64,000 bases of DNA from Vitis vinifera. Lineage: Eukaryota; Streptophyta; Magnoliopsida; Vitales; Vitaceae. Shown one piece after another: positions 1 to 64,000 of this stretch (its first letter is position 1; each line of letters starts with the position of its first letter). The DNA is taken from contig NC_081812.1 of the NCBI RefSeq assembly GCF_030704535.1, forward strand, positions 22,543,501 through 22,607,500. Direction: 5' to 3'. The position numbers and the translations under genes are program-made. The notes beneath the pieces were generated by a model that did no database searches, had not been told where the DNA came from, and saw only the letters and a list, made by a program, of their open reading frames with translations.

Positions 1-770
1 CCAAACAAATACTAGATATTTCTAAAATATTTTAAAATTAATTAATAGATTCTTAATAAAACCAAATAACTTTTTCTTTTTATTTAAAAATATTTCACAA
101 GTATAATTAAAAATTCAAATAGAATATAATAACTCCTCGTTACCCCATCACTAGAGTGACATTGTCCCATTACTAGAAAAAACAAAGCGTTCTCTTGTTC
201 CCCCTCTGTTCGTGGGGTCCATTTCTAATTCAGTCCAAATTTCGGAAACATTTAATAATTAATAATTTTGTTGCCATTCATTTCATTTAATACGTGGCCC
301 AATTAGAAATGTTATATTCTATAGCCAAGTTTCTTCAAATTTACTAATTATTTCTTTAATTTAAAATATTATAATAATTAAAATTTATTTTAAATAGGAA
401 ATTTAACGCGTTTAAATAATTGGAAATCATAGCTAAAAACCAAAAAAAATATGTGTTTGGAGCGCACTAGCAACAAGATAGGCGCCGATCAAATCAGCCA
501 GCTGGGGTCAAAATCAAGTATTTCAAAGTCACCATGGTCAAAGGCTCTTAGTGATTTCGGCTTCGAGAGCAATTATAAATCGGTAAAGATTTTTATTTTA
601 TTTTCTTTTAAGGGTAAAAGTGAGTAAGCGTAACGTGACCGGGAACTACCGGTCATTTTCGTCCACCGACAGACTTTCCCCGTCACCCGAAACTGCTACT
701 CCGTACAGTCCAACCTTTTAAATGTGTTCCCGCACTGAAAACTGCCAAATCATACAATCGTTCTCAGGAG
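1..770. other. Intergenic DNA and promoter side of the first gene
   Basis: AT-rich sequence without a supportable ORF. The second half must hold the promoter of the gar2-related gene, whose first non-coding exon ends at 892. I see no convincing TATA box. Nothing else is recognisable. Confidence 0.5.
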
Positions 771-892
771 AGTGTGGGAGATTATAATCCCGAAGATTAT
801 TTGAAGTTTTTCCCCGAGAAAGTGACGAAAATCGAGGATAGCGTTTTAGTGCTTGTGCTTCTTCTTCGACCTTCGGAGCAAAAGAACGCTTG

Positions 893-2459
893 GTAAGATC
901 ATTTGCTTTTTCTTTTTTGACAGATTACGGCCTTTTCACTGTTTTCTTTCCCTGTTTCTTTTTGTCGGTGTCCTTCGTCTTTTCACTTCAAGAATGGACT
1001 ACACAGTAGATGATGCATTGTTTTACGCTTCGAAGTCTTCTGATCTGAACGTTTCTGCATTCAGATCTTGTCGTTCTCTGCATTTTGATTCCTTGAATTT
1101 TGGCGATTTATTTGCTGTTGCTCTGTTTCGAATGATTTTAAAGGTTTGTTGACTAATCTTGCTTCTACATATTGTTAAAGAGTTCTGGTCGAGTTTCGGT
1201 CACTAATGTTGTGTTTGGTTGGCGAGAAATCGTAAGAAAATAAGAGGAAACTTGAAATCTTACAAGAGCCACTTTCATCTCTCTTTCTATACTTTACCGG
1301 GAATCTAGCGGAGTCTGATCGTTAGAACGATTGAGGGACGAGTTCTTTTAGTTTAGTGTATGGCTATTAAAATTTTTGTATGAGGATTCAATTTCAATGG
1401 TTTTTGAATCGAATTATATGGTTTTAGTTGGACTAGTCTGTTCTTTTCTTTATCTCCCTCCTTGGAGCATATAGTGGTGTGAAGTGTCCTTTGGATGAGT
1501 TGGAGGTGTGGGTTAGAGATTATTCATGCCTATGTGAGTTCAGTTTTGCTCCAGTGAATGGATGGTTTAGTCCAGTCTTGGTCTTGCCATGGGCCCTGCA
1601 GTTCATCTGAGATGACAACATCTGAATGGTAAAATGCCGTTGAGTTGCTGGAGAGGAGAATTTAGGAATTCGATGTTTCCATGCTTCTGAGTGGTGAACA
1701 ATTGGTGGTTTCCTGTTATCCATGTTTGAGATCTGATTGCATAAGAATTGCATAGTTCCAATTTTTTTTTTCTCTGTTCGACTCTGGCTCTTATATATGG
1801 TGTCAAGCAAAATTTATGTTTGTTCATTGCATCCAAAGAATGGAACACAAAAAGAAGAGTTCCAATGCATTGCATAAGCTTGAGGTCCTTTCCATTAGAT
1901 TTGAAGTGGCAAGATCATGCACAGGGTATGAAAAACATCGGCCCATATTTTGTAAGCATGAACTTCCCTCACCATTTTCAGTGAAAGGGGAGAAAGGAAT
2001 AATGAGTTGGTTGTGCATCATTTTCTTTGGTTCTATCTGTGCTGACGATTGTTCTTATACTACTATATTTTTGTGGTTCCTCTGCAGTAGGCTATGAATT
2101 TTCTCCCTGTGAAACTCTTTACCGTGCCAACATAATATTTTGCAAACTCAAGTCAAGTCCAACATGTCTGGTTGTAAACATCATTTTTAGGATTAAAACT
2201 TTGACTTGGTAGTATCTTATGCTAGTTGTTTCTTTGAATTCTAACTGAGCTCCTTCAAATAAAGTGCTCTACAAGAGCTGAAAAAGAGACCCTGAACTGC
2301 ATCAAGAAAAATACCTGCAAAAAAAACTGAATATAAAGCTTATTATGCTGAACCAGAATCCAGTAACTCGATCAGTTATTTGGACATGGGTTCAGAACAC
2401 TCTTTAGTTTACATAAGACATGTTTTTAACCTTGTATATTATGCGGTCTATGCCAACAG
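893..2459 (+). other. 5' UTR intron of the gar2-related gene
   Basis: A donor (GTAAGATC) follows position 892 and an acceptor (CCAACAG) ends at 2459, 37 bases before the ATG at 2497. The interval holds only short ORFs on both strands with no recognisable domain, so it is read as one leader intron of about 1.57 kb. The transcription start is not known; the leader exon probably begins somewhere in 750-850. Confidence 0.6.
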
Positions 2460-2496
2460 GTTTAAGGAGGTGCCTTGAGATATAAAGTCCTGTGAA

Positions 2497-5400
2497 ATGG
2501 TTGCCAAAGAGAACAAGGATGAAATTAAAGATAACCATTCTAGTGATTTGGAGAAAGAGCCTAAGCCAGGAAAGGAGGAAGAGTCTGATTCTGAAACAAG
2601 AAGAGATTCGGTATCATCTCAAGGGGATTCACAGACAGCTGACGATGAGAAAGTAGAGAGAGCTTCAAGAGTTCCCAAAAGGATTGCCAAAAAGGATTCC
2701 TCTGACAACCATTCTCATGCATCAAGAGTGAGATCTGATCGTGAAACACATAAATCACAATCCAAGCCATTACATAACACTCCTAAGAAATCTCCAAAAT
2801 CCAACAAAGGGCCTTCTAAAGTGACTACAAAAAATTCCCCCAATACTAATTCTAAAAATATGAAAGTTCCTCCAAAACCCTCATCAGAATCATCTGAAGG
2901 AATTGATGATAAACCTATTGAGGAGGTAAAGGAAGCAGATCTCTTGGATGGAGCCTCAAATGGTGTTCAGAGTGTTGGAAGTGATGATGAGACAGTTGAT
3001 ACTGAGGAAAATGGTGAGCATGAAGACAAGGTTGCTTTGGATCAAAGGATAGAAGAAATGGAAATGAGAATTGAGAAACTTGAAGAGGAGCTGAGAGAAG
3101 TTGCTGCTCTTGAAATTTCACTCTATTCTGTGGTACCAGAGCATGGGAGCTCAGCACATAAGGTGCACACACCTGCACGACGGCTTTCTAGACTCTACAT
3201 TCATGCTTCAAAGCATTGGGCCCAACATAAGCGAGCCACAATTGCTAAAAACACTGTGTCTGGGCTTGTTTTGATTGCCAAGTCCTGTGGTAATGATGTT
3301 CCGAGGTACGCCAATTATCATGTTTTTAAGTCAATGCTTTGGGATGCTATGCTCAATTATTGTATACTGATCTAACAATGTTCTTCTTCCTTGTTTGTTT
3401 TCTTCTTTTCTTTTTCTTTTTCTTTTTCTCTTTCAAAATTAAGGCTAACCTTCTGGATGTCAAACACCGTTGTGCTGAGGGAGATAATATCTCAAGCATT
3501 TGGCAATTCATGTCAGTCTAGCCCAGTTGTAAGGTTTTCTGAGTCAAATGGAAGTGGGAAGAAAAGTGACGGAACATCTTTGACACTGAAGTGGAAGGGT
3601 AGTTCTGGTGGTAAACAAGTAAACAAACTTGGTTTTGTGCAATTTGTTGATGATTGGCAGGAGACAAGAACCTTCACTTCTGCATTAGAAAAAGTTGAAT
3701 CCTGGATTTTCTCTCGGATTGTTGAGTCAGTATGGTGGCAGGTAAAAAATACACAAGTTACTGTATGATTAATGAATTAAATTTGATCCAAACTGTTGAA
3801 AGTAATGTAATCTAACTAAAGATCTCATACCCATAAGTCATGCACGATATGCAAAAAAATCAACCTGTTAAGTGACATGCACAATTATTAATATATATCT
3901 CCAAATATGAAAATAAGCATTTTATTTTTATTTTGCTAGTAAAGTCTATGTGTAAGTTACTATTATGTCTGATTTATAATTATAAGTGGCTTTTAATGTG
4001 CTATGTTCCTTAATTCTCTCACTATCTTATGGTTTCAGACTTTAACTCCGCATATGCAACCTCCAGTTAAGGATTCCTATACCAAGAAAACCATTGAACG
4101 TCTATTAGGACCTGCCTTAGGTGATCAGCAGCAAGGGAGCTTTTCCATTAACCTTTGGAAAAATGCTTTTCAAGATGCCTTTCAAAGACTTTGTCCTGTT
4201 CGAGCAGGAGGGCATGAGTGTGGTTGCTTGCCTGTAATAGCAAGAATGGTAAGTGCTTTAAAATAAAAATTTGCCTTTTCTATTTTTATTTTCATTTGCA
4301 AAAGCAATGGAGAATAAACCGAAGACCAAAACTTTTCATGTTTCAACTTTTTAGCAGGGCTGACTTGTTTAAGCTTTTATATTCTCTGAAGGGTTAACTA
4401 GATGTTTCTGTCTGCAGGTAATGGAACAGTGTGTTTCCAGATTAGATGTGGCAATGTTCAATGCTATTCTACGTGAGTCTGCCCATGAGATCCCAACTGA
4501 TCCTATATCAGATCCAATTGTTGATTCCAAGGTTCTGCCTATTCCAGCTGGAGACTTGAGTTTTGGATCTGGTGCTCAACTTAAAAATTCTGTATGTATT
4601 GACTTACTTTACATATATGTGGCTTGCATATTTTGTGTGAAAGTTGCTTTATCTTCATCCAAGGGGTAGTTAGTCCTCTGATTTGTCAGCCAGTATAGAA
4701 GAATCCAGCCTTGATTAACTTCTAGGGTAATTGACAAACCATTATCGTGGTGAATACATGAAGGCAGATCAGTTACAGTTAGCAACCGCTATTGTAATTC
4801 ATTTACTTTGCTTCTTTCTGGACAAAAATAGTGGAAACAACTCCTGATTTCTTTAAGAACATATGCCTGCCATAATAAGGGAAAAGAAGATTTAATTAGG
4901 GGAAAAATGCTTTTAGTCAAAGACACCTTAGCTCCATCACAAACAAGTGGAAAACAAATTTTCTCCAGGAATGAGTTCCATTGTGACAATGAAGCCTTCT
5001 TGGTAGATAATTTGTGGTTAAGTTGGCAATTTAAAACCTTTTCAGCTTTTTTATAGGCAATTGAAAGCTTCAAACATCTCATTGTTCCACTATTTAGAAT
5101 TGATGGGCATTTCAGGGTACAGATTTATCCTCTGTCATGTAATTGTTACTAGAAAAGGGGAGCTGTTGAAAAAAGGAATCATATCCCAAATGACAATGGA
5201 AAAAATGTATCTTGGATTCCCTCTTTAATGAAAATTCTGAACTTCCACATTCAGAGATTATGTACACTCATTTAAAATGCTATAGAAACAGAATGGTCTC
5301 TTTAAATCCTCAAAACAGTGAATTTATCTCATTTTTATGAGGACATCCAAAATGCCCTCTGATTGTAAGAATAATCATACACATGTCAGCAACAGGTACA

Positions 5401-6947
5401 AGGAGTTAGGCATTCAAAGCGTTTCTAGGTTTATATCATCTATGGGAAGACCCTTGTTTTCTATGGAATGATCATGTTTACAAGTTTTAAAATCACATGG
5501 AGTTTGCTTCCCATGCAGGTCGGAACTTGGTCCAGATGGCTTACTGATTTGTTTGGTATGGATGTTGATGATTCCCTGGGAGAAGTTCAGATCAATGGTG
5601 AGGATGGTGAAAGCCAGGGTGGACATGATGAACCCAAATCGTTCCATCTTCTTAATGCCTTAAGTGATCTTCTGATGCTTCCAAAAGACATGCTAATGGA
5701 CCGATCCATTAGAAAGGAGGTTAGCCTTATAATAATATACTTTCATTCAAGACATGTAATATTTCCTTGCTGCTCCTCTAACTTGATGCATTTTTTTGGT
5801 TGTCATGTTTTTAACATGAAAGGTGTGCCCATCAATCAGCCTTCCATTGCTTAAAAGAATACTTTGCAACTTTACACCAGATGAGTTCTGCCCTGATCCT
5901 GTCCCAGGAGCTGTGTTAGAGGCAGTGAATGCTGAGGTAGATTTTGCTTACCTTTGAAATCTCTTCCAGAAGTTTTTTAGGAGTTGAGTAGGTACACTAA
6001 AATAGTACATTGGGCAATTATTCAATATTCATTATTTTGTGGATGCTATTATTTTGTAATGGCTCTTCATAAACACCAGAAGACAAAACAAGTGGAGTTC
6101 AAAAACTTAGGTTGGGGTTGGATTTTTTGGTCTAGGTTTGAGTTCCAACAGATATGAAAGAAAATGTCAAGGGAAAAAAAATGGTTTGGAGTTTCAATGA
6201 TTTTTTACCCTTTTTCTGAACTTATTGTGGGGAGAAAAATATTTCCAAGTGGCAATTAAAAACCAGAAACATCAACAATTAATCACGGTTCCAGCTCTAT
6301 TAAGGGTGGCCATTTATTGTTCTGTTCCAGCTTTTCAGATTCCATTTGGAGAATAAATGATGTTCTAATGGAGGACTGAACATTTAAATTGGAGATTTTC
6401 TATGATAGGTCACTGATGATTCCCCATGAAACTTTCTTGTCTCAATAATATGCTATCCACACCTTTACTGATGGAAATGCCACCTAGGCCTATCATCTTC
6501 TGCTTCTGTTTCTAAACATAAAAAATTTCAGAATCTTGCTATGGCCGATTGAAGGACAAAGATGCTGAAATAGATGGCTGATCCATCGCTATTTCATTTT
6601 TCCAGAGTATTGTAGAGCGAAGATTATCAGGAGACTCTGCCAGCAGCTTCCCATATCCAGCTACCCCTGTTCTGTATGCTCCTCCTTCCTCTGCTGACGT
6701 GGCAGAGAAAGTTGCAGAGGCAGGTGGGAAATCACAATTGGCGAGGAATGCGTCTATGGTACAGAAAAAGGGGTATACCAGTGATGAAGAACTGGAGGAA
6801 CTGGATTCTCCCCTCACGTCCATCATTGAGAAAATGCCACCATCTCCATCTGTTGTAAGAAACGGAAATGGAAAACACAGTGAGGAAACAGGCCATAATG
6901 GCTTAAATGCAAGGTATGAACTCCTTCGTGAGGTTTGGTCGTCGTGA
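2497..6947 (+). CDS. Coiled-coil protein, plant gar2-related / EEIG1-EHBP1-like family
   Basis: Seven coding exons: 2497-3305, 3444-3741, 4039-4248, 4418-4591, 5519-5719, 5823-5936, 6606-6947; 2148 nt, 715 residues. All junctions are GT-AG and keep frame. Residues 1-175 are a charged, Ser/Lys/Glu-rich, probably disordered segment. Residues 180-205 form a heptad-like coiled coil (RIEEMEMRIEKLEEELREV). A conserved block then follows, with YSVVPEHGSSAHKVHTPARR and, across the first coding junction, AKSCGNDVPR-LTFW. The remainder is a mainly helical region ending near RYELLREVW. From memory this matches plant proteins annotated as nucleolar protein gar2-related (Arabidopsis At2g42320 type), some described as having dilute/DIL-like C-termini. 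The biochemical role is not established. The ATG at 2497 is the first in frame after the leader intron. The family call is fairly sure; a function is not. Confidence 0.8.
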
Positions 6948-7827
6948 ATGGTGCTTGTGATTACATTAATACATTAATCAGTTATGCTGCTGCTGTTTGC
7001 ATCAAAGAATATCATGAAGGGAATCGCAGGAGGATGTTCTCTAATGCGTCTGGGGAGATGCTCTGTTGTATATGTTATAGTGTTACACATATAGAGAGAT
7101 TTTGTTGCATTCAGTAAATTATTTTTCAGTTATTTGAAAGTTATACTTGTATTCTTAAGAAAGATTCTTGTTGTACTGCTTCTCCATGGAAAAAAATTCC
7201 TTAATCCTTGTCGTAGATTGTTTTATTTGTAGCTCAGTGCAAAATTGCAAATTGCAAAATCCTGGTGCCCCTGGGGCTTTCTCAGAACATGGGCCAAATT
7301 GGGGTTTGGGCCTGATGAAATGGGCTGGCCCGTCAAATAGTTATTTGGTGGACAGCCCTGGCCGTGCACCACTGGATGTGGATGGCCCACGGTTGCACCT
7401 TTGGCCTTCTGGCTTTAGGGAAGCTAAAATCCAACATTTTGATTGATGTATTGAAGCGTTGGGTTTGTTCTCAGTAGCAAAATTAACTGCGATATTTTGA
7501 ACTTCTGCCTCCAGAATCTCTCTCTCTACTGGTATTAGAAAAACTTCTGCCTTTCTTGAGGTTCACCCGCCCCTGATAAATTGCGAAAATTAACACACCC
7601 AAAGAACGTTGCAGGCAGTTTTAATACTATGGATGCTTGACCGTAAAAATCCAATGAGCATGAATCATCTTCATTCGAGAATAAACTATTATTTCATACT
7701 TGTAATCATTCTTCACCATAGGAAAGTTAATGAATATTATCTCAAACATCAGCGCACAAGGAAAAAACTAATTATCAACTCTTTTACAAAAATTCAAGAA
7801 TGAGGCTTTGCCCTAATTAACCCCACC
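6948..7827. other. 3' UTR and intergenic DNA
   Basis: The 3' UTR of the gar2-related gene probably runs to about 7150-7200. The rest is non-coding as far as can be seen; the ORF near 7168-7446 has no recognisable family and unlikely composition. Confidence 0.4.
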
Positions 7828-8088
7828 CTATGGTATAGGGCTTAAATCCGCTACTCGCCTCCACACTATTGGCCAGAGACCTTCCAAACTGAGCTGCAAG
7901 CTGGGCTTTTCGAGCATGGAGGACTCCTCACAAATGGAATATGCCCACTTCAGGAGGTCCATTGTAGACATGATCTGGTTTGTGGGCTTCCCTCTTTGCC
8001 TGTTATCTGCATGTTTGTCAGAGAGTTTGCAGATATTAGAGAAAGTGGGAGGTAGAGCTTGAAGACGAAGTTTTTTACTACCTTCCAT
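7828..8088 (-). CDS. Possible small orphan gene, 86 residues
   Basis: An uninterrupted 86-residue ORF starts with MEGSKKLRLQALPPTFSNIC and ends SPIP. A TATA-like run (about 8170-8190) lies about 90 bp upstream on the same strand, a sensible place for a promoter. The composition is mixed rather than low-complexity, with Cys and Trp, no signal peptide and no membrane segment. I recognise no family. It could be a chance ORF or a relic exon, and no splice partner was seen. Confidence 0.25.
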   Translation of the reverse strand: MEGSKKLRLQALPPTFSNICKLSDKHADNRQRGKPTNQIMSTMDLLKWAYSICEESSMLEKPSLQLSLEGLWPIVWRRVADLSPIP

Positions 8089-8297
8089 CTTCTGGTTTAA
8101 AGTTGAAAGAACTGGAGAGGCTCATACCCATGCCTAAGCTTCTGCAATGCCTGATATTTTGGAGTTTAATATTTATATATATATATAGGTCAAGTTTGAG
8201 GAGTTAATATTTATAGGAAAACGATTGAACTCAACTTAAAATCTTTAATCATATGACATATTAGAAATTTTAAGTTCTCAAAGAAGTATTATAATGA

Positions 8298-8347
8298 AGG
8301 TTCATATCTGGTCACATTACTCAGGTTCATATCTGGTCACATTACTC
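8298..8347. repeat. Tandem duplication, 25 bp x 2
   Basis: The unit beginning AGGTTCATATCTGGTCACAT occurs twice head to tail (8298-8322 and 8323-8347) with no mismatch. It lies in non-coding DNA beyond the 3' end of the AP2 gene. Confidence 0.85.
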
Positions 8348-8465
8348 ATACTTTTCGATCAATTTTTTCATAACCTTCACATTCTACATATCCCGAATCT
8401 CTTAATACATATTTAAGTGACCTTGAAGTTATACACCATTAATAAAAAGTGATATTATGTGAAGA

Positions 8466-8756
8466 CTAAGGTGGTGTTTGTTTTTTTTTTTTTGCTTAAT
8501 TTTAAATAGAAATTTAATATTTAATAATGTTAAATATTATGTTGTTTGTTTTTATAATATTTTTTTTTATATTAAGTATTAAAAAGTAAAGAAAAAACCA
8601 ATATGTTATTTTTTTATTTAGAAAAAATTAAATATTTTGACTTTTTTATTCAGAAAAAATTTTATAATAAGTTATGAAAAGGTAAAAAAACAAACAACCT
8701 AAATTCTGAAAACAAATTGCTTTCATTAAAAAGTCAAAAAAACAAACAACCTCTAA
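8466..8756. mobile_element. MITE, hAT-like appearance, copy 1
   Basis: About 291 bp of very AT-rich DNA with imperfect inverted ends: left CTAAGGTGGTGTTTGTTTTT, right end reverse complement TTAGAGGTTGTTTGTTTTTT. Sub-terminal AAACAAACAACCT boxes occur inside. The reverse complement aligns end to end by eye with 22893-23176, so this is a repeated element and not a chance palindrome. No coding capacity. A clean target-site duplication was not found, so the superfamily is a guess. Confidence 0.7.
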
Positions 8757-8901
8757 CCCTTATATATTATACTTCAGTCATAAATGGACCGCTTAATTAA
8801 GCATCATATCATTATATAAAGGTTCAAGTTTAACACTACCCGTATAACAAGCTCTATGTCATGAAATTACACCAGTGTGTTCAAGTGTAGCCACATAATC
8901 T

Positions 8902-11574
8902 TTACATATTGAGACCAGGACGGCTTGGGTCTGCTGAGAAACTCTTAACTGAGCTGGAAGGGACATCAAACTCAGTTTTGTCTGCTGGAAAATCTTCAAT
9001 CCACCATCCATCTTCTGCATTTTCCGGGGCCAAGTCTTCTCCAACAGTAGTTCCATTTGTTTGCACCACGCCACCTGCCATATCAGTAGAATTATTTCCA
9101 GTTACAGTCACTGTTGTATTCCCCTCCAACATCCAGCTCCTCCGCCCGTTGAAATCGGCGTTGGTTCTGGTTCCCCTTGCAGGGCTAGTCAATCCATCAA
9201 AGAAACCAGGGCTGGGCTGAGGAGGAGGGTTTTGGATACCACGGAGCCCGAAGAATCTAGGGTTTTGCTCCAGGGCGTCGAGGAAAAAGTTTTCGTACTG
9301 CGGGGTTGGTAGGGTCTGAAACTGTTGAGATGGTGGCAATGGTGAAATCCCCCTCATAAGTCCAAAGCTGTAAGTCTTACCAGCTCCGTGAATAGTAGAA
9401 AATCGCCCCAAATTCCCACTGGTTGTCATCCCACTACCAGTGCTAGTAAACCCAAGAAAATTATGGATAGGTTGAAAGTTAGGGTTTTGGTAGCCACCAA
9501 GAAGGAAGGAGCTAGGGTTTTGATCCTGGACCTGGTTGATACGACTGTGATTTTGCCGGAACCGAAGATACTGGTTCTCTGGGGCTGGTTGAATCGGCGT
9601 TTGTTCAACTGGGTTTAGTTGCTGAATCCCACTACCAAATCCATGGGCAGAATTGGGGTTGGTTTGAAAATTAGGGTTTTCATGGGCACGAAGAAGGGAG
9701 GAGCTAGGGTTTTGATGGTCTAGATGTTGGCCATGGTTGGCAGAAGTGTAACTCCGATGAAATTGAAGATTTTGCTGTCCCGGGGCTGTTAGATTCTGAA
9801 TCTGCTCGTCAGATGGTTGAACTTCAGGGTCAGGCTGGGGGCTTCTCGAGTTTCCATCTTCCGGCACGTCCGGTACCTTCTTTGCCTTCCTCTTTGAAAG
9901 AACTTCATCCACTGAAGTATTTTTTACGTACTTTGAAGCACCTTCACCAATCGGGAGCTTATTACTTGCCAGTATGCTCATGACATTGTACTGACCAAGA
10001 TCAAAATTGGTAATTGCCTCCATGCCATTAAGCCTTATCGAAGCAATGTCATAAGCCCTAGCTGCTTCATCTTCGGTCTCTGTCAGCACAATTGAAGATT
10101 GAATACTCAGATCAGTAAGGCAAAAGTGGAATCACCCCAACATACTCAAGTGGCAGAGGGTCACTCTCCACCAAACAGTTGAGATCATTTGAGGGTTTTG
10201 AGCTAACAGTTAGAGTCTAAGTCCCACCAAGGTAGAAGCTAGAGCTAATCAAAATATGTGATCCAAGAGGGGAAGGACTTACTGAATGTCCCTAAGTAAA
10301 TGCCTCGCAATCCTTTGCCTCTACCTAACCTTGCTTGCCATTTCTCGCCGTCAGCATTCCTGTCCCAATGCTTGGCCATGAGAGACAGAAGGAGAAAACA
10401 TGAGTGATAGGAAAGAGGAGAGAAAAAGACAGATACTTGGAAACTCCGCGATATTGAGAGGCGCCTTTAGCAAAGCCCATACTTGTCCTAAAATTCGTTT
10501 GTTTCAAACTATAGTTAATATATATGGTCTCCACAAGAAATAATTTCTTTGCATTTCAAGAAAATATAAAGTAAAAAAAGTGAAAAAAAATGTATAAATC
10601 AGATTATACATACACGTTATATATATATCCAAGTAAATGCAGTTGTAATTAAGGGATTTCAATGGAAATGAATCAAACCACACACCATTAATTTTGATAG
10701 TCTATGAAAGAATGGATTAAGTAGAATCTTACCTTCTAAGGGCTACCAGATAATCTTTTTTCGACATGTCCTTCATCACCTCCATTTCCTTCTGATAATT
10801 ACTTAGCTGCAATGATACAAGTACAGATTTAAAAAAATTTGTCACCCTTGCTAAGTATAAATGAACTCTCATACCAACATACTTAAGCATCCAAATCATA
10901 AATCCAGTCTGGGTCCATCAATGTTGAGAACCATACCGGGAAATTTGTGGGGACTGATCTGCCCCAGAACTTAATGGCAGCTAAATCATAAGCCCGAGCT
11001 GCCTCATGTTCTTGTCGATATACACCTGCAGAATGAGAAAGAGGAATGAGAAACCGTTGGTGACCAAAAACTATGTTGTGCTGTCTTAGTGGGAGAACTG
11101 TGTTGAAGATTATGAACTGAAAATTAATCTTGTACTTACCAACATAAACTTCCAGATGTGAAGCAAGCAACAGAAACCAGATGAGGAAAGAGAAGGGAGT
11201 TAGTAATATTCACGAGAGGATTCTTATAAGGTGAAGGAACAAAACTTGGAAAGTAAAGAACAACAAATAATTAATTAATGAATAAAATATTTAAATGAAC
11301 TCAGCTACCTGTTCTTCCTTTTCCTTCATTGTCCCACAGAAATGCCTCATAGTGTCCTGTATGCTTATATCTATTTTGGAGGGAAAGGAAGCATTTGCAG
11401 GTGAGAGAGCGGCATATGTTTTTTCGAAAACAATTAAAGATAGACTAACACCATAGACATAGAAACAAACCTACTAACTCCTCGATAGCGGGGGGTTCTT
11501 TCTCCAAAAGCTCGCTCTGGAGCTCTAGAACGGCCTCTACGTCGAGACACCTTAACTGAAGACTTGTCCTTCAT
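8902..11574 (-). CDS. Double-AP2 transcription factor, WRI1/AIL-type
   Basis: Eight exons on -, in coding order: 11574-11471, 11370-11309, 11148-11140, 11025-10937, 10806-10733, 10487-10437, 10359-10283, 10079-8902; 1644 nt, 547 residues. AP2 domain 1 spans about residues 29-95 (YRGVSR, GHYEAFLWDN, ARAYDLAAIKFWG). A linker contains YLVALRR. AP2 domain 2 spans about 124-190 (YRGVSK, EKWQARLG, GIYLGTF, AARAYDIASIRLNG, ITNFD). The third exon is 9 bp and codes for Val-Tyr-Val, the place of the known VYL micro-exon of WRI1-type genes. The long last exon encodes a Pro/Gln/Asn-rich tail, probably a trans-activation region. The predicted role is a nuclear DNA-binding regulator; targets cannot be read here. 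The start is uncertain: the ATG at 11574 is in frame, but see the exon at 11687-11819. Confidence 0.82.
11140..11148 (-). other. 9-bp micro-exon of the AP2 gene
   Basis: On the minus strand TTTATGTTG lies between an acceptor (CTGGAAG) and a donor (GTAAGTACA). Skipping it keeps the frame but removes Val-Tyr-Val from the core of AP2 domain 1. Codon phases agree on both sides: G from the preceding exon plus TT gives Val, and the final G joins GT of the next exon to give Gly. Confidence 0.8.
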
Positions 11575-11686
11575 GCCCTTTTTCTTCTCACCACTTACAC
11601 TATTACAGCTGCTTGTGGAGATTTGTTAAAAAATAAAAACATTGAAAATTATTATGTTAAACAATAGAGATGAGATAGACCACAAC

Positions 11687-11819
11687 CTAGCTTGTCCTGG
11701 ATGTATTGCATCAGTACTACTGGTTCAGTTGGATTTTCTGGGCTTCCTTCAACAATGCCTATATTATTAACCCTCCCAGTACTCTTCTTGCCATTCAAAT
11801 CTGTGTGATCACTTTCCAT
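11687..11819 (-). other. Upstream exon of the AP2 gene: uORF or alternative N-terminus
   Basis: An ATG at 11819 opens a 44-codon frame (MESDHTDLNGKKSTG...) that ends at a donor, CTAG|GTTGTGG. Joined to the nearest acceptors upstream of 11574 (CCACAAG or AAGCAG near 11610-11620), the frame soon meets a stop, which would make it an upstream ORF. Joined to the acceptor GTCTTCAG with exon start at 11555, it reads straight into VKVSRRRGRSR and would supply a different N-terminus. cDNA is needed to decide. Confidence 0.45.
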
Positions 11820-14800
11820 GGATAGATTAGATCATTTCCCATGGTATTATTATGACTTGAATCTAGGGACTTCTGCAGAGGATATGTTATTAATATACTA
11901 CTGCTAATTGGAGAAATAATTAGAACATGCACCATTTTTATTTTGAGGATCCTGAATTGAACATTAATGTTCAAACAATAAGAAAGCAAGTTTACAAAAA
12001 AGGATCAATTCATTTTGGCATAGATGATAATAATGCACGCGTCATGGAGCGGTCAATTAAGGTTTTCTAGTTCATCTTCTCACAATTGTGCTGGAATGAT
12101 AATGGCCCGCATCGCGACATAAAGGGGCATGCATGTCATATATTAGGGGGAATATACTTCGGTTCCACGCAGCAAGACGTGGCACCTTGCAATTGCTAGA
12201 ACTTGTTCTAGCATGCATGACCATGGATTAGCCAGTTCCTATTTGGAATGTTGCAATTTCTTGATCGCTGCCATTTTCTACGTACTACATTACAAATAGT
12301 GATGGTAAGTATGATTAGACAATCAACATAATGAGAAGAAAATGAAAAAAGAGTAGGCCACAACAGTGGGAAATCCTCTGAAGATATCAAACATGGAAGC
12401 ATACTGATCATCAAAGGCACAGAACAATAAAATTTGACAAACATAATCAATGGAGTCACTTGTATTATAGTAATATATGATCCTTCCCTATCAAATCAAT
12501 CATTAACTAAACCAAATTAATTAATGAAACTGTCTTTAAGTTGGAAATATATAGAAGCTTAAATTACAGAAATGGGATACAAAATGTTTGCAGCTACTAC
12601 ATTGAAATTAATTTCCATATATAAGGGCACAAAACATAGTACTGAAGAAGGTGGCCTAAAAATATTACCCAGTTGCACCACAGTTATAATCAAGCTTCTT
12701 TCATCTTAATTTACAAAGGATATCTACCAATGAAACTAGCTAATATCAAAGTCTTATAACCATAGATATCATTCACAACTCGTGAGAACTACAAATTAAA
12801 CTCACATAAAAGCAGCTGTAAAAGCAAAATTAAAAGATACATGGATTACTGCTTACGCTTAAAGCAACCTAGCTCACAGTTGCAGCCATGGGCATCTCTC
12901 TTTGATCATCAAACAGATACCTGAAAAATCAAATATACCGACAAGAGATTTTAAAGCAAGAGAGAGTTATTATATGCTGAAGATCAGAACCAGTAGAGAT
13001 CTGATATTTTTCTTCCATATATAAATCCATGAAGCAATATTTGGCAAAAAAGTTATATTAGAATATCACTTGACTAGTTAGGTTTTCTAATCAAATAAAC
13101 GAAGCTCATATGTTGCAGAAGATCTAACTCAAATAAAAACTAAGGGCAAGATATATATATATACATATGTGCATGATACCTTCTTGTTACTTGGAGGGAG
13201 TCCCTATCTTTCCTCTCTTTCTTCTCTAATTGAAAACCTCAAAAAAAGGAAATTAAAACCCAACAAAAAAACCAAGAAAGAAAGGGGGAAAAGCCGCAGC
13301 AAGCTCTCTGGGTGGCTATTCCAAAAGCAAAACAAGAAAAATGGTGATGAAATGAGGAAGAAGAGGATACAGGAAAGAAGATATCTTCACTCCATTAGTA
13401 TCAACACATGGCACTTGAGAGGCTTGTCAACCCCTCCTTTTTCTCTCCTTTTCTCACTCACCAGTACTCCCATTTTGTCACAATCTATCTCAGTGGATAC
13501 GACTCATTAATCTCTTGTTTATCTCTTCATTCATTTTTTGTCACAACATATCACAGCTTCTACACTCATTTCTCCGTGACTTGGTGCAGTCTCTTCCATG
13601 GATGCAGTGGTTAATAACTCTAGATTTCACAAATCAATCAACTCATTTCCAAACGGACCTCAGCTTGCCACGTCATCAAAATGGGGTCCACTCATCCACC
13701 AACTTTGTATAAAAGTCAATGGTCAACGCCTATGGGTGTTTCTTGTTAGTATCGATACATGCAACCTTCTTCTTAAGTGGGGTGTATAGAAATGGATTCT
13801 TCCCAAACCCTAGCTAGTCCAATTTTAGTTGTCATTTGGTTATTGTAGTTTTACATTCCAAACAGAGTCCAAGCAATATATAAAACAACATTTCAAGATA
13901 ATCTTAAAAAACAAAAATAATTCTTTTAAAATTTTTTTATATAGTATATAGTTATGATTACAATTGAATTTTTTTAATCTAAACAATATATAAAATAAAA
14001 TTTATTATAAATTAAAATATAAAATTTATTATATACAACTGACATTTTCAGGACAGAAAATATTTTTTAAAAACCATTTTCATTTGTGATGTCAACTGAC
14101 CCAGAATAAATAGATTGGGCCCTTGTAAAGTTCGAGCCCAAGCCTTGGATATAGCTCCAGCCAACCAACATTTCTTGGGTTGAGCAACGCAAGGGCCCAA
14201 ACTCGATACCCATTCAACCTTAACGTTGAATTGGGCCAGTCCAATCCAACAAAACTCACTTTCAATCAAATTCAGGGAAATTGTAGATGATCAAGACCTA
14301 CTGCATTGATCATGTTCTTTAATAAAAAAATTTTATACTATGATCACTTTCATGATATCCTGGTCTCTATCATTCTTTCTTACTATGATGACATTCTTCA
14401 TTTCTAGTCATATTCGTTGGACCCTCAATCATATGTTTTTTTTTGTACCGTAATCACATATTTCTTTTACTCATGATGACCCTTTTTTTTTTCCTAATGT
14501 TTTTACAGGCCTCCAAATGAAATTGACCAACAGATTTGGACTTTTGTGACATCAAAGATTAATCCGGCAAATCTCACATCATGTTTTCAATTTTTTTTTC
14601 TCAACGCTCCATACCAAAATTCCCAGAAAAACCCATGTTTTCACTTCCTAGACAATGGAATCCCACTTCACATTTCCTGAGGTACCAGGAGTTTCTTTCA
14701 CTGGGAAAGGAAAAACCCTAAAATGGGAATTCCGATTCCAGGACGTATTGGAATGTAGTTTCCCAATTCTTTTCTGACTAAAAAACAAAAAATCCGTCTA

Positions 14801-15076
14801 CAAGAAAGCAATGTTTCTAGGGTGGCACCCAAGAGTAGTATTGACAAGGAAAATATGTTGTATTACTATCAATGAGAATCCCAAAATCAAATTCTGCTGC
14901 AGAACACAGAAAACCATTTCCAAACAGGTTTTCCCCGACCACCCCACTCCAACAAAAAGAGCCCTGTGGGTTCAAACCACCATTTCCAAACAGGAAAATT
15001 ACTCCAAAATTAGTGAAATCAAGTTGGATTTTTACATATAAGACAAGACATTAAACTGAACTGGTTGAAGTGTGGT
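11820..15076. other. Leader and promoter side of the AP2 gene, then intergenic DNA
   Basis: The AP2 transcript probably starts well upstream: on - an acceptor-like TTTTTCAG lies at about 12920 and CT-rich leader-like sequence at 13180-13400. Exons could not be fixed. Short + ORFs at 13169-13789 have no recognisable domain. 13800-15060 is AT-rich with nothing identifiable. Confidence 0.35.
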
Positions 15077-17846
15077 TTAGTGTTCATCAGATTGGAGCTG
15101 ATGAATGCTCATCTGAAGTTCCAATGGACAACTCCAAATCTGGGATGTGGGGGTCTTTGAGCTGAGGGATTGAAGTGCTCTCACAACTTCAAACATGGTC
15201 GGCCTTTTCTCAGGCATTACAGAGGTGCATCTCAGGGCCATTTCCAGAGCACCCAGCATCTCTTGCTGTGAAGAGTTTGAAATCTTGGGGTCAAGAACTT
15301 GGAGAGCTCCATCGGTAATGTTGATTTTCCGTCTAACCCACTTCACAATATCAATAGACTCTGCTGATTCTGCTTGCTCGGCTTGCCGGCCTGTCACGAG
15401 CTCTAGCAGCACAACACCAAAGCTGTACACATCCATTTGTTCTGTGGCTCTCTTGCTGTATCCATTTTCTGCATTTGAACAATGAGGGTGGATAAGAAAA
15501 TTGAGATACAGAGATATATATACATATAGCAAGAAGTTTATAGACGCCCAGAAGATTTGTACCTGGTGCAATGTAACATGAGAAAGCAGATTCTGAAGCC
15601 ATGGTCGATTGAAATGCAGTTTCTCCCACAATCCGATCCAGAGCGAAATCCGTGAGCTTTGGTTCCAAATCTGCATCCAGAAGGATGTTTTTGGACTTGA
15701 GGTTTCTGTGAAGTATATGTGGAACATAGTCCTTGTGAAGATATGCTAATCCTTGAGCAACCCCAATGGCAATCCTCAATCTAGTACTCCATTGAAACTG
15801 AAAATCTGGTCTGCATATCAAATCCCCCAAGCTCCCCTTCTGCAGAAACTCATATATCAGAAAGATAGAGTCACTGGAGTGGCAGAACCCCAGAAGTTTG
15901 ACTATGTTCTTATGCCTGATCTTGGCCAATGTCTTTACTTCATTCTTCAGTGATTTTGAAGACTGGCTCCCAGGATTGAGAAGCTTCTTGACAGCCACAA
16001 GCTCACCACTTGGTAAGCTTATGATGTAAACTCTACCAAAAGCTCCACCACTTCCTACCGCGCTTTTCTCATCCATTCCCATGATCAAGTCATGCTCTGT
16101 GACTCTAAGGGGGTAGAAGAAAACTGATCTCCAGACACCCATTTGAGATTTCCGCTGGGAAGTCCGATAAATCACAAAGAACCCAGCTGCAATGATCAAA
16201 ATTCCAGCACCAAGAGCCAGAGAGATGAGGGCACATGCTAATTTTGTAAGACCACCAGCCTTATGTATGGGCTCATCATCATAACAAGAATTGGGTAATC
16301 CTGGGCCACAAAGTTCCGGATTTCCTTGCAGAAATGAAGCCGGAAGGCCGGAGATCAAAGGGAATGGAACCTTTCCGGAGAGGTGGTTGAAGGATACATT
16401 AAAGAGAGCAAGTTTCAAGTTTTGAAGCTCCTGTGGAATTGAACCAGTGAGATTATTATCCGAAAGGTCAAGGTAAGTGAGCACAGGTAATTCAGCGAGG
16501 GATGCAGGGATTTGCCCAACAAGACTGTTGTCCGCCAGAGACAATGAGACTAATTTCCGGCATTTCTTCAACTCTGGAATTAGACCAGAGAGCGAATTGT
16601 GGGAGAGATTTATTATACTCATAACTGGTGAGTCACAGAAATTTGGAGGAAGTTCACCATAGAAGCCATTAAGAGATGCAGAAAATCTATATAAGCTCCG
16701 GACTGACCCAAGGCCCTGAGGAATTTTACTAGTGAAGCTGTTGTTATCAATCTGAACTTGCTCCAACTGAGCAGCCACTGATATGGAATCCGGTATTTCC
16801 CCAGAAAATCTGTTGTTTTCAGCTCTAATGAGCTTGATTTTGGGTAATGACCATAACCCATTTGGGAAATCACCAGAAAACCCATTGTTCTGAACTTGAA
16901 ACCTCTCAAGATTCAAGCACTCACTAATGGAGTTGGGTATTGAACCACTGAAGGAATTTGTATGGAGGCTGAGGTTTATGAGGCCTTTTCCTCGGCATAT
17001 GCCAGTGGGAAATGAACCCAGAAGGTTGTTTTGTGAAACATCAAAAGATACCAAGTTCTTAAGAGAAGCTCCTAGTGTCTGAGGTACCCCACCAGTCAGA
17101 TTGTTCTGAGAGAGGTCCAAAATGGTTAACCCCTGCAAGCCAGCAAAGGATTGAGGAATCTCACCATAAAAACCAGAGCTTTGGAGTAGAAGCTGCTTAA
17201 GCTTCTCAAGCTTGCCAATGCCACCAGGAATCTCACTCACCAAAAATCGATTTTGAGACAAATCAAGAACAAGAAGCTCAGTGAAATTCCCAAAAACAGA
17301 AGGAACACTACCTGAAAGCAAGTTGCTTCCCAAGTTGAGAACTTGCAGATTCTTCAGTGACCCTATGGTTTCTGGGATCTTCCCTTCAACGTGGTTTCTG
17401 CTGAAATCAAGCGTTCTCAATGAACCAAACTGAGAAATTTGCTCTGGGACTGTACCCCAAATGAGATTGTTACTGAGATTCAAAGTCTCCAAAGAACTGC
17501 ACTGGGAGAGATGGAGAGGAATGGGTTGGTTGAAGAGATTGTCAGCAAGGTTAAGGTAAGAGAGATTGTGGAGTCCACACAGAGAAGCAGAGATTTCCCC
17601 AGAGAGGTTCAGGCTCTGAAGGTTGAGAGAGGTGACAGAGAGAGGTGGTGTGGTGGTGCAGGTGACTCCAGTCCAGTTACAGTGGTGAGTCTCAGAAGTG
17701 TTGGACCATGTGGAGAGATACTTCATGGGGTCTTCAATGGAGGCCTTAAATGTGAGAAGGATCTCTGCTTCAGATGAAGCAGAGGCCACGATGAAGAATG
17801 CGAAGGTCAAAGAGAAGAACAGAGGATATGTGCAGAAGCTAGCCAT
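15077..17846 (-). CDS. LRR receptor-like protein, probably inactive kinase (At5g06940 type)
   Basis: Two exons on -: 17846-15563 and 15468-15077; 2676 nt, 891 residues. Order: signal peptide (about 1-28), N-terminal LRR cap with a WNTGV-like CNWTGVTC, about 20 LRRs of the LxxLxLSxNxLxGxIP type, a C-terminal cap with a Cys pair, a membrane helix (near LACALISLALGAGILIIAAG) and a cytoplasmic kinase-like domain. The VAVK lysine is kept, but the catalytic loop reads HRNLKSKN (Asp of HRD replaced by Asn) and DFG reads DFA. APE is kept across the exon junction. It should therefore bind ligands or co-receptors at the plasma membrane but signal as a pseudokinase scaffold. It resembles the Arabidopsis 'probably inactive' At5g06940. 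The start is the second Met of the open frame, because it directly begins the signal peptide; 17870 is the alternative. Confidence 0.9.
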
Positions 17847-17870
17847 TGGATTTGGAAGAGACCGAGTCAC

Positions 17871-17905
17871 TCTGAGAGAGAGAGAGTGAGAGAGAGAGAG
17901 AGGGG
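17871..17905. repeat. (GA)n stretch in the LRR gene leader
   Basis: A GA-rich run, read as CT repeats in the minus-strand transcript, just upstream of the start codon. CT-rich leaders are common in plants, so this may be part of the core promoter or 5' UTR as well as a microsatellite. Confidence 0.7.
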
Positions 17906-17936
17906 AGCTGGCTGGTTATGTTGCCTCAGTCTTTTG

Positions 17937-17945
17937 TATATATTA
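17937..17945 (-). promoter_or_regulatory. TATA box candidate for the LRR gene
   Basis: On - the sequence reads TAATATATAC, about 95 bp upstream of the start codon and just upstream of the CT-rich leader. Spacing suits a plant TATA box; no other candidate is closer. Confidence 0.5.
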
Positions 17946-17949
17946 GTGA

Positions 17950-19095
17950 AGTGGGAGACTGTGACTCGCTCGGAAAGAAGAGGAGATGTTGATTGGTTCT
18001 AGGGCATCTATACAAAATTGATGCAGAGTCATCAACATCATAATTAGGAGATCTTTTTTAATAAAAGATAGAATTTAAGATGGATTGTCTTTTAGGCAAA
18101 GAAAATTTCCTAAATTCCATGATGAGAAAATAGTGGGAATTCCCAAAAACTCCATAACAGTAACTTTGGAAATCCCTAACCCATAATTTAGACTTGCATT
18201 CTAATCAAATATCATCCAGGGTATGGGAAATAATTACTTGTGACCTACACATTTGTTGATATCCCCACAAACAAACAAACAAACAAAACACAATCAACAA
18301 CTGATTTGAAATGTTATACAAATCAAAATGGACTAACCCAATTTCCCTATACCCTCATATTTGATGTCATCATGATTCATGGTGGAGTTGAAGAATTATG
18401 GTATTGGGTCAAGGCCACAACTTTTACCTAAAGCAATTAAGCCAAAAAAATGAGAAAGAAAACAGGGAAGGGAAGAGGGAATGCACAACCCGTGAGCATA
18501 TGTAGAGACAGAAAAGGGGGGAGAGAGAGAAAGAGGAGAATGAAGACAAAAGTGGATTGAAGTCTACTCCTCATGTGGCAACGTGGGATCTGTTTTCAAC
18601 GCCCCTTCTTCTCTAACTTGTACAGAAGCTGGGTGTGTGGGGAGGAGGATACTGTAATATTTACTAATGTTGTTAGTGTTGGCTGTAGTGTAAAATATGG
18701 CTGCCTGAAAATGCAGAGGAAATGAAGGATGGGGTGAGTGGTCACTTTCAAAGTTGAATAGAGTTGTTTTCTACTCCCAAAATCCTAGAAAGATAACCCG
18801 CTTTCAACGCTGAGACGCCCCTACCAACCACGTAAATCAAAAAGCCCAAAGGGGTCCTCTCTCCCCCCTTCTCTCATCTCTCATCAATGCCTGCTATGTT
18901 TATTCAATGAATCCAATGCTGTAATTATAGTGGCCCCCCCTACTTTTAATCTTATTCTTCTATACTTGTTTTTCATTTTTTGTTTTATTCTCGTCTTTTT
19001 CATTTTTCCTTTTTCTTTTGTTACTGCCATGTTCTGAATATAAAATTTGAAATTAAATTTTTTTAAATAATATAAAGGGTATAAAAATTTATTGG

Positions 19096-19130
<35 letters not shown>

Positions 19131-22100
19131 TATATATATATAAAAGAGAATTATTAAAAATTAATTAATTAAAAGAAATGAAATAACTCCCAAATTTATG
19201 AATTTTAACATTTTTCATATTTTTATTTAAAAAATAATTTATTTTAGACATTAATATTTTTTATTATTTTAAATATTTTAAAAATGTTTATTTTTATAAT
19301 AAGAAATAATGATATTTTTATCAAAATGAAATCAAAAAAATGATGAAAAGTTAAATTTCAAAATTTGGGTTTTGAACTAAACTTTTAACAATATAACTTA
19401 TTATTAAATATATTCATTTGAGCTCTTTGCACATACATATTTTTCTTGTTCTTTTTTTAAAACAAAAAATGAATTTGAAGAAAAAGGAAGAAAAAAAGAA
19501 AATAAAAATAAAATTGAAGAATGTGTTTAGGGTTTGAATTAGTAAGGTTGAAAAAGATAAGGAAAGTTTGGATGAAGGATTTTAATAATTCTTTATAAAA
19601 GAAATGAATAATTAATATTAAAACCAATTTAAAAGAGACTTTTTAGGAAGATTAGAAACATTTCTCCAAACTTAAAATATTTTTCTTGTCAAAATCTAAT
19701 AAAATTTTAAAGATATAAAATACTATTTAAATGATTATTAAAGTAATAATTGATGAATGTTGCTCTTAAAATAATTTTTTGTTAATTGATATATTATTAA
19801 AAATACTAAAAAAAATGATTTATATTCAAAAAATAATTAATTATTTAAAAAAATATTTACAACAAAAAGAAATTCATTTTTTTCTCTCTAAATTACAAAT
19901 TTTCTTCTTTTTGGTCGAAATGGGATCCAAAACTGAACAAGAAAATCAAACAAAAAAAAAGTGAACAGAGAAAAAGGTAATAAAAAATTAATCATTAAAT
20001 ACTTGAAAATTTAGGAAGCAAAAGTGATTGTGAAATAGGCTGTCGTCCACTGAGACAAAATGGGATGAGTAGTGAGTACATTATTCGTACAACAGTGAAA
20101 AAGTGTAGGTGAAAATGTCAAGCTGAAGCCTGAAGCTTTCTCCATATGCTGACTTTTTTTTTTTCACCCCTGTTTTGACTTTTAACCGTAGAAATATTAA
20201 GAGTCCAGGACAGCTATTATTGCAGCCTTCGGCCAAAGAAAAATAAAGAAAATTTTATGTCACTTCATCTCTTAAATGTTGTTCAGAACTCAAATAATTA
20301 AACAAAATTCCATCCCACACCCACATGGCCCAAAAGCACATCTAGCTTGTGCTTTTTTCAAAAAGAAAAAAAAAAAAGGCAAAAATGAAAAAACTTTGTT
20401 TGTTGTGTTGCCTGCATGCCATGTTATCCCATTATTCTCCACTGAAATGGTCAACATGTCATTTACCCATCAAATAATGATCAAATGTAACTGTTAGTGG
20501 TCACTTGTTGAGAATCCAATAGTCCCAAGAAGTGGAATTTTATATGATGGGAGTTTGTTTGGATGGTCACTCAAGAAGAGTCAACCCTTTTCACGGATTG
20601 ATCTTGCAGTTTGAACACATCGAGCTGTGTTTGTATGCCTTGGAATGATCAAACCCATATGCAAAAACCGTTTTATAATGTGGGTTTTTTTTTTTTTTTT
20701 TTTTGAGAATGTGACCTAATTGGAAGATGTGTTCAACCCTTAAAAATCGTCTAAAACTTTGGTGTGTAATGGGAGTATGGGTATTTGAGTTGGTTGAAAT
20801 TTGGCTCATTTGATTTTTGTTACTTTCCAAAGGTTTCCTAAGCATGTTCTTGGGGTTAAAACTTTATAAAAGAGTCAACACCCCAAATCAAGTATTGAGA
20901 GAAAAAAATAAATAAACTTTAAAATAATGAAAGCATCCAAGGAACCATACAAGGAGGGAGTGTTGAGAGTTGAGAGAGAAGAAGAGAAAGAAAGGAGGCA
21001 TGGGTGTTTGTGCTATTGTGTGTTTTGTGAGATATATATATATATATTCCCTAGATGACAAGTCCCAACAATGGGGATTATAAGAGAGGGCTTTTTGTCT
21101 TTGGAGAGCGAACCAGACATGAGAGTGGTGGGGCTGGATGGAAAGTGGGTGTAATCAAATTTCACTTATGGCAATGAGGAAAGCTATAACAACAATAATA
21201 CGCAGCAACACTATCAAACCCACCAACACCAGTCACCACCACCCCATGCGGCCATGCCCCTTTCAGAGGGGACTCTTGACTCTCAGAGAGAGTGGGGTCG
21301 GTTTCTATTCTCTTAATTTTGCAATCCATGTTCCCAATAATCCCTTAAAGGGTCTTTTCATTTTTTTGGGTGTGGGGCGCCATAGCCCACCATTTTTATA
21401 GGGTTCTTTGGGTTTCATGAGGTTGGCCCTTTCCCGATTAGGCTTTACAAGAAAAGGATGTATAGAGTGAGGTTTCAATTCATAGTCTATGCGAGGTAGG
21501 GACAACGAGTTGTGTTTTGGTTTGGACAAGTCACTCCATCTCATTTATTTAAATTTGTTCGTATTCTTATAAGAAAAAAATAAATTTATACATATCTGCC
21601 CGTTTATTTTTTTAACCTATGTCCTTTGAAAATACTCATTTTGACTTCATCTTCCACTAACCATTCGAAACAAGTTATTAACAATTTCAGAAAAATTCTG
21701 TGGGCTTTGATAGGCAAACTGACCTATGGGCCTGATGCTGGACTGGCTTATTGTTAGGGAAGGTGGAGCTTGGGCTTGTTTTTTACCCTAAAATCTAATA
21801 TGATTGATCTACGAGCTAGTTTTCTAATTTAAAAATTCACAGGCAAATTTTTTAATTACAGTAGATTTTTAAGTAGATCCAAAATGTTTAAATAATACTT
21901 TATAAGAAATTGCCTTAATATTTGTTTTTTTATGTCACATTGTTATAACTCGTTTAAAATTACATTATTATGACCATATTATATCAAATTATGTCATTAT
22001 GACCTAATAATATGAATGACTATTCCCATAACCTATCTCAACTATATACTAAGTTGGCCAATCATGAAAAATGTTAAGAATGACCATTCCTATATGTGAA

Positions 22101-22892
22101 TTAACAAATTCCAGAACTACAATAAAGCATTGGGAGAAACCATAAAAGAATTAAAAAGAAAAAGAAAATACCACATTGAAAATGGGAATTTTGGAAAGCT
22201 GCTCAGCCGAGGTGGTAGAGAAGTTTGAGATGGTGAGATGGACATGAGTGGAATTTGGAAACGAAAAGTCCCTCTTTAAACGTGAGGCGGATGCCCTTTT
22301 TCTCTGCCGTCATCCCACTCAATAACACTCATCCATCGCCGACTCATCAGTATTATGTGGCACTTGCATGGTTGCCCACGATTTTCCACCACCAAACTTG
22401 TCCAAAATCCCCCCCTTCATCGTCATCATCTCTGTTCTTACTGTGCCTGATTGAGATTACCACTTCCAACCTTTTCCAGTTTCCTTTGGTTTTCATTCAG
22501 TTGTCTCGGCGACCAAACAGGAGGCAGGCTTTCACTTCAATGCTCAATGCTGAGAACACGGCTTTTAACATCTTTTCATCTCCAACTTGTAGGAAAAGCC
22601 AAAAACAAAATTTTTAAACTCACAAGCTAAAAATATATTGAAATCACTATGACTATGAGAACATTTCAATAAGCTATTAATATATATACACCCTCATGCA
22701 TTTCTCACTGAAATTAAAACTGCGGGGGGAGGTTTTTCATCAACAGCCATCCCTTCCAATCTAGAACCGCTTCCAGAAGTCCAACTACGTGGAATAAACC
22801 CAACTTTGTTTTGAACAGAATCAAAAGATTCAAACAATCAGGAAGAAAAGGCATATTTTGGCTTCCAATCTAAGCATCATTGCAATAATCAT
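17950..22892. other. Gene-poor AT-rich interval
   Basis: Promoter side of the LRR gene followed by AT-rich DNA. It includes an (AT)n run at 19099-19142, homopolymer runs (T-run at 20683-20704) and GA-rich DNA near 20960-21000. Small ORFs at 20276, 21138 and 22255 have no recognisable family and no splice partners. No gene can be supported. Confidence 0.45.
19099..19142. repeat. (AT)n microsatellite
   Basis: About 44 bases of almost pure TA repeat with one interruption, in non-coding DNA. Confidence 0.9.
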
Positions 22893-23176
22893 TTAGATGA
22901 TGTTTGTTTTTTTGACTTTTTGCTGAAAATCATTTAGTTTTAAAATTTAGGTTGTTTGTTTTTTTATTTTTTCATGACTTATTATAAACTTTTTACTAAA
23001 TAGAAAAAGCCAAAATATGTGACTTTTTCTAAATAAAAAAAATAACACAATGGTTTTTTTTACTTTTTAATACTTAATAGAAATAAAATACTACAAAAAC
23101 AAACAACCTAATATTTAATACTATTAAGTATTAAGGTTCTATTTAAAATTAAGTAAAAAAACAAACACCACCTTAG
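22893..23176. mobile_element. MITE, same family as 8466-8756, opposite orientation
   Basis: About 284 bp. Ends TTAGATGATGTTTGTTTTTT and AAAAAACAAACACCACCTTA mirror the inverted ends of the copy at 8466, and the interior aligns with its reverse complement throughout (shared CTTATTATAAA, TTTTTAATACTTAATA, AAACAAACAACCTAATA). The right end together with 6 bases of flank is duplicated in tandem (about 23165-23202). No ORF. Confidence 0.7.
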
Positions 23177-24528
23177 TAAGTGAACACCACCTTAGTAAGT
23201 GAGAGAGAGAGAGAGGGACAGAGATGCTGCTTCCAATTTGAATGGTTCAACTAGGAATCAAACATTTTCACAATAAAAAATTTCAGTATGAATTTTGATT
23301 TTGATACTCTTTTTTTTTAAATACATTTATTACCCGGGCGTCTGTGAAATCCAGTCAATCCATGGCAACATTGATCAGGCCCTTCAGCACATTAAGAAGG
23401 GGCATTTCTTTATCTTAGGAAAGAAATGATTCAGTATTCACGTACCGGAACCCTGCTAGCAAATATACAAAGGTACTCAAGGAACATTCCAAACTGCTTC
23501 AGGAATATACATTTTTACCACAGGCAGAGAGATCTTATGGAAAACCAGTCAGTCAAGCACATATTTCATAACACAAGTCACAAGCACATAAAATGCCTGC
23601 TCAGTATATTTTCCAACATAAGAGAGGAAGTTGAGAAAACACATTTGCTGTTCAAGGAATATTTTCGAGTAATCACTGTGGGCCACAAGTACATGGCTCT
23701 GGATCCATATTTCAAACGCAGGTAACAATGAAAGATGTTGTGCCACCACCATCACCATACAAATAAACCAATAACCATAAAGCAACAATATGTATCACTC
23801 ACACAACCTCACAAAAGCTTCATTCACCAACAATTAATACCACACCATATTCAGTGGGGGCGATGCCATGGGAGGAATCACACAGCTTTACATCAGAGGG
23901 AAAAAAACAGTAGGAACTATGGATCAGTATTAACAGCAATTAAATATGAAGCCATAATCATCAAAGAGAAGCTGCAACAATTTACCTAATTGGCTAATTA
24001 ACAGATTTAGTTGAAAGCATTTCAAACCTCCCACTTGAGTCCATTACATAATTTTTTGATTCTTAAATCATTAAGACACTTGGCAAACCTCTTGACCCAA
24101 ATGTTTGCATCAGCCACCTATTAACATGTCACCCTTCAAAGTATGATTAATATTTAAGACAAATAAAACACAAACTGAGAACACAAATTGATATCCACAA
24201 AGTTACACTTAAAACAGGCAGAAACAAGCAGTCATTTCCCCATGTTTCTATAAATCAAATAATATCTCTTGTGCACCTTCAAACTTAAACAGGCCTAATT
24301 GAAAGAAGACAATTTTGTTAGACCATAAGTGCATTTTGCCACTTACCACCCTATTTCTATAATTCTCTTTCCTTGCTAAGGGTTCATTTGGTTCTTGGAA
24401 AGGAGGGGGGAGCGCTTAAAAATGGATTTAAATCTTAAAACATTCTCTCATTTTCATTCTTTCTGAGAAATAAACAAACCTAATAGACCGAGAAGAGGGA
24501 TTTAATGAATTTTCCTCTTCTTCATCCT
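23177..24528. other. Non-coding interval
   Basis: A short (GA)n run at 23201-23215, then AT-rich sequence. ORFs of 80-100 codons on both strands at 23426-23989 show no recognisable domain and overlap each other in a way typical of chance. Nothing supportable. Confidence 0.4.
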
Positions 24529-24618
24529 CAAGCAGTAGTGTGTTAGAAAATGTGATACATTTCATAGCATCATCAAGCAGCAGTGTGTTAGAAAATGTGA
24601 TACATTTCATAGCATCAT
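24529..24618. repeat. Tandem duplication, 45 bp x 2
   Basis: A 45-bp unit starting CAAGCAGTAGTGTGTTAGAA is repeated once head to tail (24529-24573, 24574-24618), with one difference seen (GTAGTG versus GCAGTG). Non-coding. Confidence 0.85.
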
Positions 24619-24780
24619 CACCCATTTAATTGACGTGAAAGGCTTCCATGATACTCCACTTCTTTGTTCCCTACTCATTTAATCAGTAGTGTCCTCCTCA
24701 ATCTCAACCTTCACCATGGGCGAGGACTCCAAGCCAAAAGAGACAATTTCATAGCAATTTAAACACAGCACAAAGAACTT

Positions 24781-24929
24781 GGCTCTTGTATCTGATATTT
24801 TTTTTCTTAGGTAATTCTTTTTCTTTTTCCATTTTTCTTGTCCCCATTGGGACTTCAACTTGGAACCTCCCATAAAACTTCCCCAACCCTTTACCACTTG
24901 AGCCAAGCCTGAAGGGCTCTTGTATCTGA
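24781..24929 (-). mobile_element. tRNA-type SINE with 15-bp target duplication
   Basis: A perfect 15-bp repeat (GGCTCTTGTATCTGA) lies at 24781-24795 and 24915-24929. Between them are 119 bp which on - begin CTTCAGGC and contain a pol III A-box-like TGGCTCAAGTGG, a B-box-like AGTTGAAGTCC about 45 bp later, and an A-rich tail abutting the target repeat. This is the structure of a tRNA-derived SINE. The 75-codon ORF across it is accidental. Confidence 0.75.
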
Positions 24930-26681
24930 AAATTTTAACAAACTAATTAATCACCATTTTTCTACACAAGATTAAAATAGAGAATCTCGATACAAAAGAG
25001 CTTACAAGACTACTAAACTAGTGCATTTGATATGATAACAAAGCATCAAGTAAGTGACATTCAATCACCCTAAAAAAGAGCAGTGTGTGAAACCTAGGAT
25101 CAGAGAACCCACATGAATGATAAAACCAGAATCTACCAATATAGTCCTTAATTTTATCTATTAAAAATTTCCAATTATACTTTACAAATGATCAAAATAA
25201 AGCTAAAATGCACATTCTCTACCAAAAACCAAAGTCCCTTACTCCAAATAATAGAACCCTAGCAGGTGGAGACAGTGGACAAGGGAAGATGCTACAACAG
25301 TCACAGGAACTTGTAGCTTTATAAAAGTTCTTCACCCTGAAGAGAGCCTTGTAAAAATAATTTTGTATCACCCAAAGCCCAATTAATAGTAAGAGTGCAC
25401 ATTTTCCCACATGCACCTAAGGAGGTCCTGATCCACCCAATACTCCCAAAACCAAAATACAGAAAGAACTTTTGAATGACCTAAACAGTTGAAAACAAAA
25501 ATTTTATAAATATACTTCTTGAATACTAAAAACTTGGAACATCTGCAGATCCTAAAATATCCAATGCTTATACAACATCAACCAACCTGCTATAATTTCT
25601 GAGCATCTGCTGAAATAACCCACCACTCCTTGAAGAAACCTCAACCAACCATCTTATTTGCATAGACCAGATAACAGAAACCTAGAATAAAACTAGAAAA
25701 GCCCAGTGGTGGATGACACTTTGACTGCACAGTGGATGTAAAAAAAAAAAATTAACTTTGGACCAGAATTATTATATGGGACAAACATAACATAAAAAAT
25801 ACTTGCTAAAAGGGAACAAATAACTGGCACATCACATCATCTCAAATTCAGGTCTCTCCCCCCATGGTTCCTATGGATTGCCCAGTCACGCTTTGATTAC
25901 CGTCTGATTAGTATAGTGCCTATCCATAACAGAAAAACCTTCTTAGAATTGCATCAGTGGAGTACCTCCAATAAGTCTATTAGAAGTATCAGTGGGCAAA
26001 GATAACAAGATGCATCTATACTAGTAAAAGATGAATAAATATTCATAAATAAAGCCTAAAAAGGAAACATAAAAGTGTAATAGAGCCAATAGAAGCATAT
26101 ACCAAATCTACAGTCCTAGTCTGAACTGTGATAAAGACATCCAAAATCCAGTAATCCTCCAGATGAATACAATAACAGGAACAAAAGATTGAAGTAAAAA
26201 CATGTCGATTTACAACCAGGAAAAAGAAAGATTCACCATTCGTATCTTGATGACATGGTTCCAAATCTATGTTGAACACATCAGTGAAGTATGAAGTTAA
26301 AAATGGACCACCACCAAGAGAAAAAAATAAAGAAAAAAATATTAACACACATATATGTATTTCATACTAATAAATGGGGCAAATACCATTTAGCATGTAC
26401 TACCAGAGAGAATGCGTAACAATCAGTTGAGCAAAATACAATGTAACCACAAAGATGTTCATCAAACCAGCACAAATAAAGACTTACACACAGGAGCCAA
26501 CATACCAATCCTCGCCAATCAACAAGGAATATAGAGTTCTTTAGACTGCAAAGATGCCCTCACTCTCACAACCTGAACCATTTGTATCAATAAAGGACAC
26601 CTAACAAGACAAGCAGCCAACTTAGACAAAGACACATGGATGACAAGAGAAGCATTTTACTTCAGACATAAACCATGGTAC
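24930..26681. other. Non-coding interval and 3' UTR of the SAP gene
   Basis: AT-rich DNA; the last 100-200 bases before 26682 are probably 3' UTR of the SAP gene. The 101-codon ORF at 26043-26348 (-) is Phe/Ser-rich without recognisable features and is not called. Confidence 0.4.
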
Positions 26682-27200
26682 TTAGATTTTATCGAGCTTT
26701 TCAGCTTTGACAACAGGGTTGGCTTTAGCAATAGCATCCCGTGCAGCAGTCCGGTAATCAAAGGGGCAGTCATGTTTGTCAGAGTAGCGATGAACTGCAC
26801 AAAAGAGGTTACCACATTTGCAATTGAAACCCGTTAAACCTACACGCTTTCGACATGCGGTGCACCGATTTGGTCCCTCCTTGACCTTGGACTCAATGAT
26901 CTGGTTTGAGGATGAGTCATTGGAAGCTTCAGCAGAAATGGCCTTCACCTCCACTGGTCCAGCTTGCACATCCACGGTACCAGCAACAATGGGCTCCTTT
27001 CCATTGCCGCTAGAGCTTCCATTCACAATGCTTCCAATGGATGATGCTGCAAGTTTGGCTTGTTCTTGCTTCAGGGCCAAGTCCTTGTGGCACTTGGAAC
27101 ACATATTCATGGTGGCAGCACTCCCAAAGAAGCCACAGTTATTAATGCAAAGAATTGGGCCTTCTGGAGCTTGGCATCCTGTCTCATCATGAGACTCCAT
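26682..27200 (-). CDS. A20/AN1 zinc-finger stress-associated protein (SAP)
   Basis: A single coding exon of 172 residues. The N-terminal A20 finger has Cys18, Cys22, Cys34 and Cys37 (C-x3-C-x11-C-x2-C). A Ser/Gly-rich linker (about 50-108) follows, then a C-terminal AN1 finger at about 113-150 with Cys113, Cys116, Cys127, Cys129, Cys134, His137, His143 and Cys145. This is the full architecture and normal length for plant SAPs, which are intron-free in the coding part. Family knowledge: SAPs bind ubiquitin, some act as E3 ligases, and many are induced by abiotic stress. The transcript has a leader intron at 27213-28285 (donor ATCAG|GTGAG, acceptor GTGCAG), as is usual in this family. Start choice is clear: the ATG lies 12 bases after the acceptor. 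Confidence 0.95.
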
Positions 27201-27212
27201 CTTTTAACCCTC

Positions 27213-28285
27213 CTGCACATCATGATCCCAACATATCCAGATATAAAATGTGAGCCAAACCCAAATACAACTATGTATGAACAAACATGCATGCATTTCT
27301 TGCATAAGAGCATACATATTACAACTCACACCAGATGTTAAAACTAAGACAAGAAGACATGAAGCTGTCAAGAATGAGCACTTGAGTATAAAAGCAGACA
27401 AAACATGGATAAAGTGATATAATTTTATAATCATTCCCAAATAAGTAATGTTCACAATTCTGAGTGGTAATTATATGTTCATCATTTCTCCTTTCAATTC
27501 AAGCAAAATGAGATCATTTCATGCTAGTTTCAATACTATGCTAAGAAATAATAATAATAACAGCAATAACACATGGAACATATTGTTTATAGTCCAGACC
27601 CTCAACTCTAGTCTGCCAACAAAAAAAAAATCCAAACCTTTCATTTAATGTATATAAAAATAAAAAAGCAGGTTAGTAATCCTGATCTATAACAAGAAGA
27701 AAAGGGTCCATGGCCTCGGTCACATCCAATAAGAACCAAACATGAACAAGAAGCTCGTCATCTCAAATAGAAAACAACAAATCAACACATAAAACGTAAA
27801 GAATCCCCTTTAAGCAACAATCTTAATCAAAATGGGTAATATTCCGAATGTGTTGATAAAACATTTGGCCACAATATTACAAGCCATATCATCGAAAATT
27901 AACAAAGCCCATTGACATGATAAAAAATTCAGCTTCTAAAATAACAAGCAAAAGCACATATATATAACAAGGAAATCATCACAATATTAACCAGTACAGC
28001 GGATATTCCAGATGGGTTGATTAAAAACCCTAAATTCCCCAACCCAGCGATGAATTTGGCCCAAGCTGTACAAGTCATATCGTATTAAATTCAAAACATG
28101 TATATCTAATATATTGAACACACATCTTCTAATAACATTCAAAACATGTATAGCTAAATACATCTTCCCAAACGTATATAAATCGAATTTTAAATATATT
28201 TCATACTGATATATTTAAAATTCGCAGAAGATAGAAAAGAGGCAGGAGTAAAAACCCTATGAGAGAGACATAGAGAAACCCTCAC
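27213..28285 (-). other. 5' UTR intron of the SAP gene
   Basis: Read on -, the donor is ATCAG|GTGAGG at 28285 and the acceptor GATGTGCAG at 27213. The interval is AT-rich with no coding signal. The leader exon probably spans 28286 to about 28600 and is pyrimidine-rich. Leader introns of SAP genes often raise expression; that is family knowledge only. Confidence 0.7.
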
Positions 28286-28639
28286 CTGATTGGTTAGGTT
28301 TGGCCGATCTCGACTCACAAAATCGAACCAGAAGATGATTCCTGGCTCAATTTTAAAACCCTAATTCAATTATTTAAATTTAAAAGGACAAAAAAAACCG
28401 GAATCAAAGTCAAATCGACATGAAGAAATTTGAAACTGATTTGATGAGATAGCAAAAGCTTAACCTAATTGAGGAGATAATCGTATATAAATCGGAGAAA
28501 TAGAGACCAGCAGGAGAGAGGAGGAAGGGGTAGAGAGAGAGAGGGGTTGGGTTGGGTTCGGAAAATGTGTCCCTGGTTCTATTTAAGACTTTACCTTTTC
28601 TTTCTGCCAACGATCCCTTTGAACTGAGTCGGTGCTTTC

Positions 28640-30180
28640 TCATTTCCTAACCTTCATTCTCCCTTTATTTACTCAATTGCCCTTCCCTTGTATTTTTTAA
28701 ATATTGTAGAAAAATATTAATAAATATATAATAAAACTTTTTGAAAATTTGGAGGGAAAATGTTATAAAAAAAAAATTAAAAATAGAGTTAGGGAAAAAT
28801 GAGTTTCAAATCATTAATTTTAACAAATATAAAAAAACAACTTCGACTTCTTCACTCATTTAAAAATATTTTAAAATATTTACTCTTTTTTATAATCGAA
28901 TAATTATTTTCCAAAAATTATCATTTTCCTTTATAATGTTAATAACATCGATAGACAAAAAAACTGAAATTAGATTTAATAAAATAAAAAAATTTAAATA
29001 TTTAAAAATATAATTAAAACTAAAAAATATATATATATTAACTTTCATTTAATTAAAATACTCTCCCAGATATTATAGATGTCGAAAAAGAAGTATAAAT
29101 ATAATGGGAGTAAGTATTTTATTTTTTAAAATTTTAATTATATATATATATATATATATTTTAGTTTTAATTGAATTTTTTATTTTTAACATTTCTTATT
29201 TTATTATTGATATTAATTAACAAAATTTTTATTCAATTTTATTACAAAAAATATGAGAAAATGAAGGGATTTATATAATATAATATATAAAATCACTATT
29301 AATTAGGGGATAAGAAATATCTTATTTATTACATGAGGTCTTAGAAAAATTTTGATAAATTAAATTTGAATAATTTTATTTAATATTATTAAATGGTATT
29401 TAAGAAAATAATTATTTAACTTATAAAAAATACATATATTTTTAAATAGATGAAGATTTTTTTTATATATTTTAAAAATTGTGAGTTAAAACTCACTTTT
29501 GTTATACTTTTTCTATTATTTTTTATATAAAGAATTAAAATTTATTTTCAATTATATTTAATTTTTTCACAATATAAAAATGAGTATAATATTTTTTTTT
29601 TTTTTAAATCAAATATAGCTAATTTTGAAACCTGCATTTTATTAGGCAAAATTATATCTTAATATAATTCATAATAAAAAATAATACAATTTTATGTGAA
29701 TATAAAATATTTATTTATAGTGATTATTTAGGAAAAGGGCAAATCGGGAAAAACCCATATAAAATAAGCAGTTTTCTCCTGAAAAGGACAAAATTGGGTA
29801 TAATGTCTGTGGCATTATTATTGAGGGAGAAGGAGTAATGATTTCACTTTTTTAAAAATAAAATTATTTAACTAATTATTTTTATAAATAAATTATTTAT
29901 GGAAACAAATTATTTTTCATAGTTTTATAAATAAATGAAAATTATTTGTCAAAATAATTATTTTTAAATTAAATATATTTCATAAATTTTCAAAAATTTT
30001 AAATAGTTTTCATTTTTTTTTTTTTTTGGTGTGTGTATAACAGAAGCGACATTTCCAATCGAAATATCTATAAATGGCAATATCTAAATGGATGAGATAT
30101 TTGATTATTTTTCTTCGTAAGGTGATAATTTTTAAAAAAATATGAACAATGGCAAGATCAGAGCCGCTCATCTTAACATT
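28640..30180. other. AT-rich spacer between divergent genes
   Basis: Very AT-rich, with a short (AT)n run at 29138-29159 and many homopolymers. No ORF of interest. It separates the promoters of the SAP gene (leftward) and the J-protein gene (rightward). Confidence 0.6.
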
Positions 30181-30182
30181 TA

Positions 30183-30286
30183 GGGCCCACCTACATGGAC
30201 GGGCCAGATGGATCAAGATCCACTAGTCGGCGGGAAAAGGGAAAGTGAAGGTAGAAATGGCGGGAACTCAACAAAACCCTATAAAT
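30183..30286 (+). promoter_or_regulatory. J-protein promoter: TCP/site II, two E2F-like sites, telo-box, TATA
   Basis: Within 105 bp: GGGCCCAC (30183-30190, matches the class I TCP/site-II core GGNCCCAC), GGCGGGAAA (30229-30237) and GGCGGGAA (30259-30266), both fitting the E2F consensus, a telo-box AAACCCTA (30274-30281) and TATAAAT (30280-30286). The ATG is at 30351. This set is typical of plant genes expressed in dividing cells. Confidence 0.65.
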
Positions 30287-30350
30287 TGAACCCAGGTTCA
30301 TTCCATCTTCGAACCTTCGGTCTTTCCTTAGAAAAGAGAGGAAAACCAAA

Positions 30351-33300
30351 ATGGGGAAGAAAAAGAAAACTAGAGTTTCTGATAACATCGCCGAAGAAAA
30401 AGAGTATGTTGGTCAGTCTTCCAAAGAAGAAGAGTATGTTAGTCAGTCTTCCACAAACGAGAGGAGCCTGTACGAGGTATGTGAAAATGTTTCCGATCCC
30501 CATTTTCATGGTAGGAGATTTCATTACTTGTTGACTGGTGTTTGGGATTTTTTTTTAAATTTTTTTTAGGGTTTTGGATGATCGTCTTTCTTGATCTGGA
30601 CTTTTTTTTTTAAGATTATTTTATTTTTTGTAACTGGTAATATCAAAATGTATGGTTGAAATTTGTTAATGAATGAACAGATGCATAAGACAACTTTCCT
30701 GGGTTAGGTGCGACAGTTAGTGGTTTGATTGCAAAAGGGGTCGATCCAAGTGAGTATGAGTAGCGTACACAGCTCATAAAAGAAAGAGAAAACATTTTAG
30801 TGAGGGCAAATTTAATTCGGAAAATCCACAATCATAAATTCATTAAATAAAATCACGGGATCCTAATGACCAAAAGAAACAAGGGTTTCAGAATGAAGTT
30901 TCTTAGGGTTTAGTGCCGTTTTGGCAGGAAGTTGTGGAACTTATTTAAGGGAGTTTCATTACCAACTCTTGGGAGCTGGTTTTTGAAGGTATTCCTATTT
31001 CGCCAATTCTTTGTGACTGGAAAGGGGTTTTATTTTTTATTTTATTTTATTTTTATATTTTTTGTGTTGCATGCGATCCCTTCATTTTGTATGCTTTTTA
31101 ACCCTTAATCAAATCCAACTCCAGCAAGGCTATCGATTTGTAGAAAATCCTGGCCGGTTTGGAGTTAGGGTTTTGAAATAGTGGAGTGGTTCATTCATCA
31201 AGCAAACACAAAGCATAAATAATGCCTGCTTTTTTTGCAAAATAGTAAATGGCACACTACAGAATTTGTTTTTAGATGAATATTTTGGGGAATTAGTCAT
31301 TTTCCATCTAAAGGATTATAGGAGCTGCTTACCCTTCAATTATTCAATAATTGAAGGCCACTCAGAGTGGGATTAACTAAGCCACAAGAAGTTGATGTCT
31401 TGTGGTAACTATTATTCTGTGGAAGGCAATTGCAGTGCTTTGATTATGGATTAAGAATTTTAGCAAAGTGGACAGCTGGTCTTTCCAATACCTTGGTTGG
31501 ACTCCTTTTCTGGATTCCTGGGACAGAATCTCTCCCAATGTGGGCTGATCTTGCTTGTAGGTTGCCATAGGTGGTTAGATGCTGCCTTCCAGTTTTGGTG
31601 TTGCTTTCATTTGACCTTTGCATGGCTATGCGTATTTGTTCCTATCTTCTGATGCAAATTATTCTCATTGGAATCATGTCTCCGTTCCCTGCAAGGGGGG
31701 GAAAATGCCTGCTGTGAAACATGCCATTTATTGTGGTTGCTGATTAGATTCAATGGTGTCGTTGTTTTGCATGGTTCCAGACATTTATCTGGTGACACTG
31801 ATTTACCCTGGACTGAGAGCAATAAAATATCCCATGCTGTTGATCCAAGTGGAGGGCATTTTACAGAAAATCTTCTCACATGGTACTTGGACAGAGCACT
31901 TGAATGTGTTCTCTTGCAGAGGATATTTCTTCTTGCATTGCCTGTTTGTCTATGCCTTTCCATTCTTAAATGATAAAGGGTACAAGCTTCAAAAGGGTTG
32001 CTTTGGCCCTGTTTAGAAAGGATTTTTATTTTTTGGAAGGGGTGGGGATGTGTGGGTGTTATGATGTATGATGAGAAAACAAGAGCTTCTAGAAGGTAAA
32101 TCCAGTTTCAACTCTTGAAATTCTTTAGGCTTAAATCCTGATTCATTTCAAGCTCTCTAGTTCTATATTTTGGAGTTAAATTGGTATAATTAGCCTTTGA
32201 TTGGTATTTTGATAATTCTAGTTTAAATCCCTTGTATCAAATGCCAAATTATGATCAGCAGAGTAGTTCCTGCATGTCTACCCTTGTTTAGATCAATTTC
32301 ATATATGGCTTAACATGTTTAATCTCACTCTAGCAAATAATTATTATTTTTTTTATAAGCAAAAATGCATATAAATTAAAACATGCCAAAAGGATGCACC
32401 ACAGTACACAGGATGTATACAAATATTGCCTAAAAGCACAAGAAACAAGAGAGAACACAAAAAACAATACCCTCTCTTAACAAGAAACTAACCATTCTAC
32501 AAAATCTATGTCTATGTATATCTTTACCCAATTAAACAAATTACTAAATATTGATCCAAAGGCTCTTTTCCTTCCAAACAGTTCAAAAAATAGACAAAGG
32601 AGCTGCTCTCCAAACCTTATTATCCCTTTTACCTGCAAAGGAACTAGGCCATCCCAGGAGAGCCTCCTTAACGATAGCAACTTCCACCCATTGGATTCTG
32701 AAAAGAGCAAACAGCACCTGCCAAAGGACCCTGTCTTAGCACATAGTAATGATCTTATGACTGTTGTAAATCTATTGTGGTTTGAGGCTAAGTTGCTGAT
32801 TTTAATTTCTCATCTGCGATTCCTTATCTCAAGTTTCATATCCAAGCTCCATGTTACTCCCTTTTTTAATGTGGAATCAGTAGGTTAGTGTTCTTGATTT
32901 TACTGGGTCTTTAGAAGATTGTTTTGGCTTGGTTTAGTTTTCATGTTTGTCTTTTCTAATAGCTGCTATTCTTTGTTTGGTTCTACCATCAAGAATCCTT
33001 GGGAAGATGATGTTGATGCATGAAAGTTAACTACACTACATTAAAAACATAATTAAAGGGATTTTCTTGCTATGAATTATCAGAATAAAGCTGTCTTTGA
33101 CTTCTAATTAACATGATAATGGTTGTTTGGTGCTTGGTCCTCATTTATTTGTCTTCCTTTATTCGATGTCCCCCTGTTTACTTTAATAGACTTGATTGCA
33201 ATGAGTTGCATGTTCAAATTTCATTTCATATTTTGTAAAAGATCTCCCTGTTCTCCCATTCTCCCTCTTCTTGGTTTACTGATGTACTTTTTTTTTATTA

Positions 33301-35013
33301 CAATAAAATTTCAAGTGGAGCAAGAGATGCTGAATAATAACCTTGTGTCTTACAGGTTCTTGGTGTGGAAAAGACGGCATCTCAGCAGGAAATTAAGAAA
33401 GCTTACTATAAGTTGGCATTGCGGCTCCATCCTGATAAAAATCCTGGTGATGAGGTGCATTTGATTTCTAATGATGCCAAAATCCTATTCTCCATATATC
33501 CGTTGCAAGGGTGGTTTTCTGGTTGTTACCCTTTGTTTTTTTCCCTCATGTAGGAAGCCAAGGAAAAATTTCAGCAACTACAAAAGGTGATATCAATTCT
33601 TGGTGATGAAGAGAAAAGGGCACTCTATGATCAGACTGGTTGTGTTGATGATGCTGTAAGTGAATATGAAAACCTTTTGTTTTGTATGTTCTTTTTTAAT
33701 GGCATTTGAGGGCACAAATGTGTCCATAAGAATTGATGATATCTATTGATCAGGAAGTGTGCATCTTATTTCTCAATTTTTTTATGATCAGGACCTTGCT
33801 GGTGAAGTTGTTCAGAATTTGCATGAGTTTTTCAGAACCATGTACAAAAAGGTCATATCATTTTGCCTTATTATGGAAAATTTCTGATTTCACGTAATCC
33901 TCCTATTTATTTTCAGACTGGAAAGATGACATGTGAACACTTGCATTGGTAGCAGGTTACTGAGGCAGATATTGAAGAGTTTGAAGCAAACTACAGAGGA
34001 TCTGATTCAGAGAAGAATGATTTGATTGACCTGTACAAAAAGTGCAAGGGTAATATGAACAGGTACAATAGCAAATGTGTTTCCCTTCTTTTTTTTTTTT
34101 TAGGCTTGCCGGATCAGCCTCTAATCTGCTTTCCTTCTCAGGCTTTTCTGTTCAATGCTTTGTTCTGACCCTAAGCTGGATTCACACCGATTCAAGGATA
34201 TTCTTGATGAGGCAATATCAGCAGGTAAGGGTTCTACTAGCTTTCTTTTTGTTTTTTTCCCTTCCTGAGATAAGTTGTCTGATATTTAGCCATTCTATTT
34301 TCTTGGAATTAGTGAAAACCCCTAATGTGAGGCCTCAGAACTAGCTATAAACTAATAAGTAGAAAATAAGCATATGATAAAAATCAGAAAATAAAGATCT
34401 GATGACCCATTGGCCCCACCCTATAGGTCCACATAGAAAAATAACATGGTGAAATCATTGTTATTATCTTCTTTGTTGGGGACCCATTTAAGTTGTTGGC
34501 CTGTACTACTTGACTGTTGTTTTGTTTAAGAAACCATATTTATAGCCATGCTTCACATGTACATTGCTGACCATGCACAGCATATTCTGCCACAATTACA
34601 CTTAATCATTCTCTTTTTCACATAGGAGAGCTGAAGGCAACCAAAGTCTACCAGAAATGGGCAAAACAAGTGTCTGAAGCAAAACCACCTACTAGTCCTT
34701 TAAGGAAGAGAGGAAAGTGAGTCATCTCAACTTCAGAGTTGTGTTTTCATGCTTACAGTAGTTTTAACTTTTATGACCCCTGGATGAATAATATGCCTTT
34801 GACAGATCAAATAAAGAGTCAGAATCAGATCTATTAGCAATTATATCTCAGCGCAGAAGTGAAAGGAAAGACCGTTTTGATTCAATGTTCTCATCTCTGG
34901 TGTCTAAATATGGTGGGAGTGGACAAGTTTCAGAACCCACTGAAGAAGAATTTGAGGCCACACAAAGAAAGTTAGAGAGCCTCAAGGCATCCAAAAAGTC
35001 CAAGCGGAAGTAA
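30351..35013 (+). CDS. DNAJC9: DNAJC9-like J-domain protein
   Basis: Eight exons: 30351-30476, 33356-33454, 33554-33655, 33792-33851, 33956-34062, 34142-34224, 34626-34716, 34806-35013; 876 nt, 291 residues, all GT-AG. A short Lys/Glu/Ser-rich start is followed by the J domain (about 40-108) with helix [22 protein letters not shown]; the HPD triad is residues 67-69. The ORF ends in a basic tail (KASKKSKRK). There is no Gly/Phe region, zinc finger or membrane helix, so it is a class C J-protein. The order J domain, acidic helical middle, basic tail matches human DNAJC9, a histone H3-H4 co-chaperone, and Arabidopsis J6/At3g12170-type proteins. It should stimulate nuclear Hsp70. Intron 1 (2.9 kb) carries a LINE relic. 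Confidence 0.92.
32345..32735 (-). mobile_element. 5'-truncated LINE (L1-like) relic in intron 1 of the J-protein gene
   Basis: On - an open stretch (32710-32477) reads [20 protein letters not shown], like the far C-terminus of plant L1 ORF2 (pattern PLCLFWxxWxERNRRxF). It is followed by non-coding sequence and an A-rich end (T-run at 32347-32355 on +), as in a LINE 3' end. A degraded target repeat may be present (TAGCAAATAATTAT versus TAGCACATAGTAAT). Decayed and non-functional. Confidence 0.55.
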
Positions 35014-37568
35014 CTGAACAACTCAATAGAATTTCTGTGTACAAATTTTGTTTGCCTGTGAGCATTTTGTGGTTTCCTTATTCTTGGTACTTATATATAG
35101 CTTTCGGATTGTATGATTATTGTAAACTGTCTTTTCTTAAGGATTTTGGATGATTTCTCCTTTGATTAGATGGTCTGTATGTCAGGTTACACGAAAATAG
35201 ATTGAATAACAAGACAAAACCAACAAAAAGTGAAGTAGAATTGCATTGCATTGAAGAACCGTGGCATTAAAAGGAGTGTAGGCCATATGATAATGTTAAA
35301 ATGATATTGTGGTAAGACAGGAAAATATAGATTTAGAAATGACCTGCATTTGTGGAAGTTTGAAGTAGCACTAATATTGGACAGGGGAAAGTTGATTAAG
35401 CTGGTTTAATGATACGCATTAAGAACCAATTATTGCACCAATTGAGGTGTGGTCCATGGTGATCTGCTTTTTAGGAGATTGATGAAACGGAGCTGTAATT
35501 TGGGCGGCTGTCATATGATTATGTACAACCTCTATAGATGGCCCTCTTGCAACCAAAATCAGGTGGCATCAAATAAAACTTATCCATTGGAATGAGCTAT
35601 GAGCTATGAGCTTGGGCAGAGAAGAAGTAATGACTAAAGACCATTTTTTTCGCAGATTTGTTTGCATTCTTTGCCCTCTAACCCAAAATGAAGCTAGAAA
35701 GAAAGGCCGAAAAGTGAACAAAATGCTTTACCCAAAACTCATGCCTAACAAGGAAGAAATTCTCAAATTGATCCATTAGGTCTTCAGCAGTGTTACAATT
35801 CTGTCCTCTACCCGCTTAGGACATAATGAAAACAACTTCACCTATGGCATGCTTAGATGAATGTTATGTGAAGTGTAGGCGGATGGACCATTTGGTCTCC
35901 CTCCCTGTTTGTTTGCACTTTTTGATGCATCTGGGTCAAATCACCAAGAAAAGCATTAGGATCCAAAACTTATATCATCTTCCTTCGGCTTTGCTTGCTG
36001 CATGTGTTCCAACATCCATGCCCTCTGCTTTAATTTCTTTTCTATTTCCTACCAAACATGTTTACAATAAGTATGTCACATTCTGATAATTTGGGGAAAG
36101 TATATAATCTTTCAGCATTCAGCTTGCCAAATCAAGGCTAGTTCTTTTAATACAGAAAGATTTGCATCAGACCCATCTTTCACAACTAAAACATGACCAC
36201 TACTTACAATAGTTACCTCTTACCTTATTATTACTTAGAGCAGAAGTAAAGATTAGGAGTTCTTATGAATTGGGTATCTATTTCCTTAATAAAATGACTG
36301 TTGTACAGCAAGTTTGGATGCTCAACTGGCAGTTTCCATATTGGGGCCCTATGTACCTCAAAAAAGATTCCTTTACAATTGAAAATGGATAGCACATACA
36401 CCAAAAGTCTCATTGACGAAGGGAGGTGGATGATGACAAGGAGTTGGTGGTCTAGCTTAAACCATCAGGCAGTTCAACCACAGCATAATTTCAGCTATTG
36501 CCCACCATTTGGATGAGCTGATGAGGGTCAGGTATGCTTTTCACCTTTCTACTCAGTTCCCTTTTTTCCAATGCATTAGGTTTATATGCTCATTTAGTAA
36601 AGGTTTTGACAGTTGATGGTGGGAAAATTTGAGTCAACTCAATTGAATTTGTGGCAAAAAGTAAATAAAATTGCCCACAATTTGCATATTCAGAAGCATG
36701 ATTACACCCAAAGATGGGAAATCATGAAGTGTTTCGGTGTGTGAAAAAGGTTTAAGGTACCCATGATTCCATAATGGGTGTGGCTGGCCAGCACATCACA
36801 GCGCAAACCAAATGACTTTGTGGGCAGATCCTAGCAATTGGGGTAAGTCTAAAATTGGATGAGAGCTTCAGTTGGAGGATGGTGACATCACAACTGCATG
36901 CTGTGAAAGAATTCCCCTGGTCTTCATGATCCTCCATGAATCTGCAAATGCAAGCAAAGCTTTGCCTCTTCTCTAGTCTTCCATGCCTGTCACTGAAATA
37001 ACTTTTTTGCCTTTACTCTCTCTCCCCCTCTCCCTCTCTGGGGTAGATAATCAACTTTTCAATTAAGTATCATACTTGGTAAATAATCACCTTTTGAATT
37101 AAGTATTGCATTTGAGCTTTGTTGCTTTTCTTGGGTTTTCCCTTCCATCTGTCTCTGTCTCTCTCTCTATCTATCTCTATTTTTGTTGGCCAGTAATCGC
37201 CTTTTCAATTATTATATTAGTGCTATGTCGCTTTTACTTGAGTTTGTCTTCCCACCTTTTTCTCATTTATGTTGTAATTAATATCATTTACTGTGGAATT
37301 AAGCTTTACTCAAGTTCGTCTCTTCCTACCTATAAGACCCCTCAAGGTTTCTGGAACTTCATTAGTCTCAAGAGTCATCCCTTGGAACCTTTTACGCCCG
37401 TAATTGTTGCTCCATGCACTCAAATTTCCCTTTTCTGTTTATTTTTGCTACAGAATTGTCATCCAATTGTGAGATTTCTGAAGTAGATCCAAATTGCAGA
37501 CACTTAGGTTTACTGCTCGAGCTGGACTTTACCTCTCTGTGATTCTTTTGCTTTTCTTGAAGGTCTTC
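35014..37568. other. 3' UTR of the J-protein gene and leader side of the kinase gene
   Basis: The first 150-200 bases are likely 3' UTR. The kinase transcript probably starts in 36.4-37.5 kb, possibly with a leader intron, since GTATGCTTTTC at 36533 resembles a donor. ORFs of 60-126 codons here show no known domain. No separate gene is supported. Confidence 0.4.
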
Positions 37569-41472
<3,904 letters not shown>

Positions 41473-41941
41473 TTTATCAACAACTGAGATGGTTTGAATT
41501 TTTTCAATAAATTATTGTAAAGGAAAATGGCCTTCTGTTAACTATGTTTCTTCCAAAATGTTTGCTTGATTCTCACATATTATCCTGTCCTATCCTCCAC
41601 ATGAGCTCACCCCACCTGACTATGTCATAAAAATTTGTTTGTGTAATCTCCATTTCTGTCTGTTGTGTAATCGTTTGCAGCATGGATTAAAGCTTTCTGA
41701 AATTGATTATATATAATCTTGTCTGGGATCAGTCTAGGTGATGAGAAAAATGGGAATCCTGAGAAACCCATATAGCAAAATCCTTGTTTTATTTCAATGT
41801 ATCATAGAAAAGTATCCAGACTAACAAACACATGATACCAACAGAATTCAAGAAACATAGTGATAAAAAAGTTCAACCACCATTCTCTTCTCTAATCATT
41901 CCTCTCTCTCCTTTCCATGTCTTCTCTTCTGAGCTGAGAGT
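41473..41941. other. Convergent 3' ends of the kinase and AG-peptide genes
   Basis: Non-coding. It contains the 3' UTR of the kinase from the left and of the AG-peptide gene from the right. Confidence 0.6.
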
Positions 41942-42127
41942 TCAGTGCAAGTAGAAGGCGAAGAATGAGAGGACGGAGGCTCCGACCAACGACCCCAGAA
42001 CAGGCAAAGTTGCTTGGGCAGCATTGGATGGTCCTGGTGCGGGAGACATGACCTCATCTGAAGCCATGGCGGCGCTCATGGAGGCGGCAGCGATGAGAAC
42101 AGCGCATGAGATCTTCTTCATGTCCAT
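41942..42127 (-). CDS. AGP23: Arabinogalactan peptide, AGP23-like
   Basis: 61 residues. A signal peptide ([20 protein letters not shown]) is followed by a very short mature part with the SPAPGPS motif, whose prolines would be hydroxylated and O-glycosylated. A small-residue region and a hydrophobic C-terminus ([17 protein letters not shown]) then act as a GPI-anchor signal. The pattern matches Arabidopsis AGP23/AGP40-type peptides, which are noted for pollen expression. It is the only AG peptide of the window on - and differs from the array to its right in sequence (MKK start, APGP core). A TATAAAA box lies on - at 42272-42266. Confidence 0.88.
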
Positions 42128-42265
42128 GATGATATTGAATTCTGAATTTGTTGTTAATTTAGAGTTTGGAAAATAAAAGGATTTGAGAGAATTTGCAGAG
42201 ACCCGCCTCGGTGACTAATAAATTTTTGGAGCAGGTCTGAAGAAAAATGAAGGTGGTGGAGAGGA

Positions 42266-42272
42266 TTTTATA
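42266..42272 (-). promoter_or_regulatory. TATA box of the AGP23-like gene
   Basis: TATAAAA on the minus strand, 139 bp upstream of the ATG at 42127; the only good TATA match in the range. Confidence 0.55.
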
Positions 42273-42299
42273 GGGAGAAATTTGTGCTATTTTTAGGGT

Positions 42300-44640
42300 A
42301 GAAGAAGCTGTTTGTTAGAGGTGCTATGTTTAGTAGGTTTTGCAAGGAGTTAGTGGCTTATGTTAGTGGGTCAATATGGATGGTTCCTAGTGGTATCAAT
42401 GGTTTGACCATTTCAAACGCCTAGGGAAATAACGAATGGTACCAATTTTTTAATGTAGAACTATAAATTTTGAAATACAAACATTTAGGATTAAGTAAAA
42501 AAATATATATAAAGTAATAAAATCAAAATAAAAAGCAATGAAATAAAATATAAAATAATAATTACACATATTACATATAATATAATGATATTATTGATTA
42601 AGGGTGATAAACTTCAATATAATTCGTTAACACAGATTCAAACCTAATACATTTTTCACAAATTTGGATTGAGTATAATCATGTTTGAATATAATTTATA
42701 AGGTATGGCCTAAAGTATCATCATTGTTACAAAGACGAGATAAGGTGACAGATACTTCTTTGAAGTGAACGAGTTGTTCCAATCTAGCACGTAGAATAGA
42801 TATCGGAAAGATAAGACAATTCTTATAGGGCAAAGGAATACATAAAGATAAATCTTCATCCATGTGCATGGAAATAACTACAAGAGGGTTTGGTCTAGAT
42901 AAATAGGTTGTTATATCTAGAGTTTGACCTCGGCTATCAAAATGCAATAGTTGGCCTATAATTGGATCAAAGAATACCTTAAGATTCAATGATTGCAGAT
43001 AATATAATTAATTTAACTATAATTGTAATGTATTTAACCCATTCATTTCAAGCTTACATTTAAATAAATAAGTTAAATTAAATCATTAAAAATGTGACGT
43101 TAGGAGGCTAATCACATAGACTTATAAAAAATCTAAATCAACTTAATTATTAAACAAGATAACCTAATTATTATTAAATAGGTTAAATGGATAACATGAT
43201 ATATTACTTATTTAATTATGTCATATTTGATTTTATATTTTTAATTTAATTATTATTTAGGTTGTGGTATTTAGAAAAACGCTTTAAACTTTACTCATCA
43301 TAGATACAAACCACCGAAACTAATTTCCACTCTGCTGTTAATGCATATATATCGACGTTTAAAAAAGTAGTGGTCATTATTTGAAGGGCTTCATCTGGAA
43401 ACCAAGAATAGATAATTTTAATACAAGATTGAAATGGGTTTTCAAAAATTAAAAGTTACTTGGACCTAGAAAGTCTTATAGGAAGGAAAATGATATCTCA
43501 CAATTATGATAATGCGAAGACCATGGAAGAGATGAGTAAAAAAGTTTCTAATCCATATCCTCGTAAGAATATTGAGAATGTTTCGACAATTTTTATATTA
43601 TGCATTAAGTGTATAATATGTTTATGAAAAGCAAGTAAAAAAATATATATTTTTGAGGTAAAATAGAATTAATTAGTAATTATTTTCAAATTTTGAAAAT
43701 TAATTTTGAACCTATTGCCAAAAATAACCCTACCTCTCCACATTACTTGGTATCCCAGGCCCAGCCCCCTGAATTATTGAAAACTAATGAGTGATGAGTG
43801 ATGTCTGAATTCAAAGGATGTGGCGGTTGAAGTGAAAGCCACCCCCTCTCTGCTTTGGCCCACGATGACCAGAAAATTATCATTTCTGACAGCTTAACGG
43901 CTAGTTTTCCTTTCCATTTTATAACGCCACCTCACCTAATTTCACCTTCGTCGTGGACATGCCACCTCGCAATGCATCCTACGCCTTCCCCCCTTCTACA
44001 CCCATCATTTTTTTTATTCCTCTAAAAATAAATCACATAAAAAATTTAAATCTCTCCTAAAATTTTTAAAAATAATAAATGAAAAATAATGAAGAAAATA
44101 TTTAATAAAATTCCAAATTAATGAAAATTCAATGTATTTAATTAAAATCTAAGAAATTTTTAGTCCAAAATAATAATAATTAAAAGTATTTTTGACAATA
44201 AAACAAAAAATTATTTTCAAACAGATCCGGCCCTCTCATTCCACGTGTTTAAACGACTAATATACCCTAATACCCCTCACCCAAATCGAGGTAGATCTCA
44301 GTGATTTGATGTGACGCGGACTACGAAACGATTCGTGTTCCGAATCCAACGGACGCCATTGCATCTACGCCACGCCAACCCTCGCGATGAGAACATCGGG
44401 GAAAGTACACTGCATCGTAAACCACAAAAAGCTTCCGAAAAGCCCAATAAATCACTGCCACGTATGAGTACAGCCACGTGTTATCATATCATTACAAATG
44501 TCGAATTCAACGTTTGTGGCTTTGGGCCATTCTGGGCCCCAACGTTTCGGACCCGATACCGAACTGTCTCTCGCCGCGGGCCCACCGTAGTAGTATCCCA
44601 AAAGGCATAACAAAGCAATAAAAATGAGGATTTAAATCCC
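42300..44640. other. AT-rich interval with one orphan ORF
   Basis: Mostly AT-rich non-coding DNA. The only open stretch of note is 42696-42989 on -. Promoter sequences of the first + AG peptide lie in the last 250 bases (CACGTG G-box-like at 44475, GGGCCCC at 44534). Confidence 0.4.
42696..42989 (-). CDS. Orphan ORF, 97 residues, possibly a gene fragment
   Basis: An uninterrupted frame starts MNLKVFFDPIIGQLLHFDSR and ends DDTLGHTL, in a region that is otherwise full of stops. The composition is protein-like (mixed, with Arg, Cys, Met and His) rather than low-complexity. I do not recognise it. It could be a relic of a transposon or a captured gene piece. No promoter or splice partner was seen. 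Confidence 0.25.
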   Translation of the reverse strand: MNLKVFFDPIIGQLLHFDSRGQTLDITTYLSRPNPLVVISMHMDEDLSLCIPLPYKNCLIFPISILRARLEQLVHFKEVSVTLSRLCNNDDTLGHTL

Positions 44641-44741
44641 AATATTTCTCTATAAATTCAATCTCTCCGGCATCGAGCCAAACACACCTCACTTCTTTTC
44701 ACAGAACATCCTGCATAGCATTCAATACAGTATTCAACAGA

Positions 44742-44942
44742 ATGCATCCCGCCACTTTCGCTGCAATCCACATAATGATGATCGCATTTCTAGTGTTCGC
44801 GTTCGGATCTCCGGTTACGGCACAGGACGCCATAGCGCCTTCACCGGAAATGGACACCGGAGCTGCTTTTGCGCTGCCGGTTTCTGGTATTTTGGTTGTT
44901 TCTTCTGTTATAATATCTCTGAGCAGGGCTTTGTGGTGGTGA
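44742..44942 (+). CDS. AGP: Arabinogalactan peptide, divergent first member of the + array
   Basis: 66 residues: a signal peptide (about 1-27, ending GSPVTA), a mature core QDAIAPSPEMDTG, and a hydrophobic GPI signal (ALPVSGILVVSSVIISL) ending in an unusual Trp-Trp. The order TA-QD, PSP core, GAAFALPVSG matches the downstream members (SA-QD, PAPAPSPDAG, SAFSLPLSG), but the signal peptide does not start MAQVS. It has only one or two candidate hydroxyproline sites, fewer than the others. A TATA-like CTATAAATT lies near 44650, about 90 bp upstream. Confidence 0.75.
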   Translation: MHPATFAAIHIMMIAFLVFAFGSPVTAQDAIAPSPEMDTGAAFALPVSGILVVSSVIISLSRALWW

Positions 44943-45876
44943 ATTTCGAAGTTTTGGTACGTTGTCTGTAACTATGCCTCTGTTGCTGAGTATTGTGTGG
45001 ATGTGTGGTGAAGGTAAAAGAGGCTTTGTGCGATGTTTTTATGTTTCTGGTGGAGAGGAGGAGAGATGTGATTATGATTTTGCAATTGATGTGATTTTAT
45101 GAATGATAAATAAATTCACATTAATTAATTCTTTTTTTTTTTCTCTGTTCTGTTATCAAAGTTCTTCCAAAATAAATAAAAAATAAATTCTAATTAAAAA
45201 AAACACACTTACACACAAAAAAGTTATATATTAAAAAAATTAAAATTAAAAGCAGTTTCTTTATAAGCCAAACTAAGCTGTGTACCGGCTTTAAGATGTT
45301 GTTGGCTTTTCTTAAATGTGAATTTTCAGGATCGAGATATTTAGATTGTCATCAAATCAAGTGGATCTTCTGTAAATCCTAATCGAAAATATATAATTAA
45401 GAAAAATTCATATTTATATATTCTTAAAACAAATTATCATTATGCATTAGCATCTAAATATAAAAATATAAAATAAGAATACAATCAAAAGTATAAAACT
45501 TATTTAAAATTTACAAAAATGATAATATATACCTAGAAAACATTAATATTTCTAATTTCAAAAAGGCAACAGCAGAGGCATATACCCCTCCACCTGATTA
45601 ATGTATTTTTAATTTATTATGAATAAAATTAAATAAATTTAATTTAAATAAATATAAAGACATAAAACTTAGAAACCAAACGATCAATCTATGAAAAAAA
45701 TTCTTGACCATGTTTGTGCTAATATTATATAATTAAAAATAATGAAAAATAATCCCAAATAATTAAATTAAATTAGATTTGAAATAATTTTCCATCATGT
45801 CTCTTCGAGGAAGAAATTTTTTTAAGAAACGATGGCACAGCAAAGTAAAATGTCACAGAGCCCACCACCAACCTGG

Positions 45877-45962
45877 TCAGCTATTTGTACACGTGGCAAT
45901 TATACGTGGCTGCTAAATTTTCACACTGGGGTCCACAGTTCCTCTAAAATCCCCTATTTATA
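45877..45962 (+). promoter_or_regulatory. Degenerate array-type promoter of the pseudogene at 46070
   Basis: TCAGCTATTTGTACACGTGG resembles the TGAGCTGTT element and flank of the intact copies but is altered. CACTGGGGTCCACA and TATTTATA (45955-45962) follow in the usual order. The promoter is recognisable but has decayed together with the gene. Confidence 0.5.
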
Positions 45963-46069
45963 GACTCCTTGTTCACAAACCCTGGTCATACTGTCAGTGT
46001 CCGATTCCTGAGTCTGTGTTTCCTACTTTCCTCTGAGCTTTGGAGTTGGTTCATCTTCATCATTCACCA

Positions 46070-46262
46070 ATGGCGTAAGATAGCATCGGCCTTCGTGCTC
46101 ATTCTCGCGGTGGCGATCTTTGCGGCCGCTACCACTGTCTCGGCGAACAATGAGGCTCCGGCGCCTGCTCCGTCTGCTGCATCATCGTTCTACTCACCGG
46201 TGTCCAGTGTTTTTGTTGTCTCTTTGGTCGCCTTCTCTGTTTTTGCTCTCTTGAAACATTGA
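46070..46262 (+). pseudogene. AGP: AG-peptide pseudogene, early stop and frameshift
   Basis: The start region is homologous to ATGGCGCAAGTTAGCATCG of the intact copies but reads ATG GCG TAA, a stop at codon 3. Compared with GCGAAGGCC in the others, 5 bases are missing shortly after, so the remaining frame (AFVLILAVAIFAAATTVSA, PAPAPS core, hydrophobic end ALLKH) is out of phase with this ATG. No other in-frame ATG lies upstream in that frame; only a TTG is found. The GPI signal is intact in itself. The locus looks untranslatable as an AG peptide. Confidence 0.85.
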
Positions 46263-47384
46263 GTTTCGATGCGTTGAAGATTGCGTGAGGCGATTTAGGA
46301 TTCCATGGGATTCATTCATTCGCTGCATTAGTTTTATAAATGAATTTATTGTGATCGCTGCATTAGTGTTAATTTATTCTAATGTATTGATCTGTTATTC
46401 CCTTTCTGGATCTCTGTTCTTGCCTCGGCAATTACTGTGATTAATAAAGTATCCTTTGTCAGTCTCTGCAATAGATTCTAAAAATATGAATGATCTATTC
46501 TTGATGATTTTGCCACAATTTCTTGCTGTTGATTCTTTTATTACAAGCAGAACTAGGCAAAACAAAAATTAAGTGCTTGTTTGGAACCTCTTAATGAAAA
46601 CAGATTTATGACCTTTGGAGCAGAAAAATTATCCTGAAAACAAACAGTGTTTTATTAGCGTAAGTTGTATGTTAACCTTTTTTTCTGGCACGAAAACATT
46701 GAAGTATTTACAAAAGGATTGGACTTATTTTGGTTTCTCAAATTTAAGAAATTCAATCTATAACGAAAAGTGAGAGAATAGGTTTTCTCAAATTGTGGAA
46801 TAGCCTAAACACTTTCACATATTTTTTATTTCAGATTTCAGTAATAATAGGATGGTTCCCTTTCTTTTGATTTTACCGAAATCAAGCAAATAAGCCATTA
46901 GAGTGTTTTGTTGTATATGTAGATTGATGCATATTATTGTAGTGGATAATAAAACAAATTAATTATTATTTTTTTGTATGTATTTTTAAGAGAATTATTT
47001 ATTGTGTTTTTTCATAAAACATTGCAAATAATTTTTTAATATTATAAATGATTTTTTAGATTTTAAAACTATTTTTAAAATTTGGTTAAACACCAATTTT
47101 TTGTTTTTTAAGTATATATTTTTAAACTAAAAACACTTTTTAAAATTATTGTCTAAAGCAAATGATACTATGATAAAACAGTTAAAAAAAATAGTACTTT
47201 GAAAATTTTGCTTTTAAAAGTTAATTATTATTTCATTATTTTATAATTTAGAAGCGTTATTTAATTAAAGTACTTTTGACTATGAGCTTCTTAAGCTTTT
47301 AAGAATATACTAATATAATTATTTGTCAACTTAAGCCTTTTAAACTTTTAAGAGTATAAGAATACAATTTTCAAAATTTGATTT

Positions 47385-47515
47385 AGAGTATGTTTGATAG
47401 TTATTTTGAGAAGTGTTTTTAGTTTTTTTATTTTTTTTTTATTTTTTTATTTTTTTATCTTTAAAATATAAAAAATATTATAAATACTTCATAAAATTGC
47501 TATGAAACGCACTCT
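47385..47515. mobile_element. Small MITE candidate
   Basis: 131 bp with imperfect inverted ends: AGAGTATGTTTGATAGTTAT on the left and AGAGTGCGTTTCATAGCAAT as the reverse complement of the right. The interior is pure AT-rich DNA. No clear target duplication, so confidence is moderate. Confidence 0.4.
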
Positions 47516-47757
47516 TATTCAAATGTTAAATGTGAGTTAAGAAATATATTTTTATTAAATTAAAACTTTTAAAACAAAATAAAAAATCTAATTTTTTTAA
47601 TAAGAATATTTTTAAATATAATTACTAAACATAAAATTCAATTTCCTATACTAGATTAAGATATTTCTTCTAATATAATTATGAGATAATTTTGACGAAG
47701 AGATTGTCATGAACAAAATTTATTGTTTACGAAAATACACTAATTTTTAGTTATTAA

Positions 47758-48223
47758 TAGGGATGACAATGGGGCAAATTTTTTCGACTACCTGTCCTGC
47801 TCCATCCCTAATGGGACGATGTTCAATTTTAATAAACGGGTTTGAAATTTTTTTTAGAAATCGGGGGCAGGGGATTTTCCCCGTCCCATCCTAATTATAT
47901 ATAAAAATAATTTAATTTAAAATTTTAAATTATTTTAATTTAATTTTTATTTTAGTATTTTTAATATACAGATAATAATAAAATAAGTTATAAAAATATA
48001 ATAATTTAATTATTTATAAATATATATTTATTTTAATGTAATTAAAAATTTTAAAATAATTTTAAAGAAAATTAAAATTCAAAAAAAAGTTAAACGGAAC
48101 GGGACGGGACGGGGCGGGCATAAGAATTTATCATACATTTAATTTTTTAAATGGGACTGGGATGAGAATTATTTTGAATAAATGGGGTGGGATTGGGATG
48201 GAAGTGACCCGTTGTCATCCCTA
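47758..48223. mobile_element. MITE with GGGATGACAA ends and TA target duplication
   Basis: About 462 bp between TA dinucleotides. Left end GGGATGACAATGGGG, right end reverse complement GGGATGACAACGGG. Internal G/C-rich blocks (ACGGGACGGGACGGGG, GGGGCAGGGGATTTTCCCCG) stand out from the AT-rich surroundings and are typical of this widespread plant element type. No coding capacity. A 2-bp TA duplication suggests a mariner/Stowaway-type or related transposase, but this is not proven. Confidence 0.65.
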
Positions 48224-49025
48224 GTTATCATCTTCTTTAAATGTTTTTTTATATTTATATTTATTGAAAGTCCACATGTGATTGGAGCAAGTAATAACTT
48301 CTTATAACATAGATAACCCTATTCTAGTTATTAGTTATATAAAAAATTATTTTCTTTCAATTATAAGTGCTCATATTTTTAAAAACACAACATTTAGTTT
48401 GTGCTCTCGAAAACACGATGTTTAGTTTGTGTTATTAAGAACACAACTTGGTTCGAATTCTCAATGGCATGACTGATTACTAGGTATTGTTTCATGTGAT
48501 CATAGGGGACTTTTTATTAATGGTACTTTAGTTAATTTTGATATTGATTAATTATAAAAAAGAATATCAACATTAAATAGTTACATGCGATGAGTACCCT
48601 TCTACATTTCACAATTTTGTATTTTCTCAAATTTCACGCTTTTTTCATTTATTAACAATAATAACACTTTTTATACTACAATTATGTTACAAAACACTTT
48701 ATATTCCCTATTAATTTAATTATTTTTTAAATATAATTACAGAAAAAAAAAATTAGTTTATGATGTTTATGTTTAAAATAGAAATATCCATACCATATCT
48801 ATAGGTCGGTCATTAATGAATTTAAATTTGAAAAAGCATAATAATTATCCTTTTTAAGAAAATTGGATAAAATAATCTCTGAAGTAAAAAGGACGACGGA
48901 ACTTCAATGGTAAATCTTTTGTCTTTTGGCCCAGTCCTAGAGAGACGTTAGGTGGTTCTTAAAAGACAAAAGGGAAAAGGTTTGGCGCCTTCTCAGTTCT
49001 CCCACCCAACCGACCTCGGTGTGGA

Positions 49026-49129
49026 CCAATCGGCACATGCAAAATGAGCTGTTGGTACAGGTGGCAGCATCTGACCATCTGTCACTATTCACTGTGGGGT
49101 CCATACGTGATCAAACCGCCTATATATAG
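49026..49129 (+). promoter_or_regulatory. Promoter module of AG-peptide copy A
   Basis: CCAAT (49026-49030), ACATG (49035-49039), TGAGCTGTT (49045-49053), GTGGGGTCC (about 49094) and TATATATA (49121), with the ATG 147 bp after the TATA start. The same order occurs in copies B, C and D, and partly in E and the pseudogene at 62833. Confidence 0.75.
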
Positions 49130-49267
49130 ACCCCTCGTTCTAAAGCCCCAGCCAGATCTAGTCGGTTCTCCAGTCCTGAATAGTTCCTCCTGTTTCTCCG
49201 TCTCCGGTTGGTTCTACTTCTCTGTTCTCTTTCAGATTTCGAGTTGGCTTTGCTCTATCCTTCATCA

Positions 49268-49471
49268 ATGGCGCAAGTTAGCATCGCGAAGGCCTTAATG
49301 CTCGTTTTCGTAGTCGCGATCTTCTCTGCGGCTGCCACAGTCTCGGCGCTGGATAACTCACCTGCGCCGGCCCCATCGCCGGACGCTGGATCGGCGTTCT
49401 CCCTCCCGCTATCCGGCGCTGTTGTTGCCTCCTCTCTCGTTTTTTCTCTACTCGCCTTTTTGAAGTACTGA
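49268..49471 (+). CDS. AGP: Arabinogalactan peptide, array copy A
   Basis: 67 residues: a signal peptide starting MAQVSIAKALMLVFVVAIFS and ending ATVSA; a mature core of about 15 residues LDNSPAPAPSPDAG with Ala-Pro/Ser-Pro repeats expected to carry arabinogalactan; a likely GPI attachment around DAGS; and a hydrophobic tail (LPLSGAVVASSLVFSLLAFL) ending KY. AG peptides of this kind (AGP12-15/21 group in Arabidopsis) are GPI-anchored to the plasma membrane or cell wall. The residue after the cleavage site is Leu (CTG) where most copies have Gln (CAG), a change shared only with copy B. The upstream ORF extension is ignored because MAQVS is conserved in all copies. Confidence 0.92.
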   Translation: MAQVSIAKALMLVFVVAIFSAAATVSALDNSPAPAPSPDAGSAFSLPLSGAVVASSLVFSLLAFLKY

Positions 49472-50270
49472 GTTTGGCTATGAGAAGTTTTTATCGTGGA
49501 GATCGTGGATTCATTCTGTAGAGACTTTGATGATTGTATTTGATTTATTCATGATCTACATTATTTATTTATTTTTAAGTAAATAAAATTTTAATTAATT
49601 TTGTTACATTGATCTGTCTATTCCCTTTCTGATTCCCTCTTACGCAAATTTTGCTTGCTTTTGATTTAAAAAAGAATGCTTCAGAAATCACAGTGAAAAG
49701 AATATTCATCAGGATTATAGATTTCAAAAGCAACTCCAACAAATTAGTATATTGTTATCAATCAATATTTGAAGATTAATTTTTTTTTAAATTTAATTAG
49801 GAGATAAATTTGCAATGTAAAATTCTGGATAAAAATTATTTAGCATGAATCATTTTTTATGATGCAACGCCCCTGGAGGTGTAAAATGGAGAATTAAAAA
49901 GGAACTAAAGCATCAATGGCAACTTTTTTCTAGAAAATGACATTAAAATTTGAATTTAAGTCACAATCCACTATCCACATTGGTTATTAAGATTAAAATA
50001 GAGTTATTGGATGAAAGATTTTGAGTGTACAAGAATTTTAGAAGATTTAATGTTCTTCTACATTGAAAGAAACATATTTAGGAACATTCAAATCTAAAGT
50101 AAATTTTTTTTATTTCTTTAAATCTAGGTCCGTTTATATTTAATAATGCATGCTTTCTTCCTTTGCTTAGGATCTAGAGGCCTAGGAAAGTTTTTTCTGC
50201 TCTTAATGTGATAATGGGATAGGGAATGAAGAAATCTAAAATTTCCTACAACAAGAATATCATAGCCTAA
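49472..50270. other. 3' flank of copy A
   Basis: 3' UTR and spacer. It is homologous to the 3' flank of copy B for about 180 bp, and again patchily around 49864-49930 versus 54294-54365. Confidence 0.6.
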
Positions 50271-50279
50271 TTTGAAGTT

Positions 50280-52330
50280 GAGAAATGTATGTTAATGTTA
50301 TACTTTGTGCAATAAATTTAGTAAAATAGTCACCAAGAATGTTATTGCTAATTTGATAAAAGGAGAAAAATTAGATGACAATAATTATGATATATAACGT
50401 AGAAAAATTCATTACCTATTAAGTGAACAAGAGATCTTGAAGACCTTAACTAATGTCATGATCCAATCCAAAGAAGAGAATTTAGCTTAACATCACCATG
50501 ATTTGGAAACTTATTATTCTTTGTGTTAGAAAAAAAAAAAAAAAAGACTAATCCAACCTACGGTAATCACCCTAGGGGGGTGAATAGGGTGATGATCTAT
50601 TTTTCTAAATTTAAACTATGTGAATGTTAGAAACATATATATGCAAGTATATAATAAAACAATATAAAAACAATTACAAATAAAGTAAAGGAATGGGGAA
50701 AAGATAATGTAAACATAAGATTTTTATAGTGGTTCGGCGCAACCCGACCTACATCCATTCTCCTCCAACATTAATCCCAAACTTAGATTATTCTTTTCAA
50801 ATATATGCAAATAATTTCACAAACTCCTAGTATAAAACTTTAGACTCAAATGATACATGTAAACTAGGATTGAATAGTGTACTAAAGATATACAAGTTTT
50901 AGAACAATGATGTACTAAAAAACACTTTTCCAAAGCTCAAATATATTTAAGAAATGTTTAGGAAGGTTAAACTCATAAAATAATAAAGATTTGAGTCTTT
51001 TTATAAAATAAAAAAGTCAAACTAGTCATTGGGGGGTCGACCGATCAATTTGGGGGTCGAATGATTAACTAGGCGTTAGTATTTAATATTTGGCAAGTGG
51101 TCGTTGGACCTCGATTGGTTACTATTCATACATTGACTGGTTTAGGTGGGGGTCGATCGGTTATTGTTTACACATTGACCGATAGAATAATTGTTTTGGA
51201 AGAGATATAAGGTTTTTTTGCACCCCTTGACGGATTAAGCTAGGGGGTCGACCGATTCCTCATCCAGTTCAACCAGTTGAGCCGTTTTTGGCTTAATAAC
51301 CAACCTTTTAAATAAGTTTGGAAAACATTTGATATAAGGATTTAGTTGAAAACATGGAATCATCTAAATTTAAAAAATTTAAAACAAAATAACTCTTAGA
51401 TGATTTTGGTGCATAAGTAAAGAATATAATGCATGAAAATCATAGTGCACCAATAACCTTACAAAGAGATCTCATAAAATTTGGGTTTTGAAAAACACTT
51501 CTCTTTGAGATCTTCTTTTTCTTCGTAATTTTTCTTTGACTTGATTTGTCTTTGTAATTGTCATTTTGAAAATCGTCTTACCTAATCACACTTAAAATAT
51601 AATTATTAGTTCTAAACCATATTTTGTTATCATCAAAACCAAGATTAATCAAACTTTGGTTTCACACTTGTGTTAAAAGAGACTATTGTTCATGTTTCAC
51701 TATAGTAACATGCACAATGACTTAATATGGGAGTTTGAGAATTGTCCCACTGCTTAAGACATGTGGAATAAGCTTAAGATTGCCTATGGTTTGACATATG
51801 CAACTAGGTTGCGAGTGCTCACTTTGTAGTTCGAGTAATATGTCTTGGACCCCAAACACACCATGTTTAAACATTTTAGGATAATGTCAGTAATAATTCG
51901 TGATTTAAAGGTAGTCAATAATAACCTAACTTATGAGTAACAAGTCACAATTGTTATTTGTTATTTACTTGAATCATAAGGACAAATAAAACTTAATACT
52001 CATGCATAATGAGAATATTAAAACTTTTACTAATATTTTTCACCAGATTAAGTTAGAAAATGAGTGTTTAGGGCTATGACATACCACACTTGTCGCCCAT
52101 GCAGGGTACAACATGGTAATAAGCCTAAACATAAGGGACAAGGAAAACACGGTTAGACAATTGGAAACTTGGGCCGAAAAAAAGGAAATCATAATAAAAA
52201 TAGAAAAAAAAAAAAAAAAAAAAGCAAATGAGGTGAAAATAAGGATAAGCATAAAAAAAAATGCTACAACTATGGAAAACTAGGTGTCTCTGCTCGTGAG
52301 TGTATTAAGCTAAAGAAGGTATAGCCATAT
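50280..52330 (+). mobile_element. Decayed Ty1/copia gag with a nested insertion
   Basis: In broken frames on + the segment reads like a copia gag start: EKLDDNNYD, RRKIHYLLSEQEILKTL and DLETYYSL up to 50520, then SNMHNDLIWEFE, TAKDMW-like and TYATRLRVLTL from about 51700. Near 52262-52320 is a damaged zinc knuckle, CYNYGKLGVSAREC, in which the second Cys and the His of CCHC are lost. Many stops are present. No pol domains or LTRs were seen. It separates copies A and B of the AG-peptide array. Confidence 0.65.
50515..51680. mobile_element. Insertion of about 1.1 kb nested in the gag relic
   Basis: The gag reading is interrupted exactly where an 8-base repeat TTGTGTTA occurs at both edges (about 50518 and 51670). 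The inserted DNA begins with an A-run, contains CACCCTAGGGGGGTGAATAG (about 50568), and has several GGGGGTCGACCGATT-like repeats at 51030-51260. No ORF. The type is not resolved; it could be a non-autonomous retroelement. Confidence 0.5.
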
Positions 52331-53617
52331 CCTAATTTTCGACATGGTGGACTGTAGGCTTAGGAGCAATAAAACATGTAACAAGGAATAAAGTGACATT
52401 GGGTGGTTGGCGCCGTGTTTTTACTTGACGTGTTTTATAGTTTCTTAAAAAGTTTTTTCCTCCTCAAGGAGACAACGATGGAAAATTAATTCATATTTAA
52501 TTTATATCAATTGGTATTATTTTTCATTTTTTAATTATATAATATTGGCACAAATATGGAGAGATTTTTTTTCATAGATTTGTTTCTAAGTTTTATTTCT
52601 TTATATATTTATTCAAATTAATTTTATTTAATCTTATTTATAATAAATTAAAAATACATTAATTAGGTGGCGGGGTATGCTTCTACTGTTACCTTTTTAA
52701 AGTTAGAAATATTAATGTTTTCTAATTATATATTTTATTTTTGTAAATTTTAAAAATGCCTCTTATTTCTTATTTTTTATTTTTAAAAATAGAAAATAAA
52801 AATAAATTTGACAATCATATATAAAAAGGTACATTTGTTTATGTTGACACATCATAGATGAGTGTTGTTTGTTGTACAGGAAAAAAATAAATATTATTAT
52901 AGAATTCTTATTTTACAACCTTTTAAAAGCTTAATTATTGTGAAATAATATTTAATGTAATTTAATAATGAATATATATATTTACAAAATTCATATTTTT
53001 TTATCAACATACCCCATATTAATATTAAATATAACAAATTATATTATATAAATATTAATTTTTTCAACAACATAACTTCAAAATATCTATTATTATTTCT
53101 TATATCATTTTTAATTATTTTTTAAGTTTTTATTAATTTTCATTTTATCAAAATTATGTCTCAAAATATTTATTGATATTTTTATTTATATATCTATAAA
53201 ATCAAATTACTAATACATCAATAAAAATCAATATTTTTATCCTTACTTACAAAGCGCTTTATATTTTCTATCAATTTAATTATTTTTAAAATATAATTAC
53301 TGAGAAAAAATAGTATATAATGTTTATATTTAAAATAAAAATATCCATATATCTAGGTCAGTCAAGATTACTAATGAATTTAAATTTCAAAAAAAAAAAA
53401 ATATATATATATATATATATAAACAGGCACAATAATTATCGTTTTAACAAAAATAAGATAAAATTATCTCTGATGTGAAAAGGAGAACAGAACCCTGCTT
53501 GAATGGGAACTCTTTTTCTTTTGGTCCAGCCTAGAGAGACGTTAGGTGGTTCTCAAAAGGCGAAATAAGATTTAAGGAAAAGGTTCGGCGCCTTCTCCCA
53601 CCCAACGGATCTCGCTG
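52330..53617. other. AT-rich spacer upstream of copy B
   Basis: Non-coding. A (TA)n run lies at 53400-53421. From about 53230 the sequence is homologous to the region upstream of copy A. Confidence 0.6.
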
Positions 53618-53621
53618 TGGA

Positions 53622-53737
53622 CCAATGGGCACATGACAAATGAGCTGTTTGGTACAGGTGGCAGCATCTGACCATCTGTCACTATTCACTGTGGGGTCCA
53701 CACGTCTCCCCCACACGGTCACACCGCCTATATATAG
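53622..53737 (+). promoter_or_regulatory. Promoter module of AG-peptide copy B
   Basis: CCAAT (53622-53626), ACATG (53631-53635), TGAGCTGTT (53641-53649), GTGGGGTCCACAC (from 53691) and TATATATAG (53729-53737). The TATA start is 117 bp before the ATG. Confidence 0.75.
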
Positions 53738-53845
53738 ACCCCTGATTCTGAAGCATTAGCCATATCTACTCATTCTCCCGAATACTTTCTTCTGCTTCTC
53801 TGTTCTCTTTCAGATTTCGAGTTGGCTTTGCTCTATCCTTCGTCA

Positions 53846-54049
53846 ATGGCGCAAGTTAGCATCGCGAAGGCCTTTATGCTCGTTTTCGTAGTCGCGATCT
53901 TCTCTGCGGCTGCCACAGTCTCGGCGCTGGATAACTCACCTGCGCCGGCCCCATCGCCGGACGCTGGATCGGCGTTCTCCCTCCCGCTATCCGGCGCTGT
54001 TGTTGCCTCCTCTCTCGTTTTTTCTCTACTCGCCTTTTTGAAGTACTGA
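53846..54049 (+). CDS. AGP: Arabinogalactan peptide, array copy B
   Basis: 67 residues, identical to copy A except Phe for Leu at residue 11 (KAFMLV). By eye the 204-base coding sequences differ at one base (TTT versus TTA), while the promoter and 3' UTR carry many more changes and indels. It shares the derived Leu at the mature N-terminus. Signal peptide, SPAPAPSPDAG core and GPI tail are as in copy A. The near identity of the coding part points to a recent duplication or gene conversion. Confidence 0.92.
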   Translation: MAQVSIAKAFMLVFVVAIFSAAATVSALDNSPAPAPSPDAGSAFSLPLSGAVVASSLVFSLLAFLKY

Positions 54050-55184
54050 GTTTGGCTATGTGAGAAGTTTTCATCGTGGAGATCGTGGATTCACTCTGTA
54101 GAGACATTGATGATTGTATTTGATTTATTCATGATCTACATTATTTATTTATTTTTAAGTAAATAAAATTTTAATTAATTTTGTTACATTGATCTGTCTA
54201 TTCCCTTTCTGATTCCCCCTTTCGCAAATTCTATTTTGTCATTAAAAATTATGCTATAAGTTTAATAAATAATAAAACAATATGGATTTGAACCTCCTTT
54301 AAACTAAAATTCAGTTGTGGTGCAAAATGGACTAAAAAGGGACTAATGCATGAATGGTAACTTTTTTTTTTTTTCTTAAAAAAAAAACATTAAATGAGTA
54401 TTTTTGTCTTTTATGTTTCCTCGTGGATGCTTGCTATTGAAAATCTTATTTTTTTTATTTTCCTCTTGTATTGAACAACTAGGTTCCATTTTTTTCCATC
54501 CCAACCACGAATGGTTAGGGGTCTATTCTTATGGTATGTTTGAAAAAAATCAATATTCAATACATTCATGTCTTACCACTCATTAAAAATAGCTAAAATA
54601 TCTTTTAAAATTTATTTTTAAATTTTGAAATAGTAAAACTTTTTTACCCCTTCGATTTCTTAAAATAATTTTTTTTTAAATACTTGTCTTCGTTTTACTT
54701 AAAGACTCAAAACAATTGAACTTAGGTACAAAATAACGAAAAGTAAAAAAAAAAAAACGCACACACAAATATACATATAAATAAATAAAACTTAAGTCCA
54801 ATAATCATCTATTAACACCACTTTTATTTTATAACACTATTGATCGTCATACATTCTACATAATTAAACTATGATGGAAAACTATTTCTTGAAGTTTAAT
54901 TCTGAGATAATTTTAACAAAGAGATTATCATGATCAATGATGACGTGGATTAATTGTCAAAAATATCAAACATCGGATTAGGGCCCTCCTAAGTAATTAA
55001 AGATATCCATAGGTAAAAATAGGAGAAAATAATCCCTCAAGGGTAAAAAGGAGAACACCGGTTCTCTGGTGACCTTTTCCCTTTGGGCCCAGTCCTAAGA
55101 GACGTTGGGTGGATCTCAAAAGGCAAAACAAGATTTAAGGAGAAGGTTCGGCGCCTCCTCCAACCCAACCGACCTAGCTGTGGA
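54050..55184. other. Spacer between copies B and C
   Basis: 3' UTR of B (homologous to A for about 180 bp), then AT-rich DNA. The last 150 bases, with GGTTCGGCGCC and AAACAAGATTTAAGG-like sequence, belong to the duplicated upstream unit. No genes. Confidence 0.5.
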
Positions 55185-55289
55185 CCAATCGGCACATGCC
55201 AAATGAGCTGTTGGTACAGGTGGCAGCACCTGTCCAGCTGTCACTATTCACCGTGGGGTCCACACTTCTCGCGCAAACCTCCTATATAT
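55185..55289 (+). promoter_or_regulatory. Promoter module of AG-peptide copy C
   Basis: CCAAT (55185-55189), ACATG (55194-55198), TGAGCTGTT (55204-55212), GTGGGGTCCACAC (from 55253) and TATATAT (55283-55289). The TATA start is 152 bp before the ATG. Confidence 0.75.
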
Positions 55290-55434
55290 CGACCCCTCGT
55301 TCTGAAGCCCAGTCACATCTTCCAGGTGCTCTCCGCTCGAATAGTTTTCCTGTGTCTCTGTCTCCGGTTGGTTGGTTCTATTTCTCTGCTCTCTTTCAGC
55401 TTTCGAGTTGGTTTTAGTGCTCTGTCCTTCATCA

Positions 55435-55638
55435 ATGGCGCAAGTTAGCATCGCGAAGGCCTTCGTGCTCCTTTTCGTTGTCGCGATCTTCTCTGTGGCT
55501 ACCACAGTCTCTGCGCAGGATAACTCCCCTGCGCCGGCTCTATCGCCGGACGCTGGATCTGCGTTCTCCCTCCCTCTATCCGGCAGTGTTATAGTCTCCT
55601 CTCTCGTGTTTTCGCTTCTCGCTCTCTTGAAGTACTGA
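55435..55638 (+). CDS. AGP: Arabinogalactan peptide, array copy C
   Basis: 67 residues. A signal peptide starts MAQVSIAKAFVLLFVVAIFS and ends TVSA; the mature core is QDNSPAPALSPDAG, where one Pro of the PAPAP run is Leu, so one fewer hydroxyproline site is expected than in A and B. GPI tail SGSVIVSSLVFSLLALLKY. Upstream DNA over about 400 bp is similar to that of copies A and B, placing C in the same subgroup. The Gln at the expected mature N-terminus is the ancestral state. Confidence 0.92.
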   Translation: MAQVSIAKAFVLLFVVAIFSVATTVSAQDNSPAPALSPDAGSAFSLPLSGSVIVSSLVFSLLALLKY

Positions 55639-57151
55639 GTTCGGATATTTGAGAAAATTTTAATTTTTATGTGAGGATTGAGGATTGTACTTGATTCATT
55701 CATGATCTATATTATTTATTTATTTTAAGGAAATAAAATTTATTTTATTTTATCACATTGTTCTGTTTATTCCTGAGAAATGGAGAACTTTTTGTATGCT
55801 TGGACCTCACGAAACATTGCACAAACTTCATGTGGACCAAATCTAATAATGAATTTGAATTTGAAAAACAATAATAACAAATTGGGATCATTCGTCATGT
55901 TGTGGGTAATACTTTTCTAAGGATTAAACATTTGAAGCGATTTCTTGTCCGAAACCACTTATAATTACGCGTGTTTGACCCTGTTTCAGTTTTGTAATTT
56001 TTGTCTTTGTTTTTCCTCAACATTATATTAAATTTTTTTGAATATTTAAATTGGGTTAGAAAAACTTTTTATATTCCCAATAATAAGATCGAAAGTAATT
56101 GCCATACGTTTAATATATATACAATTTCTAATAATGAATATAGATTTTTAAAATACAAATATCAAACGCGTATTTGGAAATTGTTTATTTTTAATAATAA
56201 AAAACAAATCTACAACTTTAAAAATAGAAAGGAAATCAACGAAAATTAATCTTATAACTAAGAAAGCGGTTTGACAAAATTTTGATAAAAAAAATATGTT
56301 TTTTTAGAAATATTTTAAAAATAAGTAAATTTCATTAGTGTTTTTAATGTTTAAAAAAAATATGGATTTGAAATTTTATTAAATGTTTTTATTATTTTAA
56401 ATTAAATGGAAAGTAAGAAAAATAATAATAATATTTGATAAAATTTTAAATGATTGATGATTATATAGATTTAATTCAAATTTTAAATGAGATAAATGAA
56501 ATTAATCTGTTTATTATTATTTTGAGGAATATGGAATGATTTTTATATTTTATATAAGTATATAATATTTTTTTTTAAAAATGATCATCAAAATTAAAAA
56601 TATTTGAATTTTCAATGATTTTTTTTATAGAATTTTTAATAATAATTTTGTATAAATAATGCCACATAAACGACAAAATATCTTTGGTGATTGGGCTTTA
56701 CGTGTAAAAAAGAAAGCTGAAAATGGATCACCTAGCTTTGGTGACTTTTCGTCAGTTCCACTTTCCAAGAGAGCCGTTATAGATTTTTCAAAGTAGAGAT
56801 ATTTTTGAAAGCAACGTAAAACGGCCACTTCTTGGCTTTCGTGTTTCACACGTAATTAGAAATTTAGAAGAAGCATCTTTTTCTTTGTTTTGTTTTGTTT
56901 TTTTTCCACACCCATGAATTGAATGGTATGTAGAGAGTTGAATGGATCGAATCATAAAAAGCCAGCCCCTGACCGAGTCACTGAGTCATTATGTCTCAAT
57001 AATGATTCCTAACGGTGAATCGTCGAATTCAGATTTCTTCCAAACTAAATAGTTTGTAATTTATATTTCTATATTGAGATGTGGGGCATTAGAGACAAGG
57101 AACGTGTCAAATAAGAAGTACTGCGCCACCCATCGCCAGCCCCGCCGTGGA
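55639..57151. other. Spacer between copies C and D
   Basis: AT-rich, no supportable ORF. The 82-codon ORF at 56001 is Asn/Lys/Ile-rich, as expected by chance in such DNA. Confidence 0.5.
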
Positions 57152-57259
57152 CCAATCAGCACATGCCATTAATGAGCTGTTTGGTATACGTGGAAACCTA
57201 TGACCAACGGTTCCCATTCACACTAGACCCACGCGTCTTTCCAAAGCTACCTATTTATA
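57152..57259 (+). promoter_or_regulatory. Promoter module of AG-peptide copy D
   Basis: CCAAT (57152-57156), ACATG (57161-57165), TGAGCTGTT (57173-57181) with a 7-base spacer, and TATTTATA (57252-57259). The GTGGGGTCC box of A-C is replaced by a weaker TAGACCCAC. The TATA start is 121 bp before the ATG. Confidence 0.7.
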
Positions 57260-57372
57260 GAACTCATCTTCTCAAACCCTAATAGCATATTCTCTCAAGA
57301 GTTCGAAAACACTTTCATCTCTAACCTCTCTGTTTTCTCTATTTCTCGTTGTCTTACGGAGTTTATTCAAAC

Positions 57373-57570
57373 ATGGCCCAAGTTAGCACCGTGAAGGCCA
57401 CTATGATCCTCTTTGCTATTGTGATGTTTGCTGCAGCTGCTACAGTCTCGGCACAAGAAGTTTCTCCGACTCCATCGCCGGATGTTGGATCAGCCTTTTC
57501 CGTACCTCTCCCCAATGCCATGATTGTTTCATCTCTGCTCGTTTCTCTCATCGCTCTCATAAAGCATTGA
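57373..57570 (+). CDS. AGP: Arabinogalactan peptide, array copy D
   Basis: 65 residues, starting MAQVSTVKATMILFAIVMFA. The mature core is the shortest of the intact MAQVS copies: QEVSPTPSPDVG, with Thr-Pro and Ser-Pro in place of Ala-Pro pairs, so glycan attachment may differ. GPI tail PLPNAMIVSSLLVSLIALI ending KH. An extra in-frame ATG exists 24 bases upstream, but MAQVS is conserved across the array and is chosen. Confidence 0.9.
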   Translation: MAQVSTVKATMILFAIVMFAAAATVSAQEVSPTPSPDVGSAFSVPLPNAMIVSSLLVSLIALIKH

Positions 57571-59400
57571 AATGGGATTCGAGATGTCGAAATTATCTTT
57601 TATGTATTGATTTTATAGAAGGATCGAGTATTGTATTGTACTTATTATTGAGGATTGTATTTGATTTATGGATGATTCTCATTATTTTATAAATAAATAA
57701 ATAAAATTTTAATTATCTTTGATTGTTATCATTTTTGTTTTATTATTGCACTTTTTGATTGCAAAAAAATGCTTTAAAGCATTGATTTTATTATATGTCT
57801 CTATTTTTCTCATTTGATAATTTGGATGAGAATTGAAATATTATAGGATCGCATATTAACATTTAAACATGTATTTAATAGCAAAAATTCAACCGATTAC
57901 CTTGATTTATGTCATGGGAAGTCATTTCTTCTCCCTCTGATATCCAATAAGCTGCTTTTTGGGTGTGTGATTGTTCGAGAATTATGGATCAATGAGCTCT
58001 TCCCTTACCTTCCAAAATTCAGTCCAAAGTGCAAATATATGTGTTTGAGTCAGTCAAGTAAATTAAGATGAATCCATAAAAAATAAAACAATAATATGTA
58101 TCTAGTCCCCTTATGGATCACAATACAAAAAATAAATTAACACTTATTTATGATATTATCAAATTGATTATGTAAGTCCATACATAAAAATTCCAACAAA
58201 TTTTACATGTTTTTTCTTATTTAATAATTTTAGATATTTTTCTTTAATTTAAAATAAATAAGATATTTAACAAAATATTAAATTAATGAAAGTTAATTAT
58301 ATTTAGACAAAACTAAGTGAAATTATCCCTTAGTTTAAATTGGTAAGATGCTTGTACTTTTTCTTAAAGTAGGTGTCCTAGTCTAGAACAACCAGCTTTA
58401 CAGCTTACCAGATTTCCAGAATTATTACCCATGTGCCAACCCAAAATTTGGCACCAAAATCATTTTATTTTATTTTATTTCTAAATGTTAATGGGTAATT
58501 ACAACATACAAATTTTTTTGGAGAAAATTATGCTTTATAGAACTTGAAATTGACCATATGAATGACATAATTGACAGAAAATATATGAAATTGTAAAAGA
58601 TAAAAATACCAAAGAAAATGACACATAAAATCTTTTTAAAAATTGATTGATTGCACACATGGTAATGATCCCGAAAAATATCTTAATTTTTTATTTGATT
58701 AATATAAGAAAATGTTATTTACAAAATATCTTTCTTTTTTTTTACAAAAACCAATTTCTATTTGAATTAGAAAATATTTATAAAAAAAATAATTTTATGT
58801 TATAAAAAAAAACTCTCAAATTTATTAAGAAAATAACTATAATTTATTTATTTTTATGTTTCTAATTTTCGGTTTAGATTTTTTACCCAATTGGTCAAAG
58901 CACAATTTTCCCCATTTTTTATTCACATTCATCATTAAATGAATCAAATATTTGAAGGCCTTTCTCCTTCAATAATGTGCTACAGGGGAATTGAACGTTG
59001 GGCTAATGCCACCCTCACCATTTGCGTGACAACAAGGATTTGAATAGCAGCAATTAACTATTGCCAGCTTGGAAAAAGAAACCTTAGAAAGAAAAAAAAA
59101 ACTAACGTTCATTATTCAAAATTAATCAGTCTTTTTGTATTTTATATTATTAAATTAATAATAAATATTATAAAAGAACAATTGGGTGTCACATGCCGAC
59201 ATGAGGAGTCTAAGACCAACTGGCACATAACACAATCAGTTCCCGGGAAACTCGGCTTTTATCATGTTTAATAATAAATAAATAAAAAATGATTTAAGAT
59301 TAATATATTACATTATTTTTCTTATTCTTACAATTTAAAATTGAATTTAAAAGTAAAGTAATTATCGAGGAAGAATCCACCACACTGTACCCACTCAGCC
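57571..59400. other. Spacer between copies D and E
   Basis: AT-rich DNA. No ORF, tRNA or transposon end could be supported. A tRNA-like A-box at about 58333 was examined and rejected. Confidence 0.5.
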
Positions 59401-59506
59401 ACATGCGCCCGTTGAGCTGTTGTCTAGTGGCTGCCTGGCTGGGCCGCTTCACCAGCTGTTATTATTCGCAGTGGGCCCTACTTGCCACTCCAACGTCCTA
59501 TATATT
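59401..59506 (+). promoter_or_regulatory. Promoter module of AG-peptide copy E
   Basis: ACATG (59401-59405), TGAGCTGTT (59413-59421, 7-base spacer), GTGGGCCC (about 59471, matches the class II TCP core GTGGNCCC) and TATATATT (59499-59506). No CCAAT at the usual place. The TATA start is 129 bp before the ATG. Confidence 0.7.
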
Positions 59507-59627
59507 TGGGGTGGCTTCCTCTCTCGGTCTCACCAGCCCTAAGCCACTCTCAAAATCACTCGCCTCCTTTCTCTCTCTAACTCTCCCTCAGTTTCTCACC
59601 GCCGATCAGCTTCTCCACTGTTCACCA

Positions 59628-59834
59628 ATGGCGCAAGTTGGCATGACGAAAGCCTTAATGCTTGTCTTCGCAGTGGTGGCAATCTTCTCTACGGCTGCTA
59701 CAGTGTCGGCTCAAGATGGCGCCCTGGCACCGGCTCCGTCGCCAGACGTCGGATCTGCGTTCTCCGTACCTCTCTCCGGCGCTGTTATGGCTTGCTCTCT
59801 TGTCCTCTCTCTTCTCGCTCTCCTGAAGCCTTGA
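59628..59834 (+). CDS. AGP: Arabinogalactan peptide, array copy E
   Basis: 68 residues, starting MAQVGMTKALMLVFAVVAIF. Mature core QDGALAPAPSPDVG, then the GPI tail SGAVMACSLVLSLLALLKP. One Val more in the signal peptide than copies A-C. A Cys occurs inside the hydrophobic tail. MAQV is taken as the start because of conservation; a longer upstream frame starting ATG at 59403 would read through the promoter module and is not credible. Confidence 0.92.
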   Translation: MAQVGMTKALMLVFAVVAIFSTAATVSAQDGALAPAPSPDVGSAFSVPLSGAVMACSLVLSLLALLKP

Positions 59835-60768
59835 GTTCCGATCCATGAGAGATTGCAGATTTTGTATATGGATTGAAATTTGAGGATCGTATTAAATTTA
59901 TTCTTTGTTCATTTGGGAGCATTATTATTGTTACCATTTTGTGTTATTATTTTATTATCATAATGATATAAGAGATTTATACTTATTATGTCGGATCCGA
60001 TCTGCGTGATGCTCTCTCTTCTCTTTTCCTCAAGAGATTGCCATTCTGATTTTCTTCCAACGAAGCGAATTGTTCTTGCAAAAGAAAACACTAAACCATA
60101 AAGTATTTTTATATTTAAACACGCATGCATATGCTGTTTTCCATATTTATTTTCATTGAAATATCATAGAGAATTTTTTGTAGGTAATTTTATTTAATAT
60201 TTTTTAAAAATCTAATCACTGATATCTTCCCTTTTAAGCTTTTAATTTATTAATGGAATTATTAAAATTAGAAGTTAAATAGAGATGATTACTGACTTAG
60301 TAATATGTATTATAATAAGAAAAATATATTTAATGTAATAATTGTAAATTTATTTAAATTTAAAAATTTTCACTTTATTCAATTAAAATTTCTTATACTA
60401 ACCTTTTATTTATATATTTCTGGACCCCGGCCGCATGATTTGCGTTGATGCAAGATAAAGTCTACAAATTAACGGATATTTCCAAAAGAAGAAGGGTAAC
60501 GGTCATCACCAAATGTTATTTTATTATGTTAATATTTAATAGTTTTTAATTTCCTTTTTATAGAAAAATAATACAGAGGGACCCACCAACATAGCTGTAA
60601 AGACACCAACACTGCACTTCACATGTCCATTTCAGCGTACGGTTGAATTGTGACACGTCATCAGAGTTGGTCTCCAAAGTGGGCCCCACACGCCGCTGCA
60701 ATTCACGAACGCTGTTGCTTATTATTCTCTCCCGGTTTCCAGATTGTTCTGTTGTTTATCTTTCAGTA
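59835..60768. other. Spacer and promoter of copy F
   Basis: AT-rich to about 60580. Closer to copy F are ACATG (60621), a CACGTCA G-box-like site (60654) and GTGGGCCCCAC (60679-60689, TCP-type), but TGAGCTGTT is absent and no clear TATA box is seen. Confidence 0.55.
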
Positions 60769-60975
60769 ATGGCGCAAGTTAGCATGAACAAAGCCTTGAT
60801 GGCCGTCTTCACAGTCGCGGTAGTCTTATCTGCGGCCGCTACAGTATCGGCGCAGGATACTTCGCCGGCCCCGGCTCCATCTCCAGACGCCGGATCGGCG
60901 TTCTCCCTACCTCTCCCCGGCGTTTTCATTGTTTCCTCTCTCTTCTTTTCCCTTCTCGCTCTTTTGAAACCTTGA
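60769..60975 (+). CDS. AGP: Arabinogalactan peptide, array copy F
   Basis: 68 residues, starting MAQVSMNKALMAVFTVAVVL, with mature core QDTSPAPAPSPDAG (full PAPAP run) and GPI tail PLPGVFIVSSLFFSLLALLKP. It is closest to copy E in its KP end. Its promoter lacks the TGAGCTGTT element found in six other loci, so its expression may differ. Confidence 0.92.
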   Translation: MAQVSMNKALMAVFTVAVVLSAAATVSAQDTSPAPAPSPDAGSAFSLPLPGVFIVSSLFFSLLALLKP

Positions 60976-61262
60976 GATTTATGGATTGTATTGGATTCAT
61001 TCTTTGTTTATTGAATGATAATGTTTATGAACAAAAATCATGGTATTATTTTCGTTGTTCATGGGAGGGCTTAAAGCTTCGATTCACTTATTGCATAAAT
61101 AGAAGCTTGAATCTCAATTTGATAGTGCAATAGCACAAAAATAAAATAAAATAATTGATCTATAAACGTATTCGATTGGATCAGTCATAATTATAGAAAG
61201 AAACCACTTCTTGGAGGCTCCTTTTCAATATTTTTTCTTAATGAGAATACCAAATAATAAAA

Positions 61263-61322
<60 letters not shown>

Positions 61323-62645
61323 ATTGAATAACAATTATACTAATCGAATTGAGTGGTTGAATTTTCCCTTTTGAGAAAACAAAAAAAAAGAAAAAAAGGA
61401 AAGGAAACGCTAGGTAAGATTTTGGGATCGGAAGATTATTCAAGGTTTTTTAAATTGGGTCAAAAATTCATATTTTATGCACATTTAAGCTTAAAATCCA
61501 AATAAAGTGTAAAAATTAAGTTGAATGATATTTTTCATTAATCCTTAAAATATTTTTAAACCCTTTGCATTGAGTGTAAATTTTATTTATTTTTCCATTT
61601 TTTTTCATTAAGTATTAATCATTTATAACTTTTTTTTTTTAGAGATATTGAATCTTTTTATTCTTATTATAAGCAAAGATAAAAAAATTTCATATAAAAT
61701 TTAATGGATAATCAATAAATGAAATTTAATTATTTTTATTATTTTCATATAAAAAATACTACTAAACAAGGTTTTTAATTTTTATTTTTTAATTAAATGT
61801 TTTTTTAATCATATTACCATTTTTTAGAAAGTATTTTTTAAAATAGTTTTTGAACTTAATTTTTATTTACTTATAATTTAAAATATAAAATAATGTTGAT
61901 TTTCAATTATTTATAAAAAAAAAATTTTAAAAATAATAAAAAATTCAAATGGTTAAAATATAATTATTATGGTTACATGAATAATGGTGCGATAAAAAAG
62001 AAACTTATATGAAAGTTTAATGGGTATTTTGATATTTTAATATCTTATATGATTTCGATATGTTATGTTATACTTATCAAACTTTAATTTTTGGCCCAAA
62101 ACACAATTATACCTTTTAAATTTAACCGTACCAATCACGGACTAAAGTGTCAGCTAAAAAAAAACATAATGGAACTTTTGGTTTCGCCGCAGAGATGTGT
62201 TGAATAGCTTTTTTTTTAACGTTTCTTCTTTTTCTTTTCCTACGGTAAAAATTAGGGTTTGAAAACGACATACAACGGTTGGTTATGCTTTATATTGAAA
62301 ATAAATATTGTCTTTAAATATTTTTATTCAAAAATTCAGTTTTCAATTATTTTTTTTAGTAGAACAGATGGGATATTTTTTTTATATCAAATATATTTAA
62401 GTTCTAGTTTTTAAAATAAATTTCCATTTACCTTATCGTCTAAAAATATTTTGCATTTTTGAAAAATAACCTGCATTTCTTATTTATTTTTTTAATAATA
62501 ATAAACGAATACACAAAATGTGATGAATGTGATGATGCTAAAAGCATAGCTGAAAAAGGAGAGGGAAAAAAAAAATTGTTTCCATATTTTTTCCTTTCCT
62601 TTCCAACAAATACTTTCGGCGTGAGCCACCGACATCAACGCTGGG
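60976..62645. other. Spacer between copy F and the pseudogene
   Basis: AT-rich. A long (AT)n microsatellite lies at 61266-61320. No gene. Confidence 0.6.
61266..61320. repeat. (AT)n microsatellite, about 27 units
   Basis: 55 bases of uninterrupted AT repeat, the longest in the window, likely variable in length. Confidence 0.95.
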
Positions 62646-62750
62646 ACATGCCGAAGTTGAGCTGTTCGGTGAAGATTGTGGCACGTCACCATATGTCACA
62701 TCATTAGTGGGGCCCACACACTGTTTTTAAACTCCTCTGGCTCTATATAT
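62646..62750 (+). promoter_or_regulatory. Promoter module of the 62833 locus
   Basis: ACATG (62646-62650), TGAGCTGTT (62658-62666, 7-base spacer), GTGGGGCCCAC (62707-62717, TCP-type) and TATATATT (62744). All elements are intact although the coding sequence is broken, which suggests that the break is recent. Confidence 0.7.
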
Positions 62751-62832
62751 TTGACCCTCTAATGCTAGGCGTGACAGACGTTCTAATCTGCTCTCAAAGT
62801 TTCTAGATCATTTCCCTTTTTATCGTTCACTA

Positions 62833-63036
62833 ATGGCGCAAGTTAGCATCATCAAAGCCTTAATGCTCGTCTTCGCAGTCGCGATTATCTCCGCGGCCAC
62901 TACAGTCTCGGCGCAAGATGGTTCTCCGGCGCCGTCTCCGTCTCCAGACGCCGGATAGGCATTTTCCATTCCTCTCTCCGGTGCTGTCATTGCTTCATCT
63001 CTGATCCTGTCTCTTCTCGCTCTCTTGAAGCAATGA
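62833..63036 (+). pseudogene. AGP: AG-peptide locus with a single nonsense codon
   Basis: 68 codons in one frame from ATG to the final TGA, homologous throughout to the array: start MAQVSIIKALMLVFAVAIIS, core QDGSPAPSPSPDAG, tail LSGAVIASSLILSLLALL. At 62956-62958 the codon after DAG is TAG where the others have TCG or TCC (Ser). The product would stop after 41 residues and lose the whole GPI signal, so it would be a secreted, unanchored AG peptide or nothing. There is no other lesion and the promoter is intact. It may be a young null allele or a sequencing error. Confidence 0.85.
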
Positions 63037-64000
63037 GCTCCGATCCGTGAGAGACTCTCATATTGCATTGCTACCGGTTGATTTTGTATGGTGATTGTAT
63101 TGAATTCGTTCTTTTTTTTTTTTTTTTTTTTGTTTTTTGTTATGAAGAATTATAACAAATTTACATTTCTTGCTTTGGATTTGGTCGTGCTGCACCTGTA
63201 ATCTCTTGTTCACGCTTCACAAGATTTATTTTAAAAAAAAATTTACATCAAGGATCTGATTGAACTTTTGGGGGATCCGCGCGATCGACTTTCATGTATT
63301 TTGTATCTCTCGATGAAGCTAGAGGAACAGAAATAGGCAGTGTTTATACCTTCTTGCTTGTTCACGCAATATCTAATAATAAGTTAATAACAATGTTTTC
63401 AAAAGCAGTTTCACCACATTTTCAGTAGCGCATGTATTTGATTGAATTAGAAAACTCTTTACTGATTTTTAAAAAATAAAAAAATTGTTTCAAAAACTTT
63501 TTTAAAAAAAATATTTTACCAAATTCAAATTCATAGCGACAGATATTCATCAACGGTTGCTGAAGTACTTATATTTTATAATTTTGCTTTACAATGAAGC
63601 ATAAATAAAGTTTACAAAAATATGAACATGTATTGATATAAGGGGCATAATAAATTTATTATTGATAAATAAGAGGATAAAAAAAAATTATAAAAACCGT
63701 TGAACTCACATTAATTTGAGAATACGAGATTTTAAAAACAACATAGACAACTCTATTTGGAGTTCATTTGTTTAGTTAGTTTATTAGATGCATAAATTAA
63801 ATGTTCTATTATTTCAATATTTATCACCATGATTCTTTTAACATATACCATTTGAAGTTTCATGCTTAGACTAGAGAACCAGTGGGAGAAAATATGTTTG
63901 AATATTTATTTTTTGTTTTTCATTCTTTAAAAATTCAAAAAATAGAAAAAGTGAAAAACTAATTTGGTTGGTGTTTTCATATTTGAGTTTATGATCAAGG
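63037..64000. other. Right-hand flank
   Basis: AT-rich with a T-run at 63112-63130. No ORF or repeat of note. The array may continue beyond the window, but nothing here shows it. Confidence 0.5.

What the first reader, a model, noticed from the sequence alone, without database searches (positions are those of the whole stretch)
44742..63036. Tandem array of nine arabinogalactan-peptide loci, next to an AGP23-like gene
Nine homologous loci on + within 18 kb (seven intact, two broken), plus an unlike AG peptide on - at 41942. The mature peptides vary in the number and type of X-Pro pairs (PAPAPSP, PAPALSP, PTPSP, LAPAPSP, IAPSP), while the signal peptide and GPI tail are conserved. Only about 12-15 residues reach the surface, so the array can be seen as a bank of slightly different glycan carriers. 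Genes this short are often missed by annotation.
Basis: partly seen in the sequence, partly recalled or inferred. Interest (0 to 1): 0.75.

Follow-up and report, generated by a model that had tools for sequence, protein, structure and literature searches.

The report
Grapevine cluster of tiny glycopeptide genes
A row of ten small, related genes, almost certainly from grapevine, each built like a very short sugar-coated cell-surface peptide, sits beside a different gene of the same kind; it is a real but fairly ordinary tandem gene family whose neighbourhood seems older than an ancient genome tripling in flowering plants.

Summary
The window has nine homologous AG-peptide loci on + (seven open, two disabled) plus an AGP23-like gene on -; a tenth, open locus lies 2.3 kb beyond the window edge. 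The plant is almost certainly grapevine. The same arrangement, AGP23-like gene followed in divergent orientation by AG-peptide genes with an A20/AN1 zinc-finger gene further out, exists on contigs 6, 8 (the window) and, inverted, 13. The pairing therefore most likely predates the core-eudicot gamma triplication, and contig 8 expanded most (10 loci against 2 and 3). Among copies C-J, pN/pS is 0.26 in the mature part, 0.40 in the signal and 0.33 in the tail, intervals overlapping. A 99%-identical patch shared by copies C and D suggests gene conversion. This looks like a constrained tandem family of ordinary AG peptides. One oddity: locus I has a TAG at the predicted anchor junction, so it could encode the same peptide unanchored; a young pseudogene is more likely. 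Pfam's AGP model finds five other places in the genome but none of these.

The parts
41942..42127 (-). AGP23-like AG-peptide gene, 61 aa
44742..44942 (+). Copy A, 66 aa, open, most divergent (IAPSP)
46071..46262 (+). Copy B, disabled: TAA at codon 3 and the remaining frame shifted; the rest of that frame is open
49268..49471 (+). Copy C, 67 aa, open (SPAPAPSP)
53846..54049 (+). Copy D, 67 aa, open; CDS differs from C by one base
49228..49622 (+). Patch in copy C 99% identical to copy D (390 of 395 aligned bases); 89% just upstream, 55% just downstream (there homology may simply end): probable gene-conversion tract
55435..55638 (+). Copy E, 67 aa, open (SPAPALSP)
57373..57570 (+). Copy F, 65 aa, open (SPTPSP, one X-Pro pair fewer)
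59628..59834 (+). Copy G, 68 aa, open (LAPAPSP); the listed ORF also has an upstream in-frame ATG at 59403
60769..60975 (+). Copy H, 68 aa, open (SPAPAPSP)
62833..63036 (+). Copy I, in-frame TAG at codon 42 (ORF ends 62958), at the predicted anchor junction; the downstream frame is otherwise open
26682..27203 (-). A20/AN1 zinc-finger (SAP-type) gene used as synteny marker; its two best relatives (80% and 75%) lie in the C6 and C13 regions
40213..41472 (+). Neighbouring open frame (no Pfam hit; NEK-kinase-like C-terminus by recall only) whose best relative (49%) lies next to the C6 AGP23-like gene

Best explanation
A tandem family of ordinary, probably GPI-anchored arabinogalactan peptides in grapevine. 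Each gene encodes an apparent signal peptide, a 12-14 residue core with 2-4 Ala/Ser/Thr-Pro units, and a hydrophobic C-terminal tail. By the established AGP pathway the signal is removed, prolines are hydroxylated, the tail is exchanged for a GPI lipid, and type II arabinogalactan is built on the hydroxyprolines, leaving a glycan displayed at the outer plasma membrane. The ancestral neighbourhood (AGP23-like gene plus AG-peptide gene) existed before the gamma triplication; after it, the contig-8 copy expanded stepwise by local duplication, partly homogenised by gene conversion, under purifying selection on all three parts. Expansion most likely raised dosage or split expression between copies rather than diversifying the peptide. 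Shown: anatomy, homology, collinearity, constraint, C/D patch. Inferred: processing, anchoring, glycosylation, expression, the gamma date and the function.
For: Ten loci. The 13 full-length open copies of the family have hydrophobic ends, 36-49% PAST and 65-72 aa, inside the published AG-peptide window of 50-90 aa and 35% PAST (PMC5073881, passages). pN/pS below 1 in all three parts among C-J. TATA-like word 89-152 bp upstream of the ATG in 9 of 10 array copies, not H (no chance estimate). Three-way collinearity: zinc-finger gene, AGP23-like gene, AG-peptide genes on C6, C8 and inverted C13; the 40213-41472 gene on C6 and C8 only. C/D patch 390/395 identical against 228/257 just upstream, Fisher p 2e-8.
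Against: No expression, proteomic or GPI data. Dedicated signal and GPI predictors were not run; only hydropathy and a recalled -3,-1 rule. Not every neighbour is kept: the 40213-type gene has no C13 match among its 5, and a piece of the LRR kinase (16500-17915) had no partner on C6 or C13 at E up to 1e-60, with only 90 of 2189 candidates scored. The gene tree resolves little and does not recover the C8 array as one clade (3 changes in both trees, 0% of bootstrap trees with one). The C/D patch limits were chosen after looking at the alignment.
Confidence: 0.85

Rival explanations
1. A diversifying bank: the copies are selected to differ in the number and type of X-Pro units, so that the cell displays slightly different glycan carriers.
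For: Cores do differ: 2 to 4 Pro units and several variants among copies; F lacks one X-Pro pair, a difference the substitution counts leave out.
Against: The mature part has the lowest pN/pS and highest identity of the three parts, with overlapping intervals; one core, SPAPAPSP, is shared by four of the eight open array copies (C, D, H, J).
Confidence: 0.07
2. Mostly relics: neutral tandem duplicates on the way to pseudogenes, few expressed.
For: Two of ten array loci are disabled and one of three C13 copies is cut by an insertion of about 0.54 kb in its tail.
Against: Pooled dN/dS 0.25 among C-J, pairs 0.11-0.51 where dS is above zero, although old constraint does not prove present use; a TATA-like word upstream of 9 of 10 copies.
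Confidence: 0.12
3. Assembly artefact: copies of one locus wrongly repeated.
For: C and D coding sequences differ by one base.
Against: C/D identity falls to 78-89% upstream and 55% downstream; every other pair among C-J has dS 0.25-1.2.
Confidence: 0.01

Closest known systems
AG peptides of Arabidopsis, rice, poplar and Brassica rapa (short classical AGPs)
   Same: Length 50-90 aa, PAST-rich, signal peptide, short Ala/Ser/Thr-Pro core, often a C-terminal anchor signal. Rice has AG-peptide loci with neighbouring numbers, for example LOC_Os04g57260/57270/57280 and LOC_Os12g11610/11620 and 11980/11990 (Table 1 of PMC11941891, read).
   Different: Ten loci in about 22 kb is a longer run than any that the locus numbers of that rice table suggest; no paper listed in my searches describes this grape array.
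AGP23 (and AGP40), reported as pollen-specific in Arabidopsis
   Different: The array members are a different AG-peptide lineage; their tissue is unknown, and so is that of the grape AGP23-like gene.
Pfam PF06376 (AGP)
   Same: A family model named AGP (name as given by the tool; that it stands for arabinogalactan peptides is recalled).
   Different: The model finds 5 places in this genome, on C11 (2), C15, C2 and C16, and none of the array, C6, C13 or AGP23-like loci.
Grapevine F3'5'H array on chr6 (PMC3091711, passages)
   Same: A gamma-duplicated locus that expanded by tandem duplication mainly at one of the homoeologous positions in the grape lineage.
   Different: Different protein; here the expansion is on contig 8.
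Anchorless AG peptides such as AtAGP42 (PMC7769824, passages)
   Same: Copy I, if expressed, would be an AG peptide without an anchor signal.
   Different: Copy I got there by one stop codon in a family with tails and is probably a recently disabled gene.

Membership tests
AG peptide (short classical AGP) | 50-90 aa with at least 35% PAST | tested here: met
   13 of 13 full-length open copies (of 16 loci): 65-72 aa, PAST 0.36-0.49; the AGP23-like gene 61 aa, 0.44
AG peptide (short classical AGP) | N-terminal signal peptide | tested here: inconclusive
   N-terminal 12-residue hydropathy 2.7-3.2 in the 13 full-length open copies and a VSA/VTA-like end in most; no dedicated predictor run
AG peptide (short classical AGP) | Short core with non-contiguous Ala/Ser/Thr-Pro units | tested here: met
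   2-4 such units in each of the 8 open array copies
AG peptide (short classical AGP) | C-terminal GPI-anchor signal | tested here: inconclusive
   Small residues followed by a hydrophobic tail in the 13 full-length open copies; no predictor run; 34 of 43 rice AG peptides are listed without a predicted anchor
AG peptide (short classical AGP) | Arabinogalactan on hydroxyproline of the core | not testable with these tools
   needs Yariv reagent/mass spectrometry
Pfam PF06376 (AGP) | Profile match above cut-off | tested here: not met
   Genome search with the model: 5 matches, all over the cut-off, none at these loci; hmmscan of 13 open copies and of the AGP23-like protein: no PF06376
AGP23-like | Full-length similarity to Arabidopsis AGP23 | tested here: met
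AGP23-like | Pollen-specific expression | not testable with these tools
   no expression data for this genome

The most novel reading that the evidence does not exclude
Copy I is not dead: its TAG sits at the anchor junction (Asp-Ala-Gly|stop), so the gene makes the same secreted glycopeptide without a GPI anchor, giving the array one soluble member beside membrane-bound siblings and a natural way to separate the roles of anchored and released AG peptide.
Probability: 0.08. Interest if true: 0.5.

Novelty: new member of a known kind. Interest (0 to 1): 0.27.

Why it matters
It adds a sizeable, easily missed AG-peptide cluster to what is probably the grapevine genome and suggests that an AGP23-like gene and an AG-peptide gene have stayed neighbours since before the gamma triplication. 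The naturally stop-truncated copy offers a cheap test of whether the anchor matters for AG-peptide function. None of this changes what is known of how such peptides work.

Tried and rejected
Considered and rejected: (1) signal and tail conserved with a variable core: the counts point the other way, though not significantly. (2) Assembly duplication: flanks too different. (3) A shared upstream motif: GGNCCCAC occurs within 400 bp upstream in 7 of 16 loci (A, H, I, C6a and the three C13 copies) and a looser GTGG(1-3)CCA in 7 of 10 array copies; the patterns were written after looking at the alignment and no chance estimate was made, so I build nothing on it. (4) A gene tree to date each duplication: too few columns, mostly open forks. 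(5) Relaxed constraint in the tail of copy I after its stop: private changes 2 synonymous and 1 nonsynonymous in the tail, too few to judge.

Papers: PMC11941891 passages and its figures-and-tables section; PMC5073881, PMC9755587, PMC9237623, PMC5266747, PMC5372829, PMC7769824, PMC6744718 and PMC3091711 passages only. I found no description of this grape array among the papers listed in searches (titles and starts of abstracts seen); of these, 40 listed 15 of 180 and 60 listed 10 of 56. Subscription papers and gene catalogues were not searched. That contigs 6, 8 and 13 form one gamma triplet is recalled; one search states only that chr8 was homoeologous to chr6.
Full report
Identity of the genome. 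The window is G000:C8:22543501-22607500 of a 495.6 Mb genome in 21 contigs. Of 91 chalcone/stilbene synthase matches listed, 58 by my count of the listing lie on contig 16, most of them in two clusters, and six near-full ones in a block at 23.7 Mb of contig 10, as described for Vitis vinifera chromosomes 16 and 10 (PMC6744718, passages). I therefore take it as grapevine with contig numbers equal to chromosome numbers; this is an inference.

Observation. Nine homologous loci lie on + between 44742 and 63036. Seven are open (A, C, D, E, F, G, H). Copy B reads ATG GCG TAA with the rest shifted; copy I has one TAG at codon 42. A tenth, open copy J is at C8:22609820 (L009:2420), 2.3 kb past the window. 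No other copy was found in the 20 kb after the window or the 10 kb before it, apart from one stretch at E 0.041 in the latter that I take as chance. Genome-wide, searches with three family members give 15 loci at E up to 0.1 or better and the disabled copy B, 16 in all: 10 here, 2 on C6, 3 on C13 and 1 at C8:14.1 Mb (B itself is in the listing). The tool warns that such counts are lower bounds.

Anatomy. The 13 full-length open copies have a hydrophobic N-terminus, a core such as QDTSPAPAPSPDAG and a hydrophobic tail; length 65-72 aa and PAST 36-49%. This meets the published size and composition rule for AG peptides (PMC5073881, passages). None of the 13 has a credible Pfam match (best E 0.029, to an unrelated family). 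The Pfam AGP model PF06376 does work in this genome, with 5 matches over its cut-off on C11, C15, C2 and C16, but none is at these loci. Profile-based annotation would therefore tend to miss them.

Synteny. The AGP23-like protein has three matches, one each on C8, C6 and C13. On C6 the order is zinc-finger gene (-) 2293883, the 40213-type gene (+) 2309242, AGP23-like (-) 2313506, AG peptides (+) 2315183 and 2316698. On C8 it is the same: 22570185 (-), 22583944 (+), 22585445 (-), then the array (+). On C13 it is inverted: AG peptides (-) 28406168, 28414244 and 28420130, AGP23-like (+) 28492272, zinc-finger gene (+) 28524255. The zinc-finger family has 18 matches in the genome, but these two are the best outside the window (80% and 75%, next 53%). 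The 40213-type gene has 5 matches, none on C13. A piece of the window's LRR kinase had no partner in either region at E up to 1e-60, with 90 of 2189 candidates scored. Chr8 and chr6 are reported homoeologous in the paleohexaploid ancestor (PMC3091711, passages); that chr13 is the third member is recalled. The pairing thus most likely predates gamma. Array copies B to J also lack a two-residue piece before the conserved acidic residue (Ser in B) that A and the C6, C13 and 14.1-Mb copies have, which fits expansion on C8 after the triplication. The trees themselves do not show the C8 array as one clade.

Age and conversion. Pairwise dS among C-J runs from 0 (C/D) to 1.2 (C/F); the grape gamma median is given as Ks 1.22 (PMC3091711, passages). 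The copies thus seem to have arisen stepwise; the genes are short and these values are rough. C and D are 99% identical from 40 bp before the ATG to 354 bp after it (390 of 395), but 89% just upstream (228 of 257), 78% further upstream, and 55% just downstream. Downstream the homology may simply end, so the case for gene conversion rests on the upstream step and on the near-identical 3' flank; constraint alone would not give zero synonymous differences.

Selection. Among C-J pooled pN/pS is 0.40 (95% bootstrap 0.24-0.61) in the signal, 0.26 (0.12-0.45) in the mature part and 0.33 (0.21-0.46) in the tail. All are below 1; the intervals overlap. Without D, and without D and I, the order is the same. 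Gapped positions, copies A and B, and the C6/C13 relatives were left out of these counts.

Mechanism. By the established AGP pathway (reviewed in PMC7769824, passages) such precursors lose their signal, are hydroxylated on proline, receive a GPI anchor if the tail allows it, and get their arabinogalactan in the Golgi. I infer this for the array; nothing here tests it. AGP23 of Arabidopsis is described as pollen-specific (PMC9755587, PMC9237623, passages); whether the grape genes share that tissue is open.

Disabled copies. Of the 16 loci three are damaged: B near its start, I at the anchor junction, and the third C13 copy, whose tail is interrupted by an insertion of about 0.54 kb. I and the C13 copy keep signal and core and lose only all or part of the tail, so both could in principle yield soluble glycopeptide. 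AG peptides predicted without an anchor are known (AtAGP42, PMC7769824, passages; 34 of 43 rice AG peptides in Table 1 of PMC11941891). With three cases this may well be chance.

Verdict. A real, sizeable AG-peptide tandem array with apparently deep linkage to an AGP23-like gene: a new member of a known kind, ordinary in mechanism.

Noticed in passing
window 62956-62958: The TAG of copy I stands exactly where the siblings C-H and J have the Ser codon of Asp-Ala/Val-Gly-Ser at the predicted anchor junction.
   Followed up: partly
L013:6131-6298 (C13:28420130): Third C13 AG-peptide copy has its tail cut by an insertion of about 0.54 kb while signal and core are intact.
   Followed up: partly
within 400 bp upstream of copies A, H, I, C6a and the three C13 copies: GGNCCCAC occurs upstream of 7 of 16 family loci, at the same distance (-126) in the three C13 copies; no chance estimate made.
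   Followed up: partly
G000:C8:14096383 (L014:4384-4593): A lone AG-peptide gene 8.5 Mb away on the same contig groups with the C13 copies (support 100/99 in the DNA tree), not with the array.
   Followed up: partly
window 45503-45667 and 52593-52755: Pair of inverted repeats (86 and 80 nt arms, 81-87% complementary) about 7 kb apart inside the array, perhaps two copies of one transposable element.
   Followed up: no
window 15077-17915: LRR receptor-like kinase gene on -; a piece of it found no partner in the C6 or C13 regions at E up to 1e-60 (90 of 2189 candidates scored).
   Followed up: partly
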